Part shown: piece after piece, positions 1-64,000 of the stretch
Layout of the letters: each line of letters opens with the position of its first letter
How positions within the stretch are numbered: the stretch's first letter is position 1
Source of the DNA: Spirochaetota bacterium
GTDB lineage: Bacteria; Spirochaetota; Spirochaetia; Treponematales; UBA12059
Direction of reading: 5' to 3'
DNA: 64,000 nt
Assembly (NCBI GenBank): GCA_022703505.1
Contig: JAKLDN010000001.1
Location: 345,389 to 409,388, forward strand
Notes under the pieces: model-generated
Told to the model about the DNA's origin: nothing
What the model saw: the letters and a program-made list of their open reading frames with translations, nothing else
The model's database searches: none
Program-made: the position numbers and the translations under genes

Positions 1-9
1 GAGTCCGAC

Positions 10-1086
10 ATGGATCCCAGCGCCCTCTTCGGGGAACGCGTCCGTTCCCTCTTCCAGACCGCCGCCCGTTCCCGCCCCCTCGACATCCGCAGGACAGTCC
101 GCCTCCTCCGAACCGCCGCCTTCCAGAAGTCCCAGGCCCGGCGCCGGGCCGAGGCCGCCGGGGAAGGCCGGATCGTGCCCGCGGTGCTCATCGCCAGCGT
201 CACCCGCCGGTGCAACCTCGACTGCGCCGGCTGCTACTCCAAGGCCCTCCGGCCCGCCGCCGGGGCCCCGGGGGAGCTGTCCGACCGGCGCTTCCTGGAG
301 CTTTTCCGGGAAGCCCGGGACCTGGGAGTCGGGGTCCTGATGCTGGCCGGCGGGGAACCCCTCCTCCGGCGGAACCTCCTGGAACAGGTGTCCCGCACGC
401 CCGGCCCCCTGGTGCCGGTGTTCACGAACGGCCTCCTCGTCGACGGGGCCTGGCTCGAGCTCTTCGCTCGGGGAACCCTGGTCCCGGTGTTCAGCATCGA
501 GGGCGACGCCTCCCAAACCCGGGAACGCCGGGGCGCGGGGATCCACGAGAAGGTCCTGGCCTCCATGCGGGCCCTTCGGGACCGGGGAGCCCTCTTCGGC
601 GTCTCGATCACGGCGACCTCCCGGAACGCGGACACCCTCCTCTCGGACTCCTTCCTGGACGACCTGGAGGAGACGGGCGCCTCGGTCCTCTTCGTGGTGG
701 AGTACGTGCCCGCCGCCCCGGGGACGGAGGACCTGGTCCTCACGGACGCCCAGAAGGCGGCCCTGAACTCCAGGAAGGCCTTCCGCGGCCGGACCTTTCC
801 GGCCGTGATCCTGCCCGGCGACGAGGAGGACTACGGCGGATGCCTGGCCGCGGGCCGGGGCTTCCTGCACCTTTCCCCGGAGGGGGCCCTGGAGGCCTGT
901 CCCTTCGCCCCCTACTCGGATACCGGAGTCTCGGACCGGTCCCTCCGGGAAGCCCTCGACTCTCCCCTCCTGGCGGCCATCCGGGCCCGGCACTCGGATC
1001 TGACGGAGACCAAGGGGGGCTGCGCCCTGTGGAACCGGGGCGGGTGGATAGCCTCCCTGGGCGCCTGCGCCGCCAAGGCCGGATGA
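10..1086 (+). CDS. Radical SAM domain protein
   Basis: A 358-residue protein with the radical SAM motif CxxxCxxC at Cys68, Cys72 and Cys75 (CNLDCAGC). It is followed by a glycine-rich AGGEP segment that normally helps bind S-adenosylmethionine. Two further cysteines near residues 278 and 297 and one near 338 (GGC) could ligate an auxiliary cluster of the SPASM/twitch type, but I cannot confirm that. The substrate is unknown. The ATG at position 10 is the first visible start, and the frame is open to the left edge of the window, so the true start may lie further upstream. The next gene, a parvulin, starts 76 bases downstream on the same strand with its own ribosome site, so a shared operon is possible. 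Family assignment is firm; function is not. Confidence 0.85.
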   Translation: MDPSALFGERVRSLFQTAARSRPLDIRRTVRLLRTAAFQKSQARRRAEAAGEGRIVPAVLIASVTRRCNLDCAGCYSKALRPAAGAPGELSDRRFLELFREARDLGVGVLMLAGGEPLLRRNLLEQVSRTPGPLVPVFTNGLLVDGAWLELFARGTLVPVFSIEGDASQTRERRGAGIHEKVLASMRALRDRGALFGVSITATSRNADTLLSDSFLDDLEETGASVLFVVEYVPAAPGTEDLVLTDAQKAALNSRKAFRGRTFPAVILPGDEEDYGGCLAAGRGFLHLSPEGALEACPFAPYSDTGVSDRSLREALDSPLLAAIRARHSDLTETKGGCALWNRGGWIASLGACAAKAG

Positions 1087-1162
1087 CGGCCTTTCTTCGG
1101 TACGCCGATCTTGGTATATTGAACCCGTCCCCTACCCTGGAAACCATCTCAAGGAGCGAACT

Positions 1163-1441
1163 ATGGAATGGAGAGCCAGCCACATACTCGTCAAGGACCG
1201 GGCCCAGGCCCAGGAACTTCTCAAGCGGATCAAGCAGGGGGCGGATTTCGCCTCCCTGGCCCGGGAGAACTCCACCTGCCCGTCCAAGTCCTCGGGAGGC
1301 GACCTCGGTTGGTTCGGCCCCGGCAAGATGGTGGCCTCCTTCGAGGCGGCCTGCAAGTCCCTGGGCGTCGGCTCCGTGTCCGACGTGGTCCAGACCCAGT
1401 TCGGCTACCACATCGTGAAGGTGACGGGCAAGCGGGACTAG
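1163..1441 (+). CDS. ppiC: Parvulin-type peptidyl-prolyl isomerase
   Basis: A 92-residue, single-domain parvulin without a signal peptide, matching the usual size of PpiC (about 93 residues). It catalyses cis-trans isomerisation of prolyl bonds in the cytoplasm. Diagnostic segments are ASHILVK at the start, FASLAREnS in the middle, GGDLGWFGPGKMV, and the C-terminal FGYHIVKV strand, which together carry the active-site histidines and the hydrophobic pocket. An AAGGAG Shine-Dalgarno sequence at 1151-1156 lies at good spacing from the ATG. Its TAG stop shares a CTAG tetranucleotide with the stop codon of the convergent GGDEF gene. Confidence 0.92.
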   Translation: MEWRASHILVKDRAQAQELLKRIKQGADFASLARENSTCPSKSSGGDLGWFGPGKMVASFEAACKSLGVGSVSDVVQTQFGYHIVKVTGKRD

Positions 1442-2685
1442 GTTTCCGCCGGGCGGACGGAGTCCCGGCCGGAAGCCTTGGCCGCGTAGAGGGCCTGGTC
1501 CGCCGCCAGGACCAGGTCTCCCTGCCCCCGGGGCGCGGACGCCACCCCCGCGCTGATGGTGACGATCCGGAAGGGGGAGCTCTCGTGGGGTATGCCCAGG
1601 TTGCGGATTTCCGCAGCCGCGGAGCGGACCCGGACCAGGGCTCCCGCGGGGTCCGTGTCCGGAAGGAGCAGGGCGAACTCCTCCCCCCCGTACCGGGCGG
1701 CCAGGTCCCCGGGCCGGCGGGCGTGGGAGGAGAGGACGGCCGCGACCCGCTTGAGGCACTCGTCCCCCTCGAGATGGCCGTAGGTGTCGTTGTAGGCCTT
1801 GAAGTGGTCCACGTCGAACATCCCGATGGACAGGGTCGAGCCCGTCCGGGCGGCCCGGCGCCGTTCCTCGTCCAGGGCCGCCTCGAATCGCCTCCGGTTC
1901 GCGATTCCGGTGAGCCCGTCCGTCTCGGCCATGCGCCGCAGACCCTCGGCGGCCTCCGTCAGCTCCCGGGTGCGGTTCTCGACCAGGACCTCCAGTTCCT
2001 CGTTGTGCCGCGCCAGGGCCCGGGAAGCCTCCCGGGCTTCCTCGTAGGAATCCTGGATGCGCCGTCCCAGGGCGGCGGAGCAGGCGGCGAAGATGGCCAC
2101 CCAGCCGATCGCCAGCCCCGCCCGGCCGGGTCCGGGCCCCGCGGCGATCCCCAGCAGGTCCAGCACGAGCAGGACGCCGAACAGGAGGGTGCCGACCCGG
2201 GCCTGACGCACCGCGGACCTGCCCGCCCGTTCGGCCCGGACGAGGGCGGCCAGGGCCGCGGCCAGGCCGCCCGCCGCCACGGCCATGTAGGACAGCGAAA
2301 TCCAGCGCACGGCCTCCCGGGGCAACAGGAAGGCCCCGACCAGCCATGCGCCGCTGGCGGCCGCTACGGCCCGCGCCGTCCGGGTATCCGACTCCTCCGG
2401 GAAGAGGGTGCGGAGGAAATAGACGAAGGCCGGGAGGATGAGGAAATCCGGCACCGCGTCCAGCCGGCCGTGCTCCGAGGGAAGGGACGAGACGAGGGAA
2501 TCCAGGATCCCCCCGATCAGGGCCACCCGGAACGCCGCGAATACGGCCAACAGGGAAAAGGGCAGGTCCCCGGCCTTCCGGCGGCCTCCGGCGTACATGG
2601 CCAGGTGCAGAGTGGCCACGGCCAGCAAAAAACCCACCAGCAGCAGGCTCAAGCCCTGCCCGGGGGTGGGAAGAGGATATTGCAT
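1438..2685 (-). CDS. Membrane-bound GGDEF diguanylate cyclase
   Basis: A 415-residue protein predicted to make cyclic di-GMP from two GTP at the inner membrane. Residues 10-210 form about six to seven hydrophobic segments. Residues 212-248 look like a coiled-coil signalling helix, and the GGDEF domain fills the rest, starting at DGLTGIANRR. The active-site loop reads GGEEF at 333-337. An RxxD product-inhibition site (RPGD, 324-327) sits five residues before it, so the enzyme should be active and feedback-inhibited. I chose the ATG at 2685 because the first membrane helix begins right after it; the frame stays open further upstream, but that sequence is arginine/proline-rich shadow of polB. 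The ribosome site is weak. A c-di-GMP phosphodiesterase domain (EAL) lies at the far end of the window. Confidence 0.9.
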   Translation of the reverse strand: MQYPLPTPGQGLSLLLVGFLLAVATLHLAMYAGGRRKAGDLPFSLLAVFAAFRVALIGGILDSLVSSLPSEHGRLDAVPDFLILPAFVYFLRTLFPEESDTRTARAVAAASGAWLVGAFLLPREAVRWISLSYMAVAAGGLAAALAALVRAERAGRSAVRQARVGTLLFGVLLVLDLLGIAAGPGPGRAGLAIGWVAIFAACSAALGRRIQDSYEEAREASRALARHNEELEVLVENRTRELTEAAEGLRRMAETDGLTGIANRRRFEAALDEERRRAARTGSTLSIGMFDVDHFKAYNDTYGHLEGDECLKRVAAVLSSHARRPGDLAARYGGEEFALLLPDTDPAGALVRVRSAAAEIRNLGIPHESSPFRIVTISAGVASAPRGQGDLVLAADQALYAAKASGRDSVRPAET

Positions 2686-2782
2686 ATCGATATCAGTATA
2701 TCGAGATCCCGGCGGGCGTCCAGGGTGGAGCGTTCCTACCCGAAGAAAATCGGGCGGCTCGATCCCGGGAGGTCCCGTCCGG

Positions 2783-5299
2783 TCACAGCCCCAGCTCGAG
2801 CTGGGGCCGGTCGCCGAAGATGAGCTCGGGATCCATGCCGGCCGCGGAGAGCAGGGCATCCACCGCGGGCCGGAGCTGGCGCTGGGCGTAGTGCTCGTAG
2901 TCCAGGGGGGCGGTCTCGCGGCCCACCGGCTCCGCCCCCGCCTTGGTGATGCGGTACTCCACCACCCCGCGGCGATCCGTCCAGCCCAGGATGCGGGCGG
3001 CCCGGACATGGGGCGGCTCCACCTTGGTGTACGCGGCCGCCGTCCGGCGCAGGGCCTTCCGGTAGACGAGCCGGTCGTCCAGGAGGCCCGCCCGCAGGTC
3101 CGCGAGGACCCGCCGGACGTGGGCCTCGATCCGCGCCGGCGGTGCGTCCCGGAAGACCAGGTCCATCGTCTCCACCTGGAGCTCCCGGGCCAGGGCCGTT
3201 CCGTCCCGGCGGGCGGCCTCCATGCCCTTCACCTCCGTCTCCCCCCCCTCGGGGCCCAGCCGGAATCCCGCGTAGCCTTTGGCCCGGCCCTTCTCGTCCC
3301 CCTCCTCGTCGTCCTCGGTCCGGGACCGCAGGGGAGGGATGAAGAAGCGGGCATACACCTTCTCGAACTTGAGCTCCATTCGGGATTCCAGGCCGTACTC
3401 GTCCCGCACGGCCGCCGCGAGGTCGGCGTTCAGCTCCGGGGCCAGGCGGCGTCCCAGGCCGTCCAGGGCCCCCCAGAGCGCCCCCTCGGGCAGGCCCGAA
3501 TCCACGAAGGCGGAGTCCGTGTCCCCGTAGAGCACCCGGAAACCCTTGGCCGCGAACCAGTCCCGGGCCCAGTGCAGCCACTTCCGGCCGTAGGAGGTGA
3601 CGGCCCCCGCCAGGGCCGTGTCCGCGTAGCGGCAGCCCTCCGCGCCCAGGACCCCGTAGAAGGAGTTCATCAGGATCTTGTAGACGTAGGAGGCCGTCTC
3701 GTCCCCCCGCTCGATGGCGGCCAGGCGCTCCGCGAAGTACCGCTCGATCACGGCGGGCAGGATCCCCGGTTCCCGGCGGAACCGGGCCCCGTTCGGGGCC
3801 TCGAGGTCGTCCGGCCGGGGCTCCGCGGCGGCCAGGCGGAAGGCCAGGGGATCCACGTTGAAGGTCCGCATCACCGAGGGATAGAGGCTCCGGAAGTCGA
3901 ACACGAGGACGTTCCGGAACAGGCCCGGCCGGGGCTCCAGGATGGTCCCCCCCGCGGCCCCGGAGACCCGGCGCCCCTCGACCTTGGGGGCCGCGGCGTA
4001 GCCCCGGGCCATGAGCTCGTCCAGGTAGATCCGCTCGAAGGCGGGAATGCTGGTCCAGGCCAGGTCGATGCCCGTCCCGGTCAGCTGGGCGCGCTTGAGG
4101 GTCAGGTCGAGGAGTCCCGTCTTGTCCAGGATGGCCAGGACCAGCTCGGAGTCCGCCAGGCAGTAGCGCCGGAAGGCGGCGGGGTCCCCGCTCCGCAGGC
4201 GGGACAGTTCCTCGATCTTGGCCCGCCCCCGGCTCTCCACGGACTTGCCCGTGCCCAGGACCTCCCGGGCCACCGAGTCCAGGGTGAGGTCCTCGAAGCG
4301 GCCGGCCCCCCGGGCCAGCTTGAGGGCGTCCACGGCCTGGCGCCCGGGGATGGAGGCCGCGTATCGGCGCCCCCCGTCGAGCTCCCGGATGTCCGCGGGA
4401 TCCTCGGTGCGGCCGATCCGGAAGGGCACCGCGAGGGCCTGGCATCTCCGGGACAGGTGGGCCAGGTCGAAGTCCACGACGTTCCACCCCGTGATCAAAT
4501 CCGGGTCCAGGGCCCGGATCCGCTCCCCCAGGGCGCGCAGGAGATCCGCCTCCCGGGAGAAGGGCCGCGCGAGGTAGGTCCGGCCTTCGTCGTCCGCCTC
4601 CTCGAAGGGGGAGGGGTTCCGGGCGGCGGGATCCGCGCCCGCGAGGTCCGGGGAGAAGAGGCCCGCGGCCTCGTCCAGGAAGAGGACCTCCCGGAGCCCC
4701 GGCCCGGCCAGGGATACCGCCAGGACCGTCCCGGCTTCCACGTCCGTCTCGATGTCCAGGGCCGCCGTCCGGAGGGCGGGAGGGACCTCCGCGGCCTCCA
4801 GATCCGGATCCAGGAACACGGCGTCCACGAAGCGGCCCGGAACGGGGGTCCCCCGGATCACGAGGCCTCCCCGGATCCGGCGCTCCGCCAGGAAGCGGTC
4901 CGCGGCGCGCACGTCCGCCTCGTACACCGGTATCCCCGCGGCCCCGAAGGCCTCCTCCAGGCGCCGCAGTTCCCCCCGGTCCCGGGCTTCCGTGCGGTCG
5001 CAGGGCTCCCCCGCCAGGGTGCGGCGGCCGGAGGACGTGAAGGACGCCTCCAGCCGGGCCCGGGCCGCTGCCTCCGAGGCCCGCTCGACATCCGCGGAGC
5101 GGATGAGGAAGTCCGGGCGCACCCGGTTCTCCACCACCGCGAAGGAGCGTCCGTCCGAAAGCCGGCCCGCCAGGAGCATCCGCCCCCGGGAATCCGCCCA
5201 GCCGTGGACCAGGAACCCCGGGTGCCCGGACGGTCCCGGGTCGGGCGCCGCGGTCGGCCCGGCTCCGGCGTCCGGTCCGGGAGGGGACGGATCTACCAT
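2783..5299 (-). CDS. polB: Family B DNA polymerase with 3'-5' exonuclease
   Basis: An 838-residue DNA polymerase of family B, similar in layout to bacterial Pol II (E. coli 783 residues). The exonuclease domain shows Exo I (Asp182, Glu184 in LDIET), Exo II (Asn273 to Asp278, NVVDFD) and Exo III (Tyr379, Asp383). The polymerase domain has motif A DFRSLYPS (468-475), motif B with Lys541, Asn545 and Tyr548, and motif C YGDTDS (591-596). All catalytic residues are present, so it should be a proofreading enzyme, probably for damage tolerance or repair. The ATG at 5299 overlaps the end of the upstream rluA-like gene by 7 bases, implying translational coupling. The first 30 residues are rich in proline and glycine and not conserved-looking. 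Confidence 0.93.
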   Translation of the reverse strand: MVDPSPPGPDAGAGPTAAPDPGPSGHPGFLVHGWADSRGRMLLAGRLSDGRSFAVVENRVRPDFLIRSADVERASEAAARARLEASFTSSGRRTLAGEPCDRTEARDRGELRRLEEAFGAAGIPVYEADVRAADRFLAERRIRGGLVIRGTPVPGRFVDAVFLDPDLEAAEVPPALRTAALDIETDVEAGTVLAVSLAGPGLREVLFLDEAAGLFSPDLAGADPAARNPSPFEEADDEGRTYLARPFSREADLLRALGERIRALDPDLITGWNVVDFDLAHLSRRCQALAVPFRIGRTEDPADIRELDGGRRYAASIPGRQAVDALKLARGAGRFEDLTLDSVAREVLGTGKSVESRGRAKIEELSRLRSGDPAAFRRYCLADSELVLAILDKTGLLDLTLKRAQLTGTGIDLAWTSIPAFERIYLDELMARGYAAAPKVEGRRVSGAAGGTILEPRPGLFRNVLVFDFRSLYPSVMRTFNVDPLAFRLAAAEPRPDDLEAPNGARFRREPGILPAVIERYFAERLAAIERGDETASYVYKILMNSFYGVLGAEGCRYADTALAGAVTSYGRKWLHWARDWFAAKGFRVLYGDTDSAFVDSGLPEGALWGALDGLGRRLAPELNADLAAAVRDEYGLESRMELKFEKVYARFFIPPLRSRTEDDEEGDEKGRAKGYAGFRLGPEGGETEVKGMEAARRDGTALARELQVETMDLVFRDAPPARIEAHVRRVLADLRAGLLDDRLVYRKALRRTAAAYTKVEPPHVRAARILGWTDRRGVVEYRITKAGAEPVGRETAPLDYEHYAQRQLRPAVDALLSAAGMDPELIFGDRPQLELGL

Positions 5300-6003
5300 T
5301 TCTCCAGCTGGGCCAGGGAGGCCCGGAGGTCTTTGGGGTCCGGGGCCTCGATCCGCAGGGGAAGGCCCGTTGCGGGATGGGGGATCTCCACGGAGGCGGC
5401 GTGAAGGGCCGCCCGGGCCAGGAGGGGGCGTTCCTCGAAGGGGTCGCCCTTCCACTTTCGCTTGATCGCGGACAGGAGCACCGGCTTGCCGTCCCCGTAC
5501 AGGGGATCGCAGGCCACGGGATAGCCCAGGGCGGCCAGGTGGACCCGGACCTGGTGGGTCCGGCCCGTCTCGGGCCGCGCCTCCACCAGGGCGAAGTCCC
5601 GGAAGGCCGCCAGGACCCGGAAGGCCGTGCGGGAGGGCTTGCCCCGGTGGGCGTCCACGATGGTCCGGTGCAGGGCGTCCCCGTCCGGGGACAGGGGCAG
5701 GTCGCAGGAGGACTCGGCCCAGTCCGGGACCCCCCGGACCAGGGCCCGGTAGACCTTGGCCACGGACCGGGTCTCGAAGGCCCGGGACAGGGAGCGGTGG
5801 GCCTCCTCGCTCCGGGCCAGGAGGAGGACCCCGGAGGTGTCCTTGTCCAGCCGGTGCACCGCCCAGAGCCGGCCCCGGCCCTTGGACAGGAGGGCCGCGG
5901 CCACGGGCAGGTCCGGATCCCAGCGATCCGGGGCTGAGAGCACGCCCGCGGGCTTGTCCGCGGCCAGGAGGGATTCGTCTTCGAACAGGATGGGGATGTT
6001 CAC
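5293..6003 (-). CDS. RluA-family RNA pseudouridine synthase
   Basis: About 236 residues. The catalytic motif HRLDKDTSG is at residues 50-58, with Asp53 as the nucleophile that converts a uridine in rRNA or tRNA to pseudouridine. Other family segments are NIPILFEDESLLAADKPAG at the start and TGRTHQVRVH, GYPVACDPLYG further on. There is no S4 RNA-binding domain, so it resembles the short RluA/RluC-like or TruC class; the exact target base is unknown. No ATG precedes the first conserved strand in a credible position. I use the GTG at 6003 (GTG AAC ATC CCC) although the ribosome site is poor, so the start is uncertain by a few residues. It is the first gene of a pair with polB. Confidence 0.88.
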   Translation of the reverse strand: MNIPILFEDESLLAADKPAGVLSAPDRWDPDLPVAAALLSKGRGRLWAVHRLDKDTSGVLLLARSEEAHRSLSRAFETRSVAKVYRALVRGVPDWAESSCDLPLSPDGDALHRTIVDAHRGKPSRTAFRVLAAFRDFALVEARPETGRTHQVRVHLAALGYPVACDPLYGDGKPVLLSAIKRKWKGDPFEERPLLARAALHAASVEIPHPATGLPLRIEAPDPKDLRASLAQLEKW

Positions 6004-6104
6004 GGGGACAGTATGAAGTGAACGGGAGAAATGGTGAATAGGCAAATCCGGGGGCGAGGCGCCGGAAGCACCCGGACGGGGCTTCGCGGCGGCAGGGGCC
6101 CGGC

Positions 6105-6530
6105 TCAGAAGAGGTCCCGGGCCCTCCTGTGCACCTTGTCCAGGGCCCGCAGGAACTGCCCCCGTTCCTCGGAGTCCAGGACGTCGAGGGGATCGCCCAG
6201 GACCTCGGGGCTCAGGACGCGGGCCGCCTCGATCCGGTCCAGGAGCTCCTCGCCCAGGCCCGTCAGGCGCAGGCGATGGGCGCGGCGGTCGAGCTTCACG
6301 CGGAGCCGGCTGAGCCAGCCCCGGGCCACGCATTTCCGGGCCACGAGGGTCAGGGTCGGCCGGTCCGAAGCCAGCTCTTCGGCCGCCTCGGAGGGCCGGA
6401 TCGCGCCGCGCCGCCTCGCCAGTTGTATCAGGAGGAACTGCGACAGGGTGATCCCGAACCCCTCGAGGGCGGCGGAAGCCCGTTTCCGCCAGAGGCTCTG
6501 GACCATCGTCATGAGTCGGATGCCGTCCAT
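6105..6530 (-). CDS. MarR-family transcriptional regulator
   Basis: A 141-residue winged-helix protein. Residues 25-95 hold the helix-turn-helix and wing: FGITLSQFLLIQLARR, then IRPSEAAEELASDRPTLTLV as the DNA-reading unit, and LDRRAHRLRLTGLGEELL as the beta wing. The C-terminal helix would form the dimer interface. It diverges from groEL. No Shine-Dalgarno precedes the ATG; instead a sigma70-like promoter ends about 9 bases upstream, so the message may be nearly leaderless. An imperfect inverted repeat overlaps that promoter and may be its own operator. The ligand is unknown. Confidence 0.85.
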   Translation of the reverse strand: MDGIRLMTMVQSLWRKRASAALEGFGITLSQFLLIQLARRRGAIRPSEAAEELASDRPTLTLVARKCVARGWLSRLRVKLDRRAHRLRLTGLGEELLDRIEAARVLSPEVLGDPLDVLDSEERGQFLRALDKVHRRARDLF

Positions 6531-6531
6531 A

Positions 6532-6569
6532 TAGTTCGTATACTAATCAAATAAAAAAATCACGGTCAA
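6532..6569 (-). promoter_or_regulatory. Promoter and candidate operator of the MarR gene
   Basis: On the minus strand a TTGACC -35 (6564-6569) and TAGTAT -10 (6540-6545) are separated by 18 bases in an AT-rich pocket. Transcription should start around 6533, only two or three bases before the ATG. The -10 lies inside an inverted repeat at 6532-6545 with arms TAGT and ACTA, a plausible autoregulatory MarR site. Read by eye only. Confidence 0.5.
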
Positions 6570-6628
6570 GGGCCCAAAACCCTTGCCGCTCTACCCGCTT
6601 TTTCGGTATTTTCTGACTGACCTCGTGA

Positions 6629-8371
<1,743 letters not shown>

Positions 8372-8401
8372 TCGCGGAAGCCTCAATCGCCGCATGATAG
8401 G

Positions 8402-8426
8402 GCGCCCCGAAAGGGGCGCTTCTTAT
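8402..8426 (+). terminator. groEL intrinsic terminator (first of three)
   Basis: Seven-base-pair stem GCGCCCC/GGGGCGC with a GAAA loop (8402-8419), followed by TTCTTAT. It lies 30 bases after the groEL TGA. Confidence 0.8.
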
Positions 8427-8620
8427 TTCATGCCGCCCATTCCGTTTCTGGGCATCGCCGAACGCCAGTTCGGCGCCGCGAGGTCCCGAGGGGACCTCGC
8501 GCGGCACGCCGTGGTCGCGCAAGCGACCACTACAATCTCTTCCTTGCGGCGCCAAGCGCGAAGCGCTTGATGGGCGGGATGGATTACTAAAGGCCGGCCA
8601 ACCAGCACGCTGACTAGATG

Positions 8621-8646
8621 GGCCGCCCGCAAGGGCGGCCTTTTCT
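8621..8646 (+). terminator. Intrinsic terminator after second groEL tail
   Basis: Eight-base-pair stem GGCCGCCC/GGGCGGCC with a GCAA tetraloop (8621-8640), followed by TTTTCTT. It lies 30 bases after the TAA of the second tail copy, the same spacing as the first terminator. Confidence 0.85.
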
Positions 8647-8821
8647 TACAGGCCGCCCATTCTGGAGATAAGCTGCGAAGCGGGTCGAGCGAAAGCGAGA
8701 CTTTTTGCGGGCGGCACGCCGTGGTCGCGCAAGCGACCACTACAATCTCTTCCTTGCGGCGCCAAGCGCGAAGCGCTTGATGGGCGGGATGGACTACTAG
8801 TCCGCGGACAACCAATAAGCT

Positions 8822-8858
8822 GTAAAAAGGGCCGGGCCGCAAGGCTCGGTTTTTTACC
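8822..8858. terminator. Bidirectional terminator after third groEL tail
   Basis: Stem CCGGGCC/GGCTCGG (one G-T pair) with a GCAA loop at 8832-8849, flanked by an A-run on the left and T6 on the right. It can end both rightward transcripts and the leftward transcript of the lipoprotein gene. Confidence 0.75.
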
Positions 8859-8917
8859 GCCGCCAATGACGCTGGTTAAGTTTTCAAACACCAACTCGAC
8901 GTCCTTGAGCGTCGGCG

Positions 8918-9622
8918 TCACGGGTTCCAGTCATGGTAAACCCGTTCTCCCGCCGTATACCGGACGGTGACCCTGCGAAGGTAGAAATTGCTATCCGCCG
9001 GATCCGAACTATTATGTCCATGTATGAACGGTGCGTAACCCACGGAAGGAGCATTGCTCGCAGTGATCGTGGTCGACCGTATAAAGGTATCATTCATATA
9101 GAGTGCAATGATATTCCCGGATCGGACCAGGGTACAAGTATTTATACCAATGACCATTCCGGGGACATTCCCGTCAATATCTGAGTATGAATAGGATCCG
9201 TTACCCTGGGAAACTTGGTAGTACGCATCGACATGTTCCGGGAAAGCCGTGTAATAAGCGGCGAAACTGTAGTACTTACGGGTCGTCGAGTTTTCCTAAT
9301 TCGGATCAACCAGTCGAATTGCGTATCGGTAGATGTCTTCCCCCGAAAGCACCTTAAGGTAGAATTCGAACTCTGCCTCGAAATCTCCCGTGAACAGATA
9401 TGGTGCAGCAATATCTGTTTGATTCATGTAGAAGCCTTGCGAGTATTCCCCGGTATTGCCTCCGTCGAAGTACCAGTCGCTATCCAGAACCGCTTCCCCG
9501 TCCGTCATGAAGTCCCGCTCCCACACGACATCACTTGGTAGATCACTGCCCGGCGCGCAACCTGCGCAGACGAGGGTTGAGAGTAATACAACAACCAGGA
9601 CGTAGGACAATCTCGATGCCAT
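8918..9622 (-). pseudogene. Putative lipoprotein gene split by an in-frame TAG
   Basis: One reading frame of 235 codons runs from ATG 9622 to TGA 8918 and is interrupted once, by TAG at 9296-9298 (codon 109). I translated the stretch after the stop (residues ENSTTRKYYSFAAYY and onward). It continues smoothly into the part beginning MVIGINTCTLVRSGN with the same aromatic/polar beta-strand character, so this is one gene. The N-terminus is a hydrophobic signal peptide ending LVCAGC, an atypical lipobox with Cys22 as the likely lipidated residue. The rest looks like a secreted beta-sandwich of the laminin-G/DUF1080 type, by pattern only. An excellent GAGGAGGAG ribosome site (9623-9634) precedes the ATG. 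Local base composition is much less GC-rich than the neighbours, suggesting transfer. It could be a decayed gene, a base-call error or a recoded stop. Confidence 0.65.
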
Positions 9623-10104
9623 GATCTCCTCCTCGGGTCAGTAATGGGTATCCGTCACCGCAAAAGCGGCACTTGGTTGAGGAACCGTACGTTTAGAGGG
9701 GATTCCAAGAAAAACGGACAAGCTCTCAGAGGGCTCTGAGAACCAAGTATCGCATCCTGCACGGGTACGGAAAAGGATGATTTCACATTTTCCCTGCTTT
9801 TTGGAATCCTTGACTATAGTTTCATTCGTACTCCTGATGCTGTCAACGACCGGACTTCGGCTTCTTCTCGGACTCATGTCCGATGGTTTCCGGCCTCCCG
9901 TTGCCGATATACCGCGATTCCGCATCAACTGAAGTCAAGTGGAGCTCCGCCGAGTCCAGGATGCGGCGATGAAAGCGCCATCTGGAGGAGGAATCGGCTC
10001 CCTCGGCCTTGAACTCCTTGACTGTACATTCCCTGCATGCGAAGACTCTCCGAGGTGGAATACGTAGCATTGGCGCACCATCCTCATAGTAGGGAGGCTC
10101 GACG
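9623..10104. other. Low-GC stretch without a supported gene
   Basis: About 480 bases of lower GC than the surroundings. Short open frames exist on both strands but lack ribosome sites, domain motifs and codon bias, so I call none of them. An inverted repeat ACTTGGTT (9671-9678) / AACCAAGT (9741-9748) encloses a smaller perfect hairpin TCTCAGAG/CTCTGAGA at 9724-9741. This would lie in the 5' leader of the lipoprotein message. The ribosome site of the SIS gene (AGGGAGG) lies at the right end. Confidence 0.5.
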
Positions 10105-11118
10105 ATGAATGACCACGGCGCCTATAACCGGCACTCCCTGGTACGCGAGATGCTCCAGACTCCCGACCTCATCCGGTCGTTCCGCCTGAAGGACGCGGAG
10201 CCCGTGATCGCGGCCGTCCGGGAGACCGGCAAGGTGATCCTCACGGGCGAAGGCTCCAGCCGCATCTTCCCGGCCAAGAACGCCGTCGCCTGGGCGCGCA
10301 GGAAAGGACTCCGCCTCGACCTGGTCACCGGGGGCAGCCGTCAAGCCTCCGAGTACGACCTAGGCGACCGGGTGGTGATGGGCGCCTCCAACAGCGGCCG
10401 GACCCGGGAGCTGATCGCCCTTTTCGAAGCCTTGAGGAAACGGGGCCACAGGCGGCTCTACTCGATCACCGCGAATCCGGGTACCCCGCTCGAGTCCCTG
10501 TCCGATCGGACTTTCCTCCTGACCTGCGGAAGGGAAGACGCGGTGGCGGCCACGAAAAGCGTCCAGGAGATGGCTCTCTTCTATTTCGCGCTGCTGAACG
10601 CCGCGGAGGGACTCGGGATCGACGATCAGCTGGCCGAAGCCGCCGAGGCCGTCGAGCGCGCACTGCGGATGCCGATAGACGGGGAGATCACGGAAGCCGT
10701 GGCGGGCGCGTCGACGCTGTACTTCGCCGGACGCGACGACGGGGTCGCCGAGGAGCTCGCGCTTAAGACCAACGAGATCATCCGAAGGAAAAGCGGTTAC
10801 TTCGAGGGAACCTACGCGCTGCACGGCGTCGAGGAGGTATTGAACCCCGACGACGTCGTGCTTTGGATCGAACCCTTCGAGGAGGAATACGAGAAGATCC
10901 GGTCCGCCTTGATCGACGGCGTGGGGATGAAGGTCCTGGCGATCTCCGAAAAGGATACGCCGTTCCCGACGATCCGGATACGAGGCGCCCGGGAACTGAC
11001 CAACCTCGTCCGCCTGGCCGCGGGGTGGAACCTGCTGGTCGAGGCGGGGATGCGTCTGGGAATCGACCTGGACCGGCCCGCACGGGCCCGGAAGGTCGGT
11101 AACGAGTTCACCGGGTAG
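10105..11118 (+). CDS. SIS-domain sugar-phosphate isomerase/deglycase
   Basis: A 337-residue protein with two SIS (sugar isomerase) folds, like the isomerase half of GlmS and the AgaS/FrlB group. The first sugar-phosphate loop reads LTGEGSSR (residues 47-54) and the second GASNSGRTRE near 91. The C-terminal KVGNEFTG matches the closing motif of this class. Such enzymes act on amino-sugar or glycated phosphates in the cytoplasm; the substrate cannot be read from the sequence. AGGGAGG precedes the ATG at good spacing. It stands alone between the low-GC island and a convergent flavodoxin gene, which it overlaps by 11 bases at the 3' ends. Confidence 0.85.
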   Translation: MNDHGAYNRHSLVREMLQTPDLIRSFRLKDAEPVIAAVRETGKVILTGEGSSRIFPAKNAVAWARRKGLRLDLVTGGSRQASEYDLGDRVVMGASNSGRTRELIALFEALRKRGHRRLYSITANPGTPLESLSDRTFLLTCGREDAVAATKSVQEMALFYFALLNAAEGLGIDDQLAEAAEAVERALRMPIDGEITEAVAGASTLYFAGRDDGVAEELALKTNEIIRRKSGYFEGTYALHGVEEVLNPDDVVLWIEPFEEEYEKIRSALIDGVGMKVLAISEKDTPFPTIRIRGARELTNLVRLAAGWNLLVEAGMRLGIDLDRPARARKVGNEFTG

Positions 11119-11650
11119 TCCGGCTCGGCTCCAAGCGTTCACCCCGCGGGGCCGCGAGCAGCCCCCTCGCGAAATCCTCCGCCCTCGCAAGGTCCGCGGC
11201 GTCCGGTCTTCCCTTGTTGAGGCCCCCGAAGTGCTTCAGGAAGCTGTTCGTGTTGAACCCCACGCAGGAGAACTCCCCCGCGATCGCGTAGCCGCGGTCC
11301 GCCAGCCGGGCCCGGAGCTCCGCATGATTGGCCTCGACCAGCCGATCGAACGCCTCCCCCCGGGCGAAGGCTGCGGGAACCCCGCAGGTGGAGAAGAGGA
11401 AGACCCGTCGCCCCCCGCCGGGAGGGAGGCGATCCGCCAGGTCCAGGATGGGCCGGTAGTGCCGGCCGGAGTCGATCCCCGCGCCGAAGCCGACCAGGTC
11501 GTACTCCCCGAGGGTCGCCGGGTCGACCCGATCGGGCGTCCGGACTTCCGCCCCCAGGATTCGGGCCAGGGCCTCGGCCACCTTCCGGGTGTTCCCGTGG
11601 TGCCAGGAATGGACGATCACCAGGGCCTCGGATCCGGCCTGCCCCCTCAT
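11108..11650 (-). CDS. Flavodoxin-family protein
   Basis: 180 residues. The N-terminal loop after the first strand, VIVHSWHHGNTRKVAEALA, is the flavodoxin phosphate-binding loop for FMN. It is followed by a GFGAGIDSGRHY strand-loop and FLFSTCGVP, the second flavin contact. It probably works as an FMN electron carrier or small NAD(P)H-quinone-type reductase. I chose the ATG at 11650, which overlaps the TGA of the upstream DUF4386 gene (ATGA), rather than the long open frame above it. It is the last gene of a four-gene operon with DUF2975, HTH and DUF4386 proteins. The 3' end overlaps that of the convergent SIS gene by 11 bases. Confidence 0.8.
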   Translation of the reverse strand: MRGQAGSEALVIVHSWHHGNTRKVAEALARILGAEVRTPDRVDPATLGEYDLVGFGAGIDSGRHYRPILDLADRLPPGGGRRVFLFSTCGVPAAFARGEAFDRLVEANHAELRARLADRGYAIAGEFSCVGFNTNSFLKHFGGLNKGRPDAADLARAEDFARGLLAAPRGERLEPSRTTR

Positions 11651-12360
11651 GCCGCGCCGCCCTTCCCGGGGACCACCCCCGGGATGCCGGCGGACGCGCG
11701 GAACCCCTTCACGATCATCCATACCGCCATGACCATCTCCTGCAGGAAGATCGGGAAATGGATCCAGGCCGGCACCGCGGTGGCTCTTCCGTTCCCCCGG
11801 AACAGGTCGAAGAATCCGGCGCCCAAATCCACGAGGATAGCGGCCAGGCCCCAGACGGATATCCATCTCGGAACGAGGCGCGATCGATAGAACGAGCCGT
11901 ACAGGATCAGGGCGCCCAGGCTGAAGGTGAACACGGTCATCATCCGGACCGCTTCCGAAATCCGCAGGACGGCTTCCCCCGCGGCCCGGAGCCCCGCCCC
12001 GTCGGCCTCCCCGGCGCGGACGATCTGGGGGGCCAGCCCGGCCAGGACGATCCAGCAGGCGGTGATCAGGATATAGGTGACGGTCTCCAGGGCGCCCCGG
12101 AACACCACGTATCCGACGGCGGAGACCTCGCTCTCCCGTTTCAAGATCGGGTACATCAGGATCGGCACGAAGGCCAGGGCCAGACCCATGGTCAGGATGG
12201 CCTGGGCCCCCGCCTGCATGCGGGGGCCCAGGGCGGCGATCCCGGTGAAGGGGTCCGGGGCTCCGAAGCCGAAACCCGCCAGGATCACGCTGGCCACCCC
12301 CGAAACGGTTCCCAGTATGTACAGGCCGCCGACCGCAACGGCCGTCCTACGTTCATTCAT
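11647..12360 (-). CDS. DUF4386 integral membrane protein
   Basis: 237 residues with about six hydrophobic helices. It matches the DUF4386 pattern: AVGGLYILGTVSGVAS at the start, PILMYPILKRESE, GYVVFRGALETVTY, a SLGALILYGSFYRSRLVPRWISVWGL block, and IFLQEMVMAVWMIVKGF at the end. No catalytic function is known for the family. Its start overlaps the upstream HTH gene by 8 bases and its end overlaps the flavodoxin gene by 4, so it is translated as part of a compact operon. A distant relative occurs at 17082-17735, also next to a regulator. Confidence 0.82.
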   Translation of the reverse strand: MNERRTAVAVGGLYILGTVSGVASVILAGFGFGAPDPFTGIAALGPRMQAGAQAILTMGLALAFVPILMYPILKRESEVSAVGYVVFRGALETVTYILITACWIVLAGLAPQIVRAGEADGAGLRAAGEAVLRISEAVRMMTVFTFSLGALILYGSFYRSRLVPRWISVWGLAAILVDLGAGFFDLFRGNGRATAVPAWIHFPIFLQEMVMAVWMIVKGFRASAGIPGVVPGKGGAA

Positions 12361-12583
12361 CGTTGTCCTCCTCCGGTCCCCCGGGAACGTACTCCAACAG
12401 GTCCCCGGGCTGGCAGGATAGCTCCCTGCACAGGGCGTTCAGGGTCGATACGCGCACCGCCCGGGCCTTCCCGGTCTTCAGTATGGAAAGGTTCGAGTCG
12501 GTCAAGCCGATCCGCCGGGCCAGCTCGTTGAGCGGCATCTTGCGGTCCGCCATCATCCGGTCCAGCCGGAATATGATGCTCAT
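12353..12583 (-). CDS. Cro/CI-type helix-turn-helix regulator
   Basis: 76 residues, almost entirely one HTH_3 domain: LNELARRIGLTDSNLSILKTGKARAVRVSTLNALCRELSCQPGDLLEYVP. This is the short YozG-like type usually encoded beside DUF2975 membrane proteins, exactly the pairing seen here. It is likely to regulate this operon. AAGGAG precedes the ATG at 12583. The stop overlaps the next gene. Confidence 0.88.
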   Translation of the reverse strand: MSIIFRLDRMMADRKMPLNELARRIGLTDSNLSILKTGKARAVRVSTLNALCRELSCQPGDLLEYVPGGPEEDNDE

Positions 12584-12594
12584 CTGAAGTCTCC

Positions 12595-13086
12595 TTACAC
12601 GGTCAGGTCGTGCTCTTCCTTGAGGACCGTTCCGGCCGCCAGGATCTCGCAGATCAAAAGCAGGATCACGGCCGTCAGGAAGGATCCCGCGCTGAAGGTC
12701 AGGACGGCCAGGGCGATGACCAGCTTGCTGGTCCGGCGGATGAGACGCACGTTCCCGGCGTCGAACACGACCTCGTCCTTGAAATTGGAGAAGAGCGACC
12801 GGGTTTTCCGGAGCACCATCAGGACCAGGGTCATGACCGCGCCGAAGTACGGCAAGATGAGGACGCGGACTCCCAGGGGCAGGCTCTGGAACCTCTCCCA
12901 GTCGCGGATGTCCGACCGGGAGCTTTCCGCCATTCCCCGGGAGAAGGGGCTGCCGAGCTGTTCATGGAAGACGATCACCGTGCCCAGGACGATCGCGAGG
13001 GCGGCGCACAGCCAGGCCAGGTACCAGGCGACGGTCAGCAAGCCGTGCATGAACGAAGAAAGGGATCGGGTGCCGAAGTATTTCAT
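12595..13086 (-). CDS. DUF2975 membrane protein
   Basis: 163 residues with four hydrophobic helices (about 12-40, 70-95, 112-135 and 138-158). It carries the DUF2975 signatures LFSNFKDEVVFDAGNVRLIRR and VLKEEHDLTV. The family is typically co-encoded with a short HTH regulator, as here, and may sense a membrane or peptide signal; the function is not established. I selected the ATG at 13086 because it has a near-perfect AAAGGAGGT ribosome site, whereas the open frame continues 19 codons upstream without one. First gene of the operon that runs to 11108. Confidence 0.82.
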   Translation of the reverse strand: MKYFGTRSLSSFMHGLLTVAWYLAWLCAALAIVLGTVIVFHEQLGSPFSRGMAESSRSDIRDWERFQSLPLGVRVLILPYFGAVMTLVLMVLRKTRSLFSNFKDEVVFDAGNVRLIRRTSKLVIALAVLTFSAGSFLTAVILLLICEILAAGTVLKEEHDLTV

Positions 13087-13114
13087 GGGAGGACCTCCTT
13101 TGGTTCTCGCCATG

Positions 13115-13143
13115 AATATATCATCCCGCTTTCTGTTATTCAA
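13115..13143 (-). promoter_or_regulatory. Promoter of the DUF2975-HTH-DUF4386-flavodoxin operon
   Basis: TTGAAT (13138-13143) and TATATT (13115-13120) on the minus strand, separated by exactly 17 bases, in a strongly AT-rich intergenic block (about 13120-13210). The predicted start lies about 22 bases before the DUF2975 ATG, leaving room for the AAAGGAGGT site. Confidence 0.6.
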
Positions 13144-13250
13144 GTGTTATTTATTGTTTTTCAATAATTTTTAATTATTCGTCAACTATACGGTATTGAA
13201 TTTCAACAATAAGACACCGCGACGACCGTTCAGGCGCCGAGGCGGCCCTC

Positions 13251-14357
13251 CTACCGGTCCACCCGGTTGATCATGAGGGCCTGGGATCCGTCCGGACGGG
13301 ACTGCTGCCAGGTGGCGATATAGGAGTCCGGGGCGGCCAGGACGTCCACGTAGCGCAGACAGCCTGTCCCGTCGGGGCTCGCGAACTCGGGAAAGATCTC
13401 GGAGAGCCGTAGGAAGGCCGTTGGATCACCATCCACGAAATACCCCAGGCCGCCCAGTTCCTCGCAGGAATAGCCCCGGGGCCGCCGGACCGCGCTCGCG
13501 TGCTCGTCCAGGTTGCGCAGGCACTCCCCCCCGTCGTAGAAGGCCAGGCCGAGACCCGCGGGCCAGTCCGAGGGGGCCGTCCTCGCGCCCGGGGGCGGCC
13601 CGGGCAGGGGGAGAACGCAGGTGCCCCGGGTGATGGCGACGTCCCAGGCGGGTCCCCGGGGCCAGCAGTCGAAGACGGGAGGTCCCTCGGCATCCCCATC
13701 CGGCCCGAGGGGAAGGTACCCGGTGCCGCTGGAGGACCAGTTGAAGGAGTGGTGGCAGAAGAAGAGGTACTGGCCATTCCCGGGGCGCTCGGCCAGGAAG
13801 GGATCCTTGACCTGCAGGGTAGCCGGATCCGCGCCGGCCGCGACGGTCCGGGGCCGCGCCCCGGCCAAGCCCTCCAGAGTCGGGGCGGACAGGCGCTCGA
13901 TGGTCCAGATGCCCGTGCCGGGCTTCTGAAAGGCCTCGACGGGGGCGGGGTACGGGACGCGTTTTTCCGAGGAGACGTAGAGATCCACTCTCCCCGGGTC
14001 GAAGCGCAGGGCGGAGCCCTCGATCGATAGCGCCTCCCGGCCGTCCGGACAGACCGCGGCCTTGTCGAAGGACAGGACCTTCTCCCAGGACCGGCCGCCG
14101 TCCCGGGAGGCGAAGACCGCGAGTTCCCGGCCCCGGTCCCCCAGGTCCAGGCCCGTCCGGGAATCCCCCGCGCTGCGGTACCGGCCCGTCAGGAAGAGCC
14201 GTCCGTCGGGGCCGACGGTCATGTTGCCGCCCCCGAACCAGTAGCCCCTCTCGGGGCGCTCCGGAGGGATCGCCACCCGTGCGGCCGCGGGATCGACCAG
14301 GCGATGCGCGAAGGAGCGCAGATCCGACAAGACTCGGGAATCGACGGGACGGGTCAT
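13251..14357 (-). CDS. Asp-box (sialidase-like) beta-propeller protein
   Basis: 368 residues without a signal peptide. An Asp-box SRDGGRSW near residue 85 and alternating short beta segments suggest a sialidase/BNR-type propeller. The N-terminal GYWFGGGNMTVGPDGRLFLTGRYR and later SSSGTGYL, WPRGPAWDVAITRG and YSCEELGGLGYFVDG segments resemble uncharacterised glycoside-hydrolase-like proteins. The catalytic residues of sialidases are not evident, so the reaction is unknown. I prefer the ATG at 14357 over the one at 14363 because GAGGAG (14364-14369) then sits at six bases; with the other ATG it would abut the start. Monocistronic by context. Confidence 0.6.
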   Translation of the reverse strand: MTRPVDSRVLSDLRSFAHRLVDPAAARVAIPPERPERGYWFGGGNMTVGPDGRLFLTGRYRSAGDSRTGLDLGDRGRELAVFASRDGGRSWEKVLSFDKAAVCPDGREALSIEGSALRFDPGRVDLYVSSEKRVPYPAPVEAFQKPGTGIWTIERLSAPTLEGLAGARPRTVAAGADPATLQVKDPFLAERPGNGQYLFFCHHSFNWSSSGTGYLPLGPDGDAEGPPVFDCWPRGPAWDVAITRGTCVLPLPGPPPGARTAPSDWPAGLGLAFYDGGECLRNLDEHASAVRRPRGYSCEELGGLGYFVDGDPTAFLRLSEIFPEFASPDGTGCLRYVDVLAAPDSYIATWQQSRPDGSQALMINRVDR

Positions 14358-14560
14358 GGGCATCTCCTCGACGGCGGAACTTTCGCGGCGAGCGCCCGGG
14401 ATTCGCGGACACGGCGCCGGGTCCGGCCGCCGCCCACTATAGACGTCCGTCCGGGACCCTGTAAACGGCCGGGACGAACTACCAAGCCTCGGGAAGCAGG
14501 GGGAGCCTCCGACGTTTCCATGGCTTGACGGACGGGCCCCAGGGTTTGAGAATCGGGGGC

Positions 14561-15217
14561 ATGACTACGATCGAACGCCTCCCCCCCGTCCGCCTCTGGA
14601 TCCGCGAGTCCGGGGGAGCCTGGTACGGGGTCGCCGAGTGCGACGGCCGGCTCGCGGCCTCGTCGTCCGGGCGGACCCGGGAGGAGGCGGAGCGGGTTCT
14701 CACCTCCTGCATTCCTCCCGGAGCGCCCCGGACCGCCGGCATCGGGCCCTCGGACTTCGCGGACGACGCGGCCCGCAGGCTGGCCGCGCTGGAAGCCGGC
14801 GGCGAGCCGGACCGGGGCTTCGAGCTTGCCCCGGAGTACTACCCGGAACCGGCCGCCTCGGTCTACCGCCTGGCCGCGGCCGTACCCCCCGGGTACGCCG
14901 CCTCCTACGGCGGCATCGCCCGGGCCGCGGGCACCATCGCCCGGGAGGTGGGGCGTCTCATGGCGGGCAACCCCCTCTACCCCCTGGTGCCCTGCCACCG
15001 GGTCGTGGGCTCGGACTACGCCCTGGTCGGGTACCGGGGCGCGACCTCGGGACCGGACCTTCGGGACAAGCTCGAACGACTGAGATCCGAGGCCCGGGGC
15101 TTCCGGGAGGAGGTCGAGCTTCCGGGAGCCGGGGGCCTCCGGGTCTTTCCTGTGGAGTGGGTCCTGGCCAAGGCGGACCTCGAAGGGGACGGCGGGGGAC
15201 AGCCGGAGCTCTGGTGA
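14561..15217 (+). CDS. ogt: Methylated-DNA--protein-cysteine methyltransferase
   Basis: 218 residues. The alkyl-acceptor motif PCHRVVG lies at 144-150, with Cys145 as the residue that takes methyl groups from O6-methylguanine. It is preceded by the winged-helix DNA-binding part VPPGYAASYGGIARAAG and followed by YALVGYRGG-like YRGATSG. The N-terminal ~95 residues form the usual variable domain. The ATG at 14561 is used because the upstream in-frame ATG (14525) adds a segment with no family resemblance. A suicide DNA-repair protein. It converges with the ketopantoate-reductase-like gene. Confidence 0.9.
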   Translation: MTTIERLPPVRLWIRESGGAWYGVAECDGRLAASSSGRTREEAERVLTSCIPPGAPRTAGIGPSDFADDAARRLAALEAGGEPDRGFELAPEYYPEPAASVYRLAAAVPPGYAASYGGIARAAGTIAREVGRLMAGNPLYPLVPCHRVVGSDYALVGYRGATSGPDLRDKLERLRSEARGFREEVELPGAGGLRVFPVEWVLAKADLEGDGGGQPELW

Positions 15218-15235
15218 GGGCCGGGATCCCCGGGA

Positions 15236-16174
15236 TTAGGCCCCGTACCCCTTCTCGATCGTCCGGATCATGTCGAAGAGCAGGGCGTTGACCGGAGTGG
15301 CGACCCCGGCCTCGCGGCCGAGGCGGACGACGGTCCCCGCGAAGAGCTCCACTTCGGTCTTCCGGCGGGCCTCCACGTCCTGGAGCATGGAGGATTTGCC
15401 CGAAGGGGAAAGCCCGGCCAGGGTCCGGTCCCACACCCCGATGTCCTCCTCCGTGAGCCCGGTGCCCAGAACCTTGGATATCTCGATCAGCTCCCCCATG
15501 GCGGCCAGCATGACGTTCCGGGCCTCCGGATACTGCTGGAATGATGAATACGGCGCCCGCAGGATGGCGGAAGCCGGGTTCATGCCCACGTTGACCATGA
15601 GCTTGAACCACATCGCGTGGACCATGTCCTCGGGTACCTTGTACCGCACACCGCACCGGTCGAAGAACTCCGCGATCCGGGCCACCCGGGGGCTCCACGC
15701 CCTCGGCGGATTCCGGTCCTCCCCGAAGTGGATGGTCCCGCCCACGGTAAAGTTCGTGGCGTTCCCCTCCCGGACCGCGTCGATGGCCAGGATCATCGCG
15801 TCCAGGACCCGGTCCTCCCCGAAGGCGGCCCGGAGGTCCTTCTCGCTGTCGATCCCGTTCATAAGGGAAAGAATGAGTGTCCCGGGGCCGACACAGGGGG
15901 CCAGGTCCCGGATCGCGGCGGCCAGCTGGTGGTGCTTCACGCAGACCAGGACCAGTCCGGGCTCGTCGCCGGGCGCCGGGGCCCGGCCCGCGGGGAGGAC
16001 CTTCAGGTCCAGGCGCTCCCCGTTGACGGAAAGGCCGTCCCGGGCCAGGACCTCCGCTCTCCGGTCGTCCGCGAGCAGGCGGACCGCCCCGGGCCGGGCC
16101 TTGTGGATCGCGGCGGCCACCGCCGAACCGATGGCTCCGGCCCCCGCGACCAGGGCGTAACGTATTTCGTCCAC
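15236..16174 (-). CDS. ApbA/PanE-family 2-dehydropantoate 2-reductase
   Basis: 312 residues. It starts with a Rossmann loop GAGAIGSAVA (residues 11-20) for NADP, then VCVKHHQ and SLMNGID in the middle. The C-terminal ApbA_C helices include the WFKLMVNVGMNPASAI segment with the catalytic-type lysine. The best-known activity is ketopantoate to pantoate in coenzyme A synthesis. Many paralogues reduce other 2-keto acids, and no pantothenate genes lie nearby, so I give no symbol. An AGGAG lies 12 bases before the ATG, somewhat far. Upstream is a TetR gene on the same strand, with 45 bases between them. Confidence 0.85.
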   Translation of the reverse strand: MDEIRYALVAGAGAIGSAVAAAIHKARPGAVRLLADDRRAEVLARDGLSVNGERLDLKVLPAGRAPAPGDEPGLVLVCVKHHQLAAAIRDLAPCVGPGTLILSLMNGIDSEKDLRAAFGEDRVLDAMILAIDAVREGNATNFTVGGTIHFGEDRNPPRAWSPRVARIAEFFDRCGVRYKVPEDMVHAMWFKLMVNVGMNPASAILRAPYSSFQQYPEARNVMLAAMGELIEISKVLGTGLTEEDIGVWDRTLAGLSPSGKSSMLQDVEARRKTEVELFAGTVVRLGREAGVATPVNALLFDMIRTIEKGYGA

Positions 16175-16219
16175 TGCGGCATCTCCTGACGAACCTGATC
16201 TTCCGGGAGGCGGCGGACT

Positions 16220-16888
16220 TCAGCCCCTCCCCGGGTTCAACATACCTTCCAGCCCGTCCAGGATCAAGGTGAGGCCGAACTCGAAGTCCGCGTCCTCGTC
16301 GTAGCCGTGCGCAACGGTCCACTCGATCATGCGGGCCAGGTGCGGATAGGCTTCGGTCGGAGCGGAATCCCGCAGCGCCTCGGCCCGGTCCTCGGCCCGC
16401 TCGCGCCCGCCGGAGGCCATGTTGCGCCTCTGGAGCGCGAACCCGTAAATGTAGCAATCCAGGACCGAGAGGGCCCTTCCGGCCCGCTCCAGCGGGAAGC
16501 CCGCCCCCGTCAAGGCGCCGACTACGGCGTCGAAATACCCCAGACGACCGGGGCCCGAGCTCGTGCGGGAATCCATGAGGGCGGCGGCCCAGGGGTGGAG
16601 GGAAAAGGCTTTCCGAGCGGAGACCGCACGTTCCCGCATGGCCGTCCGCCAGTCGACTCCGGCCGCGGGGACCGCGATCTCCCCGATGACGAGTTCCAGA
16701 ATTCCGTCCAGGACGTCCTCCTTGCCCTCGACGTGGTTGTACAGGGACATCGCCTCTACCCCCAGCCGGCTTCCCAGCCGGCGCATGGACAGGGACTCGA
16801 CGCCGAGTTCATCCGCCATATCGAGGGCCGCGCGGAGCACACGCTCCCTCGTCAGGAAAGCCTTCCCGGGCACGTCCACTTTCTTCAT
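16220..16888 (-). CDS. TetR-family transcriptional regulator
   Basis: 222 residues. The N-terminal HTH is typical: TRERVLRAALDMADELGVESLSMRRLGSRLGVEAMSLYNHVEGKEDVLDGI. The C-terminal domain (about 95-215) is of the tetracycline-repressor C type. GGGAGGAG precedes the ATG. It is divergent from a DUF4386-like membrane protein gene, and two identical-arm palindromes lie between them, so it most likely represses both promoters until it binds an inducer. It may be co-transcribed with the downstream PanE-like gene. Confidence 0.9.
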   Translation of the reverse strand: MKKVDVPGKAFLTRERVLRAALDMADELGVESLSMRRLGSRLGVEAMSLYNHVEGKEDVLDGILELVIGEIAVPAAGVDWRTAMRERAVSARKAFSLHPWAAALMDSRTSSGPGRLGYFDAVVGALTGAGFPLERAGRALSVLDCYIYGFALQRRNMASGGRERAEDRAEALRDSAPTEAYPHLARMIEWTVAHGYDEDADFEFGLTLILDGLEGMLNPGRG

Positions 16889-16940
16889 CCACTCCTCCCC
16901 GCGTTATTCTACTCCGTCCCCGGGCGGATGAATTGCCCAC

Positions 16941-16983
16941 TTGACGAACTTACACCGTAAGTAGTAAAACTTACATTGTAAGT
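16941..16983 (+). promoter_or_regulatory. Twin TetR operators overlapping a promoter
   Basis: Two palindromes with the same arms, ACTTAC-N3-GTAAGT: 16948-16962 and 16969-16983. Their centres are 21 bases (two helical turns) apart. The first lies in the spacer of a rightward promoter (TTGACG 16941-16946, -10 near 16964-16970). Placement between the divergent TetR and DUF4386-like genes makes these the probable TetR sites. Confidence 0.75.
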
Positions 16984-17081
16984 ATGGCCTTTGGGCCAGG
17001 ACATGTCAAGGGAACCCGCCGGGCGGGGCGAACGCCCGCCCGGCGAGCCGTCCCGCCAACCGTCCATTAAAGGAGTATCGG

Positions 17082-17735
17082 ATGCAGGATCTTCAGAAAG
17101 CGGGCGGCATCGCCGCCCTCGTCGCCGCGGGAACCTACCTGTTCGCCATCGGTCTGGCGGCCACCGTCTTGGGACCCATGGCGGACCCGGACCTGGGATT
17201 CCGGGAGTACATGACCTTCTTGGAAGCCCACAAGACCCTGGTGTTCCTCTGGCACTCGGTCATGTACTTCGTCAACGGGATCTGCCTGGCCGTCCTGGTG
17301 CCGGCCCTGTACGAACGCCTGAAGCCCTCCTCCCCGCGGCTGGCCCTGGTCGCCTCGATCTTCGGCCTCCTGTGGACCGCCTTCGTCTTCCTGAGCGGGG
17401 TGATCACGAACCACGGGACCGAGGCCCTGCTCGCCCTCCACGGCAAGAACCCGGCCGGGGCCGAGGCGCTCAGGACCGCCCTGGACGCCGTCACCCTGGG
17501 TATCGACTCCTCGGACCGGCTCCTCGGGAGCCTCTGGGTGGGGCTGGCAAGCCTGGCGGCTTTCAAGGGAAAAACGTTCCCGAGGTTCCTGTGCGTCTTC
17601 GGGATGCTGATCGGCGCGGCCGGCCTGGTGGGGACCGCGATCCCCGCGGCGGTGGCCGTCGCCTACCTCTTCGGGGTCGGCGCGATCCTCTGGTGGGCGG
17701 GCGCGGGAGTGGTTCTGATCCGGAAGCGGACCTGA
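17082..17735 (+). CDS. DUF4386-like membrane protein
   Basis: 217 residues with about six transmembrane helices, including AALVAAGTYLFAIGLAATVL near the N-terminus and an AVAVAYLFGVGAILWWAGAGVVLI helix at the end. The layout, with a long loop carrying an LGFREYMTF segment and an LLGSLWVGLASLAAF helix, resembles DUF4386 and related families. The match is weaker than for the gene at 11647. AAAGGAG (17069-17075) precedes the ATG. It is controlled, by position, by the divergent TetR gene, which suggests an inducible membrane function such as stress or solute tolerance. Confidence 0.65.
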   Translation: MQDLQKAGGIAALVAAGTYLFAIGLAATVLGPMADPDLGFREYMTFLEAHKTLVFLWHSVMYFVNGICLAVLVPALYERLKPSSPRLALVASIFGLLWTAFVFLSGVITNHGTEALLALHGKNPAGAEALRTALDAVTLGIDSSDRLLGSLWVGLASLAAFKGKTFPRFLCVFGMLIGAAGLVGTAIPAAVAVAYLFGVGAILWWAGAGVVLIRKRT

Positions 17736-17778
17736 CGGGACTTGGAATCAGAATTCCGACAGGATCTACAGGATGGAT

Positions 17779-17860
17779 CAGGATGAACAGGATAAGGATC
17801 CAGATATCTCATATCTGAAACTCCAATCATGTTCATCCGGTCTCAATCCTGTTCATCCTG
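17779..17860. repeat. Inverted repeat between convergent genes
   Basis: A perfect 15-base inverted repeat, CAGGATGAACAGGAT at 17779-17793 and its complement at 17846-17860. It encloses a smaller hairpin CAGATAT-ctc-ATATCTG (17801-17817) and a degenerate extra copy near 17827. The flanks keep repeating the ACAGGAT/ATCCTGT theme. Similar short sequences are scattered in many environmental bacterial genomes. It lies between convergent genes and may act as a bidirectional terminator. Confidence 0.6.
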
Positions 17861-17881
17861 TCTGATCTATTCAGAAGCTGC

Positions 17882-18697
17882 CTAGCCTTTCACGGCCCCC
17901 ATGGTCAGGCCCTTCACCACGTACTTCTGGAAGATCATGGTCAGGATGATCGCGGGGGCCATGATGGCCACCGCGGCGGCCATGACGGCCCCCCAGTCCA
18001 CCTCGGCGTAGGACACGAAGTTGTAGACCGCGATGGGCAGGGTCTTGGTGCGTTCCATGCTGAGGACCTGGGAGAACATGAAGTTGTTCCAGGAGAAGAT
18101 GAAGGACAGGGTTACGGCGGTCACGATCCCCGGGGACGAGACGGGCAGGATGATGGACAGGAAGGCCCGCTGGCGGGTGGCCCCGTCCACCATCGCGGAC
18201 TCCTCCATCTCCACGGGAATGGTCTCGAAGTAGCTGGACATGATCCACACCACGATGGGCAGGGCGATGAGCATGTGGGAGAGGATCAGGGCGGCGTAGC
18301 TGTCCATGAGCTTGAGGCGGGAGAAGATGATGTACCAGGGCATCAGGAAGGAGATGCCGGGCATCAGCCGGGCCACCAGGATGAGCACGGAGAGTTTCTT
18401 CTGCTTGAACCGGGCGATCGAATACGCCGCGGGCAGGCCCAGGAGCAGGGAAAAGGCCACGGCGGTCACGCCCACGATGGAGGAGTTGATGAAGTACTTG
18501 AGGAAGTTCTGCTCCTGGAAGACCTTTCGATAGTTCTCCAGGATCGGGCTGAACAGGAACCGGGGCGGCCAGGCGATGATGTCCACCTGGGTCTTGAAAG
18601 ACGAGGCCAGCATCCAGACGAAGGGGAAGAGGACGGGGCCCGCGATCAAGACCAGCACGAGGACGAATCCGAGCTTCCGCAGGGGATGGAGTTTCAC
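17882..18697 (-). CDS. Sugar ABC transporter permease, MalG type
   Basis: 271 residues with six transmembrane helices. The EAA loop that docks the ATPase reads EESAMVDGATRQRAFLSIILP, near residue 165. It is the second permease of a carbohydrate importer of the CUT1 class, partnering the MalF-type subunit encoded just upstream (9 bases between the genes). No ATPase gene is in the window, so the importer probably uses a shared MsmK/UgpC-type ATPase encoded elsewhere. Confidence 0.93.
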   Translation of the reverse strand: MKLHPLRKLGFVLVLVLIAGPVLFPFVWMLASSFKTQVDIIAWPPRFLFSPILENYRKVFQEQNFLKYFINSSIVGVTAVAFSLLLGLPAAYSIARFKQKKLSVLILVARLMPGISFLMPWYIIFSRLKLMDSYAALILSHMLIALPIVVWIMSSYFETIPVEMEESAMVDGATRQRAFLSIILPVSSPGIVTAVTLSFIFSWNNFMFSQVLSMERTKTLPIAVYNFVSYAEVDWGAVMAAAVAIMAPAIILTMIFQKYVVKGLTMGAVKG

Positions 18698-18706
18698 GGC
18701 AGCCCC

Positions 18707-19585
18707 CTACAACTCGAAGCGGCGCCGGAGCCGCATGATCAGGGCGCTCAGGGTGAGCACCAGGAGGAAGAGGAAGACCAGGACCACCGAGGACTGGCCC
18801 ATCCGGAAATACTCGAAGCTGTACTTGAAGGCCATGACGTTGAGGGTCTCCGATGCGTAGCCCGGTCCCCCTCCGGTCATGGCGTAGATGATGTCGAAGG
18901 TTTTCAGGACGTCGATGGCCCGGAGGATCATGGCGGTCAGGAGGGTCGGCGCGATCATGGGCAGGGTGATGCGGAAGAAGATCTGCGGCCCCGTGGCCCC
19001 GTCCACCCGGGCGGACTCGTAGGGTTCCGGCGAGAGCCCCGCCAAGCCCGCCAGGACGATGAGGGTGATCATGGGGGTCCACTGCCAGATGTCCACCAGG
19101 GCCAGGGAGGGGATGACCGTGGCCGCCCCGGAGACCCAGGCCTGGCGGGGCAGGCCGAAGAGGGACAGGACGTAGTTGGCCAGCCCGATGGTCGGGTCGT
19201 AGAAGAGGTTCCAGACGATGCCGATGGCCACCGGGGTGGCCACCAGGGGCAGGAGCAGGATGAGCTTCATGAAGCCCTTGCCCCGGAACTTCCGGTTCAG
19301 GAGGAGGGCCAGGCCCAGTCCCAGGAGGGTTTCCGCGGTCAGGGCCAGGGCGGTGAAGGAGAAGGTCCGCCCCAGGGCGTCCAAAAAACGCGGCTCCCGA
19401 AGCACCCGGAGGTAGGATCGGAAGCCCACCAGGGCGAAGGGCATGCCGGAGGTCAGGTTCCAGTTGCTGAAGGAGAGGAACAGGGTGTAGAGGACCGGGA
19501 AGACCATCATCACGACGACGAAGGCCACCGCGGGCAGGGGGAAGAGGACGTTCAGGTGCCGTTCCAGGATACCGCTCTTCCGCAT
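18707..19585 (-). CDS. Sugar ABC transporter permease, MalF type
   Basis: 292 residues with six membrane spans. The EAA motif PEPYESARVDGATGPQIFFRITLPMI is near residue 200. The GGPGYASETLNVMAF segment is typical of CUT1 permeases. I use the ATG at 19585, preceded by GGAGGGG; an upstream TTG at 19600 lies inside that ribosome site. A 149-base multi-hairpin element separates this gene from the binding-protein gene upstream, which could lower permease expression relative to the binding protein. Confidence 0.93.
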   Translation of the reverse strand: MRKSGILERHLNVLFPLPAVAFVVVMMVFPVLYTLFLSFSNWNLTSGMPFALVGFRSYLRVLREPRFLDALGRTFSFTALALTAETLLGLGLALLLNRKFRGKGFMKLILLLPLVATPVAIGIVWNLFYDPTIGLANYVLSLFGLPRQAWVSGAATVIPSLALVDIWQWTPMITLIVLAGLAGLSPEPYESARVDGATGPQIFFRITLPMIAPTLLTAMILRAIDVLKTFDIIYAMTGGGPGYASETLNVMAFKYSFEYFRMGQSSVVLVFLFLLVLTLSALIMRLRRRFEL

Positions 19586-19612
19586 GTCCCCTCCGATCAA
19601 AAAACAGGACTC

Positions 19613-19761
19613 ACCACGGAGGGCACGTCCGGCCGGCCTGAGCCGGACGGACGGCGCCGAAGCGAGCTTCGGCGAAATACCCGGACGGGCAGATCGACGA
19701 AGCCCGAAGGGCTTCGTTGCCGCCAGGCTGTCCTTAGGACAGCCTGGCGCGACTCCGTGGT
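19613..19761. repeat. Four-hairpin intercistronic element with terminal inverted repeats
   Basis: Bounded by 9-base inverted repeats ACCACGGAG (19613-19621) and CTCCGTGGT (19753-19761). Inside are four perfect hairpins: 19626-19649 (8 bp), 19655-19674 (8-9 bp), 19697-19717 (9 bp, GAA loop) and 19721-19749 (13 bp, TTA loop). Folded, it would be a closed multi-branch structure. It separates the binding-protein gene from the permease genes on the minus strand. No coding potential is supported. Confidence 0.8.
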
Positions 19762-19775
19762 TAATTCCTATAAAC

Positions 19776-21023
19776 CTAGTACACTCCGAACTCGCCTGTG
19801 TCCTCGAGGAGTTCGTTCACCGCCCGGACCTTGTCCTTGGCCAGCTGCTCCAGCTTCGTGGATGTGCCCGCGGTATTGATGGACTCGATGATCACCTCGC
19901 CGATCAGGTCCCGGGCGTTCCCGACGGCGCTCATGTAGGGCCGGTCGTAGGGATAGCCGTTCTTGGCGGCGAAGGCTTGGGAGGCCACGAGCTCGGCGTT
20001 GGCCTTGGCGCGGACCTCGGGATCCGCCCAGGCGGAGTTGCGGGCCATGGTGATGTTGGCGATCAGGCCCTTCTTGGCCAGTTCCTTGCTGGTCGCCCAC
20101 TTGATGAAGTCCATGGCCAGGGCCTTGTTCTTGGACTGCCGCGCCACGGCCATGCCCCAGGACACGACGATGAAGGGGCTCGAAGCTTTGGGACCCGCGG
20201 GGAGGTTGGCGATCCCCACGTCCGCGGCCTTGACCTGGCTCTTGGCGGGGTCGACGATCTGGCCGTAGAAGACCGAGGCGTCGGTCCACATGGCCACCTT
20301 GCCGGCCTGGAAGAGGGGCATGATGTTCTCCCAGGACATGGAGGTAACCCCGGTGGGTCCGTAGTTGGCCAGCATCCGGCCGTAGAACCGGGTGGCGTCC
20401 AGGGCTTCCTTGCTGTCGAACACGGCCTTACCCTTGTCCAGGTAGCGCCCGCCGTAGTTGTAGATGTAGGAGGACAGCTGGGTCACCGCCGCGGCGCCGC
20501 GTCCGCGCGAGGCGAAGCCGGCGATGTCCGCGGTCTTGAGGGCCTTGGCCGCCGCCTCGAGCTCCGCGAAGGTCGTGGGGACCTTGAGCTTGGCCTTGGC
20601 CAGGAGATCCTTCCGGTAGTAGAGGACCTGCCACTCCGTCACGAGGGGGACGAGGTAGGGCTTGGCGCCGAAGCGGGCGATGCCCATGGCGCTCTCGGGA
20701 TAATCCGAGAAGTCGTAGCCCGCCAGGGGCTCGTACCAGCCGTTCTTGTAGAACATCTTCCCTTCCTGCAGGGGCCGGGTCATGAAGACGTCCACGGTGG
20801 AGGAGTTCGTGGCGAACTCCGTGGTCAGCTTGGTGGTCAGCTGGCTCTCCTGGAGGCTCTCGACGTTCACCTTGACGCCGGAGGCGGCCTCGTACTCGGC
20901 GATCACCGTCTTCAAAAGATCCCCGTAGGGGTGGTTGGCCAGGAGCACGCGGATCTCCTTGGCCTGGGCGGAAACCGCCATGACCAGGACGACGGCAAGC
21001 AAGATCGCGATCAGCTTTCTCAT
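19776..21023 (-). CDS. Sugar ABC transporter substrate-binding protein
   Basis: 415 residues. A cleavable signal peptide, MRKLIAILLAVVLVMAVSAQA, precedes a mature family 1 solute-binding protein: IRVLLANHPYGDLLKTVIAEYEAASGVKVNVES, MTRPLQEGKMFYKNGWYEPL, EWQVLYYRKDLLAKAKLKVPTTFAELEAAAKAL and FPF-type VVSWGMAVA. It binds a sugar outside the membrane and delivers it to the two permeases. The ATG at 21023 is set by AAGGAGGGTGCA just upstream and by the signal peptide; the open frame extends 25 codons further but with no ribosome site. First gene of the transporter operon, driven by a good promoter at 21070-21098. Confidence 0.93.
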   Translation of the reverse strand: MRKLIAILLAVVLVMAVSAQAKEIRVLLANHPYGDLLKTVIAEYEAASGVKVNVESLQESQLTTKLTTEFATNSSTVDVFMTRPLQEGKMFYKNGWYEPLAGYDFSDYPESAMGIARFGAKPYLVPLVTEWQVLYYRKDLLAKAKLKVPTTFAELEAAAKALKTADIAGFASRGRGAAAVTQLSSYIYNYGGRYLDKGKAVFDSKEALDATRFYGRMLANYGPTGVTSMSWENIMPLFQAGKVAMWTDASVFYGQIVDPAKSQVKAADVGIANLPAGPKASSPFIVVSWGMAVARQSKNKALAMDFIKWATSKELAKKGLIANITMARNSAWADPEVRAKANAELVASQAFAAKNGYPYDRPYMSAVGNARDLIGEVIIESINTAGTSTKLEQLAKDKVRAVNELLEDTGEFGVY

Positions 21024-21069
21024 TGCACCCTCCTTGGGCTCGATCGGACATGAAATACAAATCAATCGC

Positions 21070-21098
21070 ATTATCAGGCCGGATTTCCGGAAGGTCAA
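21070..21098 (-). promoter_or_regulatory. Promoter of the sugar ABC operon
   Basis: TTGACC (21093-21098) and GATAAT (21070-21075) on the minus strand with a 17-base spacer. The spacer contains the symmetric segment CCGGATTTCCGG-like, a possible regulator contact. The leader to the ATG is about 40 bases. Confidence 0.6.
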
Positions 21099-21122
21099 GG
21101 AAAAAATAGAAATAATTTTTTA

Positions 21123-21151
21123 TTGTAAGAATTTTTTTTTCACCGTATACT
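21123..21151 (+). promoter_or_regulatory. Promoter of the rpiR-type regulator gene
   Basis: TTGTAA (21123-21128) and TATACT (21146-21151), 17 bases apart, in an A/T-rich block. The predicted start is only a few bases before the ATG at 21163, so the leader is very short. Confidence 0.5.
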
Positions 21152-21162
21152 GGGGATGTACC

Positions 21163-22014
21163 ATGATGCGTCACACAAGCTGCCTGTACACGATACACGA
21201 GCGACTCGCCTCCATGAGCGAAAAGGAGCGCAGGGTCGCGGACTTCATCCTCGACTCGCCCCAGGAGGCGGTGCATCCCAGCATCGAAGCCCTGGCCGAG
21301 CGCATCGGCGTCTCCGAATCGACTCTGTTCCGCTTTGTCCGGAAGCTCGGGTACGAAGGTTACCAGCAGTTCCGGATCGCCTTGGCCACGGAGACCGTAG
21401 GCCCCAAGTCGGGGTATTACGACGCCCCCGTCGATTCGGAATCCGGCGAGTCCGTGGTGGCCGTCGTCTTCAAAACGGCTATCGGCGCCCTGGAGCGGAC
21501 CATGGGAGGACTCGATCCCAAGGCCGTCGCAAAGGCCGCGGACCTGCTGACCCGCACGCGCTTCGTCCTGTTCCTGGGCCTCGGCGGTTCGGCCATCGTG
21601 GCCAAGGACGCCTACCACAAGCTCATGCGGACGGGCATCCGCTGCGCCGCTCCCGAGGACTTCCATATGCAGCTCATGGCGGCATCCCAGACGGAACCCG
21701 GCGACGTCGCCCTTCTCGTATCCCACACGGGGGCCAACAAGGACGCCCTGGCGATCGCGGACGTGCTCCGGAGCCGCGGCGCCGTCATCGTCGTCGTGAG
21801 TTCCTATCCTCGGACTCCCCTCTCCAAGATGGCCGACGTGCTACTCCTCTCCGCCGCGCCCCCCTCCCCCTATTCCATCGAAGCCTTCTCCGCCCGCCTG
21901 GCCCAGCTTGCCCTGGTGGACGCCCTCTACGTCGAGATGATGCAGCGCCGGGGCGAGGAGGGATCCCAGGCCCTGGGAGAGATGAGATCCGTCATCGCCA
22001 AGCGCAGGACATAA
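21163..22014 (+). CDS. RpiR/MurR-family transcriptional regulator
   Basis: 283 residues. The N-terminal HTH_6 domain spans 10-75 (MSEKERRVADFILDSPQEAVHPSIEALAERIGVSESTLFRFVRKLGYEGYQQFR). It is followed by a SIS domain (about 120-260) with the sugar-phosphate loop FLGLGGSAIVAKDA and the second loop SHTGANKDAL. These regulators sense a sugar phosphate. It is divergent from the sugar ABC importer and is followed by two oxidoreductases, so it probably controls this uptake and oxidation system. Two adjacent ATGs (21163, 21166) are possible starts; only a G-rich weak ribosome site is visible. Confidence 0.9.
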   Translation: MMRHTSCLYTIHERLASMSEKERRVADFILDSPQEAVHPSIEALAERIGVSESTLFRFVRKLGYEGYQQFRIALATETVGPKSGYYDAPVDSESGESVVAVVFKTAIGALERTMGGLDPKAVAKAADLLTRTRFVLFLGLGGSAIVAKDAYHKLMRTGIRCAAPEDFHMQLMAASQTEPGDVALLVSHTGANKDALAIADVLRSRGAVIVVVSSYPRTPLSKMADVLLLSAAPPSPYSIEAFSARLAQLALVDALYVEMMQRRGEEGSQALGEMRSVIAKRRT

Positions 22015-22125
22015 TCGCACGCCTCCCGGGGGCGGCCCCGCTGCCTCCGCGGGGCATCGACGGACGGGAACATGCGGAACGGGGCCGGCTTCATCCCGTC
22101 GAGGACCGGCCCGAAAGGATCGCCC

Positions 22126-23166
22126 ATGAAAGCCCTGGTACTGGAAGAATACAAACGTTTTGCGTACGTCGACGTCCCCGACCCGGACCTGCGGGGACCG
22201 AAGGACGTGATCGTGCGGGTCAGGGCCGCGGCCATCTGCGGCTCCGACGTACACGGGATGGACGGGTCCACGGGCCGCCGACGCCCTCCGGTCATCATGG
22301 GCCACGAGGCCGCGGGTGAGATCGTCCGGACCGGGACCGAGGTCCGGCGCTTCAAACCCGGGGACCGGGTCACCTTCGACTCCACCGAGTACTGCGGGGA
22401 ATGCTGGCACTGCCGCCGGGGCGAGGTGAATCTCTGCGACGACCGCCGGGTCCTGGGTGTCTCCTGCGAGGAGTACCGAAGGGACGGGGCCTTCGCGGAA
22501 TACGTGGCCGTGCCGGAGCGCATCCTCTACCCCCTGCCCGAGGGACTGTCCTTCGTACGGGCTTCCCTGACGGAGCCCCTGGCCGTGGCCGCCCATGCGG
22601 CCATGCTCTCGCCCCCCCTGCCCGGGGAGTCCGCGGCGGTGGTGGGCGCGGGGCTCATCGGCCTATTGTTGATCCAGGTCCTGCGCACGTCCACCTCCGG
22701 CCCCCTCTTCGCCCTGGACACGGACCCCGACCGCCGCGCCCAGGCCCTGAGGCTGGGAGCGGACTACGCCCTGGACCCCGCGGACCCGGGGGCCCTGGAG
22801 GAGCTCCGGTCCCGGTGCGGAGGGCGGGGCGCCGACAAGGCCTGGGAAGCCGTGGGGATCACCTCCGCGGTGGCCACCGCCGTGGATTGCCTCCGCAAGG
22901 GCGGCGCCCTCACCCTGATCGGCAACGCCAGCCCCCGGATCGACCTGGCCCTCCAGAAGGTCGTGACCCGCCAGCTGACCCTGCGGGGAAGCTGCGCCAT
23001 AGCCGGGGAGTACCCCCTGGCCCTGGACCTCATGGCCCGGGGGCAGGTGGACGTGGACGCCCTGATCTCCGCCACGGCCCCCCTCTCGGAAGGAGCCGCC
23101 TGGTTCAACCGCCTCTACGCCCGGGAGCCCGGCCTCCTCAAGGTCGTCCTGGAACCGGGGCGCTAG
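22126..23166 (+). CDS. Zinc-dependent sugar/polyol dehydrogenase (MDR family)
   Basis: 346 residues of the medium-chain dehydrogenase family, sorbitol or threonine dehydrogenase-like. Catalytic zinc ligands are visible as the ICGSDVHG cysteine and the GHEAAG histidine/glutamate. Structural-zinc cysteines appear as CGECWHCRRGEVNLC. The NAD Rossmann loop is VVGAGLIGLLL. It probably oxidises a polyol or sugar hydroxyl in the cytoplasm. AAAGGA precedes the ATG at 22126. It lies between rpiR and a Gfo/Idh/MocA gene that begins 9 bases after its stop, and probably shares their operon. Confidence 0.9.
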   Translation: MKALVLEEYKRFAYVDVPDPDLRGPKDVIVRVRAAAICGSDVHGMDGSTGRRRPPVIMGHEAAGEIVRTGTEVRRFKPGDRVTFDSTEYCGECWHCRRGEVNLCDDRRVLGVSCEEYRRDGAFAEYVAVPERILYPLPEGLSFVRASLTEPLAVAAHAAMLSPPLPGESAAVVGAGLIGLLLIQVLRTSTSGPLFALDTDPDRRAQALRLGADYALDPADPGALEELRSRCGGRGADKAWEAVGITSAVATAVDCLRKGGALTLIGNASPRIDLALQKVVTRQLTLRGSCAIAGEYPLALDLMARGQVDVDALISATAPLSEGAAWFNRLYAREPGLLKVVLEPGR

Positions 23167-23175
23167 GAGAAACCC

Positions 23176-24258
23176 ATGGAAGAGCTGCGTTTCGCCCTCT
23201 ACGGGTACGGCAAGGTGGCCGAACTCCATGCCAAGGCCCTGGCCTCCCTGGCGGGAACCGCCCGGCTGGTGTCCGTGATAGGCCGGGACAAGGGAAAGCG
23301 GGAAGCCTTCGCCGCGCGCTGGGGGGTCTCCGCCCGGGCGACCGCCGCGGAGGCCGCGGACCTCGACCATGCCCGGGCCGTCCTGGTCACGACCCCCCAT
23401 CCCCTCCACGCCGCCCACTCCCGGGAATCCAGCGCCGCGGGGCTCCACGTCCTCGTGGAGAAACCCATGGCCCTGTCCGTGGCGGACTGCGACGCCATGA
23501 TCGCCGCGGCGGCCGCTGCGGGCAGGGCCCTGGGGGTGGTGAGCCAGAGGCGCTGGTACCCCGCGGTACGCCGGATCCGGGAAGCCCTGGACTCGGGCCG
23601 CCTAGGCACCCCCGCCCTGGGCCAGGTGGTCATGCTGGGCTGGCGGGACGAGGCCTACTATCGCTCGGATCCCTGGCGGGGTTCCTGGGCCGGAGAGGGG
23701 GGCGGGGTCCTGGTGAACCAAGCGCCCCACCAGCTGGACCTGCTCTCGTGGTTCCTGGGTCCCGTGGTGGAGGTGTCCGCCTACTGGGCCAACCTCAACC
23801 ACCCCTACATCGAGGTGGAGGACACGGCGGTGGCGGCCCTCCGCTTCACCGGGGGGGCCCTGGGCTCCATCCTTGTGTCGAACTCCCAGAAACCCGGGAT
23901 CTACGCCAAGGTCCACGTCCACGGATCGAACGGAGCTTCCGCGGGGGTCCAGACCGACGGGGGGGCCATGTTCATCGCAGGCATGAGCGGGGTCCTGGAG
24001 CCCCCGGTCAACGACCTGTGGACCGTCCCGGGGGAGGAGGGCAAGCTGGCCTTCTGGAAGGCCGAGGACGAGGCGTTCTTCAAGACCGTGGACGCCACCT
24101 GGTGGTTCTTCGCCCGGCAGGTCGAGGACTTCGCCGCCGCCGTCCGGGAGGGCCGCCCACCCGCGGTTTCGGGGCGCGACGGACGCGAGACTGTGCGTCT
24201 GATGGAAGGGATCTACGGGTCCGGGAGGAGCGGCGGGCCGGTGCGGCCGGCGCCGTAA
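23176..24258 (+). CDS. Gfo/Idh/MocA-family oxidoreductase
   Basis: 360 residues. The N-terminal Rossmann fold (ALYGYGKVAELHAKAL) is followed by the family motif EKPMALS near 98, where the lysine contacts nucleotide and substrate. The C-terminal alpha/beta domain has GGGVLVNQAPHQLDLLSWFLG, whose histidine is catalytic in relatives such as inositol dehydrogenase. Substrates of this family are sugars, polyols or sugar amides. It directly follows the zinc dehydrogenase with a GGAGAAACCC ribosome site, suggesting two consecutive oxidations of the imported sugar. Confidence 0.9.
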   Translation: MEELRFALYGYGKVAELHAKALASLAGTARLVSVIGRDKGKREAFAARWGVSARATAAEAADLDHARAVLVTTPHPLHAAHSRESSAAGLHVLVEKPMALSVADCDAMIAAAAAAGRALGVVSQRRWYPAVRRIREALDSGRLGTPALGQVVMLGWRDEAYYRSDPWRGSWAGEGGGVLVNQAPHQLDLLSWFLGPVVEVSAYWANLNHPYIEVEDTAVAALRFTGGALGSILVSNSQKPGIYAKVHVHGSNGASAGVQTDGGAMFIAGMSGVLEPPVNDLWTVPGEEGKLAFWKAEDEAFFKTVDATWWFFARQVEDFAAAVREGRPPAVSGRDGRETVRLMEGIYGSGRSGGPVRPAP

Positions 24259-24285
24259 ACCGAAGGCTCGCTCGGCCGGACCGGG

Positions 24286-24747
24286 TCAACCGGCCGGGCG
24301 GCCCGTCTCGAGCACTACGAGGTGCTGGAAGTGGTCCACCACGTCGTATCGGTCCACCTCGATCCGCACCAGGGCCGTGTCCGGGGCGTCGGCGAACTCC
24401 GCCAGCTCCGGGTACTTGGCCAGGTAGAGCTCCTTGTACGCCCCCCGATCCGGCTCCGCAAGCTCCCGCGCCGAACCCGAGGCCTCGACGCCGGTGACCA
24501 GCATCAGGTCGTCCATGCGGTCCCTCCGGTCGTCGGTGAACAGGGAAACCTCGGGACGGTCGCGCAGGTACCGGTACTTTCGGGTGCTCCGGGAAGTGGC
24601 GAAGATAATGCCGCCCAGGTCGTCGACGGAAACGAAGGAGACGATGGAAAGGTGGGGCCGGCCGTCCTCACCCCGGGTGGCGAGGACGCCGAAGAGCTGG
24701 CGCGCCAGGAGGCGTCTGACCGAAATTCGAAGATCCTCGTCCGTCAT
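24286..24747 (-). CDS. Pyridoxamine 5'-phosphate oxidase-like flavoprotein
   Basis: 153 residues of the split-barrel FMN-binding fold: RRLLARQLFGVLATRGEDGRPHLSIVSFV, then FATSRSTRKYRYLRDRPEVSLFTDDR, where a Ser/Arg/Lys cluster would bind FMN phosphate. Too short and divergent to be PdxH itself. It belongs to the general stress or haem-utilisation type and its substrate is unknown. The ATG at 24747 has GGGGAG upstream; the 31 further in-frame codons above it are translation of the hairpin region and are excluded. Confidence 0.82.
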   Translation of the reverse strand: MTDEDLRISVRRLLARQLFGVLATRGEDGRPHLSIVSFVSVDDLGGIIFATSRSTRKYRYLRDRPEVSLFTDDRRDRMDDLMLVTGVEASGSARELAEPDRGAYKELYLAKYPELAEFADAPDTALVRIEVDRYDVVDHFQHLVVLETGRPAG

Positions 24748-24798
24748 ATCCGCTCCCCGAAACCGCTTAGTCGGGCGCCGATTCGGCGTGGTAATCGT

Positions 24799-24875
24799 GC
24801 AGTTCGGTGGACCTTCGGGTCCACCGAACTGCGAAACCAAACCCCGGACCGCTAGAAGCGGTCCGGGGTTTGGTT
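24799..24875 (-). terminator. Double-hairpin terminator downstream of gnd
   Basis: Reading leftward from gnd, the first hairpin (24835-24875) has a perfect 19-bp stem with a 3-base loop and starts inside the gnd TAA stop codon. Its left arm ends in a TTTGGTTT-type run. Two bases on comes a second perfect hairpin (24799-24832) with a 15-bp stem and a TTCG tetraloop. Together they isolate gnd from the flavoprotein gene. Confidence 0.8.
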
Positions 24876-26337
24876 AGACTTCATACGTCCCCGCCGCCAC
24901 CTTGCCTCCCGTGCCGGTCCAGTCGGTGTGGAAAAACTTGCCCCGGGGCGCGTCGGTCCTCTCGTAGGAGTGGGCTCCGAAGTAGTCCCGCTGGGCCTGG
25001 AGGAGGTTTGCCGGGAGCCGCTCGGAGCGGTAGCCGTCGTAGAATCCCAGGGCCGTGGACAGGGCCGGGACGGGGATGCCCGCCTCCACGGCCTTGGCCA
25101 CCACCCGGCGCCAGGATCCCTGGCAGCGCTCGATCACGCTCCAGAAGTACGGATCCAGCAGCAGATTCCTGAGATTCGGGTCCCGGTCGAAGGCCTCCTT
25201 GATCCTGCCCAGGAAGACGCTGCGGATGATGCAGCCCCCTCGCCACATGAGGGCGATGCCGCCGTAGTTGAGGTTCCAGCCCTCCTCCTTGGCGGCCTCC
25301 CGCATGAGCATGTAGCCCTGGGCGTAGCTGACGATCTTGGACGCCAGGAGGGCCTGCCGGAGGTCCTCCAGGAAGGCCTTGGCGTCGGGGACGGAGATCT
25401 TCCCGGAACCGGGCCCGGCGAGGACCTTGGCCGCCTCGACCCGCTCCTCCTTCATGGCCGAAAGACAACGGGCGTACACGGCCTCCCCGATCAGGGTGAC
25501 CGGGACCCCCAGCTCCAGGGAGCTGATACCCGTCCACTTGCCCGTGCCTTTCTGGCCCGCCGTGTCCAGGATCCTCTCCACCAGGGGGGAGCCGTCCGCG
25601 TCCTTGTAGGCCAGGATGTCCCGGGTGATCTCGATCAGGTAGGAGTCCAGCTCGCCTTTGTTCCATTCCGCGAAGACCTCGTGCATCCGGGCGGCGTCCA
25701 GGCCCAGGCCCTGCTTCATGACGTGGTAGGCCTCGCAGATCAGCTGCATGTCCCCGTACTCGATCCCGTTGTGGACCATCTTCACGAAGTGCCCGGCCCC
25801 CTCCTGGCCGACCCAGTCGCAGCAGGGCTGGCCGTCCGCGGTCTTGGCCGCGATGGCCTGGAGGATGTCCTTGACCAGGGGCCAGGCCTCGGGATTGCCC
25901 CCGGGCATGATGGAGGGCCCGTGCCGGGCGCCCTCCTCGCCGCCGGAGACCCCGGTGCCGATGAAGCGGATGCCCTTCTGGGCCAGGTAGCGGGTGCGGC
26001 GGGTGGAGTCCGGGAAGTGGGAGTTGCCGCCGTCGATGATCACGTCCCCGGCGGCCAGGTGCGGCAGGAGGGTCTCGATGAACTCGTCCACCGCGGCGCC
26101 GGCCTTGACCATCAGCATGATCTTCCGCGGCCGCTTGAGGAGGGCGCAGAACTCCTCCACGGAACGGGCCCCGTAGATCGTGGACCGCCCTTTGGCCGCG
26201 TCCGCCAGGAACTCGTCCACCTTGGAGACCGTGCGGTTGTACACCGCCGCCGAGTACCCGTGGTCGTTCATGTTCAGCACCAGGTTCTGGCCCATCACCG
26301 CGAGTCCGATGAGCCCGATGTCCGCCTTGGCTTCCAT
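24874..26337 (-). CDS. gnd: 6-phosphogluconate dehydrogenase, decarboxylating
   Basis: 487 residues, full length for the dimeric enzyme (about 470-480). It oxidises 6-phosphogluconate to ribulose 5-phosphate and CO2. Seen: IGLIGLAVMGQNLVLNMNDHGY with the NADP loop and VYNRTVSKVDEFL. Asn/Lys catalytic segments are IIDGGNSHFPD, GTGVSGGEEGARHGPSIMPGG and HFVKMVHNGIEYGDMQ. The C-terminal YFGAHSYERTD tail is also present. I place the start at ATG 26337; a more upstream ATG (26376) has no family match. It lies 35 bases after the LarA-family gene, divergent from deoR, in a uronate gene region rather than beside zwf. Confidence 0.95.
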   Translation of the reverse strand: MEAKADIGLIGLAVMGQNLVLNMNDHGYSAAVYNRTVSKVDEFLADAAKGRSTIYGARSVEEFCALLKRPRKIMLMVKAGAAVDEFIETLLPHLAAGDVIIDGGNSHFPDSTRRTRYLAQKGIRFIGTGVSGGEEGARHGPSIMPGGNPEAWPLVKDILQAIAAKTADGQPCCDWVGQEGAGHFVKMVHNGIEYGDMQLICEAYHVMKQGLGLDAARMHEVFAEWNKGELDSYLIEITRDILAYKDADGSPLVERILDTAGQKGTGKWTGISSLELGVPVTLIGEAVYARCLSAMKEERVEAAKVLAGPGSGKISVPDAKAFLEDLRQALLASKIVSYAQGYMLMREAAKEEGWNLNYGGIALMWRGGCIIRSVFLGRIKEAFDRDPNLRNLLLDPYFWSVIERCQGSWRRVVAKAVEAGIPVPALSTALGFYDGYRSERLPANLLQAQRDYFGAHSYERTDAPRGKFFHTDWTGTGGKVAAGTYEV

Positions 26338-26372
26338 ATGTATTCCGTCTCCTTCAACGTTGTCTTGAGGCG

Positions 26373-27659
26373 TCACGAGGCGAAGCGGCCGCGGTACGCC
26401 CAGAGGCCCACGGCCGGATTGCTGATGTAGAAGATCTCCTCGCCGTCCGGGAGGGTGTTGAAGCCCTCCATGAGGCGGGCGGGGTCGTAGCGCTTGAGGG
26501 TTTCCCCGAGATCCGCGAAGCGGAACCCGACCCCCTCCACCTCCTCCCGGGAGAGGTGCCCGGGGGCGTAGGTGATGGAGAAGCGGCCCTCCGAGGAGCC
26601 GTGGATCAGGTGGGCCGCCGCGGAGAGGCTGGCCTTGAGGTCCGCCTCCTTTTCCACCAGGCCCACCACCCGGTCCGTGCCGGAGTAGCCGTACTTGCGG
26701 ATCAGCCGGTCGATCTCGGGATCCTCCCCGAACTCCTTGACCCCCGGTGCCAGGACGACCAGCTCCCCGCCGTCCGCCAGGGCCATCCGGGTCCGGTACA
26801 CGCTCTTGTTGCCCAGCCAGGTGCTCCGGAACTCCTTGGGGTCCAGGTATACCACCGCCTTGGCCAGGGGCTTGTCCAGCATGGTGAAGTTAACCTTCAG
26901 GGAGAGCTCCGCCGCTTTCAGGAAACACTCCAGGTCGTCCCCGATATAGAGGCCCTGGACGGCCAGGGACCCGTCCGCCCGCCGGCCCACCACGGTGTGG
27001 GCGAAGACCAGGGGGAGGTGCCGGGCGAACCGGTCGTGGGCGTAGTTGAGGACCTTCCGGACCGGGTTGATCGCCCGCCCCATGATGCGCTCCATGCCGT
27101 AGACCGCGCCCAGGTAGTGGCTCTTGTTGATCCCCTCGGCTCCGCCGGTGCCCACGAAGACGTTCTTGTTGTAGTTGGCCATGCCGATGACCTCGTGGGG
27201 AACCACCTGTCCCGGGGACAGGATGAGGTCATGCCCGCCTTCCACGACCATGCGGTTGGCCTGGGCCGGCCAGGGGAAGGAGAGCTTTCCCTCGGAAACC
27301 TCCTCGATGAAGGAGGCGGGCACCTCCCCCAGGGTGGCCACGTCCGTGCGCCAGCGGTGCACCCGGAAGAGGTTTTCGGGCACCCCCGGGAACATCTCCC
27401 GGATCTCCTCGCTTGTCATGGGCTTGTGGGTGCCCAGGGCCGGCAGGATGTCCGTCAGGGCGGATCCGTAGCGGTCGTAGGCGAAGCGGGTCAGGATCCC
27501 CGCCCGGCTGTGGACCCGGGTGATGTCCGGGGGCAGGACCAGGACCCGCTTGGGACGCCCGCGGGCGGCCTCGACCTTGTCGAGCCCCTCCTGGAAGGCG
27601 GCTTCCAGCTCCCGGTCCGTAAAGGCGGTGTCCGGCGAGCCCTTGGCGTAGTACAGCAT
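26373..27659 (-). CDS. LarA-family (DUF2088) hydroxyacid epimerase
   Basis: 428 residues of the nickel-pincer lactate-racemase superfamily. Visible: RVLVLPPDITRVHSRAG (39-53), ALGTHKPMT with His78, VVPHEV with His155, and GINKSHYLG with Lys179 and His181. In LarA, corresponding histidines do acid-base chemistry and a lysine binds the nickel cofactor. Known relatives racemise lactate, malate and aldonates, including a D-gluconate 2-epimerase that interconverts gluconate and mannonate. In this hexuronate setting, beside gnd, an aldonate epimerase is the best inference. The cofactor genes larBCE are not in the window. The ATG directly follows the TAG of the upstream HAD gene. Confidence 0.8.
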   Translation of the reverse strand: MLYYAKGSPDTAFTDRELEAAFQEGLDKVEAARGRPKRVLVLPPDITRVHSRAGILTRFAYDRYGSALTDILPALGTHKPMTSEEIREMFPGVPENLFRVHRWRTDVATLGEVPASFIEEVSEGKLSFPWPAQANRMVVEGGHDLILSPGQVVPHEVIGMANYNKNVFVGTGGAEGINKSHYLGAVYGMERIMGRAINPVRKVLNYAHDRFARHLPLVFAHTVVGRRADGSLAVQGLYIGDDLECFLKAAELSLKVNFTMLDKPLAKAVVYLDPKEFRSTWLGNKSVYRTRMALADGGELVVLAPGVKEFGEDPEIDRLIRKYGYSGTDRVVGLVEKEADLKASLSAAAHLIHGSSEGRFSITYAPGHLSREEVEGVGFRFADLGETLKRYDPARLMEGFNTLPDGEEIFYISNPAVGLWAYRGRFAS

Positions 27660-28562
27660 CTATCGTCCCTTCCAGGGCGGAAGCTCGGGGAGGTAGCGGT
27701 CGAACTCCGCGATGAGGGCGCTCTCGTACTCCCCGCCGTAGGTCCCCGCGAAGAAGCGCCCCAGGGCTTCCTCGTGGAAGAGCTTCCAGGAGGCCTCCTC
27801 GTGCCCGGGATTCACCGGGAAGAAGAGGGCCCCGTTCTTCTTGGCCGCCTCCAGGTCCCCCGGGGCGTCCCCGATCATCAGGACATGCCCGGGGGCGTAC
27901 TTGCCCTTGGACGCGAAGGCGATGTGCTCGGTCTTGGTGCCCATCTCCTGGCCCGCGATGACCCGGAGGTGGCCCGCGATGCCGTGCTCCTCCCACTCTC
28001 GCTGGAGGGCCTCCTGGGGGGTCTGGGACACGACGATGACGTCCGCCCTCTCCTCCATGGCCGCGAGGCTCTCCCGCACGAGGGGGAAGGGCGGAACGTC
28101 CCGGACGATCCTGGCCACCGTCTCGTTGACGTCCACGGACCAGGCGTAGACCCTCCGGAGGTCGGGATCCCCGGTCCGGTCGAGCTCGGCCTTCAGGGTC
28201 GGGTTTCCCAGCTTGGTCTCCCGCCTCACCCAGTCCCGGAGGCCCGCCAGTTCGGGGACCCTCACCCCCCGGGCCTTGGTCTCGTCCCGTTCCCGGAGGA
28301 GGTCCAGGGCCCTGAGCACCGCGGGGAAGCGGTTGCAGCCCCGGGTCTTGGAATAGAGGTTCACGAAATCCCAGGCTTCCCGGGCGTACTTGGAAACCGC
28401 CTGGAGGCCGTAGTGGTTGACGAAGGCGGGACAGAAGCATTCCTTGTGCTTGATCTCCATGGAATCGAAGACGCAGCCGTCCGAGTCGATGCCGATGAAG
28501 AACTCGTGCTCGGGCTTCAGGTCCCGCAGGACCTGGGAGGGATCGTTCGTGGTTGCGCTCAT
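27660..28562 (-). CDS. HAD-family hydrolase/phosphatase
   Basis: 300 residues. HAD motif I is IDSDGCVFDS with Asp26 and Asp28. Motif II is VVSQTP, a lysine lies in the FASKGKYAPGH stretch, and motif IV is MIGDAPGDLEAA. A large helical cap lies between motifs I and II. Probably a sugar- or sugar-acid-phosphate phosphatase. I start at ATG 28562; the open frame above includes the divergent promoter region. First gene of the leftward operon HAD-larA-gnd, divergent from deoR, so presumably under its control. Confidence 0.8.
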   Translation of the reverse strand: MSATTNDPSQVLRDLKPEHEFFIGIDSDGCVFDSMEIKHKECFCPAFVNHYGLQAVSKYAREAWDFVNLYSKTRGCNRFPAVLRALDLLRERDETKARGVRVPELAGLRDWVRRETKLGNPTLKAELDRTGDPDLRRVYAWSVDVNETVARIVRDVPPFPLVRESLAAMEERADVIVVSQTPQEALQREWEEHGIAGHLRVIAGQEMGTKTEHIAFASKGKYAPGHVLMIGDAPGDLEAAKKNGALFFPVNPGHEEASWKLFHEEALGRFFAGTYGGEYESALIAEFDRYLPELPPWKGR

Positions 28563-28647
28563 CGGGCTTACCTTTCCTTTCGAAATATCATCCGATACGA
28601 AATCAGATACCACAAACACCCTCCGCAGTCAAGGGAAGGCGCGGCGG

Positions 28648-28674
28648 TTGACAGCACGGGGGTTTCATTATACT
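28648..28674 (+). promoter_or_regulatory. Promoter of deoR-family gene
   Basis: TTGACA (28648-28653) and TATACT (28669-28674) with a short 15-base spacer. TTTCGAAA-like sequences flank the divergent starts (near 28578 and 28681), and ATCxGAT repeats lie at about 28590-28605. These are candidate DeoR contacts, unproven. Confidence 0.4.
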
Positions 28675-28698
28675 CTGCCATTCGAAAGGTAACGAAAG

Positions 28699-29550
28699 AT
28701 GACCCACCTGCCCCGGCACGCCGAGATCCTGAAGATCCTCAGCCTCCTCCGGAACGTCTCCGTGGGGGACTTCGCCCAGCGCCTGGGGGTGTCGGAGGTG
28801 ACGATCCGGAAGGACCTGGCCCAGCTGGAGGAGATGGGATGCCTGATCCGCACCCGGGGAGGCGCCCAGATCGCCGAGGATACCCGGGTCCTGAAGACCA
28901 TGGACGTGCGGCTCAAGGAACGCATGGACGTGAAGGAGGCCATCGCCCGGAAGGCCCGGGAGCTCGTCCGGGACGGGGAGACCGTCTACCTGGACGCCGG
29001 GAGCACCTGCCTCCTCCTGGCCAAGGAGCTCACGGAGATGAACCTCCGGGTGGTGACCAACTCCATCGACGTCATGGCCGCCCTGGGAGCCTGCCCGGGC
29101 ATCTCCCTCATCAGCCTCGGAGGCACGTACCGCCGGGAGGCGGGATCCTTCGTCGGCCCCATGGCCATCGAAGCCCTCCGGACTCTCCAGATCGAGACCT
29201 GCTTCCTGGGCGCCACGGGCTTCTCGAACCGCGGGGCTTTCTCGTCCCAGAACCTCATCGAGTCCCAGCTCAAGCAGAAGGTCCTGGAGGCCTCGGGGCG
29301 ACGGATCATCCTGGCGGATTCCGGCAAGTACGGGCGCCAGGCCTTCTCCGTCTTCGCCCGGGCCGGGGACGTGGACATCCTGGTGACGGACCCGGGGTTC
29401 CGGAACATCAAGGAGTTCAACGTCTTCGGCATGGAGATCGTTCTCGCGACCGGGATCGCCGCAAGCGATCCCAGTCGCGGCCCCGAATCCGGCTCAAGTG
29501 CCGGATTCGGCGAGTTCCAGGCTAGGAAAACCGCGGGAATCGGCGAATGA
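28699..29550 (+). CDS. DeoR-family transcriptional regulator
   Basis: 283 residues. The N-terminal HTH is RHAEILKILSLLRNVSVGDFAQRLGVSEVTIRKDLAQLEEMGCLIRTRGGA. It is followed by the DeoR sensor domain, a ribose-5-phosphate-isomerase-like fold with LDAGSTCLLLAKEL, VVTNSI, LGGTYRREAGSFVGP and ILADSGKYG segments. It should sense a phosphorylated sugar acid and regulate both the leftward HAD-larA-gnd and the rightward uronate genes. Family members usually end near residue 255. Here about 35 extra residues are encoded across two hairpins (29446-29509), so the C-terminus may have been extended by an inserted structured element. Confidence 0.92.
   Translation: MTHLPRHAEILKILSLLRNVSVGDFAQRLGVSEVTIRKDLAQLEEMGCLIRTRGGAQIAEDTRVLKTMDVRLKERMDVKEAIARKARELVRDGETVYLDAGSTCLLLAKELTEMNLRVVTNSIDVMAALGACPGISLISLGGTYRREAGSFVGPMAIEALRTLQIETCFLGATGFSNRGAFSSQNLIESQLKQKVLEASGRRIILADSGKYGRQAFSVFARAGDVDILVTDPGFRNIKEFNVFGMEIVLATGIAASDPSRGPESGSSAGFGEFQARKTAGIGE
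29446..29509. repeat. Two perfect hairpins inside the deoR 3' coding end
   Basis: Hairpin 1 has stem GGGATCGC/GCGATCCC (29452-29459/29465-29472), extended by GCGAC/GTCGC with one mismatch. Hairpin 2 has stem CGAATCCGGC/GCCGGATTCG (29484-29493/29500-29509). Both lie within codons for the unusual C-terminal tail of the DeoR protein, 110-170 bases before the phosphofructokinase gene. Confidence 0.75.
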
Positions 29551-29620
29551 CAGGACTTGGTACAACGCGGGACCGGCGCGTATGCCGCGGACCCGAATCC
29601 GCATCAGGAGGAATCCATCC

Positions 29621-30850
29621 ATGAAGGGGAACTGCGTCGTAGCACAGAGCGGAGGGCCCACGGCGGTCATCAATTCCAGCGCCTGCGGGGTGATCCAGGA
29701 GGCCCTGAAGAGCCCGGACATCACCGGGGTGTACGCCGCCCACAACGGCATCCTGGGCATCCTGAATGAGACCCTCTTCGACCTGGGCAAGGAGGATCCC
29801 GCGGACATCGAGGGCCTCAAGACAACCCCCTCCGCGGCCCTGGGCTCCTGCCGGTACAAGGTGAAGACCGAGGAGGACTACGGCAAGATCCTGGCGGTCT
29901 TCAAGAAGTTCGGGGTCCGCTATTTCTTCTATATAGGCGGCAACGACTCCATGGACACCGCGGACAAGGTGAACCGCCTGGCCTCTCGGGAGGGCTACGA
30001 GTTCCGCGCCATGGGAGTGCCCAAGACCATCGACAACGACCTGGCCTTCACGGACCACTGCCCCGGCTACGGCAGCGTGATCAAGTACCTGGCGACCATG
30101 GTCATGGAGGCGGGCCGGGACACCGAGGCCCTCTATACGGCGGACACGGTGAACGTGATCGAGGCGATGGGCCGGAACGCCGGCTGGATCGCCGCGGGCA
30201 CGGCCCTGGCCAAACGGAGCGAGGAGGACGCACCCCACATCATCCTGCTTCCGGAGGTCCCCTTCGATCCCGAAGCCTTCAAGGACCGGGTGAACCACTA
30301 CCTCAAGACGATCAAGCGCTGCGTCATCGTCGTGTCCGAGGGTACCAAGAATCCCGACGGCACCTACATCTCCGAGCAGAAAGGCCAGTTCGCCAAGGAC
30401 TCCTTCGGCCACGTCCAGCTGGGCGGGGCGGCCAACTACATCAAGGCCCTGGTGGAAGCCGAGGTCAAGGTGAAGGCCCGCTTCGCCATCCCCTCCACCA
30501 TCCAGCGGGCGGGAGCCCACTTCGCCAGCCTCACGGACTCCCAGGAGGCCTACGAGACGGGGCGCCAGGCGGTCCGCCTGGCCGTGGCCGGGGAGAGCGG
30601 AAAGATGGTCACCCTGGTCCGGGATTCCGACGACCCCTACCGCTGGAGCACGGGCCTGGCGGACCTGTCCCAGGTAGCCAACGGGGAGAAGTACTTCCCC
30701 AAGGAGTGGATCGGGGCCGACGGGTTCTCCGTGACCGACGCCTTCCTGCGCTACGCCCGGCCCCTGATCCAGGGGGAGGTCCCGGTCCCCATCGAGGGCG
30801 GCCTGCCCCGGTACGTCCGGTTCAACAAGCACTTCGTGAAAAGCGTCTGA
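29621..30850 (+). CDS. 6-phosphofructokinase, probably pyrophosphate-dependent
   Basis: 409 residues. It phosphorylates fructose 6-phosphate at C1. The loop GGNDSMDTADK (near 105) has Asp where ATP enzymes have Gly, and PKTIDNDL (near 133) has Lys where they have Gly. These two residues are the known signature for using pyrophosphate instead of ATP. The substrate loop MGRNAGWIAAGTAL and the SEGTKNPDG segment are intact. The start at 29621 has AGGAGG (29606-29611) at nine bases. A reversible PPi enzyme would suit a fermenter living on sugar acids. It is the first gene after deoR in the rightward uronate cluster. Confidence 0.85.
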   Translation: MKGNCVVAQSGGPTAVINSSACGVIQEALKSPDITGVYAAHNGILGILNETLFDLGKEDPADIEGLKTTPSAALGSCRYKVKTEEDYGKILAVFKKFGVRYFFYIGGNDSMDTADKVNRLASREGYEFRAMGVPKTIDNDLAFTDHCPGYGSVIKYLATMVMEAGRDTEALYTADTVNVIEAMGRNAGWIAAGTALAKRSEEDAPHIILLPEVPFDPEAFKDRVNHYLKTIKRCVIVVSEGTKNPDGTYISEQKGQFAKDSFGHVQLGGAANYIKALVEAEVKVKARFAIPSTIQRAGAHFASLTDSQEAYETGRQAVRLAVAGESGKMVTLVRDSDDPYRWSTGLADLSQVANGEKYFPKEWIGADGFSVTDAFLRYARPLIQGEVPVPIEGGLPRYVRFNKHFVKSV

Positions 30851-30973
30851 AGCGGCGCGGTCCGGACGGCGGATCCCGACGCGGACCCGGCCGGGCCGGG
30901 TTCATATGGACGGAGAAACGAACAGCCCGCCGATGCCCCGCAACGGCGGATACCCGAGAACGAGGAGACAGCG

Positions 30974-31798
30974 ATGACTTACCTGGAAGAGATGTTTTCC
31001 CTGAGCGGCAAGACCGTGGCCATCACCGGGGGCGGCGGCGTGATCGCCGGCGCCATGTCCGAGGCATTCCTGCGGGCGGGCGCCACGGTGGCCCTCTGGG
31101 ACATCAAGCTGGAGTTCGCCGAGGCGGCCCGGCAGAGGCTTGCGGCCCTGCCCGGCCTTTCGGACGCCGCGGACCGCATCCTGCCCGTGGAGGTGGACGC
31201 CCTCTCGGAGCCGTCGGTGCGCAAGGCCCTGGAGGCCACCGCCGACAAGCTCGGCGGGCCCCACGTCCTGGTGAACGCCGCGGGGGGGAACAAGGGCAAG
31301 TCCGCCTTCCTGGAGATCGACGTCCCCCTCTTCGAGGACATCCTCCGGCTGAACCTGGTGGCGGGCCTCGTGGTCCCCACCAAGGTGACCGCCGCCTTCT
31401 GGATCGAGAAGGGGATCAAGGGGAACATCCTCAACATGGCTTCCATGGGTTCCTACATCCCCCTGTCCGGGGTCTGGGCCTACGACGCCGCCAAGGCGGG
31501 GGTCATGAACCTGACCATGGCCTGCGCCAAGGAGTTCGCCCCGCACGGAATCCGGGTCAACGCCATCGCCCCGGGCTTCTTCCTCGGCAACCAGAACCGG
31601 GCCCTCCTGGTGGACGAGAAGACCGGGGACCTCACTCCCCGGGGCAAGGACGTCATCGCCCACACCCCCTTCGGCCGCTTCGGGGACGTGTCCGAGATCG
31701 CGGGAATCAGCCTCTACCTAGCCTCCGACAAGGCGGCGGGCTTCGTGACCGGGATCACCGTGCCCGTGGACGGCGGCTACCTGGTCCAGAACATCTGA
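30974..31798 (+). CDS. uxuB: SDR-family D-mannonate oxidoreductase (fructuronate reductase)
   Basis: 274 residues of the short-chain dehydrogenase family. The cofactor loop is TGGGGVIAGAM (18-28), NAAGG is near 101, and the catalytic triad is Ser157, Tyr170 and Lys174 (WAYDAAKAG). The unusual GGGGVIAGAMSEAF opening is typical of the SDR-type mannonate oxidoreductases found beside uxaC in Gram-positives, Thermotoga and spirochaetes. Expected reaction: D-fructuronate plus NAD(P)H to D-mannonate. GAGGAG precedes the ATG. One base separates its stop from the uxaC start, so they are co-translated. The symbol is functional rather than orthologous, because E. coli UxuB is from another family. Confidence 0.82.
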   Translation: MTYLEEMFSLSGKTVAITGGGGVIAGAMSEAFLRAGATVALWDIKLEFAEAARQRLAALPGLSDAADRILPVEVDALSEPSVRKALEATADKLGGPHVLVNAAGGNKGKSAFLEIDVPLFEDILRLNLVAGLVVPTKVTAAFWIEKGIKGNILNMASMGSYIPLSGVWAYDAAKAGVMNLTMACAKEFAPHGIRVNAIAPGFFLGNQNRALLVDEKTGDLTPRGKDVIAHTPFGRFGDVSEIAGISLYLASDKAAGFVTGITVPVDGGYLVQNI

Positions 31799-31799
31799 C

Positions 31800-33221
31800 A
31801 TGGCGAGCTTCATCCACGAGGACTTCCTCCTTTCGGGAGAGAACGCCCGGGCCCTCTTCCACGACCACGCCGAGGGCATGCCGATCTTCGACTACCACTG
31901 CCACGTTCCCCCGGCCCAGATCTCCGAGAACACCCGCTTCGAGAACCTCACCCGGGTCTGGCTGGGAGGAGACCACTACAAGTGGCGGGCGATGCGGACC
32001 GCGGGGGTCCCCGAGAACCTGATCACCGGGGACGCCCCGGACCGGGAGAAGTTCCAGGCCTGGGCCCGGACCGTGCCTCGGACCCTGGGCAACCCCCTCT
32101 ACCACTGGACCCACCTGGAGCTCAAGCGGGTCTTCGGGATCGACGAACTCCTGGACGAACAGTCCGCGGACCGGATCTACGACCGATGCACCGCCCTCCT
32201 CGCCCGGGAGGACTACCGGGTCCGGGGCCTGGTGCGGCGCTTCGGGGTGGCCGGGATCTGCACCACCGACGACCCGACGGATACCCTGGAGCATCACGCG
32301 GCCATAGCCGCGGACGAATCCTTCCCGGTGAAGGTCCTACCCGCCTTCCGGCCCGACAAGGCCCACGCCCTGGAGAGCCCCGAGCGCTGGAAGGCCTGGA
32401 TCGAGGCCCTGGAAGCCGCCTCCGGCGTCCCGGTCACGGACTACCCCTCCCTGGTCGCGGCCCTGAAGAACCGGCACGACTTCTTCCACGCCCGGGGCTG
32501 CCGGATCTCGGACCACGGCCTGCAGTTCGTGCCCGCCCCCTCGGCGTCCCCCGCGGACCGGGACCGGATCCTCAAGGAAGCGAAAGCCGGCCGCCGGCCC
32601 TCGGACGCCGACATCCTGGCATTCCGGGGCGCCCTGCTCACGGACCTGGGGCGCATGGACGCCGAGGCGGGCTGGACGATGCAGCTCCACGTGGGGGCCC
32701 TGCGGAACGTCAACCCCCGCATGTTCGCCTCCCTGGGCCCGGACACGGGCTACGACGTCATCGGGGACTGGCCCCAGGCGGAGGGCCTGGCCCGGCTCCT
32801 TGCAGACCTGGACCAAGACGACCGCCTGCCCAAGACCATCCTCTACGTCCTCAACCCCCGGGACAACGAGGTCCTGGCCACGATGGCCGGGGCCTTCCAG
32901 GACGGCCGGACCGCCGGAAAGATCCAGTTCGGCTCGGGCTGGTGGTTCAACGACCAGAAGGACGGGATGGAGCGGCAGATGACCGCCCTTTCCAGCATGG
33001 GACTTCTGTCGGCATTCGTGGGGATGCTCACGGATTCCCGGAGCTTCCTGTCCTACCCCCGGCACGAGTACTTCCGCAGAATTCTCTGCAACCTCGTGGG
33101 CGGCTGGATGGACCGGGGGGAAATCCCCCCGGACCTCGAGGCGGCGGGGAACCTCGTGAAGGACGTCTGCTTCCGGAACGCGGCCTCGTACTTCGGCATC
33201 GACCTGGGGGTCAAAGGGTAA
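31800..33221 (+). CDS. uxaC: Uronate isomerase
   Basis: 473 residues, the normal length of UxaC. It interconverts D-galacturonate and D-tagaturonate, and D-glucuronate and D-fructuronate. Motifs: FDYHCHV with metal-ligand His33 and His35, CTTDDPTDTLEHH, ALLTDLGRMDAEAGWTMQLHVGALRN with a metal-site histidine, and the GSGWWFNDQKDGMERQM / RHEYFRRILC end region. It is the entry enzyme of the hexuronate pathway encoded here and sits between uxuB and uxaE. Confidence 0.96.
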   Translation: MASFIHEDFLLSGENARALFHDHAEGMPIFDYHCHVPPAQISENTRFENLTRVWLGGDHYKWRAMRTAGVPENLITGDAPDREKFQAWARTVPRTLGNPLYHWTHLELKRVFGIDELLDEQSADRIYDRCTALLAREDYRVRGLVRRFGVAGICTTDDPTDTLEHHAAIAADESFPVKVLPAFRPDKAHALESPERWKAWIEALEAASGVPVTDYPSLVAALKNRHDFFHARGCRISDHGLQFVPAPSASPADRDRILKEAKAGRRPSDADILAFRGALLTDLGRMDAEAGWTMQLHVGALRNVNPRMFASLGPDTGYDVIGDWPQAEGLARLLADLDQDDRLPKTILYVLNPRDNEVLATMAGAFQDGRTAGKIQFGSGWWFNDQKDGMERQMTALSSMGLLSAFVGMLTDSRSFLSYPRHEYFRRILCNLVGGWMDRGEIPPDLEAAGNLVKDVCFRNAASYFGIDLGVKG

Positions 33222-33278
33222 TCCCCGGACAGCGTCCGCAGCCGCGGGGCGCACACTACAAAGGAGAGTCCATCCATC

Positions 33279-34895
33279 ATGGAACGGAACGATTTGAGGA
33301 TACAACGGAACCGCGAGCTCCTCCTTGCGGCCCTGGACCGGCAGGGCTTGCCGGACGCGAAGCCCGAAGCCCTGGCCGCCCATCGGGAGCGGTCCTTCGG
33401 CCGCACGGACCTGGGGGGCGGGGTTTTCTACTACCCGAGATCCCTCTTCGCGGCGGGGAGCCTCCGCTTCCTCCTGGCGGGCACGGGGATCCCGGCCGCC
33501 CCGGACGCCCCGATGAACGAGCGGGACGGCAAGCGCCTCCTCGTCCTGTCCAAGGACGCGATTCCCCCGGCCTTCGAAGGCGAGCGCTTCTCCGCAGCGG
33601 GGTGGAAGGTCCTGGACGGTCCGCGGTCCTGGGGCAACTACCAGGCCATCAAGGAGCACCTGCCCTTCCTTGCCCCCACCTCCCTCCGGGGCGAGCGCAC
33701 CACCATCGGCTGCGGGGACCGACTGGGCATGGCCGGGCCCGGACATATCCGGGCGGCCCGGGGTTTCCGGGTCAGCCCCGTCCTGGCCCAGCTGTCCATG
33801 CGGGAGCTCAAGCTCACCGGCCGGACCTACCCCCGGGTGGTCAAGGACGCCGCCTTCGCGGCCCTCCAGGAGGGCTTCGACCGGGGCTTCGGGGCCGACG
33901 GGGACCACCTCAAGAACATCCCGGACATCGACACGGCCCTGGACGCCGGCATGCCCATGATCACCCTGGACCTTACGGAAGTCATGGACCCCGCCCCCGC
34001 CTCCTGGACCGAGGCCGCGGTGGAGGAGGCCTTCGGCCGCCTGGCGGAGCCCGTCCGCCGCCGCGTCCTGGACGGCTACGCCGGAAAGACCTTCGCCCTC
34101 GCGGGCGCCTCCATCGTCGTCTCGGACCTCGAGGCCAAGCGCTGCGCCCTGATGTACTGGAAGGCCCTGGAGTTCACCGGGGAGGTGGACCGCCACCTCC
34201 GGTCCCGCCGGGGGGACGCCTACGACCTGGAGGTGAGCATCGACGAGACCACGGCTCCCACGGTGCCCGCCCACCACCTCTTCATCGCCTCCGAACTGGC
34301 CCGGCGGGAGGTGACGGTCAACTCCCTGGCCCCCCGGTTCATCGGGGAGTTCCAGAAGGGGATCGACTACATCGGGAACCCCGGGGACTTCGAGCGGCAG
34401 TTCGCGGTCCACTGCGCGATCGCCAAGGCCTACGGGGGCTACAAGATCTCCATCCACTCGGGAAGCGACAAGTTCAGCGTGTACCCGGCCATCGGCCGGC
34501 ACACGGGCCTGCGGGTCCACGTGAAGACCGCGGGCACCAGCTGGCTGGAGGCGGTCCATGCCGCGTCCCTCCAGGACCCCGGCCTCTTCCGGGACCTCCT
34601 TTCCAAGGCCTACGAGTACTTCCCCGACGCCCTGAAGCTCTACCACATCACCCCGGACCTCTCCCGGATCCCGGACCCGAAGGGGGTCGCGGACGAGGAT
34701 CTCCCGGGTTACCTCGAGCGGCCCGAGAGCCGCCAGCTCCTCCACGTGAGCTACGGGGGCCTCCTGAACGACCCGGACACGGGGCCCCGGCTCTTCCGCT
34801 TCCTTATCGACCGGGAGGAGCTCCACTACGGCTGCGTGGGGGACCACATCCACGCTCACATCGAACGGCTGGGGGCACCGCCGCATGGGCGATAG
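33279..34895 (+). CDS. uxaE: Tagaturonate epimerase family protein
   Basis: 538 residues. It resembles UxaE, the enzyme that converts D-tagaturonate to D-fructuronate in Thermotoga and relatives and so replaces the altronate branch. Characteristic parts are TTIGCGDRLGMAGPGHIRAARG, DADHLKN-like GADGDHLKNIPDIDTALDAG, VSIDETTAPTVPAHHLFIASEL, and KAYGGYKISIHSGSDKFSVYPAIGRHTG with candidate metal or acid-base histidines. AAAGGAGAG lies upstream of the ATG. With uxaC and uxuB it forms a complete route from galacturonate to mannonate. The 3' end overlaps the next gene by 11 bases. Confidence 0.82.
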   Translation: MERNDLRIQRNRELLLAALDRQGLPDAKPEALAAHRERSFGRTDLGGGVFYYPRSLFAAGSLRFLLAGTGIPAAPDAPMNERDGKRLLVLSKDAIPPAFEGERFSAAGWKVLDGPRSWGNYQAIKEHLPFLAPTSLRGERTTIGCGDRLGMAGPGHIRAARGFRVSPVLAQLSMRELKLTGRTYPRVVKDAAFAALQEGFDRGFGADGDHLKNIPDIDTALDAGMPMITLDLTEVMDPAPASWTEAAVEEAFGRLAEPVRRRVLDGYAGKTFALAGASIVVSDLEAKRCALMYWKALEFTGEVDRHLRSRRGDAYDLEVSIDETTAPTVPAHHLFIASELARREVTVNSLAPRFIGEFQKGIDYIGNPGDFERQFAVHCAIAKAYGGYKISIHSGSDKFSVYPAIGRHTGLRVHVKTAGTSWLEAVHAASLQDPGLFRDLLSKAYEYFPDALKLYHITPDLSRIPDPKGVADEDLPGYLERPESRQLLHVSYGGLLNDPDTGPRLFRFLIDREELHYGCVGDHIHAHIERLGAPPHGR

Positions 34896-35616
34896 GGAGG
34901 ACACCCTCCGGTTCCTGGATTTCGACGGGGTCCTCTGCGACAGCCTCCCGGAGTGCTACGCCGTGTCCCGGACCGCCTACTGGACCGGCTTCCTGGGGCT
35001 GCCGGAGCCCCCGGCGTCCGTCCCGGAGGAGGCCGAGTTCGCTCGCATGCGGCCCCTCATCCGCCGGGGCGCGGACTACCTCCTCCTGCACCTGGCCATG
35101 AGGGAGGGTCTCCGCCTGGTCTCCCAGGGGGACTTCGACGCCCTGGCGGCCCGGGAGGCGGAGCGGGACGGCCTCTTCCACGACCTCTTCTACCAGGCCC
35201 GGAGCGATCTTCTGCGGCGCGACCCGGAACGCTGGTTCGCCCTGAACCCCCTGTATCCGGGAATCCGGGAAATCCTGTTGCGGAATCGCGCGAACCGTGC
35301 TGTCCTTATCCTGTCCACCAAGGAGGCTCCCTTCATCCTGGCGATCCTCCGGCACCACGGGGTCGAGTGGGAGGCGGACCGGGTCCTGTGTTCCGGCAAG
35401 GAATCCAAGCTCCGGTTCATCGACCGGATCCTCTCGGAGCGGGGCGCCCGGGGGGCGGTCTTCGTGGACGACCAGGTAGACCATTTCCAGGGCCCGTCGG
35501 AGCACCCGGTCCGCCGCGTCCTGGCGGATTGGGGGTACGTACGGCCCGAGTGGATCGAGTCGGGGACATTCGAAACGGTCTCGCTGAGCCGGCTGCCGGA
35601 ACTTCTGCCGGCCTAG
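34885..35616 (+). CDS. HAD-family hydrolase
   Basis: 243 residues with motif I LDFDGVLCDS (Asp12, Asp14) at the N-terminus. A helical cap covers about 25-125, motif II is ILSTKEAPF, a lysine motif is GKESKLRF, and motif IV is VFVDDQVDHF. A soluble phosphatase acting on an unknown small phosphate ester. It overlaps uxaE, so it is probably part of uronate metabolism, perhaps removing inhibitory sugar-acid phosphates. It is the second HAD gene of this region; the two share only the fold. Confidence 0.75.
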   Translation: MGDREDTLRFLDFDGVLCDSLPECYAVSRTAYWTGFLGLPEPPASVPEEAEFARMRPLIRRGADYLLLHLAMREGLRLVSQGDFDALAAREAERDGLFHDLFYQARSDLLRRDPERWFALNPLYPGIREILLRNRANRAVLILSTKEAPFILAILRHHGVEWEADRVLCSGKESKLRFIDRILSERGARGAVFVDDQVDHFQGPSEHPVRRVLADWGYVRPEWIESGTFETVSLSRLPELLPA

Positions 35617-37130
35617 GCGCGGCCGCGGGCCCCGCGCCGGGCATTCCCGGGAAACCGGGAATCCGGATCGGGATCCGGGCCAAGCTCCTGGCCTTTTACG
35701 GGGCGGCCATCCTGGCGGTGGTGCTCCTGGACCTCTCGGTCCAGGTGGTCTCCTTCGGGGCCATCCGCCAGTTCGAGGGCAACCTGGCCCGGTACCACGC
35801 CATCCACCGTCTGCGCGCGGGACTGTCCGCCCAGTACGCCCGGGTGGAACGCCAGATGCGGGAGTCCCCCGACGCGGGCTCCCTGTCCCTGGAGCAGGAT
35901 CTCCAGGACTTCCTGATGGTCATCCAGCACCTGGAGGAGACGGAACCCGAGTCCCTGGAGGCCTTCTTCGCCCTGCAGGCGACCCACCGGGGCCTGCCGG
36001 CCTACTTCGAGAAGCTGGAAGCCGCGATACGCCGCCGCCTGGCCAACGACCGGGACTGGTACCAGGACATGGCCTGGGCCGGTCGGATCGCGGGCTATAT
36101 GGACGGCTACCTGTCCACCTTCCTCTCCGAGGCCATGCAGTACGGGGACGCCCGGTACCAGGCCCTGACCCGGAGGCTCAACTCCCTGCGCAGGCTGACC
36201 CTCGGGGGCCTCGTCGTCTTCGTGGTCCTCTTCGGCATGGCGGCGGTGGCCATCTCCTCCTCCGTCTCCGCCCCCATCCGCCGGCTGGCCCGCGCCAGCG
36301 AGCGGATCGCCGCGGGGGAGCTGGACGTGCCCGAGGTCCGGGCCGACACGGGGGACGAGGTGGAGATCCTGGCCCGGTCCTTCAACACCATGAGCAAGAG
36401 CATCGCCTCCATGGTCGTGGACCTCCGGGGCAAGGCCGAGCTGGAACGGAGCCTCCGGGAGGAGGAGCGCCAGCTCATGGACAAGGAGCGGGCCCTCCGG
36501 GAGGCCCAGTTCATCAGCCTACAGGACCAGATCCAGCCCCACTTCCTCTTCAACGCCCTGAACACGATCGCCCGCACCGCCCTGCTGGAAGGAGCGAAAC
36601 GGACCGAGGCCCTGTCCCTGGCCCTGGGGCGCCTGTTCCGCTACGCCCTGGGCGCCCCGGAATCCATGGTCACCCTCCGCGAGGAGCTGGCCATCGTGGA
36701 GGAGTACCTGGCCTTCCAGCGCCTCCGCTTCGGGGAGCGCCTCCGGTGGACCGTGGAGGCCGCCCCGGAGCTCCAGGACGTCCGGATCCCCCGGTTCACG
36801 ATCCAGCCCTTCGTGGAGAACGCGGTCCGCCACGGCATCGAGCCCCGGGAGGAAGGGGGAAGCGTCGAGATCTCCGCGCGGATCCGCAAGGGCCGTCTGC
36901 TCCTGGACATCCGGGACACCGGGGTGGGGATGGCCGCGGCGGGACGAGGATCCTCCGGCGGAAGGTCTCCCGGCCGGGCCGGGGAGGGCATCGGGATCTC
37001 CAACGTGCGGAAACGCCTGGAGCTGCGCTACGGCCCGGCCGCCCGCCTCACGGTCCGGAGCGAGCGGGGACAGGGCACCGCGGTCCGCATCGGGATCCCC
37101 GCGGAACGGGACGGGGGGGCCCCGTCGTGA
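35550..37130 (+). CDS. Sensor histidine kinase, YesM/LytS type
   Basis: About 526 residues. One transmembrane helix follows GIRAKLLAFYGAAILAVVLLDL, then an extracytoplasmic domain of about 140 residues and a second helix (LTLGGLVVFVVLFGMAAVAI). A HAMP linker (SAPIRRLARASERIAAGELDVPEV) leads to a His_kinase domain with the phospho-acceptor in QPHFLFNALN (His331), and an ATPase with FVENAVRHGIEP, DTGVGM and GEGIGISNVRKRL. There is no ATG before the first helix. I give the GTG at 35550 as start, overlapping the HAD gene by 67 bases, but this is uncertain. GTGA overlap with the response regulator. It likely senses an external sugar or the TRAP binding protein. Confidence 0.88.
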   Translation: MDRVGDIRNGLAEPAAGTSAGLGAAAGPAPGIPGKPGIRIGIRAKLLAFYGAAILAVVLLDLSVQVVSFGAIRQFEGNLARYHAIHRLRAGLSAQYARVERQMRESPDAGSLSLEQDLQDFLMVIQHLEETEPESLEAFFALQATHRGLPAYFEKLEAAIRRRLANDRDWYQDMAWAGRIAGYMDGYLSTFLSEAMQYGDARYQALTRRLNSLRRLTLGGLVVFVVLFGMAAVAISSSVSAPIRRLARASERIAAGELDVPEVRADTGDEVEILARSFNTMSKSIASMVVDLRGKAELERSLREEERQLMDKERALREAQFISLQDQIQPHFLFNALNTIARTALLEGAKRTEALSLALGRLFRYALGAPESMVTLREELAIVEEYLAFQRLRFGERLRWTVEAAPELQDVRIPRFTIQPFVENAVRHGIEPREEGGSVEISARIRKGRLLLDIRDTGVGMAAAGRGSSGGRSPGRAGEGIGISNVRKRLELRYGPAARLTVRSERGQGTAVRIGIPAERDGGAPS

Positions 37131-38434
37131 GCTTCCGCATCCTGATCGCCGACGACGAGCAGCTGGAGCGGCAGGCCCTGGCCCACATCCTGGGCGGACT
37201 TTCCGACCGGGGCGTCGAGCTGGTCGAAGCCGCCAACGGGCGCCAGGCCGTGGCGGCGGCCTCCGGGGGAGGAATCGACCTGGCCTTCCTGGACATCCGG
37301 ATGCCCGGCATGGACGGCCTGGAGGCGGCTCGGATCCTCCGGGACGCCGACCCCGGTATCCACATCGTCTTCGTGACCGCCTTCGACAAGTTCGACTACG
37401 CCCGGGAGGCCCTGCGGCTGGGGGTGGACGAGTACCTGGTCAAGCCCGCGGCCGCGGACGAGGTGCTGGCCATGGCCCGGCGAATCCTGGACCGCCTGGA
37501 GCGGGAGCGGCTCGGGCCGGGGGCTTCCTCCGACGGAGCTCTGTCCCTGCTGGAGGACGAGCTCCGCGCCGACCTTGGTCGGGACCTTGGTCGGGACCTT
37601 GGTCGGGACCTTGGTCGGGACGCGGACCGGGACGCCGAGATCCGGGAGCGGCTGGCCGCCTTCCTCCGGCTCCGGGGCTGCCAGGGCCGGATCGCGGCGG
37701 CCCTGGTGCTCCGGCCCGCGGGCCCGGCCGCCCCGGAACCCGGCCCCTTCCCCCGGCGCCCGATCGGCCGGGGTACCCGGGAGCTCCTGGAGCGGCGCCT
37801 CCGGGAGGCCGGGTGGTACGCCCTGGCGGGGGAGGGGGAGCCCGAACTCCGCTGCCTGGCGGTCGCCCCCTCCTCCGAAGGCGCGGAGGCGGAGGCGGAG
37901 GAAGCCCTGTGGGCCGTACTGGCGGCCTTGACGGAGGAGCTCCGCCGGTCCCTGGGAATCCGGGTCCTGACCGGGGCCTGCCTCTCCCCCGACGGGTCTC
38001 CCCGTTTCCGGGAGGCCCGCCAAGCCGCGGCTTTAGCCCGGATCGACCGGCCCGTGGTGATCCTGACGGACGACCCGGGTCCTCACGCGGCCTCCGAGGA
38101 CGCGGACGGCCCCGGAGCCGGGGCCGTCGAGCGGGCCGTCGACTACCTGCGGGAGCATCTGGCCGAGAACCTTTCCCTGGTCGACGTGGCCCGGGCCGTA
38201 GGCACCGCCCCCTCCCACCTCTCCCGCCTCTTCCGCCGCCACCGGGGGGAAACCTTCGTCCAGGTCTTCTGCCGGCTCCGCGTCGACGCGGCCAAGCGCC
38301 TGCTCCGGACCGGCGCCTACCGGGTCAAGGAGACCGCGTCCCTGGTGGGGTTCAAGGACACCGCCTATTTCTGCCGGGTCTTCCGCAAGTACGAGGGGGC
38401 CAGCCCCTCGGAGTACCAGGCCGGCTCCGGATAG
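37127..38434 (+). CDS. AraC-type response regulator, YesN class
   Basis: 435 residues. The receiver domain spans 1-120 with phospho-acceptor Asp56 (FLDIRMPGMDG), the acidic pair DDE near 9, and the lysine of EYLVKPAAA. A long middle region follows, and a C-terminal AraC HTH pair (about 340-430: LVDVARAVGTAPSHLSRLFRRHRGETFVQVF and VKETASLVGFKDTAYFCRVFRKYEGASPSEYQ). The GTG start overlaps the kinase stop. Residues 149-164 are four perfect LGRD repeats encoded by a 12-base tandem repeat. It is expected to activate the TRAP transporter genes that begin 131 bases downstream. Confidence 0.9.
   Translation: MSFRILIADDEQLERQALAHILGGLSDRGVELVEAANGRQAVAAASGGGIDLAFLDIRMPGMDGLEAARILRDADPGIHIVFVTAFDKFDYAREALRLGVDEYLVKPAAADEVLAMARRILDRLERERLGPGASSDGALSLLEDELRADLGRDLGRDLGRDLGRDADRDAEIRERLAAFLRLRGCQGRIAAALVLRPAGPAAPEPGPFPRRPIGRGTRELLERRLREAGWYALAGEGEPELRCLAVAPSSEGAEAEAEEALWAVLAALTEELRRSLGIRVLTGACLSPDGSPRFREARQAAALARIDRPVVILTDDPGPHAASEDADGPGAGAVERAVDYLREHLAENLSLVDVARAVGTAPSHLSRLFRRHRGETFVQVFCRLRVDAAKRLLRTGAYRVKETASLVGFKDTAYFCRVFRKYEGASPSEYQAGSG
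37571..37618 (+). repeat. 12-base tandem repeat within response-regulator gene
   Basis: Four perfect copies of GACCTTGGTCGG, followed by a degenerate fifth (37619-37630). Each copy adds four residues (L-G-R-D), so gain or loss of a unit keeps the frame and changes only the length of the linker after the receiver domain. Confidence 0.95.
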
Positions 38435-38565
38435 GCCGCCGGACCCGCGGAACCGCCCGAGGTGTCAAGAAAGTACCCCATTACGCAAGAATTTCCCCAA
38501 CCCGGATCCGCGGAACGGCCCTATCCTGGATCATCGTTCGACAAGTTTCGACATAGGAGGAACCC

Positions 38566-39543
38566 ATGAGCCTTAAGAAAGCGTTGCTTCTGGCGCTGAT
38601 CGTGGTCCTGGCGGTGACGTCGGTGGCCGCGCAGAAGAAGCCCATCGTCCTGCGGCTGGCGGAAACCCATCCCGCCGACTACCCCACCACCCTGGGGGAC
38701 CAGAAGTTCGCGGAGCTGGTCAAGGAACGGTCCAAGGGCCGTATCGAGATCCAGGTCTACCCCGGCTCCCAGCTGGGCCAGGAACGCGCCGTGATCGAGC
38801 AGGTGCAGTTCGGCGCCATCGACTTCACCCGGGTCTCCATCTCCCCGCTGGCCTCCTTCGTCCCGGTCTTCAACGCCCTCCAGCTTCCCTACCTGTACCG
38901 CTCGGAAGACCACATGTGGAAGGTCCTCCTCGGCCCGATCGGCAAGGAGCTCTTCGCCTCCCTGGAGCCCTCGGGCTTCATCGGGATCGGCTGGTTCGAG
39001 CCCGGCGCCCGCAACTTCTACAACTCCAAGCGCCCCGTCTCCAAGCCCGAGGACCTCAAGGGCCTCAAGATCCGGGTCCAGGAGAGCGAGCTGATGGTCG
39101 GCATGGTCCAGGGCCTGGGCGCCACCGCGACCCCGATGCCCTACGGAGAGGTCTACTCGGGCCTCCAGACCGGCGTCATCGACGGCGCGGAGAACAACTG
39201 GCCCTCCTACGAGTCCACCAGCCACTACGAGGTGGCCAAGTTCTACACCCTGGATGAGCACACCCGGGTACCGGAGATCATCATCGGCTCCAAGATCTCC
39301 CTTTCCAAGCTCTCCCCGAAGGACCTCGAGCTGATCAAGCAGGCCGCCCTGGACGCCATCCCCTACCAGCGCAAGCTGTGGGCCGAGCGCGAGAAGGCCT
39401 CGGAGGCCAAGGTCCGCGCCGCGGGTAACACCATCACCGTGATCACGGACAAGGCGCCCTGGCAGGCGGCCATGAAGCCCCTGTACGACAAGCAGCCCGC
39501 GGCCATCCGGTACCTGGTCCAGCGGATCAGCGAAGTAAAGTAG
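38566..39543 (+). CDS. dctP: TRAP transporter substrate-binding protein, DctP family
   Basis: 325 residues. Signal peptide MSLKKALLLALIVVLAVTSVAAQ, then a DctP fold: RLAETHPADYPTTLGDQKFAELVKERSKGRIEI, YPGSQLGQERAVIEQVQFGAID, the carboxylate-binding arginine of GLKIRVQES, and YGEVYSGLQTGVIDGAENNWPSY. This is the signature region of uronate- and aldonate-binding members. AGGAGG precedes the ATG. Given the surrounding uronate genes it probably captures galacturonate or glucuronate. A strong hairpin separates it from dctQ, which may keep the binding protein more abundant than the permease. Confidence 0.92.
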   Translation: MSLKKALLLALIVVLAVTSVAAQKKPIVLRLAETHPADYPTTLGDQKFAELVKERSKGRIEIQVYPGSQLGQERAVIEQVQFGAIDFTRVSISPLASFVPVFNALQLPYLYRSEDHMWKVLLGPIGKELFASLEPSGFIGIGWFEPGARNFYNSKRPVSKPEDLKGLKIRVQESELMVGMVQGLGATATPMPYGEVYSGLQTGVIDGAENNWPSYESTSHYEVAKFYTLDEHTRVPEIIIGSKISLSKLSPKDLELIKQAALDAIPYQRKLWAEREKASEAKVRAAGNTITVITDKAPWQAAMKPLYDKQPAAIRYLVQRISEVK

Positions 39544-39560
39544 CAAGACGTCTCCGAAGC

Positions 39561-39600
39561 GGAAGCGGGCGGACGGCCGACCGGGCGCCCGCCCGTTTCC
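39561..39600 (+). promoter_or_regulatory. Intercistronic hairpin between dctP and dctQ
   Basis: A 12-base stem, GGAAGCGGGCGG (39561-39572) with CCGCCCGTTTCC (39589-39600), has one G-T pair and a 16-base loop. There is no T-run of terminator length, so it is better read as an mRNA-stabilising or attenuating structure. Confidence 0.6.
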
Positions 39601-39622
39601 ATGCCCGGGGAAAGGCGGAACC

Positions 39623-40168
39623 ATGGCACGTAGAATCGTAGCCTTCTTCAATCTCCTGCACATAGCGCTCCTGACCCTGGCGAAGTTCATGATGGTGGCC
39701 ATGGTCCTCGTGGTCTTCGTGAACGTGGTGCTGAGGTACGGATTCAACAGCGGGCTCATGTGGTCCGAGGAGGTCGCCCTGCTCCTGGCGGTCTGGTTCG
39801 GCTTCATCAGCCTGGCCCTGGGCGTCAAGCAGAACCTACACATCAACCTGACCCTGATCTCGGAGCATCGTATGTCCGACCGGGCCAACCGGGTCCTGGA
39901 TATCCTGAGGGGGCTCGTTTACCTCGCGATCGGGCTGGCCATGCTGGTGTTCGGGTGGAAGCTCTCGAAGATGACCATGGGTTCCATCATGCCCGCAACC
40001 CTCTGGCCCGCGGGAATACTCTACGCGGTGCTTCCCCTGAGCGGCTTCGTCGTCATCTATGAGGCCGCTGCGGACCTGGCCGGGATCGACACCCGGGACG
40101 CGGCCGTGGACAAGTACCTGTCCGGAGAGGGCACCCTCCGGGACGCGACGGGAGGACCCGATGCCTGA
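39623..40168 (+). CDS. dctQ: TRAP transporter small permease, DctQ
   Basis: 181 residues with four transmembrane helices (about 12-38, 50-70, 90-115 and 128-150). It carries the family feature RYGFNSGLMWSEEVALLLAVWFGFISLALGVKQNLHINL. It forms the membrane complex with DctM and uses a sodium or proton gradient. The last 8 bases overlap dctM, so translation is coupled. AAAGG-type ribosome site. Confidence 0.9.
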   Translation: MARRIVAFFNLLHIALLTLAKFMMVAMVLVVFVNVVLRYGFNSGLMWSEEVALLLAVWFGFISLALGVKQNLHINLTLISEHRMSDRANRVLDILRGLVYLAIGLAMLVFGWKLSKMTMGSIMPATLWPAGILYAVLPLSGFVVIYEAAADLAGIDTRDAAVDKYLSGEGTLRDATGGPDA

Positions 40169-41465
40169 TTTCACCTTCGCCGTGATCTACCTGATCGGAT
40201 CCTTCCTGGTCCTGCTCCTGCTCCGGGTCCCGATCTCCTTCGCCCTCGCCTTCTCCTCCCTGAGCACGGCGGCCCTCCTCGGGATCCCCCTGATGGCCGT
40301 GGTCCAGCAGATGGTCCAGGGAATCCGGTCCTTCAGCCTCCTTGCCATCCCCTTCTTCATCCTCGCGGGGGAGATCATGAGCCAGGGAGGGATCTCCCGG
40401 AGGATCGTGCTGTTCGCGAACGTCCTGGTGGGGCGGGTGCGGGGCGGGCTGGCCCAGGTCAACTGCCTGGACAGCATGTTCTTCGGGGGCATCTCCGGGT
40501 CCGCCGTTGCGGACGTCTCCTCCATCGGGGCCCTCATCATCCCCATGATGAAGGAGAAGGGCTACGACGACGACTTCTCCGTGGCCCTGACCGTGACCAG
40601 CGCCTGCCAGGGGGTCATCATCCCCCCCAGCCACAACATGATCATCTATTCCCTGGCCGCCGGCGGGGTATCCGTGGGACGGCTCTTCCTGGGCGGCTTC
40701 CTTCCGGGGATGCTCCTGGGATTCTCCCTGATGATCCTGAGCTACATCTACGCTCTCAAGCGCAACTACCCCAAGGAGAAGAAGTACAGCCTCAAGGAGG
40801 CCCTACTCATCACCAAGGACGCCTTCCTGGGCCTGTTCACCGCGGTCCTCATCATGGGCGGGGTCATCTCGGGCGTCTTCACAGCCACCGAGTCCGCGGC
40901 CATCGCGGTCGTGTACGCCTTCTTCATCACCTTCTTCGTGTACCGGGAGATACCTCTCCGGGCCATGAAGGGAATCCTGTACAACTCCCTGAAGACCCTG
41001 GCCATGGTGATGGCCCTGATCGCCTCCGCCAGCGCCTTCGGCTGGATGATGGCCTACCTGCGGATTCCGGCGATGGCCACGGAACTGCTCCTGTCCATCA
41101 CCCACAACAAGACCGTGCTCCTCATCCTGGTCAACATCCTGCTCCTGCTCCTGGGCATGATCATGGACATGGCCCCGCTGATCCTGATCACCACGCCCAT
41201 CCTCTACCCCGTGTTCGTGGGTGCCCTGGGGATGTCCCCGGTCCACTTCGGGATCATGCTGATCCTGAACCTGGCCATCGGCCTGACCACCCCGCCCGTG
41301 GGCTCCGCCCTCTTCGTGGGCTGCGCCATCGGGAAGATCCGGATGGAGCAGGTCACCCGGGCCCTCCTGCCCATGTGGGGGGTCATGATCATCGTCCTGA
41401 TGCTGGTCACCTTCATCCCGGAGATCACGATGTTCGTGCCGGACCTGGTGATGCCCCAGCAGTGA
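40161..41465 (+). CDS. dctM: TRAP transporter large permease, DctM
   Basis: 434 residues, about 12 membrane segments. Typical motifs: FFILAGEIMSQGGISRRIV, GGLAQVNCLDSMFFGGISGSAVADVSSIGALIIPMMKEKGYD, IIPPSHNMIIYSLAAGGVSVGRLFLGGFLPG, and AIGLTTPPVGSALFVG near the end. This subunit is the translocation channel. The ATG at 40161 overlaps dctQ; a longer frame upstream is only shadow of dctQ. Last gene of the uronate-region run. Confidence 0.94.
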   Translation: MPDFTFAVIYLIGSFLVLLLLRVPISFALAFSSLSTAALLGIPLMAVVQQMVQGIRSFSLLAIPFFILAGEIMSQGGISRRIVLFANVLVGRVRGGLAQVNCLDSMFFGGISGSAVADVSSIGALIIPMMKEKGYDDDFSVALTVTSACQGVIIPPSHNMIIYSLAAGGVSVGRLFLGGFLPGMLLGFSLMILSYIYALKRNYPKEKKYSLKEALLITKDAFLGLFTAVLIMGGVISGVFTATESAAIAVVYAFFITFFVYREIPLRAMKGILYNSLKTLAMVMALIASASAFGWMMAYLRIPAMATELLLSITHNKTVLLILVNILLLLLGMIMDMAPLILITTPILYPVFVGALGMSPVHFGIMLILNLAIGLTTPPVGSALFVGCAIGKIRMEQVTRALLPMWGVMIIVLMLVTFIPEITMFVPDLVMPQQ

Positions 41466-41484
41466 GGGCCCCGGTTCCCCTCCC

Positions 41485-42696
41485 TCAGTCCCCCGGTTCC
41501 AGCCGATAGACGGCGCCGGGGGACTCGTCCGTCAGGATGTACAGGAATCCGTCGGGCCCCTGCCGCACGTCCCGGATCCGCCCGACCGAGCCCTCCAGCA
41601 GGACCTCCTGGGAGAGGACCTGCGCATCGCCCACGGTCATGCGAACCAGGCGCCGTCCCGCCAGGTTCCCGGAGAACAGGCTGCCTTTCCAGCGGGGAAA
41701 GGCGTCCCCGGTGTAGAACTCCAGGCCCGAGGGGGCGATGGAGGGGGTCCAGTGGATCAGGGGCTGCTCCATGCCGGGCTTGGCCGTCCCCTCCCCGATC
41801 TGCGCCCCGGAGCCGTACTGGCGTCCGAACGTGATGACCGGCCAGCCGTAGTTGCGTCCGGGGCGGACGAGGTTCACCTCGTCGCCGCCCTGGGGGCCGT
41901 GCTCGGTGATCCAGGCCTCCCCGGTCCCCGGATGGATCGCCAGGCCCTGGGGATTCCGGTGGCCGTAGGAAAACACCGAGGGCCGGGCGGCCCGGTTGCC
42001 GCGGAACGGATTGTCCGCGGGGACGGAGCCGTCCGGGGCTACCCGGTGGACCTTGCCCGCGTCGTCGCCCAGGTCCTGGGCGCGGGAGCCCTGTCCCCGG
42101 TCCCCGGTCGTCAGGAGGATCGTCCCGTCCTGCAGGAGCCGTATCCGGGACCCGAAGTGCTGTCCGGCCCCGGTCTTCCGCTCCATGCTCCAGATCGTGC
42201 GGACCTCCCGGAGGCTCGTCCCGTCCAGGACCGCCCGGGCCAGGGCCGTGCCCGCTCCGCCGGCGCCGGGCTGTGAATAAGTGAAGAAGACGGTCCGGTC
42301 CGAGGCGAAGGATGGGCTCACGGCGAGATCCAGAAGCCCTCCCTGGCCGGAGGCGTTCACCGTCGGGACCCCCGAGACGGGCTGGGCCCGGCCTTCCCGA
42401 ACCCGAAGGAGCCTTCCAGTCCGCTCGGAGATCAGCATGCTCCCGTCGGGCAGGAAGGCCAGGGCCCAGGGGTAGTCCAGCCGATCCAGCACCTTCACCA
42501 GCCGGAACGTATGCTCCCGGCTCCGAAAGACCCCGGCGGCTCCGCCCCCCGCCTGGGCCGCCACGGGCGGCGGAACGAGGATCAGTGCGGCGGCCAGCAG
42601 GGCCAGGGAGAAGGTCTCGGAGATCCGGGGGCCCGGGGAGGATCGTCCGGGCCGTATTCGGAAGGTTCGGAGCCGATTCGATCGATACTCAGACAT
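41485..42696 (-). CDS. PQQ-dependent aldose sugar dehydrogenase-like protein
   Basis: 403 residues. A basic N-terminus is followed by a hydrophobic signal segment (about 27-48, ending VAAQA), so it should be exported. The mature part is a six-bladed propeller of the soluble glucose/sorbosone dehydrogenase family: LDYPWALAFLPDGSMLISERTGRLLRV, HFGSRIRLLQDGTILLTTGDRG, SYGHRNPQGLAIHPGTGEAWITEHGPQGGDEVN and NYGWPVITFG. The GHRNPQG and EHGPQGGDE segments hold the histidine and arginine that bind PQQ. No PQQ synthesis genes are visible. GGAGG lies before the ATG. An AT-rich palindrome, TTACTA-N3-TAGTAA (42718-42732), lies just upstream. Confidence 0.88.
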   Translation of the reverse strand: MSEYRSNRLRTFRIRPGRSSPGPRISETFSLALLAAALILVPPPVAAQAGGGAAGVFRSREHTFRLVKVLDRLDYPWALAFLPDGSMLISERTGRLLRVREGRAQPVSGVPTVNASGQGGLLDLAVSPSFASDRTVFFTYSQPGAGGAGTALARAVLDGTSLREVRTIWSMERKTGAGQHFGSRIRLLQDGTILLTTGDRGQGSRAQDLGDDAGKVHRVAPDGSVPADNPFRGNRAARPSVFSYGHRNPQGLAIHPGTGEAWITEHGPQGGDEVNLVRPGRNYGWPVITFGRQYGSGAQIGEGTAKPGMEQPLIHWTPSIAPSGLEFYTGDAFPRWKGSLFSGNLAGRRLVRMTVGDAQVLSQEVLLEGSVGRIRDVRQGPDGFLYILTDESPGAVYRLEPGD

Positions 42697-42975
42697 GGCC
42701 TGCCTCCGGCGATTTTATTACTAATATAGTAATTTATGCGCCGAATGGTTACAGACCGGCGAGAACTACCTCCGGAAACCGTTTAAGAATTTCTGCCGCA
42801 GGACCAAGGCATTGGCCAAACGGATGAAACGTGCCAACAGCCCGCTCGCCCCCATGTTGCCAGTACATGAATCGAAGGATACATAATTGACCATAAGGCT
42901 CGATACAACCGGTGATTCTGCTCCTTGCGTCATTCGAACACGACCGGAAGCCCCGGCTGTGAAGGGAGGCTGCGC
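42697..42975. other. Intergenic region with a palindrome
   Basis: 279 bases of lower GC between divergent genes. It contains TTACTA-ATA-TAGTAA (42718-42732), a perfect 6+6 palindrome 22 bases upstream of the PQQ dehydrogenase ATG. This is a plausible operator overlapping a TATATT-like -10. The ribosome site of the SDR gene (GGGAGGC) is at the right end. I see no RNA gene or supported reading frame. Confidence 0.4.
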
Positions 42976-43773
42976 ATGGAATTCGGCGGCAAGACGGTCT
43001 GGATCACCGGGGCATCCTCCGGCATCGGGAAGGCCCTGGCGCTGGAGTTCTTTCGAAGGGGGGCCGTCGTGGTCCTCTCGGCCCGGAGCGCGGACAAGCT
43101 CGGAGAGCTCAAGGAAATCCTGGACGGGATCGAGACGGGGCGCTGTCATGTCGTACCCTGCGACGTGACGGATCCCGAGTCCGTTCTGCGCGCTGCAGGG
43201 GCCGTGAAGTCCGCGATCGGGCGGCTGGACATCCTGGTCAACAACGCCGGGGTCAGCCAGCGGTCCACCGCCTTGGAGACGGAGAGCAGGGTGGAGCGCG
43301 CCCTCTTCGAGGTCAACTTCTTCGGAGCCGTCGCCGTCACCCGGAACGCCCTTCCCTGGATGATCGAGACGGGCGGCGGCCGGATCGTGGTGATCGGGAG
43401 CATGGCAGGGAAGTTCGGATTCCCGATGCGCTCCACCTACTGCGCCTCCAAGCACGCCCTGCAGGGCTATTTCGAGACCCTCCGGGCAGAGCTCCGGGGA
43501 TCGGGCGTAGGGGTGACCCTCGTGTGCCCGGGACGGATCAGGACCGACATCTCGATCCACTCGCTCAAAGGCGACGGAACGGTCTACGGCAGGATGGACG
43601 CGGGACAGGAGCGGGGCATGCCGGTGGAACGGTGCGCCCGGATCATCGTTGAAGCCGTTCGACGAAGGCGCAAGGAGATCCTGATCGGGGCCCCGGAGCG
43701 GCTCCTCTACTTCATCCGCCGCTTCTGCCCTCCCCTCTTCTACGGGATCACGGAGCGGATCAACCCGATCTGA
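42976..43773 (+). CDS. SDR-family short-chain oxidoreductase
   Basis: 265 residues. NAD(P) loop TGASSGIGKALALEF (11-25), LVNNAGVSQRS near 90, and catalytic Ser in VIGSMAGKFGF with Tyr-x3-Lys in TYCASKHAL. The region following the active site, CPGRIRTDISIHSLKGDG, resembles the DHRS7/DHRS7B-like bacterial group that acts on lipophilic ketones or acyl groups. GGGAGGC precedes the ATG at 42976; the longer frame upstream lacks family resemblance. It seems monocistronic. Substrate unknown. Confidence 0.85.
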   Translation: MEFGGKTVWITGASSGIGKALALEFFRRGAVVVLSARSADKLGELKEILDGIETGRCHVVPCDVTDPESVLRAAGAVKSAIGRLDILVNNAGVSQRSTALETESRVERALFEVNFFGAVAVTRNALPWMIETGGGRIVVIGSMAGKFGFPMRSTYCASKHALQGYFETLRAELRGSGVGVTLVCPGRIRTDISIHSLKGDGTVYGRMDAGQERGMPVERCARIIVEAVRRRRKEILIGAPERLLYFIRRFCPPLFYGITERINPI

Positions 43774-43822
43774 TCCGGGGACCCCCGATCCGGGCGGCCC
43801 GGGAGTCGCGCGCTACCATGTC

Positions 43823-44728
43823 TCAGAGCTCCAGGCCCAGGAGGAAGCGGATGCGGCCGTTGGTGTAGGACTTCTGGTCGTAGATCGCGTCCACAGGCAG
43901 GAAGGCGTCGTAGGCGTAGGCCACTCCGACCATGGGCCGCCGCTCCCCGACCGGGAACGTCAGGGTCAGGGAACCTTCCAGGCTTTGGCTTTCGTAGACG
44001 AAATCCGTAGCCACGCCTCCCGCCACCGCAACGGAATACCCGATGTGTCGGACCCAGTCCACCCCGCCCCGGACCGTCCAGCCCGGCGCGGGCCGGAAGG
44101 ACAACGTACCCCCCAGCCGGGTCTCGAAGCCCTCGTCCCAGACGGAGAAGGGGGTGACGACGGTCGAGTAGTTCGCGATGCCTTCCAGGTACTCCCTCAG
44201 GGTGAAGGGCCAGGAGGTTCGATAGTACACCTCCACCGATGCGGTACCCAGGGACAGTTTCAGGTCCGCCCCCAGCAACGGTTTCGCCCAGATCGTCCGC
44301 TGTCCTACGTAATAGACTACTCCCGTATCCTCCCCGTACTTGTCCTCGTCCAGCATGACACCGTTCACCAGGGCCACGGGGCTCAGGGAGACTCCGCCCG
44401 TCCTTCCGAACCGCAGGGCCAGGATGTCCGAGGGCAGGCGAAAGACCTCCAGGTCCAGAGTCTTCCGGGACTGGATGACCGTGGTCGTGCCCCCGCCCTC
44501 GGGATACTCCTCCAGGAAGCTCGAGGCCGAGAACGTCAGGCCCGACTCCCCGAAGGAAGCCCACCTGAGGCGCAGGGAGGCGGAACCCTCCAGGGTTCCC
44601 GAGGTGTTGGGCGCCAGGCTCACGTCGAAGGAGAGGGGGGACTGGGCCGAGGCGGTCCGAGCCGCGAGCGCCAGGATCGACACGGCAGCGAATGCGACAA
44701 GTCGTGGACGACAGGAAGCGACGCGCAT
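43823..44728 (-). CDS. Putative outer-membrane beta-barrel protein
   Basis: 301 residues. Signal peptide MRVASCRPRLVAFAAVSILALAARTASAQ, then alternating hydrophobic/polar strands with glycine-rich turns (ASLRLRWASFGESGLTFSASS, LALRFGRTGGVSLSPVAL, GGTLSFRPAPGWTVRGGVDWV). It ends GRIRFLLGLEL, the usual pattern of a C-terminal barrel strand. I do not recognise a named family. The start at 44728 is set by GAGGAGGTACC and the signal peptide. A good promoter lies about 90 bases upstream. Its presence implies a diderm cell. Confidence 0.65.
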   Translation of the reverse strand: MRVASCRPRLVAFAAVSILALAARTASAQSPLSFDVSLAPNTSGTLEGSASLRLRWASFGESGLTFSASSFLEEYPEGGGTTTVIQSRKTLDLEVFRLPSDILALRFGRTGGVSLSPVALVNGVMLDEDKYGEDTGVVYYVGQRTIWAKPLLGADLKLSLGTASVEVYYRTSWPFTLREYLEGIANYSTVVTPFSVWDEGFETRLGGTLSFRPAPGWTVRGGVDWVRHIGYSVAVAGGVATDFVYESQSLEGSLTLTFPVGERRPMVGVAYAYDAFLPVDAIYDQKSYTNGRIRFLLGLEL

Positions 44729-45078
44729 GGTACCTCCTCGGGGCTGCGGGGACTTTGGTCCGAACAAATCGTTCCCGCAACCTCGTCGCGTTTTTACAGA
44801 TGAAATTCTTACGTACTGTAGTATACTTCCCTGAAAACACACGTCAACCGAGGCTGAGCACCCGATCCCGACGTCGATTGACACGACACCACGGACGGCG
44901 GCGAACCTGCGCCTCCTCCCCGGAATACGCAGGTCCCTTCGAAGTGACCCGCGGAACGGTTCGATGGCACTTCCCGGATCCGAGAGGGGAACATCATAGA
45001 GCCGTTCCGACCGGGTGTCGTTTCCTTTAGGACGAGCATCACCACTCTCGGAGGAGGCGCCTTCGACGGTGCGGGTTT
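44729..45078. other. Long intergenic stretch without a supported gene
   Basis: About 350 bases between the leftward barrel gene and the rightward fucose genes. Apart from the barrel promoter near the left and the LacI operators to its right, I see no reading frame with a ribosome site and codon bias, and no RNA structure I can name. Confidence 0.5.
44820..44847 (-). promoter_or_regulatory. Promoter of the beta-barrel gene
   Basis: TTGACG (44842-44847) and TATACT (44820-44825) on the minus strand, 16 bases apart. The leader would be about 85 bases. Confidence 0.6.
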
Positions 45079-45132
45079 TGTAATCGATTACATTTTCCTC
45101 TTGACAAGCCTGCCAACCGGGTAAACGATTAC
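45079..45132 (+). promoter_or_regulatory. Two LacI-type operators flanking a -35 box
   Basis: Operator 1 is the perfect palindrome TGTAATCGATTACA (45079-45092) with the central CG typical of LacI/GalR sites. Operator 2, GTAAACGATTAC (45121-45132), is a near-palindrome of the same type. Their centres are 41 bases apart. TTGACA (45101-45106) lies between them, so operator 2 covers the likely -10. This should be the site where the LacI protein encoded at 45623 represses fucU-lacI-fucI. Confidence 0.78.
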
Positions 45133-45173
45133 ATCCTTAGACGGCGCCTGTTTTACGCCGCCGGGGGATCGCC

Positions 45174-45626
45174 ATGCTCATTGGAATCGCGCCCTGCATC
45201 ACTCCCGAACTCCTCGCGGTCCTCCACCGCATGGGTCACGGGGACGAGATCGTCCTGGCGGACGCCTTTTTCCCCGGGGAAAGCTGCAATCCCCGGACCC
45301 TCCGGGCCGACGGGATCCGCGTCGCGGAACTCCTGGACGGCGTCCTGGCCCTCATCAACCCCGACGGCCACGATCCCGCCCCCTTCCTCATGATGCAGCC
45401 CGTTCCCGGGGACCCCTTGGACCCCGGGGTGGAGCGGGAGTACCGAACCGTAATCGACCGACGCTGGCCCGCGTCTCCCCCGATCGCCCGTCTAGAGCGC
45501 TTCGCCTTCTACGAGCGGGCGCGGCGGGCCTTCGCGGTAGTCATGACCGGCGAAACGGCCCCGTACGGCAACCTCATCGTGAAAAAAGGCGTGATACCGG
45601 CGGCTCCCGGAGGACGTCCCGTGTGA
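45174..45626 (+). CDS. fucU: L-fucose mutarotase, FucU/RbsD family
   Basis: 150 residues. The FucU/RbsD fold is recognisable from MLIGIAPCITPELLAVLHRMGHGDEIVLADAFFPG with the catalytic-type histidine, RADGIRVAELLDGVLALI in the middle, and FYERARRAFAVVMTGETAPYGNLIVKKGVI at the end, where a tyrosine and arginine line the sugar pocket. It interconverts the alpha and beta anomers of L-fucose, feeding the isomerase encoded two genes downstream. First gene of the operon behind the two LacI operators; its TGA overlaps the GTG of the regulator. Confidence 0.9.
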   Translation: MLIGIAPCITPELLAVLHRMGHGDEIVLADAFFPGESCNPRTLRADGIRVAELLDGVLALINPDGHDPAPFLMMQPVPGDPLDPGVEREYRTVIDRRWPASPPIARLERFAFYERARRAFAVVMTGETAPYGNLIVKKGVIPAAPGGRPV

Positions 45627-46615
45627 GTCGCGCGGCCACGGTCCGGGACATAGCCCGGGAAGCCGGGGTTTCCACGGCCACGGTGTCCCGCGCCCTGAAC
45701 GGGGATCCCCGCGTCCACGGAACGACCGCCTCGGCGGTGCGGGCCGCGGCAGACCGCCTGGGGTACTCGGTAAACCGGGCGGCTCGCAGCCTGAAGACCC
45801 GGTCGACCAGGATGGTCGGGGTGATAGCGCCGGACCTGGCTACGGATTTCTTCATGATCCTCGCGGACCGTCTCGAACGGGAGCTCGCCGCCGAGGGTTA
45901 CGACATGTTGATCGCCTCCTCGAGGGAGAGCGCGGCGGAGGAGGAGCGCCTGCTGGGCCTGTTCCCGGAGCACCTCGTGGACGGCATCGTCGCCATCCCG
46001 GCCACCGGGGAATCGGATCACTTCCGGCGCGCGATCGCCCGGGGCACGCCCCTAGTGCTGACGGACAGGGCTCCGGGGAACCCGGGCGCGGACGCCGTAC
46101 TCGTCGACAACGAGGGGGGGGCCCGGGAGGCGGTCCGGGCGCTGGCGGGGCTCGGCTACCGCAGAATCGGATTCGTGGGCGGAGACCTGCGTCTGACCAC
46201 GGCCCGGGAACGCTTCGAGGGTTACCGTACGGCCCTGGCCGGTCTCGGCATCCCCCCCGAACCGGAGTTCGAGCGGTTCGGTCCCATGCACATCGACGCG
46301 GGCTACGGCATGATGGACGAACTACTGGCCCTGCCGAACGCACCGGAGGCCTGGTTCGTGGTGAACGCGGACACCCATGTCGGGGCGACCAACCGGCTGT
46401 ACAAGGAACCGCCGGAGCGTAGGGAACGCGCCGCCTTGGCCGCCTTCGACGAGATGCCCTGGTCGCCCCTCCTCCGGTTCTGCCGGTTCGCGGTGGAACA
46501 GCCGGTGGGGGAGATGGGCAGGACGGCGGCGGGCTTCATCCTGGATCGAATCGAAGGCAGGGTCGGAGGGCGGCCCCGTACGGCGCGCCTGCCCACCCGG
46601 CTCATCCCGCATTGA
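45623..46615 (+). CDS. LacI-family transcriptional repressor
   Basis: 330 residues. The [26 protein letters not shown] and hinge helix [15 protein letters not shown] are followed by a periplasmic-binding-protein-like sensor domain (about 60-325: [65 protein letters not shown]). A GTG start overlaps the fucU stop, with GGAGG at good spacing. It is expected to bind the TGTAATCGATTACA sites at 45079-45132 and to be relieved by fucose or a fucose metabolite. Confidence 0.92.
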
Positions 46616-46647
46616 AAGGGCCGCCCGGAGCGGCGAAGGAGCAGGAC

Positions 46648-48468
46648 ATGGCGAATCTTGAAAGTCTGAAGCCCAGGCCGGCGGCGCGGAGGTTTCCCGG
46701 ACCGGCCCCCAAGATCGGTATCCGGCCCGCGATCGACGGGCGCCTCGGGGGAGTCCGGGAATCCCTGGAGGACGTGACCATGGGCATGGCCCGGGCCGCG
46801 GCCCGGTTGATCTCGGACAACCTGAGGCACCCCGACGGCACCCCGGTCGAGTGCGTCCTGGCGGACTCGACCATAGGAGGCGTCGCGGAGGCCGCGGCCT
46901 GCGCGGAGAAATTCTCGCGGGAGGGGATCCAGGTCACTCTCACCGTGAGCCCCTGCTGGTGCTACGGGTCGGAAACCATGGACATGGATCCCCTGACCGT
47001 CAAGGCGGTCTGGGGCTTCAACGGCACCGACCGTCCCGGGGCCGTCTACCTGGCGGCCGTCCTGGCGGCTCACAACCAGAAGGGCCTGCCCGCCTTCGGA
47101 ATCTACGGCCGGGACGTCCAGGATCTCAAGGACACGGGTTCCGTCCCGCCGGACGTGCGGGACAAGATCCTGCGCTTCGCCCGAGCCGGCCTTGCCGTCG
47201 CCTGGATGCGGGGAAAGTCATACCTGTCCATCGGGTCCGTCTCCATGGGGATAGCCGGTTCCATCGTCGATCCGGACTTCTTCCAGTCCTGGCTGGGCAT
47301 GCGGACCGAGTACGTGGACATGAGCGAACTCGTGCGCCGCTTCGAGGAGAAGATATATTCCGAGGCCGAATATCGCCGCGCCCTCGCCTGGGTCCGTGAA
47401 AACTGCCCGGAGGGATCCGACGTCAATCCGCCTTCGATACAGCATTCCCGGGCCCGCAAGGACAAGGCCTGGGAGACCAGCGTCAAGATGGCCCTGATCG
47501 TCCGGGACCTCATGGTCGGGAATCCCGAACTCCGGAGGAAAGGCCGGGGGGAGGAAGCCCTGGGGCACAACGCCATCCTGGCGGGCTTCCAGGGACAGCG
47601 CGCCTGGACGGACCACTTCCCCAACGGGGACTTCCTGGAAACCATCCTCAATTCCAGCTTCGACTGGACCGGGATACGACAGCCCTACCTGGTTGCCACG
47701 GAAAACGACTCCCTGAACGGGGCGGTCATGCTCTTCGGGCACCTGCTCACCGGGACGGCCCAGATATTCTCCGACGTGCGCACTTTCTGGAGTCCCGAGG
47801 CCGTGGAGCGCGTCACGGGCTGGAAGCCCGAAGGAGCCTCGGCGGGCGGTTTCATCCATCTCATCAATTCCGGGGCGACCACCCTGGACGGCACGGGCAG
47901 GCAGCGCCGGGACGGCAAGCCGGCTATGAAACCCTGGTGGGAAATCACGGCGGCGGAGGCCGGCGCCTGCCTTGACGCGACAAGCTGGAGGTACGCCGAC
48001 CTGGGCTACTTCCGTGGAGGAGGCTACTCCTCGGACTTCCTCACCGAGGGCGGCATGCCCGTGACGATGACCCGACTGAACCTGGCGGCCGGGGCGGGGC
48101 CCGTGCTTCAGATCGCGGAGGGCGTCACGGCCACCCTGCCTCAGCAGGTGCACGACAAGTTGGACAGGCGAACCAACGAAACCTGGCCCACCACCTGGTT
48201 CGTGCCGCGCCTGACGGGGAGGGGCCCCTTCCGGGACGTCTATTCGGTCATGGCCGCATGGGGAGCCAACCACGGGGCCGTGTGCTACGGCCACGTCGGG
48301 GCGGACTTCGCGGCCCTGGCGGCCGCCCTGCGCATCCCGGTCTGCATGCACAACCTCGAGGAGTCGTCCCTCTTCCGGCCGAGCTACTGGAACTCCTTCG
48401 GGATGGATCCGGAAGGCTCGGACTACCGGGCCTGCTCCGCCCTGGGACCTCTCTACGGCAGGAGGTGA
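46648..48468 (+). CDS. fucI: L-fucose isomerase
   Basis: 606 residues, close to the ~590 of E. coli FucI. It converts L-fucose to L-fuculose, needing Mn2+. Landmarks: [87 protein letters not shown] and [20 protein letters not shown]. The E and D residues of SEADYR-like and ENDS segments are the metal and acid-base positions in the family. AAGGAG precedes ATG 46648. No fuculokinase or fuculose-phosphate aldolase follows; a PfkB kinase and two DapA-type aldolases lie in the next operon. Confidence 0.95.
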
Positions 48469-48535
48469 AGTCCCCCGGAACGGCCGCGGCGGTCGGAACC
48501 GCGGCCGTGATCATCCCGGCTGCGGTCGAAATGAT

Positions 48536-48565
48536 TTGACAAGTCGGGGAGTACGGGTCTAAACT
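48536..48565 (+). promoter_or_regulatory. Promoter of the iclR gene
   Basis: TTGACA (48536-48541) and TAAACT (48560-48565), 18 bases apart. Between fucI and this promoter a 10-base-pair GC hairpin (about 48480-48508) may end the fuc transcript, though it lacks a T-run. Confidence 0.5.
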
Positions 48566-48584
48566 GTTCACATACACGGCAGAC

Positions 48585-48600
48585 GTCCGTATATACGGAC
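48585..48600 (+). promoter_or_regulatory. Probable IclR operator
   Basis: A perfect 16-base palindrome, GTCCGTATATACGGAC, 14 bases before the iclR ATG and just past the predicted transcription start. Position and symmetry suggest autoregulation by the IclR protein. Confidence 0.65.
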
Positions 48601-48614
48601 AACTCCGAGGCGTT

Positions 48615-49391
48615 ATGAAACAGGTCCGATCCATCCAGCGGGCCCTCGAGATCGTCGACTCCTTCCGGCTCGGCCAGAGCAAGGGAGTCTCCGAGATCAG
48701 CCGCGAGATGGGGATACCCAAGAGCACGGCCCACGAGATCCTGGCCACCCTCGTCGAGGCGGGCGTCCTGGCCCGGGACGACGTAACCGGCCTATTCCAG
48801 CTGGGGACCAAGCTCATCGAGCTCGGGAACCGCGCCCGCTCGAACTACCCCCTAAACCGCGCCGCCGAACCCTTCATCAAGGCCCTTCGGGACGAATTCG
48901 ACGAGACGGTCTTCCTCACGCTGCTCGAACGGGACCAGGTCTTCTATCTCGACTGCTACGAATCCACCCGGCGGCTCCGGATCTTCTCGACCCTCGGAGA
49001 CCGGGCTCCCCTGTACTGCACTTCCCTGGGAAAGGCCATCCTCGCGGCTATGCCCCCGGACGAGCTGGATCGATACCTGTCCTCCGTCAAGCTTGAGCCC
49101 TTCACGGTGAACACCATCACGGACCCTGTCCTCCTCCGGGAGGACATCGAGCGAACGGCCCGGAGGGGCTACGCGGTGGACGACATGGAGCACGAGGAGG
49201 GGGTGCGCTGCCTGGGCGCGGCAATCCGCAACGAGGCAGGCCGACCGATAGGGGCCGTGAGCGTATCCGGCGCAGCCGGCCGGATATCCGGGGAACGGGA
49301 GGCGGAGATCGCCGTCCGGGTCGTGGCAGCGGCGGAGGGGACATCCAGGGCGATGGGGTACCGGCCCGGCGAGAGCCGGCAAAATCAATAG
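48615..49391 (+). CDS. IclR-family transcriptional regulator
   Basis: 258 residues. The winged HTH is VRSIQRALEIVDSFRLGQSKGVSEISREMGIPKSTAHEILATLVEAGVLARD. A GAF-like effector domain (about 75-250) contains the family segments LYCTSLGKAILA, GYAVDDMEHEEGVRCLGAAIRNEAG and IGAVSVSGAAGRI. It should respond to a small organic acid made or imported by the downstream TRAP operon. GAGG precedes the ATG. It is separated from dctP by 56 bases. Confidence 0.93.
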   Translation: MKQVRSIQRALEIVDSFRLGQSKGVSEISREMGIPKSTAHEILATLVEAGVLARDDVTGLFQLGTKLIELGNRARSNYPLNRAAEPFIKALRDEFDETVFLTLLERDQVFYLDCYESTRRLRIFSTLGDRAPLYCTSLGKAILAAMPPDELDRYLSSVKLEPFTVNTITDPVLLREDIERTARRGYAVDDMEHEEGVRCLGAAIRNEAGRPIGAVSVSGAAGRISGEREAEIAVRVVAAAEGTSRAMGYRPGESRQNQ

Positions 49392-49447
49392 GTTTCCGCG
49401 GCGGGCCGATGTCCGCCGAAAGGTCATTTTCAGGAGGTGCTTGTATC

Positions 49448-50452
49448 ATGAAAAGACGAGTTTTCGTTCTGGTGATCGCGATCTTCCTGATCGCCGCCGC
49501 GGCCCTGTCCGCCCAGGACAAGACCTACACCATCCGTTTCAACACGGTAGCTAGCCCGAGCGACATCCAGGTGGAGGCGATGAACAAGTTCGCCGAGGTG
49601 GCGACGGCCCTGAGCGGCGGCAAGCTGGACGTCAAGGTCTTCCACTCCGGTCAGCTCGGGGACCAGAAGACCGCCCTGCTCGGGGTCATGAAAGGATCCC
49701 TCGAGATGGCCTGCGACGCGAGCCCGGCTTGGCTGGCGGACATCGGAAGTTATCCCGAGATCGGCGTCCTCGAGGTGGCCTACCTCTTCCGGGACATCGA
49801 CCACATGTACCGGGTGCTGAACGGACCGGTCGGGCAGAAGTACTGGGACACCCTGGCGGCGAAGTCGGGCATCCGGGTCCTGGACGCCTGGTACCTCGGC
49901 ACCCGCGAGCTCTCCCTCACCAAGAAGGCCGGCCCGGTTCGGACTCCCGCGGACCTCAAGCCCCTCAAGATCCGCTGGCCCAATTCCGAGGCGTGGCTGG
50001 ACGTGGGCCGCTCCCTCGGCGCCAACCCGACTCCCATGGGATTCGGCGAGGTCTACATGGCCCTCAAGACCGGAACCATCGACGGCCAGGACAACCCCAT
50101 CCCGACGAGCTACGCGGAGAAATTCCTCGAGGTCGCCCAGTACATCGTCCTGACGGACCACATGCTCGGCTACGTCACCCCGGTCATCAACGAGAAGCTC
50201 TGGAAGGAGATGCCCGAGAATTACCGCTTCTATATCAAGCAGGCCCTCACCGTGGCCCGGTTCTACATGAACCAGAAGGTCATGGAGGAGGAAGCGACGC
50301 TGATCGGCAAGGCCCAGAAGGAATACGGGATCCAGGTGATCGTGCCCGACAAAAAAGCCTTCATGGACAACGCCAAGAAGTACTATTCGGACCCGAAGTT
50401 CGCCAAGCGCTTCGGCGACGGGGCGTACGCGAAGATACAGGCGGTGGAATGA
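49448..50452 (+). CDS. dctP: TRAP transporter substrate-binding protein, DctP family
   Basis: 334 residues. Signal peptide MKRRVFVLVIAIFLIAAAALSAQ, then a DctP domain with FNTVASPSDIQVEAMNKFAEVATALSGGKLDVKVFHSGQLGDQ, the binding-arginine segment PLKIRWPNSEAW, and FGEVYMALKTGTIDGQDNPIPTSYAEKF. The ligand is a carboxylate, but residues differ from the uronate-type protein at 38566, so the two systems probably take up different acids. AGGAGG at 49432-49437 fixes the ATG at 49448. First structural gene after iclR. Confidence 0.92.
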   Translation: MKRRVFVLVIAIFLIAAAALSAQDKTYTIRFNTVASPSDIQVEAMNKFAEVATALSGGKLDVKVFHSGQLGDQKTALLGVMKGSLEMACDASPAWLADIGSYPEIGVLEVAYLFRDIDHMYRVLNGPVGQKYWDTLAAKSGIRVLDAWYLGTRELSLTKKAGPVRTPADLKPLKIRWPNSEAWLDVGRSLGANPTPMGFGEVYMALKTGTIDGQDNPIPTSYAEKFLEVAQYIVLTDHMLGYVTPVINEKLWKEMPENYRFYIKQALTVARFYMNQKVMEEEATLIGKAQKEYGIQVIVPDKKAFMDNAKKYYSDPKFAKRFGDGAYAKIQAVE

Positions 50453-50494
50453 GGCTTTCGCGGACCTGACGCGATAGACCGACCTTTGAATCGA

Positions 50495-50536
50495 GCGTCG
50501 CGGGCGACCGGTACAGTCACCGGCCGCCCGCGACGC
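50495..50536 (+). promoter_or_regulatory. Long intercistronic hairpin between dctP and dctQ
   Basis: A 12-base perfect stem (50495-50506 with 50525-50536) is continued by CCGGT/ACCGG (50508-50512/50519-50523) across a one-base internal mismatch, with a 6-base loop. No T-run follows. It mirrors the hairpin at the same place in the other TRAP cassette. Confidence 0.75.
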
Positions 50537-50553
50537 GACAGCCCGGAGGCACG

Positions 50554-51063
50554 ATGAAGCGAGCATTCAAGCAATTCCTCGACGCGGTGGAGGTATACAT
50601 CCCGGCTGCCGTTTTCGCCCTCCTCATCGCGAGCATCTTCATCCAGGTCGTCCTTCGATACGTCTTCAACTCCCCCAGCCCGGAACTCTTCGAGATATCG
50701 ATCTACGCCTTCGTCTGGGTCATCTACCTGGGCGGGGCCCTCGCCTCCCGCTACGACCAGCACATCCGGTTCGACCTGATCTACCGCGGCCTGAAGCGGC
50801 CCGCCCAGATCGTCGTCGATTTGGTCTTCAACCTCGCGACCCTCGGTATCCTTCTCTATCTCCTGGTGCCGAGCTTCCGCTACACCTTCGAGATGTACAA
50901 GATAAAGGCGTCTGCCCTGCGGATCCCCTGGACCTTTCTCCTGATCGTGTACCCCGTATTCATCCTCCTCGTGATCATCCACACCAGCACTACGACATAC
51001 CGCGGCGTCCGGGAACTCATGGGCAAGGGCCGGGCTCCCGAGGAGACTCCGCCATGGATATAG
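50554..51063 (+). CDS. dctQ: TRAP transporter small permease, DctQ
   Basis: 169 residues, four membrane helices. It contains the DctQ stretch VVLRYVFNSPSPELFEISIYAFVWVIYLGGALASRYDQHIRFDL. GGAGG precedes the ATG. The final 10 bases overlap dctM. Works with the DctM encoded next and the binding protein encoded upstream. Confidence 0.9.
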   Translation: MKRAFKQFLDAVEVYIPAAVFALLIASIFIQVVLRYVFNSPSPELFEISIYAFVWVIYLGGALASRYDQHIRFDLIYRGLKRPAQIVVDLVFNLATLGILLYLLVPSFRYTFEMYKIKASALRIPWTFLLIVYPVFILLVIIHTSTTTYRGVRELMGKGRAPEETPPWI

Positions 51064-52352
51064 CCGTAACCGTCTGGCTCGCCGTCTTCACCGTCAGCTT
51101 TCTCATGGGATACCCCTTCGGGTTCAGCATGTTCGCGAGCTCGACCCTCTACATCATCCTCAAGGGGATCGACATCACCACCGTGCTGGACATCATGGTG
51201 ATACAGTTCGAGACCAACTTCGTGCTCCTGGCGGTGCCCCTGTTCATCTTCTCCGCCAAGCTCCTGAACGCGTCCCTCCTCACGGACCGGCTCTTCGACT
51301 TCGCCAAGGTCCTGGTGGGCCCCCTGCCGGGAGGGCTGGCCCACGTGAATATCGTAAACAGCATGATCTTCGCGGGCATGTCCGGATCCGAGATCGCGGA
51401 CGTGGCGGGTCCCGGCCAGATGGAGGTCCGGGCGATGGAGAAGGCCGGGTTCGACCGCCCCTTCAGCTGCGCGGTCTCGGCATCCTCGGCCACGATAGGC
51501 CCCATCATCCCGCCTTCCATCCCGATGGTGATCTACGCGATGATCTCCGGGGCCTCCGTCGGCTACCTCTTCCTGGGGGGCTTCCTCCCCGGAGTGCTCC
51601 TGGGGTTCTGCCTCATGATCGGGGTCTACATCGTGTCGATCCGGAGGAAATATCCGGTGGGCCGGTGGTATACGTTCCGGGAGATCCTCGCGACGACGAA
51701 GACGTCCTTCCTCATCCTGCTGGCTCCCGCGATCCTGCTCCTGGGCATCTACACCGGGATTTTCACACCCACCGAAGCCGCGGCGGTGGTCTGCGTGTAC
51801 TCCTTGGTCCTCAGCCTGGCGGTCTACCGGACGGTTAACCTCAAGGGGCTTTTCAAGCTCCTCGTGGAGAGCGTGGCCGCGGCGGGCTTCACCAGCTTCA
51901 CCATAGGCGGCGCCTTCCTGTTCGGGTACGTCCTGGCCCGGGAGGAGATCCCGGCCAAGATAGCCGAGTTCTTTCTCTCCCTGGGGATCTCGGGCAGCCC
52001 GGCCCTCACCCTCCTTTCCATCAACGTGCTTTTCCTCATTCTAGGATGCTTCGTGGACGTCTCCGTGTCGCTGCTCATCGTGGTGCCCCTCATCCTCCCG
52101 GTTGTGGAGGCGGCCGGCATCGACCTGGTCCACTTCGGCGTCGTGGTCACCTTGAACCTCATGATAGGACTGTCCACACCGCCCTTCGGGGAGGCGGTGT
52201 TCATCATTGCCCGGGTGACCGATACGCCCCTGGGCGCCGTGTTCAAGGAGATGTGGCGCTTCATCGGCTTCATGATCCTGGCCCTGATGCTCATCAGCGT
52301 GTTCCCGGACATCGTGCTGTTCGTACCCCGCCTTGCCGGGTACCAAGGATAA
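51054..52352 (+). CDS. dctM: TRAP transporter large permease, DctM
   Basis: 432 residues, about 12 membrane segments. It includes VPLFIFSAKLLNASLLTDRLFDFAKVLVGPLPGGLAHVNIVNSMIFAGMSGSEIADVAGPG, IGPIIPPSIPMVIYAMISGASVGYLFLGGFLPG and MIGLSTPPFGEAVFI. GAGGAG precedes the ATG. The next gene begins 3 bases after its stop. Confidence 0.94.
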   Translation: MDIAVTVWLAVFTVSFLMGYPFGFSMFASSTLYIILKGIDITTVLDIMVIQFETNFVLLAVPLFIFSAKLLNASLLTDRLFDFAKVLVGPLPGGLAHVNIVNSMIFAGMSGSEIADVAGPGQMEVRAMEKAGFDRPFSCAVSASSATIGPIIPPSIPMVIYAMISGASVGYLFLGGFLPGVLLGFCLMIGVYIVSIRRKYPVGRWYTFREILATTKTSFLILLAPAILLLGIYTGIFTPTEAAAVVCVYSLVLSLAVYRTVNLKGLFKLLVESVAAAGFTSFTIGGAFLFGYVLAREEIPAKIAEFFLSLGISGSPALTLLSINVLFLILGCFVDVSVSLLIVVPLILPVVEAAGIDLVHFGVVVTLNLMIGLSTPPFGEAVFIIARVTDTPLGAVFKEMWRFIGFMILALMLISVFPDIVLFVPRLAGYQG

Positions 52353-52355
52353 CCT

Positions 52356-53561
52356 ATGGAAACGGACGAAAGATTCATCGACGCCCTCCGGGAGGGACTC
52401 GACGAGGAGACAAGGGCCCGTACCGACCGGGTGGCCGATACGGCCGCGAAAATCAAGGAGCGGGGCGGGAAGATCGCCGTGGTCACCGGCAGCGGACCCA
52501 ACCTCCACGAGGGGGTGACGACCCTCCTGGCGGAGTTCATCCGCCTGGGCGTGGTCGACGGGGTCCTCACCTCCTCGGCCGTGGTGGCCCACGAGATGGC
52601 CGGAGCCCTGGACGAGGTGAAGCGTGTCCCCGGATCCGCCGTGGGAATCCCCCCGGAGCTGCTCCCCAAGGGAGGGATCTTCGAGGCGAGCCTCCTTCGG
52701 CCCGGCGACCTGGATCGGATCTCCCGGGAGATGGTCCTGGACCGCGGCCTGATCGACCGGGTACTGGCCGCGGAAGGCAGGGTCATCATCAAGGCCGCGG
52801 GCAACATGGCCTATCCCGTGGGTCTCCGGACCGAGCGGCTCGCGATGGAGATCGAGAGCCTGGCGGACCTCCATGGTCTGCCCTTCGAGCGGGCGGCCGG
52901 CCTGGGCGCCGACCCCCGCACGATGATCGGCGCCGGGGCGGCGGCGGGCGTTCCCGTCCTGGTCACCGTGCCCCAGCTGGTGGGCGGGGGCATGGTCGGC
53001 CTGGCCGTGGGCGACTCGATCCCCCTTAAGCGGCGCTCCGAACTGGTGTCCCGCATCCTGGGAGGCGCGGACCTGATCATCGAGAGCGGCATCGCCCTTT
53101 CCCAGGAGATCCACGACGGCCCCTTCGAAACCTACACGGGGCACGGAATCTGGAGCCGTTGGGAGGGCTCTCCGACCTACAGTCTGGCGGGCAAGACCCT
53201 GGTTCGCATCGACCTGGACCCGAACCTGGAGCGGGTCTGGAGGATCGAGCGGGAGGGGGCCTCGGTCCAGGGAGCCGTGGACCAGGGCCTCCCGAAGACC
53301 AAGACCTTCAAGGTACCGTTCCGCATGGAGATGTCGGGCTTCGCCCGCCTGGAGGGCAGCCTTCCCCTCGTGGGGGACCTTGGCATTCTCTGGCCGGTCA
53401 TCGCCCTGGGAATAGCCCGGCGGCTCGGCCTCAAGCCGGAGTTCATGTCCTATCCCCAGGAATCCGAGCCCGGCAAACGCATGAGGAGGTGGATCGTGGA
53501 CGAGGTGGGGATCCTGGACCGGGACCGGATGCTCGCGGGGCTCCGGGAGGCGCGGCCGTGA
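52356..53561 (+). CDS. Unrecognised protein with Rossmann-like N-terminal half
   Basis: 401 residues that I cannot assign. A first strand-loop-helix reads KIAVVTGSGPNLHEGVTTLLAEFI (39-62), followed by LGVVDGVLTSSAVVAHEMAGALDEV (65-89). That strand-turn pattern recalls deoxyhypusine-synthase-like NAD folds but is not diagnostic. A glycine-rich GAGAAAGVPVLVTVPQLVGGGMVGLAVGD follows at 191-219, then IIESGIALSQEIHDGPFETYTGHGIWSRWEG with possible active-site His and Glu. No membrane helix or signal peptide. AAGGA precedes the ATG. It is tightly packed between dctM (3 bases) and the kdsB-like gene (GTGA overlap), so it almost certainly acts on the substrate taken up here. Confidence 0.6.
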   Translation: METDERFIDALREGLDEETRARTDRVADTAAKIKERGGKIAVVTGSGPNLHEGVTTLLAEFIRLGVVDGVLTSSAVVAHEMAGALDEVKRVPGSAVGIPPELLPKGGIFEASLLRPGDLDRISREMVLDRGLIDRVLAAEGRVIIKAAGNMAYPVGLRTERLAMEIESLADLHGLPFERAAGLGADPRTMIGAGAAAGVPVLVTVPQLVGGGMVGLAVGDSIPLKRRSELVSRILGGADLIIESGIALSQEIHDGPFETYTGHGIWSRWEGSPTYSLAGKTLVRIDLDPNLERVWRIEREGASVQGAVDQGLPKTKTFKVPFRMEMSGFARLEGSLPLVGDLGILWPVIALGIARRLGLKPEFMSYPQESEPGKRMRRWIVDEVGILDRDRMLAGLREARP

Positions 53562-54295
53562 ACGGGATCGTCGGCGTCATACCCGCCCGGTACGCCTCCA
53601 CCAGGCTTCCGGGGAAACCCCTGGCGGATATCCTCGGAAAGCCCATGATACGCCGGGTCTACGAGTCGGCGGCTCGAGCGCGGGTGCTGGACAGGCTCCT
53701 GGTGGCGACCGACGACGAGCGCATCGCCATGGTCGTCCGGGCCTTCGGGGGGGAGGCCGTCCTGACATCCCCGGACCACCCCTCCGGCTCGGACCGGATA
53801 GCGGAGGCGATACGAGATGTCCGGGCGGACATCGTCGTGAACATCCAGGGCGACGAGCCCTTCGTCTCGCCGACCATGATCGAGGAGGCGGTCCGTCCCC
53901 TCCTCGAAGATCCCACCCTTCCCATGAGCACCCTCATGCACGAGATCCCCGAGGAATCCTTCGGGGACCCGAACGTGGTGAAGGTCGTCGTGAACCTCCG
54001 GGGCGAGGCCCTTTACTTCTCCCGCTCCCTCATCCCCTTCCCGCGGAAGAGGGACGGCCATCGGGCCTACGAGCACGTGGGCATCTACGCCTATCGCGCC
54101 GAATTCCTGAGGACCTTCACGCAGCTCCCTCCCTCGCCCCTGGAGCGGTTCGAGAGCCTTGAGCAGCTCCGGGTTCTGGAGAACGGATACCGCCTGAAGG
54201 TCGTGGAGACCCGGGCGCCGGACTACGTCCCCCTTAGCATCGACACCGTCGAGGACCTCGAGCGGGCCCGCAAGCTCGCGGAGAAGCTCGGGTAG
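53558..54295 (+). CDS. kdsB: 3-deoxy-manno-octulosonate cytidylyltransferase-like enzyme
   Basis: 245 residues, the normal KdsB length. Motifs: VGVIPARYASTRLPGKPL (CTP-binding loop), SPDHPSGSDRIAEA, VNIQGDEPFVSP with catalytic Asp, and HVGIYAYRAEFL near the end. Known members transfer CMP from CTP to Kdo or 8-amino-Kdo for lipid A core synthesis. Here the gene is embedded in a TRAP/aldolase catabolic-looking operon, so the acceptor may be a different 3-deoxy-ulosonic acid. A GTG start overlaps the previous stop and has GGGAGG upstream; the longer open frame above is shadow of the preceding gene. Confidence 0.85.
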   Translation: MNGIVGVIPARYASTRLPGKPLADILGKPMIRRVYESAARARVLDRLLVATDDERIAMVVRAFGGEAVLTSPDHPSGSDRIAEAIRDVRADIVVNIQGDEPFVSPTMIEEAVRPLLEDPTLPMSTLMHEIPEESFGDPNVVKVVVNLRGEALYFSRSLIPFPRKRDGHRAYEHVGIYAYRAEFLRTFTQLPPSPLERFESLEQLRVLENGYRLKVVETRAPDYVPLSIDTVEDLERARKLAEKLG

Positions 54296-54372
54296 CGTCC
54301 GCCGGGCGGCGGACCGTACATCGCGTGAAACGGGCCCGGGCGGGCCCGGCATACTATGGTTAGGAGAATCGG

Positions 54373-55431
54373 ATGCTGAAGCTTGACGAGAAGCTCCTTG
54401 CGGCTAACAAGGAGACCGAAATCCTCTCCGCCTACATCGCGGCGGATCGAATCGAGGCGGGGCTCGCGGAGAACCGGGAAGTCTTCGACGACCTGGCGGC
54501 CTACATCCGGTCCTGCCGCCCGGACCGCCTCGTCTTCGTGGGCAGCGGCGCCTCCTGGTGCTCCCTGTACACGGGGTTCTGGTTCCTCAGATCCTCGAGC
54601 TCCCTGCCGGTCCTCCACTTCTTCGGCCCGGAACTCGTTGCCGACGATCCTCCGGTCCTCCGGGAAGGCCGGACCCTGGCCATCCTCTCCTCGTATTCAG
54701 GAAAGACCGCCGACACCCTGGCGGCGAGCGAATTCCTGGGTGCCCGGGGCATACCCCGGATCGCCTTGAGCAAGGATCCGGGAGGTCCCCTGGCCCGGTC
54801 GTGCGAGCGCGTGCTCGCCTACGGGGACAAGTGCCTGTACACTTCGGCCATGGCCAACCTCCTTTCCCTCCTGGGAGCGTACCTCCGGCTCCGTGGGGAG
54901 GAATCCCAGGCGGAGGGGATGCTCGCCGACCTGGCACGGATCCCCGACCTGATGCGCGGCTCCCTCCGCAAGGCGGAGGAACGGGCCATGGCGGCCCTCG
55001 AGCCCCTGGCCGGGGACGACTTCTTCTACGTCCTCGGGGACGGAGCCCTCTGGGCCCTGGCCTACCAGTACGGCTACACCAACCTTACGGAGTACTCGAG
55101 GGTCAACGCGGCCTGCCTCCGGGCCTGCGAGTGGAGACACGGCCCCCTGGAGGTCCTGTTCCGGAAACCCGCGATGGTCCACTTCATAGGGAACGACAGG
55201 ACACGGGCGTATTCCCTGGCCACGAAGGAATACTGCGCCGCGAACGGCGCGCGGCTCGCGGTCTTCGACGTGGACGACTACTACCGCGTCCATCCCGCCC
55301 TGGCCCCCTTCGTCCTCCATCCTGTAAGCCAGTTCTTCCTCCTATACCAGAGCACCCAGCGAGGGATCGACATGGACGACTACCTCCAGATGCACGTGAA
55401 GCCCTACCTTCCGGGAGAGACGTACTTCTGA
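54373..55431 (+). CDS. SIS-domain sugar isomerase/deglycase, FrlB-like
   Basis: 352 residues with two SIS domains. Loop 1 is VFVGSGASWCSLYTGFW (52-68) and loop 2 SSYSGKTADTLAASEFL. A C-terminal RACEWRHGPLEVL and GIDMDDYLQMHVKPYLPGETYF tail resembles fructoselysine-6-phosphate deglycase and related enzymes. It should act on a phosphorylated amino-sugar or glycated substrate. TAGGAG precedes the ATG. The gap of 77 bases upstream is the widest within this cluster. The TGA overlaps the next ATG by one base (TGATG). Confidence 0.82.
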   Translation: MLKLDEKLLAANKETEILSAYIAADRIEAGLAENREVFDDLAAYIRSCRPDRLVFVGSGASWCSLYTGFWFLRSSSSLPVLHFFGPELVADDPPVLREGRTLAILSSYSGKTADTLAASEFLGARGIPRIALSKDPGGPLARSCERVLAYGDKCLYTSAMANLLSLLGAYLRLRGEESQAEGMLADLARIPDLMRGSLRKAEERAMAALEPLAGDDFFYVLGDGALWALAYQYGYTNLTEYSRVNAACLRACEWRHGPLEVLFRKPAMVHFIGNDRTRAYSLATKEYCAANGARLAVFDVDDYYRVHPALAPFVLHPVSQFFLLYQSTQRGIDMDDYLQMHVKPYLPGETYF

Positions 55432-56390
55432 TGGGCGATTTCAAGGGCGTTTACGCGGCGATGCTCACCCCCCTCGGCGAGGGCGGGGCGGCACCGTCCG
55501 CCCGTACCGTCGAGTCCTATTGCCGGTTCCTCCTGGAACGGGGCGTGTCCGGGCTCTTCCCCCTGGGCACCACGGGCGAATGGCCCCTCCTCCGGGAGGA
55601 GGAGCGCATGCGGATCGCCGAACTCGTCGTGGGATCCGCGAAGGCGTGGCGGGACGACCCTGCCCGCGGAGCTCGGCCGGGTGCGGACTCCGGTCCGGCC
55701 AAGGTCATCGTGCACGCCGGCGCCGACTCTACCGACGAGACTGTACGCCTCTGCCGACACGCACGCGGCATCGGCGCGGACGCGGTCGGGGTCATCTGCC
55801 CGCCCTATTACCCCCTGAACGAGGAAGCCCTCCGTTTCCATTTCATTACCGCCGCCCGGTCCGTGCCCGACCTGCCGTTCTTCGTATATTTTATCCCGTC
55901 CCTGGTCCGCTGCGACATGACCCCGGCTCTGCTCCTGAATCTCGCCCGGGAAGCGGACAACATCGTAGGCCTCAAGTACTCCGGGGAAAGCATCCCGCGC
56001 TTCCGGGAATACCGGCGCGTCCTGGGACCCTCGTTCTCCCTGTTCATCGGCGACGACAACCACGCCCTCCCGGGCCTGAGGGAGGGCGCCGATGGCATCG
56101 TGTCGGGTAACGCCTCGGCCATGCCCGAGCTCCTGGTCGACCTCTACAGGAGTTTCCGGGCCGGCGAGGACGAGGCCGCGACGGAAGCCCAGCGGGAACT
56201 GGACGACTTCATCGCGGGGATAGACGGACGTGCCGAGCTGTCGTCCTTCAAACGAATCCTGGGCATCCGGGGAGTTCCGGCCGGAGAGGTACGGCGCCCC
56301 CTCAATCCCCTCTCCCCCGACGGATCGGAGGCACTCGCCGCGCGAATCCGCCGCCTCGAGGAAAGGAACAAGGCAAGGAAACCACTATGA
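55431..56390 (+). CDS. Dihydrodipicolinate synthase/NanA-family aldolase
   Basis: 319 residues forming a TIM barrel of the DapA superfamily. Seen: GVYAAMLTPLGEGGAAPS, the GTTGEWPLL pyruvate-binding loop, VYFIPS with the catalytic tyrosine, and IVGLKYSGES with the Schiff-base lysine. An insertion of about 15 residues (DDPARGARPGADSGP) lies before the third strand. These enzymes make or cleave 2-keto-3-deoxy acids using pyruvate. With kdsB, PfkB and a second DapA homologue in the same cluster, a keto-deoxy sugar acid is the likely intermediate. Confidence 0.9.
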   Translation: MGDFKGVYAAMLTPLGEGGAAPSARTVESYCRFLLERGVSGLFPLGTTGEWPLLREEERMRIAELVVGSAKAWRDDPARGARPGADSGPAKVIVHAGADSTDETVRLCRHARGIGADAVGVICPPYYPLNEEALRFHFITAARSVPDLPFFVYFIPSLVRCDMTPALLLNLAREADNIVGLKYSGESIPRFREYRRVLGPSFSLFIGDDNHALPGLREGADGIVSGNASAMPELLVDLYRSFRAGEDEAATEAQRELDDFIAGIDGRAELSSFKRILGIRGVPAGEVRRPLNPLSPDGSEALAARIRRLEERNKARKPL

Positions 56391-57388
56391 GCGAAACCAT
56401 ATTCCTCACCGGCGCGTCCGGCAGGATCGGCGGCAGGGTCGCGGCCGGCCTCCTCGAGAGGGGCTACAAGGTCCGCGCCCTGATCCACTCGAACCGGGGG
56501 AATCTCCCGGACGGCTCCGGCCTGGTGACCCTGGAAGGGGACATCGTAACCCGGAAGGGTTTGGCGGAGGGAGTCGAAGGCGCGGACTTCGTGATCCACC
56601 TGGCGGCGGCCTGGGACATGTTCCCTCCGGCCCGGTACGAGGCCACGAACGACCAGCTCTTCGAGAGCGTCCTCCGGGGCACCTACAACGTCCTGGAAGC
56701 GGCCCGGTCCGTCCGGGGGCTCCGGGCCCTGGTCTACGCCTCCACCGACGCGGTCTACGCCACGGGACCCCGGAAATTCGAGGCTCCGATCACGGAGGAC
56801 ACGGAGCTCCAGCCCTCCCGCTTCTACGCCCTGTGCAAGATCGCCTGCGAGACCCTCTGCAGGCAATACGGAAGGCTCTACGGTCTCCCCTGGATCGTGG
56901 TCAGGATATGCTGGTCCCTCGAACCCGCGGAGCTGCTCCGAGTCTTCGGCTACGACTTCTGGGAAGGCGGGATGTCCGAGGAGGACCGGGCGCGACTCAA
57001 GCCCATCCTCGGGGGCGAGAAGGGGGTCTTCGCCCCCCTCAACGAGGACGGAAGTTCGGGGGTCGACCACATCGCCGATCCCGACGACATCGCCGCGGGA
57101 ATCGTCCAGGCCGTGGTCAACCACGACAAGGGCCTGGGTGGAACCTTCAACCTCGCGGGTCCCGCACCCTTCCGGTACCTCGAGGTGATCGAAAAGCTCG
57201 CCGCGGACCTGGGCGTCCCCTGGGGTTCCGCTAGGATACCCGGGATCCATCCCTACGAGCTCCGGAACGACAGGGCGATCCGGACGCTGGGCTATGCCCC
57301 CGCCTGGACCATGGAGAGAATGCTCGAAAAGGCGGCGGCCGCGCGCCGAACCGCAGCCGGGAAGAACCCGGCGGGAGGAACGACATGA
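56387..57388 (+). CDS. NAD-dependent sugar epimerase/dehydratase
   Basis: 333 residues of the extended SDR family. Rossmann loop IFLTGASGRIGGRVAAGLLERG, then VIHLAAAWD, STDAVYA near 120 as the Ser/Thr region, and YALCKIACE as the catalytic YxxxK. The C-terminal part handles the sugar or sugar acid. It may epimerise or oxidise the free or CMP-linked substrate. The ATG overlaps the upstream stop by 4 bases and its own TGA overlaps the next ATG, so it is tightly coupled. Confidence 0.88.
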   Translation: MSETIFLTGASGRIGGRVAAGLLERGYKVRALIHSNRGNLPDGSGLVTLEGDIVTRKGLAEGVEGADFVIHLAAAWDMFPPARYEATNDQLFESVLRGTYNVLEAARSVRGLRALVYASTDAVYATGPRKFEAPITEDTELQPSRFYALCKIACETLCRQYGRLYGLPWIVVRICWSLEPAELLRVFGYDFWEGGMSEEDRARLKPILGGEKGVFAPLNEDGSSGVDHIADPDDIAAGIVQAVVNHDKGLGGTFNLAGPAPFRYLEVIEKLAADLGVPWGSARIPGIHPYELRNDRAIRTLGYAPAWTMERMLEKAAAARRTAAGKNPAGGTT

Positions 57389-58401
57389 AAGCGGCCGTAC
57401 TGTACGGCAAGGGAGATCTGCGCATGGAGGATCGGGGCGTCCCCGTCCCGGGAGCCGGCGAGGTCCTGGTCAGGATACGGGCCTGCGGAGTCTGCGGGAC
57501 CGACGCGGCCCTCTTCCGGGGGGAATACCCGGCGGCCTTCCCCGTGGTCATCGGACACGAGTTCTCCGGGGAGGTCGCGGCCCTCGGCAAGGACGTCGGC
57601 GGCTTCAAGGTCGGAGACCGGGTGACCGCGGACCCGAACGTCCTGTGCGGATCCTGCGGATACTGCCGGGGGGGCCTGGGGCACCTCTGTTCCCGGGTAA
57701 GCTCCATGGGGGTCCATCGGGACGGCGCGGACGCCGAATACGCCCTGGTCCCCGCGGTCAACCTCTACACCTTCCCCGAGACCCTCGCCTTCGAGGAGGC
57801 GGCCTTCACGGAGCCCCTGGCCTGCGCGGTGCACGGAGTCGACCTGGCCGGGGTGCGCACAGGTGACACGGTGCTCGTCCTGGGAGCCGGCGGGATGGGC
57901 AACCTCATAGCCCAGCTGGCGCGGCTTTCCGGAGCCGCCCGGGTGGTGGTTAGCGAGCCCATCGCCATGCGCAGGGACCGGGCCCTGGAGAACGGAGCCA
58001 CGGACGCGATCGATCCCGGGGCCGGGGACGTCGGGGAGGCTCTCCGGCGGATCAACCCCCTGGGCGCCGACGTTGTCTTCGAGGTGGCCGGCCACGTCGG
58101 CCTCCAGGCCCAGGCTGTCCGGCTGGCCCGCAAGGGGGGGACGGTGGTCTGGTTCGGCGTGGCTCCGCCGGACAAGGTCGCCGAGGTCTCGCCCTTCTAC
58201 GTCAACGAGAACGAAATTCGGATCCTCGGATCCTACAACAATCCCTTCGCCACCGACCGGGCCGTGAAGCTCCTCGCGGAGCGCCGGATCCGGGTGGACA
58301 ACCTCATCACCCACAGGATAGCCCTCGGGGACTACCCGAAGGCCCTGTCCCTGTTCGGCGGCCGGGATACGGTCAAGCTCATGGTGACGATGGGCGCATG
58401 A
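57385..58401 (+). CDS. Zinc-dependent alcohol/sugar dehydrogenase
   Basis: 338 residues of the medium-chain dehydrogenase family. Zinc ligands appear in CGVCGTD and IGHEFSG. Structural-zinc cysteines are CGSCGYCRGGLGHLC, and the NAD loop is VLGAGGMGNLIAQL. It is different in sequence from the dehydrogenase at 22126. It probably oxidises a secondary hydroxyl of the pathway intermediate. Both ends overlap neighbouring genes by 4 bases (ATGA). Confidence 0.9.
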   Translation: MKAAVLYGKGDLRMEDRGVPVPGAGEVLVRIRACGVCGTDAALFRGEYPAAFPVVIGHEFSGEVAALGKDVGGFKVGDRVTADPNVLCGSCGYCRGGLGHLCSRVSSMGVHRDGADAEYALVPAVNLYTFPETLAFEEAAFTEPLACAVHGVDLAGVRTGDTVLVLGAGGMGNLIAQLARLSGAARVVVSEPIAMRRDRALENGATDAIDPGAGDVGEALRRINPLGADVVFEVAGHVGLQAQAVRLARKGGTVVWFGVAPPDKVAEVSPFYVNENEIRILGSYNNPFATDRAVKLLAERRIRVDNLITHRIALGDYPKALSLFGGRDTVKLMVTMGA

Positions 58402-59372
58402 TGGAACGGATCGTCGATATCGTCGGCAACCTCAACATGGACCTGATCCTTCGGGGGATCCCCGAGATGCCGGCCTGGGGCCGGGAGGTCTTCGGGAACG
58501 ACTGCCTTCTGGTCCCCTCGGGGCAGGCCGGATACACGGCCCTGGCCCTCGGCGCCCTGGGGGTGCCCGTCCGGGTGCACTCGGTACTCGGCGGGGACCC
58601 CTGGGGCGATTCCATCCTGGCCGCCCTGGACGGTTCCGGCGCCGACGTTCGGGGGATCGAGCGTGCCGCGGGGACCCGGACGGGCCTATCCGTCGCCCTG
58701 GTGCGCGGCGACGGGGAACGGGCCTTCGCCTCGTACTACGGATCCCTGGCGGCTTTCGACGCCCAGGCCCTGGGGCGGCTCCATCCGGGGATCCGCGGGC
58801 GGGGCGCCCTCCTGGTCTGCGGGATCAACGCCCTGCCCAACCTGCCCCTCGACGCGGTCGAGGAAATCTGCCGCGACTACCGAGGGAGCGGGGGCCTAAC
58901 GGCCCTCGACACGGGCTGGGATCCCCTGGGCTGGGGGCCGGAACGCCTCGCGGGCCTCAGGCGTCTCCTCCGGGAAATCTCGGTGTTCATCCCGAACGAG
59001 GAAGAGGCCCGGGCGATGACGGGGTTCGAGGAGCCCGAGGAGCAAGCCAAGGCCCTCCTCGGCTTCGGCGCCGGGCTCGTGGTCATCAAGCTGGGTCCCC
59101 GCGGCTGCTACGCGGCAGGCGGCGGAAGCGCGGAACGCCTACCGGCGTTTCCCGCCGAGGTCCTCGACGCCGTGGGCGCGGGGGACGTTTTCAATGCCGG
59201 ATTCCTGGCCGCGACGCTCTCGGGCCGTTCCCTGCGGGAGCGGATGGCCTACAGCTCCGCGGCAGCCTCGATCTATATTTCCCGGGCCGAGAATCGGTAT
59301 CCGTCGGCCCGGGAGACCGCGGCCGTGGCGGAATCCCTCGGCGCGCCCGGAGCTGTAAAGGAAGGCACATGA
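58398..59372 (+). CDS. PfkB-family carbohydrate kinase
   Basis: 324 residues, ribokinase fold. IVGNLNMDLILRGIPEMP and GQAGYTALALGALGVPV form the N-terminal sugar-binding lid. IPNEEEARAMTG and LVVIKLGPRGCYA are in the middle. The C-terminal signature DAVGAGDVFNAGFLAATLSG holds the catalytic Asp. It transfers phosphate from ATP to a sugar or keto-deoxy acid; 2-keto-3-deoxygluconate kinase or a fuculokinase-like role are both possible here. Overlaps both neighbours by 4 bases. Confidence 0.9.
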   Translation: MMERIVDIVGNLNMDLILRGIPEMPAWGREVFGNDCLLVPSGQAGYTALALGALGVPVRVHSVLGGDPWGDSILAALDGSGADVRGIERAAGTRTGLSVALVRGDGERAFASYYGSLAAFDAQALGRLHPGIRGRGALLVCGINALPNLPLDAVEEICRDYRGSGGLTALDTGWDPLGWGPERLAGLRRLLREISVFIPNEEEARAMTGFEEPEEQAKALLGFGAGLVVIKLGPRGCYAAGGGSAERLPAFPAEVLDAVGAGDVFNAGFLAATLSGRSLRERMAYSSAAASIYISRAENRYPSARETAAVAESLGAPGAVKEGT

Positions 59373-60229
59373 TCGATTTTCACACACATCCCGTGATGAT
59401 CAAGGAACTCGTCGAGGCCGATCCGGATTTCGGCAGAGCGGTACGGGAGGTCTTCGGCCTGCTGTTCCCGCCCCAGCCCCTCGAGATCCTGCGCCGGGAG
59501 ATGGACGCCGCCGGCATTGAGAGGGCCGTGATCCTGGCCCTCGACCTAAGCACGGCCCACGGCTGCCGGGTGCCGGACAACGAGACCGTCGCCCGGCTCG
59601 CGGAGTCAGAACCCCGCCTCATCGGCTTCGCATCCGTGGACCCCAACCTGCCGGACGCCGCGGAGCGTCTGGACGGGGCGGTGCGGCGGCTCGGCCTCCG
59701 GGGGCTCAAGCTCGACCCGTCCCTGCAGCGCTTCGATCCCGGAGACCGGAGTAGGGCCTACCCCCTCTACCGCCTGGCCGGGGAGCTCGGGATCCCCGTC
59801 CTGCTCCACGCCGGGATGAGCTGGGCGCCCCCCGGGGTCTCGCGCCTTTCCCGGCCCGTCCTGCTCGAGGAGGCCCTGTCGGACCATCCGGGTACTAATT
59901 TCGTATTGGCCCATTTCGGCTGGCCCTGGACGGACGAAGCCCTCATGCTGGCGCTGAAGCACAGGAACCTCTACCTGGACACCTCGGTCGTCTACGCGAG
60001 GACTCCCGCGGAGACCTTACGGAAGGTCGTGGCGGAGCACATCGGCCTGCCGGTGCTGGAGGGCAGCCTCCCGGACAGGATCCTCTTCGGCTCGAACTAC
60101 CCGCGCCAGGACATGCGCCGCGCCGCACGGGGCATCGCCTCCCTGGGCTTCTCCCCGGGACTCCTCGAGGCGATCACGCGGGGCAACGCCGCCCGGCTCC
60201 TCGGGCTCGAAACGGAGGCGCGGCCATGA
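59369..60229 (+). CDS. Amidohydrolase-family metal-dependent hydrolase
   Basis: 286 residues of the amidohydrolase_2 class. It opens MIDFHTHP with the HxH metal site (His4, His6), followed by GFASVDPNLP, GLKLDPSLQRF, LLHAGMSW and FVLAHFGWPWTDEAL with further metal histidines, and ILFGSNYPRQD with the final Asp region. In sugar clusters such proteins are often lactonases (for example fuconolactonase) or decarboxylases. AAGGA precedes the ATG. Coupled to both neighbours by 4-base overlaps. Confidence 0.85.
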   Translation: MIDFHTHPVMIKELVEADPDFGRAVREVFGLLFPPQPLEILRREMDAAGIERAVILALDLSTAHGCRVPDNETVARLAESEPRLIGFASVDPNLPDAAERLDGAVRRLGLRGLKLDPSLQRFDPGDRSRAYPLYRLAGELGIPVLLHAGMSWAPPGVSRLSRPVLLEEALSDHPGTNFVLAHFGWPWTDEALMLALKHRNLYLDTSVVYARTPAETLRKVVAEHIGLPVLEGSLPDRILFGSNYPRQDMRRAARGIASLGFSPGLLEAITRGNAARLLGLETEARP

Positions 60230-60675
60230 TCAGCCACCTCAAACGGTTCACGATCCTCACCCGGAAAGAGACGGAGATCATCGACATCACCCCCTCCGTC
60301 CTGGAGACGGTCGCCGCTTCCGGAGTCTGGTCGGGCACGGTCTTCGTGCTCTCCCTCCACACCACCACGGGCTTCTACGTGAACGAGGGCCTCCCGGACC
60401 TGGAGCGGGACATGGCGGACTTCCTGGCCCGCCTGGTCCCCGAGGATCATCCCTACCGGCACGCCCGGTTCCTCCACTCCGACGGGCAGATGGCCATCAA
60501 CGCCCCTTCCCACCTCCGAGGCACGATGCTGGGTTTCCAGGCCTTCTTCCCCGTCGAGGAAGGCAAGCTCGTCCGCGGCGGCAGGCAGACCATGTATCTA
60601 GCGGAACTCGACGGCCCGCAGGAGCGGACCTATGTCGTCCAGGTTACGGGCGAGGCCCGGGGAGGTGAAGCATGA
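60226..60675 (+). CDS. YjbQ/UPF0047 family protein
   Basis: 149 residues. The UPF0047 pattern is clear: EIIDITPSVLETV, VFVLSLHTTTGFYVNEGLPDLERDMADFL with conserved His and Glu, and a SDGQMAINAPSHLRGTMLG block whose histidine completes the putative metal site. It ends GRQTMYLAELDGPQERTYVVQV. E. coli YjbQ has weak thiamine-phosphate synthase activity; the true role is unsettled. Its presence within a sugar-acid operon between an amidohydrolase and an aldolase argues for a carbohydrate-related reaction here. Confidence 0.9.
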   Translation: MISHLKRFTILTRKETEIIDITPSVLETVAASGVWSGTVFVLSLHTTTGFYVNEGLPDLERDMADFLARLVPEDHPYRHARFLHSDGQMAINAPSHLRGTMLGFQAFFPVEEGKLVRGGRQTMYLAELDGPQERTYVVQVTGEARGGEA

Positions 60676-61586
60676 CCGAGCCTAAATGGGCGGAGGGCCT
60701 GGAAGGCGTGATCGGCGCCCTGGCGGTTCCGATGTTCGAGGACGGTAGCATCGACTACTCCCTCCTGGAGAAGCAGGCCGCCTACTACGGCGGATCCGGC
60801 GTCCGGGGCTTGTTCCTGGGCGGGACGAACGGCGAAGGAGCCTACCTGACCACGGAGGAGAAGGCCCACATCCTCAAGACCGTCCGGGGAGCCGTCCCGA
60901 AGGACAAGATCCTCTGCGCGGCCTGCATCCGTCCCTCTACCCGGGAAGTCCTGGCGGAGATGAGGGTCCTGGGAGCTCTCGGGCCGGACTACATCGTCGC
61001 CGTGGCCCCCTACTATCTGGCAGTCGACCAGGAGGCCATCATCCGGCATTTCCGCACCCTCGCGGCGGCCTCCCCGGCTCCCCTCATCCCGTACAACATC
61101 CCCCAGAACACCCACAACCCCATGAGCCTGAAGACCATCCAGGAGCTCGCGTCCATTCCGAACATCGCGGGGATCAAGGATTCTTCGGGCGACTTCATAT
61201 CCTTCACCCGCGGAGTGCTCGGTCCCCTGCCCGGCCCCTTCACTTGGATCCAGGGGGAGGATCTTCTGGACGCCCCCTCCTACCTCATCGGCGCCAAGGC
61301 GGTGGTGACCGGGCTGTCCAACGTCTCCGTGGAACCCTATGTGGACATGTGGAGGGCCGCGACGGCCGGGGACACGGAGGGAGTGAAGGCCGGCCAGCGG
61401 CGGATAAACGAGATGTTCAAGATCGTCCTGGCCGTCGGCGGAAAAGGCATCCCCGCCATCAAAGCCGCCATGGAACTCCTGGGCCGGGGAAGTCGACATC
61501 TTCGACTCTCCGCGCTCACCCTGGACGACGCCGAAGTAGAAGCCGTGCGGGAGACGCTCGTCGGGATGGGGTTGCTGCGCAGGTAG
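60672..61586 (+). CDS. Second DapA/NanA-family aldolase
   Basis: 304 residues. TIM barrel of the DapA family: GVIGALAVPMFEDGSIDYSLL, FLGGTNGEGAYLTTEEK, PYNIPQNT with the catalytic tyrosine, and IAGIKDSSGDF with the Schiff-base lysine. Unlike the enzyme at 55431 it has GGTNGE in place of GTTGE and no insertion, so the two are distinct members rather than a recent duplication. It likely cleaves a 2-keto-3-deoxy acid to pyruvate and an aldehyde. GGAGGTG precedes the ATG. Last gene of the cluster; the repeat array begins 23 bases after its stop. Confidence 0.9.
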   Translation: MTEPKWAEGLEGVIGALAVPMFEDGSIDYSLLEKQAAYYGGSGVRGLFLGGTNGEGAYLTTEEKAHILKTVRGAVPKDKILCAACIRPSTREVLAEMRVLGALGPDYIVAVAPYYLAVDQEAIIRHFRTLAAASPAPLIPYNIPQNTHNPMSLKTIQELASIPNIAGIKDSSGDFISFTRGVLGPLPGPFTWIQGEDLLDAPSYLIGAKAVVTGLSNVSVEPYVDMWRAATAGDTEGVKAGQRRINEMFKIVLAVGGKGIPAIKAAMELLGRGSRHLRLSALTLDDAEVEAVRETLVGMGLLRR

Positions 61587-61608
61587 CCCGGGTCTCCCGG
61601 CCGTCCCA

Positions 61609-62142
61609 CATCGCCTAGACTGGCAAGAGCGCCGCAGCCCTTCAGGGTTCCTGGAACGTGCGGACAGGAGGTCCGCACCGACACCCGCGGAAGCGCCTTG
61701 CGCTTCCGCGATGGCGATGTTGTACAAGGATGTACAACATCGCATAGACTCGCAAGAGCGCCGCAGCCCTTCAGGGTTCCTGGAACGTGCGGACAGGAGG
61801 TCCGCACCGACACCCGCGGAAGCGCCTTGCGCTTCCGCGATGGCGATGTTGTACAGGGATGTACAACATCGCTTAGACTCGCAAGAGCGCCGCAGGCCCT
61901 TCAGGGTTCCTGGAACGTGCGGACAGGAGGTCCGCACCGACACCCGCGGAAGCGCCTTGCGCTTCCGCGATGGCGATGTTGTACAGGGATGTACAACATC
62001 GCCTAGACTCGCAAGAGCGCCGCAGGCCCTTTAGGGTTCCTGGAACGTGCGGACAGGAGGTCCGCACCGACACCCGCGGAAGCGCCTTGCGCTTCCGCGA
62101 TGGCGATGTTGTACAGGGATGTACAACATCGCCTAGACTCGC
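61609..62142. repeat. Fourfold 129/130-bp multi-hairpin tandem array
   Basis: Four near-identical head-to-tail units (61609-61737, 61738-61866, 61867-61996, 61997-62126) and a partial fifth edge to 62142. Each unit has three long perfect hairpins: GTGCGGAC/GTCCGCAC (for example 61917-61937), CGCGGAAGCGC/GCGCTTCCGCG (61945-61969) and GGCGATGTTGTACA/TGTACAACATCGCC (61972-62003). A weaker CCC-TTCA-GGG-type hairpin makes a fourth. Units differ at a handful of bases. The junction sequence GCGAGTCTAGGCGATG (minus strand) occurs at every boundary, with changes in the outer copies, and its right-most copy forms the last codons and stop of the MATE gene. There is no unique spacer between units, so it is not a CRISPR. 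Confidence 0.95.
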
Positions 62143-63509
62143 TTCCCCTTCCACACCCCCTTCCTGTAATGCCAGGCCAGGACCGCGGCCTCCACGGAAT
62201 CGGAGACCAGGAAGCTCGCCCAGATCCCCAGGATCCCGAGGTCCAGTCCGAGCCGCGGAAGCACGAAGGCCGACAGGGCCAGGAAGGGGACCTGGGCGCC
62301 CCAGCGGCCGGCCAGGGAGGAGATCAGGTAGGGGATATTGTAGCCCGAGCCGGTGAAGGCGCAGCCCAGGCCGATGGCGAAGCTGACGATCGCGAAGGAG
62401 GGACCCAGGAACCGGATCATGGGCACGCCGACCGCGACCGTCTCGGCGGAGTCCACGAAGAAGCCCAGGACCGACCGGGGAAAGGCGCAGGCCAGGGCCA
62501 CGAGGGTGGTGATCGTGATACCCCCGAGCAGGGCGGCCGCCTTGGCGGTCCTCTCGGCACGGTCGACCTGTTCCGCCCCCAGGTTCTGGCCGACGATGGT
62601 GCCGCCCCCTCCCATCAAGCCGAAGAGGGGCATGAACACCAGTCCCGCCAAGCGGTTCCCGATGCCCAGGGCGGCCAGGGCCGCGGTCCCGTACCGGGCC
62701 ACGAACTTGGTGGTCACCAGGCCCGCGGCCTGCCGGGCCAGCATCTCGCCGCCGCTCGGTAGTCCTATGGTGATCAGCTTGCGGTCGATGGCCGGATCCA
62801 GCCGGAAGAGCCCCCGGACCGAGAGCTTGATCCGAGTGCGCCCGCTGGCCAGGAGCCCGAACCCGACCGCGAAGGCCGCGCAGATGCAGAGCACCGTCGC
62901 CAGCCCGGCCCCGAAGACCCCCAGCCCCAGTCCCCTCACCCCGAAATAGGGAACCTCGGAGAACATGAACAGGGGATCCAGGACCGCGTTCAGGATCGAC
63001 ACTCCCAGCATGATCCACATCTGGCTCTTGGGGTCCCCTGTGCAGCGCAGGGCGGTGAAACAGCTGTAGGTGGCGAAGAACACGGGCAGGAAGAAGGTGC
63101 GGATACGCCCGTACTCCAGGGCGCTCCGGATCACCTCGGGATCCGAGGTGAAAAAACGGATCAGGGGCTCCAGGGCGAAGTACAGGAAGGCCGAGGCGAT
63201 CACGGCCATGAAGGACTTGAACACGATGGTCTGCTCGATCACCCGCGCGGTCCGGGCCTTGTCCCCGGCGCCGAAACTCTGGGTGATCAGGGCGATGGAG
63301 GACACGCCGATCACCTCGTTGAGCACCTCCACGAGCCAGAAGATGGAGCTGAACAGGGCCACTCCCGCCACGGCGCTGCCGGAGATCCGCCCGATCCAGA
63401 ACAGGTCGACCACGTCGTACAGGGTCTGTCCGAGCATACCGAGCATCGTGGGCACGGACATGGCCAGGAGGTTTTGGATCACCGAACCTTTTGTCAAATC
63501 TCTAGACAT
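62133..63509 (-). CDS. MATE-family multidrug/sodium antiporter
   Basis: 458 residues with 12 membrane helices in two halves, the MATE/NorM layout. It starts RDLTKGSVIQNLLAMSVPTMLGMLGQTLYDVVDLFWIGRISGSAVAGVALFSSIFW, and the second half opens KLITIGLPSGGEMLARQAAGLVTTKFVARYGTAALAALGIGNRL. It exports organic cations or drugs in exchange for Na+ or H+. The ATG at 63509 is used; a GTG two codons upstream is possible. Its last residues (K-R-V) and TAG fall within the edge of the downstream tandem repeat, so the array may have supplied the present C-terminus. The 14-bp hairpin that begins in the stop codon probably serves as terminator. Confidence 0.92.
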   Translation of the reverse strand: MSRDLTKGSVIQNLLAMSVPTMLGMLGQTLYDVVDLFWIGRISGSAVAGVALFSSIFWLVEVLNEVIGVSSIALITQSFGAGDKARTARVIEQTIVFKSFMAVIASAFLYFALEPLIRFFTSDPEVIRSALEYGRIRTFFLPVFFATYSCFTALRCTGDPKSQMWIMLGVSILNAVLDPLFMFSEVPYFGVRGLGLGVFGAGLATVLCICAAFAVGFGLLASGRTRIKLSVRGLFRLDPAIDRKLITIGLPSGGEMLARQAAGLVTTKFVARYGTAALAALGIGNRLAGLVFMPLFGLMGGGGTIVGQNLGAEQVDRAERTAKAAALLGGITITTLVALACAFPRSVLGFFVDSAETVAVGVPMIRFLGPSFAIVSFAIGLGCAFTGSGYNIPYLISSLAGRWGAQVPFLALSAFVLPRLGLDLGILGIWASFLVSDSVEAAVLAWHYRKGVWKGKRV

Positions 63510-63594
63510 GGACACCGTTATAGAAGGAGGGCACGGCCGGGGTCAATCGGGAGGGTCCGCAGGTCGGGCGCGCTCCGGCCCGAATCGGCCTTCC

Positions 63595-64000
63595 TCAGTC
63601 GGAGTCCGAAACGGTCTTTGCCGCGGTTTCCGCGGACACTGTCGGCCGAGCCTCCCGAGCCTGCCGCTCGATCAGCGCGGCCACCTTCCCCAGGTTGGAA
63701 GGCCGCAGGATGTAGTATCCCTGCATGGCCCCGCACTTCCTGCGGGCGAAGTACTGCCACTCCTCGCGGGTCTCGATCCCCTCCGCGATGGTGTCCAGCT
63801 GGAGGTTCCGCGCCAGGTTCAGGATGGCGTTCACGATCTTCTGGTTCTGGGGCTCCGCCAGCTGGGTCACGAAGGAGATGTCGATCTTGAGGGCGTCCAC
63901 GGGCAGACGGGAAAGGTAGGCCAGGGAGGAATACCCCGTGCCGAAATCGTCGATCATGAAGCGGATCCCCGGCAGGAGCCGCTTGGCCTCCTTGATCCGT
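63595..64000 (-). CDS. EAL-domain c-di-GMP phosphodiesterase (C-terminal part)
   Basis: The frame is open to the right edge, so only the last ~135 residues are visible. It shows the EAL core after the first half: FMIDDFGTGYSSLAYLSRLPVDALKIDISFV (the DDFGTGYSSL and LKID motifs with metal-binding Asp), then LDTIAEGIETREEWQYF with the catalytic-type Glu, and the MQGYYILRPSNL end, close to the usual QGYYFSRP. It should hydrolyse cyclic di-GMP. The N-terminal sensor, if any, lies outside the window. About 27 poorly conserved residues follow the domain. Confidence 0.93.
   Translation of the reverse strand, partial: RIKEAKRLLPGIRFMIDDFGTGYSSLAYLSRLPVDALKIDISFVTQLAEPQNQKIVNAILNLARNLQLDTIAEGIETREEWQYFARRKCGAMQGYYILRPSNLGKVAALIERQAREARPTVSAETAAKTVSDSD

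Follow-up and report, generated by a model that had tools for sequence, protein, structure and literature searches.

In the Spirochaetota genome analysed here, an orphan gene lying next to groEL is probably a recently acquired gene for a small exported protein that has been inactivated by a single amber nonsense mutation. The gene was found in a stretch of 64,000 nucleotides, below called the window, and belongs to a small islet between groEL and a flavodoxin-like gene (Table 1). In favour of this reading, the islet is missing from both same-genus genomes (2/2), and the frame is intact apart from the TAG, with coding signal beyond it. Moreover, the neighbouring SIS-domain gene is foreign to the family, the GC3 of the orphan gene is below that of its neighbours, and no UAG-decoding apparatus was found. 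Against it, the codon scores are under those of held-out E. coli genes, and the frame carries only a moderate coding signal beyond the TAG.

Table 1. Coordinates of the orphan gene, its signals and its neighbours (positions in the window).
Feature	Position	Strand	Basis or remark
groEL, left neighbour of the islet	6713..8371	+	NCBIfam GroEL
Islet, absent from both same-genus genomes G001 and G002	8868..11158 (~2.3 kb, borders approximate)		blastn
Terminal TGA of the full frame	8918..8920	-	sequence reading
Orphan ORF, putative exported lipoprotein-like protein	8921..9622	-	234 codons with the TAG counted as one
In-frame amber TAG	9296..9298 (read 9298-9296)	-	codon 109 of 234; next base G
Ribosome-binding site AGGAGG	9628..9633	-	five bases before the ATG, read directly from the sequence
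SIS-domain sugar-phosphate isomerase/deaminase-like gene	10105..11118	+	Pfam SIS, 1.9e-12
Flavodoxin-like gene, right neighbour of the islet	11108..11866	-	Pfam, sub-threshold

The orphan frame (9622-8918) starts with ATG at 9622-9620 and is split by the TAG into 108 codons before it and 125 codons after it. A first-pass annotation of this DNA had described an excellent ribosome site, a signal peptide and a frame undamaged but for one amber codon. All three descriptions hold. AGGAGG (9633-9628) stands five bases before the ATG. The N-terminus is a putative signal sequence of lipoprotein-like character, as judged by eye only; it is not a textbook lipobox, since the residue at position -3 is cysteine. 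The only lesion is the single in-frame stop, with no frameshift and no second stop between 9622 and 8918. The remaining five frames over the gene contain 4, 13, 5, 15 and 9 stops.

The main rival explanation holds the gene to be intact and attributes the TAG to a base-call or assembly error, or to a minority variant in a mixed sample. A lone lesion among 234 codons with no other damage, in a genome that is a 14-contig draft, is consistent with such an error. However, there is no positive sign of one, and completeness and contamination of the genome are rated at 98.5% and 1.29%. We consider this explanation rather unlikely.

Coding character was assessed separately on the two sides of the TAG. 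It is conceivable, although improbable, that only the 108-codon ORF up to the TAG is a real gene, the frame beyond it being a leftover or a product of chance. The good start and the signal sequence do sit in the first part, and the codon scores are weaker beyond the TAG. However, among 50,000 first-order Markov resamplings with the same composition, 519 kept the 125-codon continuation open, and 56 attained its RNY bias. For comparison, 774 left the part before the TAG without a stop; 4416 attained the RNY bias of that part, which is weak taken alone. Codon log-odds were derived from 35 E. coli K-12 genes, and the scores were compared among six frames and with 5000 base shuffles. The score of codons 2-108 was matched by 12 shuffles, that of the mature codons 24-108 by none, that of codons 110-234 by 61, and that of codons 110-155, the 46 codons right after the TAG, by 170. 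In each of these four segments frame 0 is the best of the six, which for codons 110-155 again argues against a gene that ends at the TAG. All these scores are under those of held-out E. coli genes, yet within the range of five genes from the window.

The initial description of the frame as continuous in character across the TAG stands. The coding signal persists after the stop, but it is weaker there, and for codons 156-234 taken alone one antisense frame scores slightly above frame 0 (-0.202 vs -0.239), the frame-0 score being matched by 445 of the 5000 shuffles. Overall, the continuity of the frame across the TAG exceeds chance, and the second half is moderately supported. Given the Markov and codon-score results on both sides, one gene spanning the TAG is likely, not certain. 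As in bacterial pseudogenes, the disruption lies within an otherwise open frame with coding character on both sides, moderate after the TAG.

The islet borders were derived by blastn of window positions 6000-13300 against the groEL regions of G001 and G002, the sole other same-genus genomes compared. In both of them the groEL 3' region runs directly into the match to window position 11159 and onward; in G002 the left-hand match already ends at 8697. The islet consists of two divergent genes, the orphan on the minus strand and the SIS-domain gene on the plus strand. The 3' end of the flavodoxin-like gene differs from the version in the same-genus genomes. To the right of the islet, the minus-strand frames 11108-11866 (flavodoxin-like, sub-threshold) and 11647-12360 (DUF4386) overlap, and a large part of 11212-12227 finds no match in G002.

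At E 1e-20, the SIS-domain gene is matched in none of 22 other genomes of the family. Its relatives were found in 20 other genomes of the phylum, with 45-53% identity (13 genomes of the same class and seven of other classes), none of which belongs to the same order. Since the gene is absent in the family yet scattered in the phylum, its gain here is favoured over repeated loss. A scan of genome contigs yielded one distant locus, in a record labelled uncultured Clostridia bacterium. None of the 21 loci with SIS relatives (L106-L126) has a relative of the orphan gene nearby, the best match having E 0.30. The ORFs adjoining the SIS gene were inspected at seven of these 21 loci; several of the neighbours carry the motif HAHPDD and are presumably PIG-L-type deacetylases.

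The two islet genes differ in base composition. The orphan gene has a GC content of 50-52% and GC3 of 0.55-0.58, compared with GC3 of 0.86 in the SIS-domain gene and 0.80-0.97 in the called genes flanking the orphan on either side. The orphan and the SIS-domain gene may perhaps be separate arrivals.

The orphan gene is an ORFan in the collections searched. There is no second copy in its own genome and no match in 57 related genomes. The phylum was searched at E 0.1 in 392 genomes including its own (391 others, some of them shared with the 57 relatives). Matches were observed in 14 genomes, namely the orphan itself and 13 foreign ones; all 13 foreign matches were inspected and rejected as chance, being short or of low identity and mostly situated within longer frames. 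No credible relatives were found in GTDB genome contigs, viral contigs, phages or PDB; the only match in plasmids, with E 0.6, and the best match in PHROGs, with E 0.13, are not credible either. The protein belongs to no Pfam or NCBIfam family at the respective cut-off. Its top Pfam match, PF03417, has 14.4-16 bits against a cut-off of 23.2 and was treated as chance.

The fold of the orphan protein was modelled from the single sequence with the TAG read as glutamine, and the model is unreliable (pLDDT 35). None of the 443 matches of this model to PDB has E 0.001 or better; the top-ranked, though insignificant, ones include beta-glucanases and galectins. Predicted strands on either side of the TAG resemble exported proteins of the Concanavalin A-like, or jelly-roll, type (e.g. 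GH16-type folds). However, with this pLDDT, no fold match at the threshold and no Pfam or NCBIfam family, the likeness is a lead only. The searches found no intact homologue that would prove the two halves to have once been one protein.

Decoding of UAG by a suppressor tRNA or a pyrrolysine system is extremely unlikely in this genome. All 44 tRNA matches were typed by ARAGORN, and none of them (0/44) has the CUA anticodon; this count refers to a 14-contig draft and a general tRNA model that may miss pylT. ARAGORN named no isoleucine tRNA among the 44, which points to a probably incomplete tRNA set and leaves some room for such decoding. On the other hand, the best match to the PylS C-terminal model reached 25.5 bits, the cut-off being 178.15; the same model produced weak matches in all 14 control genomes and exceeded the cut-off in one of them. 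The test for substrate genes covered the MttB family alone (PF06253), with no match in the genome. Finally, among 54 window genes called by GC3, 17 end with TAG, 29 with TGA and 8 with TAA; as TAG terminates 17 of the 54, UAG is an ordinary stop here. Some of the TAG-ending genes (e.g. at 18707, 22072, 27660 and 33279) have long in-frame continuations into the next called gene of an adjacent pair; all such cases are presumably ordinary neighbours.

The orphan gene resembles pyrrolysine-encoding amber genes in that its frame stays open past an in-frame TAG. It differs from them in its genomic setting, without PylS above the cut-off, CUA among the typed tRNAs or MttB. The genome-wide check for a suppressor tRNA, pylT or pylS proposed in the first-pass annotation thus produced no candidate, and the option of a suppressible stop, listed there, has lost support.

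Programmed or selected leaky termination, in which an exported protein would be made with 108 residues and, more rarely, at full length, appears very unlikely. The frame after the stop is undamaged, and the base following the TAG is G; according to PMC5289835, it is +4U that reduces read-through in E. coli. As the +4 base is not U, the stop context is not the tightest, but this is no evidence of read-through. Against leaky termination, no relatives were found and thus no conservation of the stop or of the extension. Further, the RNA after and around the TAG is no more stable than shuffled sequences in pseudoknot-free folding (z 0.81, 1.23 and 0.84), with 157, 184 and 160 of 200 shuffles, respectively, folding at least as well. 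The option of two-state expression, also raised initially, has gained nothing positive, with neither conservation among relatives nor structure after the stop. Its specific form would be a selected leaky stop in an exported protein unique to this organism: most molecules would be the 108-residue form and a minority would include the C-terminal half, so that a two-state surface protein would arise without dedicated UAG decoding; this too is very unlikely. Only proof of read-through at this stop would lend the present case more weight, since, to our knowledge, bacterial chromosomal genes rarely show selected amber read-through where a special tRNA is lacking.

The option of a freshly dead gene, among those listed at the outset, fits best: the gene is an ORFan, its islet is absent from both same-genus genomes, and it has one lesion and no frameshift. 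According to this inactivation scenario, the gene would have been newly gained into the islet next to groEL, and its ancestral product would have been one protein of about 234 residues. A single nonsense change may then have created the TAG at codon 109. The mutation is presumably recent, given the lack of a second lesion. What is made now would be an exported fragment of 108 residues, non-functional or degraded.

A similar situation has been described in E. coli and Shigella. According to PMC2275313, inactivated acquired genes there are largely restricted to one genome and quickly removed, and ORFans are inactivated mainly by truncation. The orphan gene shares with such genome-specific ORFan pseudogenes the lack of homologues and the occurrence in one genome among those searched; it is likewise of atypical base composition and would have been inactivated while young (PMC2275313). 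It differs in that its lesion is one nonsense codon, whereas those in PMC2275313 are predominantly truncations, and in having no known intact copy. Being broken already in the sole genome that carries it, the orphan gene would illustrate, on a small scale, fast gene turnover of the kind that is ordinary in genomes.

In the region between groEL and the islet (8351-8867), modules follow one another in tandem, and every one includes a groEL tail copy (MGGMDY and stop). In this genome the tail copies are at 8351, 8570 and 8780, with hairpins or terminators between them. A scan with one tail pattern, allowing up to two substitutions, covered 23 groEL loci from 21 genomes, several of the loci being cut by contig ends or having only a part of groEL. 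Three copies were observed in G000, G001, G010 and G017, and two in G002 and G013. Ten genomes (G004, G008, G014, G015, G016, G018, G019, G020, G021, G022) have one copy, and five (G006, G007, G009, G011, G012) have none. The copies within one genome differ only in the stop codon or, synonymously, at third codon positions; each copy thus looks like a former, real GroEL tail that was displaced downstream. At nine of the 23 loci, viewed by eye, a terminator-like hairpin comes after the copies, and at most of the nine an inverted segment of the tail sequence does so as well. A tail-swapping or insertion process may operate at groEL. A literature search on GroEL tails and duplication returned no title about such modules, which is no test of novelty. 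The groEL-tail modules look more unusual than the orphan gene.

The modules contain further repeats. A palindromic part of 72 nucleotides (8498-8569) has just two full-length occurrences in the genome, each of them at groEL; partial matches to it are situated at G000:C2:37519 and G001:C43:2074. A perfect inverted repeat of 16 nucleotides (8338-8353 and 8429-8444) links the GGM-coding tail of groEL with the sequence after the terminator-like hairpin. Elsewhere in the window, a unit of 130 nucleotides is repeated in 4.1 tandem copies with 98% matches at 61608-62142, and a unit of 12 nucleotides forms 4.2 perfect copies at 37571-37621.

Follow-up and report, generated by a model that had tools for sequence, protein, structure and literature searches.

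U401, a protein that the initial annotation had listed as unknown, is encoded by the key gene of a thirteen-gene spirochaetal operon, and the main finding of this analysis is the pair that it forms with kdsB: the U401-kdsB pair is found again across many phyla, a hint of a step in Kdo metabolism that has yet to be described. The operon lies in the window, by which we mean the whole stretch of 64,000 nucleotides analysed. Loci are labelled L and genomes G, with G000 for the genome of the window.

A thirteen-gene operon of two modules

Thirteen open reading frames, all in the same direction and without internal stops, occupy positions 49448-61586, 3' of an iclR gene (Table 1). The initial annotation had described this cluster with mostly 1-10 base overlaps, and its positions, protein families and coupling are all borne out: the Pfam and NCBIfam families are CTP_transf_3/KdsB, SIS, DHDPS (twice), Epimerase, ADH_N/ADH_zinc_N, PfkB, Amidohydro_2 and UPF0047/YjbQ, and 9 of the 12 junctions overlap by 1-10 bases. 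From the 5' end there is a gap of 101 bp (dctP-dctQ), an overlap of 10 bases (dctQ-dctM), a gap of 3 (dctM-U401), an overlap of 4 (U401-kdsB), a gap of 77 (kdsB-SIS) and an overlap of 1 (SIS-dapA1), followed by six overlaps of 4 bases. Only 3 of 198 genomes of the class have the Amidohydro_2 amidohydrolase. A promoter scan, in which the number of matches did not exceed chance, has a promoter-like TTGACA-18-TAAACT at 48536-48565.

Table 1. Features of the operon and its 5' neighbours (positions in the window)
Feature	Position	Strand	Evidence
FucI homologue, L-fucose (D-arabinose) isomerase, just 5' of the operon	46612..48468	+	Fucose_iso N1, N2, C
IclR-type regulator	48615..49391	+	ORF; IclR also 5' of TRAP genes in L010, L011, L014, L015, L018
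DctP, TRAP substrate-binding protein	49448..50452	+	ORF; L014/L015 homologues 81-83% identical
DctQ, TRAP small membrane subunit	50554..51063	+	ORF; homology in related loci
DctM, TRAP large membrane subunit	51054..52352	+	ORF; homology in related loci
U401, uncharacterised, predicted deoxyhypusine-synthase/ornithine-cyclodeaminase fold; conserved kdsB or waaA partner	52356..53561	+	AlphaFold, VIA-align, locus family
KdsB-type CMP-ulosonate synthetase	53558..54295	+	NF003952, 319 bits, above cut-off
SIS-domain phosphosugar isomerase/deglycase-like, FrlB/NagB-II/GlmS type	54373..55431	+	Family models; SSYSGKT, EWRHGP motifs
DapA1, DHDPS/NAL-family Schiff-base lyase	55431..56390	+	Family models; GTTGE and GLKYS lysine
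NAD-dependent sugar epimerase/dehydratase (extended SDR)	56387..57388	+	Pfam; kept in L013, L014, L015
Zinc-dependent sugar/polyol dehydrogenase	57385..58401	+	Pfam/NCBIfam; kept in L014, L015, L075
PfkB-family sugar kinase, ribokinase-like	58398..59372	+	Pfam/NCBIfam
Amidohydro_2 amidohydrolase, lactonase or amidase-like	59369..60229	+	Pfam
YjbQ/UPF0047	60226..60675	+	TIGR00149, 103 bits, above cut-off
DapA2, second DHDPS-family lyase	60672..61586	+	Family models, alignment

It is possible but unproven that FucI is a pathway member. A conserved role, with D-arabinose converted to D-ribulose after Kdo cleavage, would be attractive; since no FucI homologue was found 5' of IclR in L015, the gene is only noted here.

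A search for the gene set in other genomes, as the initial annotation had proposed, found the genes kept together: two other Spirochaetes MAGs (L014 and L015) have all thirteen genes plus iclR with 54-83% protein identity, and the gene order, where resolved, is unchanged (in L015, the reading frames of dctP and dctQ overlap on one stretch and dapA2 is split in two). Partial gene sets are present in Aerophobetes, Chloroflexi and further genomes of the class, and the linkage is far beyond chance.

The set consists of two modules, one of importer, U401, kdsB and DapA-type lyase, the other of SIS, PfkB, amidohydrolase and YjbQ. The second also occurs separately: a Niallia taxi megaplasmid encodes SIS, amidohydrolase, YjbQ and fructoselysine 6-kinase (FrlD type, 313 bits, cut-off 247) together with an amino-acid ABC transporter, without kdsB, U401 or dapA, and G046 has the series amidohydrolase-YjbQ-FrlD-like kinase. 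Thus, of the carboxylated-sugar route that had been suggested, the linked uptake and utilisation operon stands, but the idea of one linear sequence, from lactone opening through oxidation and phosphorylation to aldol cleavage, needs revision. The core of KdsB, U401 and DapA is found with a TRAP importer in the window and in L010, L011, L013-L015 and L018, with an SSF importer in L019 and L090 and with an ABC importer in L012 and L075; this recurrence with unrelated importers speaks for the compound taken up being the substrate.

U401 is a conserved family linked to KdsB

The U401 family has at least 322 loci. Seventy-seven positions are invariant among sixty sequences of many phyla (53-76% identity with the window copy), and no model of Pfam or NCBIfam reached its cut-off, leaving the family nameless in the libraries searched. 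A plasmid search gave no match to U401. The AlphaFold model (pLDDT 92.8) aligned in VIA-align with the OCD domain of ArgZ/AgrE (Z 17.5) and with deoxyhypusine synthase (DHS; Z about 16 over 250-260 residues, rmsd 3.6-4.0), with 10-18% identity in these structural alignments, consistent with a DHS fold. This assignment rests on structure, as the profile-profile match to DHS is weak (hhalign E 0.026); the match to TIGR00300 is restricted to residues 23-83 (28.6 bits, cut-off 410.8, E 6e-7). U401 shares with DHS and ArgZ/AgrE the fold and the N-terminal nucleotide-loop region and differs from them by its Kdo-linked gene context and by scores far below the family cut-offs. By analogy to the fold of its relatives, U401 may bind NAD. 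There is no lysine at the motif of the DHS catalytic lysine (human Lys329), which thus appears to be absent, although the sequence alignment is weak in the C-terminal half.

KdsB is encoded within 4 kb of U401 at 48 of 84 loci, compared with one case in the outer flanks (0.086 versus 0.0025 per kb); WaaA (13 versus 0), the SSF symporter (12 versus 1) and DapA (9 versus 2) are enriched too, and 53 of 54 U401 genomes have KdsB. U401 is found near waaA in Kdo-LPS operons and adjoins kdsB at TRAP, SSF or ABC importer loci; many Bacteroidales have U401 without KdsB alongside. The gene order of Synergistaceae, LpxI-LpxB-MsbA-LpxK-KdsA-KdsD-WaaA-U401-KdsB, ties U401 to Kdo. We rejected U401 as a stand-in for the Kdo-8-P phosphatase KdsC, because most U401 genomes already have KdsC (33 of 54 above cut-off, including nearly all Synergistaceae, Bacteroidales and Planctomycetes tested).

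kdsB is kept in genomes without KdsA and WaaA

The window KdsB scores above the cut-offs of NF003952 (193 bits) and TIGR00466 (223 bits, cut-off 155) and below that of the equivalog NF003948 (254 bits, cut-off 281), and its CTP/Mg motifs are kept (IPARY, NIQGDEP, the Asp of SIDT). It is the only canonical KdsB-family gene of the genome; the one further CTP_transf_3 gene resembles SpsF in sequence and was rejected as a second KdsB. Residue 172, just before a conserved His, is Glu in the window KdsB and in all 48 U401-linked KdsBs examined. At this position most canonical copies carry Lys, Arg or Gln, and the five PDB enzymes aligned carry Lys or Arg.

KdsB usually supplies a transferase, and CMP-sugars are donors for glycan synthesis; we know of no breakdown pathway that passes through a CMP-sugar. 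In the window genome, the best KdsA match has 119 bits (cut-off 314) and neither WaaA (PF04413) nor a KpsC/KpsS-type capsule transferase (PF05159) was found. Eight other genomes with importer-type loci (six of spirochaetes, Aerophobetes G200 and Anaerolinea G201) likewise have kdsB but no WaaA and no KdsA above cut-off, so the KdsB of these nine genomes cannot serve the ordinary Kdo-LPS route. The nucleotide activation step, already described as hard to explain, is therefore a genuine puzzle, and a sharper one.

Comparison with known systems

The literature searched describes no pathway with this gene set, in line with the initial annotation, and holds almost nothing at gene level on how bacteria use the Kdo of LPS or of plant and algal walls. 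Among the nearest known systems are the sialic-acid loci (nan/sia), with TRAP or SSF importer, NanA lyase and kinase, and the CMP-sialate synthetase encoded elsewhere. Common to both are a carboxylated-sugar importer, a DapA/NAL-family lyase, a kinase, a SIS-type enzyme and a CMP-ulosonate synthetase. However, the window synthetase is of KdsB and not NeuA type, U401 has no counterpart, NanE and NagA were not seen in the operon, the genome has no known Kdo transferase and both lyases stay far below the NanA cut-offs of 281-382 bits (DapA1 84-94, DapA2 86-103). GTTGE and the Schiff-base lysine of GLKYS are kept in all seven DapA-type sequences aligned. Kdo-LPS biosynthesis (KdsD-KdsA-KdsC-KdsB-WaaA) shares KdsB and, in Synergistaceae, U401 in the operon; the window genome has importer and lyases instead of KdsA and WaaA. 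The frl (fructoselysine) and fra (fructose-asparagine) systems share the SIS deglycase-like gene and the PfkB kinase, but the window has kdsB, U401 and dapA in addition, and its SIS and PfkB proteins score well below FrlB (65.5 of 430 bits) and FrlD (58.6 of 247 bits).

Possible functions of the operon

We tentatively propose, at somewhat less than even confidence, that the operon imports and uses an external Kdo-type 3-deoxy-2-ulosonic acid; KdsB would make a CMP-ulosonate, and U401 would act on this compound or its precursor. The sugar acid would enter by the TRAP transporter and KdsB would convert it, or a product of it, to the CMP ester; U401 may act on this ester or supply the substrate of KdsB, most likely by epimerisation or transient oxidation. 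DapA1 would cleave the ulosonate to pyruvate and an aldose; a NAL-family lyase has been documented to form Kdo from D-arabinose and pyruvate (PMC4016182). The leftover fragment, which may carry an amine or a lactone, would be processed by SIS, kinase, dehydrogenase, amidohydrolase and YjbQ. More doubtful is a Leloir-like breakdown, in which KdsB would first convert the imported acid to the CMP ester, U401, as a new DHS-fold enzyme, would rearrange it on the nucleotide and a DapA-type lyase would cleave it after its release. Some observations fit the proposed use of Kdo poorly: an aldolase alone would split Kdo without CTP, leaving the activation without proven purpose, the DapA family is functionally broad, the second module resembles fructosamine use and is superfluous for a plain Kdo route, and U401 often lacks a KdsB neighbour in Bacteroidales and seemingly the DHS lysine.

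The main rival, which we regard as rather unlikely, is salvage: the imported ulosonate would be activated by KdsB, adjusted by U401 and passed by an unrecognised transferase to a surface glycan, with DapA clearing the surplus, the role that NanA has alongside sialic-acid scavenging. The normal role of KdsB in feeding a transferase suits this reading, as does Hydrogenedentota G223, which has WaaA and three KdsBs but no KdsA and no KdsC match, and in which KdsB-U401 neighbours an SSF symporter and BNR proteins (these have a BNR_2 domain, but the sialidase arginine triad was not discernible in the alignment and we make no claim of GH33 Kdo hydrolases). However, GT30 (WaaA) is absent from G000 and the other eight genomes of its type, PF05159 is absent from all nine except for two weak matches in G201, the operon has no glycosyltransferase and most of its genes look catabolic.

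Less probable still, KdsB could activate an acid other than Kdo (an epimeric, amino- or methyl-ulosonate) made or altered by U401. Glu172, the placement of most U401-linked KdsBs outside the canonical clade and the sulfatase and URO-D-like genes of related loci would agree with this, but Synergistaceae have the same KdsB type with KdsA, KdsD and WaaA, as expected of a Kdo enzyme, while their other KdsB copy adjoins Kdo8N-type genes, and Bacteroidales G212 and G214 have WaaA, and no KdsB but the U401-linked one was found in them. That the locus mainly serves fructosamines (Amadori products) through SIS deglycase, PfkB, amidohydrolase and YjbQ, with another job for kdsB, U401 and dapA, is improbable: the Niallia and G046 gene sets point this way, but the window SIS and PfkB score far below the FrlB and FrlD cut-offs, 4-base overlaps couple the module to dapA1, the epimerase gene and dapA2, and L075, from another phylum, keeps SIS-U401-KdsB-DapA together.

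If the Leloir-like route is true, U401 would carry out this reaction in other phyla as well, tailoring CMP-Kdo where it is encoded in LPS operons. U401 is strongly conserved and, in several LPS operons, lies close to waaA and kdsB; its reaction, once known, would close a gap in Kdo metabolism and reveal how bacteria use Kdo from LPS or from plant and algal walls.

Conservation of the operon

The thirteen genes of the operon are all open and co-directional at the positions predicted by the initial annotation, nine of the 12 junctions overlap, and family scans matched the family names proposed for them. The suggestion to look for the same gene set in other genomes was followed with U401, the unnamed protein encoded directly before kdsB, as query against named genomes (322 relatives, 80 kept), and the set is indeed kept together. 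Two Spirochaetes MAGs (L014 and L015; U401 73-76% identical) have iclR and the full set of 13 genes, with the gene order preserved wherever it could be resolved; dapA2 of L015 is split in two, and dctP and dctQ of this MAG occupy overlapping reading frames on one stretch. Partial sets are TRAP-U401-KdsB-DapA1-Epi in G172 (L013; SIS, YjbQ and an amidohydrolase (AmHy) fragment are on another contig), IclR-TRAP-U401-KdsB-DapA in Aerophobetes (L018) and ZnADH-SIS-U401-KdsB-DapA in Anaerolinea (L075), there followed by ABC transporter genes and with PfkB-AmHy-YjbQ on the opposite strand. On contig C73 of G172 (L008, L009, L013), U401 and DctM are broken up into several pieces with overlapping frames, and unresolved residues occur within the Epi match, probably contig errors.

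Features in and around the operon (window positions)
Feature	Position	Remarks
Hexuronate-type island (sequence impression)	30851-46615	FucU-like gene adjoins LacI gene upstream of fucI
Another TRAP system, within island (sequence impression)	38.5-41.5 kb	
fucI	46612-48468	just upstream of operon
Promoter-like site	48536-48565	upstream of iclR; number of such sites in region not above chance
Operon	49448-61586	13 genes
U401	52356-53561	
130-bp tandem repeat	61608-62142	4.1 copies, 98% match; directly 3' of operon, ahead of MATE-type gene

The operon is real, conserved and composed of two modules. SIS, PfkB, AmHy and YjbQ are a unit that also occurs where kdsB is missing and is reminiscent of fructosamine use: on a Niallia megaplasmid, an AmHy relative is part of SIS-AmHy-YjbQ-fructoselysine 6-kinase, accompanied by an amino-acid ABC transporter, and AmHy-YjbQ-FrlD-like kinase is found in G046. 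The SIS protein and kinase of the window score far under the cut-offs of the fructoselysine deglycase and kinase models (FrlB/FrlD), and the substrate of the unit may therefore differ from that of the fructosamine loci. Of the 198 genomes of the class, only three have the amidohydrolase.

Genomic contexts of U401

Homologues near (<4 kb; 558 kb searched) and far (>5.5 kb; 394 kb searched) from U401 were counted at 84 loci: KdsB (48 near/1 far), BNR (16/3), WaaA (13/0), SSF (12/1), DapA (9/2), KdsA (9/0) and KdsD (9/0). Two contexts are prominent. In LPS operons, U401 goes with Kdo-LPS synthesis: the order in Synergistaceae is LpxI-LpxB-MsbA-LpxK-KdsA-KdsD-WaaA-U401-KdsB, and WaaA is also near U401 in one bin of Halanaerobiales, two of other Bacillota and one of Deltaproteobacteria. 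In the second context, U401 and KdsB accompany an importer of the TRAP, SSF or ABC type, and BNR proteins or a DapA-type lyase are often present too. KdsB, U401 and the lyase are retained whichever importer they are found with, suggesting that these three proteins act on the imported compound. Two TRAP loci (L010, L011) have U401-KdsB beside IclR-TRAP-URO-D-like-DapA2-sulfatase, and the URO-D-like protein and sulfatase could point to a methylated or sulfated ulosonate; L012 has U401-KdsB-DapA, ADP-ribosylglycohydrolase and ABC genes. The U401 family is rare in the class (5 of 198 genomes), and in each of the five it neighbours KdsB, importer genes and a gene of the DapA type.

At four Bacteroidales loci (L084, L085, L091, L092), U401 has no adjacent KdsB, the single KdsB of each genome being elsewhere, and lies downstream of a conserved gene of ~600 aa (glutaminyl-tRNA synthetase by sequence impression).

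Kdo pathway genes and KdsB

KdsB is present in 53 and WaaA in 44 of the 54 U401 genomes; the genomes that lack WaaA are the seven spirochaetes tested, Aerophobetes G200, Anaerolinea G201 and planctomycete G231. The seven spirochaetes, G200 and G201 are the genomes with the importer-and-lyase version. KdsA does not reach its cut-off in any of these nine (matches in eight of them score 104-130 bits and are probably DAHP synthases; the ninth has no match), and PF05159 transferases are absent from eight, with two weak matches in G201. A chance gap is an unlikely cause of the missing genes in the window genome, as this genome is 98.5% complete (tool's estimate). Thus, with no KdsA over cut-off, no WaaA and no PF05159, its KdsB has neither a de novo Kdo supply nor a known Kdo transferase to serve.

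Hydrogenedentota G223 (L040, L098-L100) has WaaA and three KdsBs and no match to KdsA or KdsC; KdsC over cut-off is also missing from several other Hydrogenedentota, reflecting either MAG gaps or Kdo salvage.

The window KdsB is the sole canonical KdsB of its genome; the remaining CTP_transf_3 gene looks SpsF-like. In a midpoint-rooted tree, U401-linked KdsBs appear mostly separate from canonical copies, and residue 172, before the conserved His, is Glu in all 48 U401-linked KdsBs examined but mostly Lys, Arg or Gln in canonical ones (Lys or Arg in five aligned PDB enzymes). Glu172 may indicate a different substrate; however, the principal Kdo operon of Synergistaceae also contains a KdsB of the Glu172 type. 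Synergistaceae have a second KdsB (L095, 4646-7803; L096), followed in L095 by Fe-ADH and DegT aminotransferase genes, similar to the Shewanella Kdo8N genes KdnB/KdnA.

Predicted fold and possible function of U401

The AlphaFold model of U401 is confident (pLDDT 92.8, pTM 0.93) and aligns (VIA-align) with the OCD domain of ArgZ (Z 17.5, rmsd 3.1, 213 residues) and with deoxyhypusine synthase (DHS; Z about 16, rmsd 3.6-4.0, 250-260 residues), both NAD-binding folds. Sequence homology is faint, yet consistent: TIGR00300 matches residues 23-83 (E 6e-7), and the DHS model PF01916 finds U401 genes of four genomes (E 3e-5 to 8e-4). Across 60 sequences, 77 positions are invariant, many of them charged, as would suit an enzyme acting on a polar, anionic compound. 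No partner other than KdsB is shared by the two contexts and by nearly all genomes; U401 therefore most likely produces the substrate of KdsB or acts on its product. Its use of NAD, like its reaction, is inferred from the fold.

A CMP-ulosonate is normally the donor for a transferase, and in the Leloir pathway nucleotide activation permits epimerisation; breakdown through CMP-ulosonate would be analogous. An NAL-type lyase forms Kdo from pyruvate and D-arabinose (PMC4016182), and D-arabinose could next be processed via FucI; fucI is not a conserved neighbour of the operon. No described pathway emerged from literature searches on Kdo breakdown, on kdsB together with TRAP and on DHS-like proteins together with kdsB, which is weak evidence of absence because only open-licence papers were covered. 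What makes the operon interesting is U401, which belongs to a widespread enzyme family that has no name and is linked to KdsB and Kdo.
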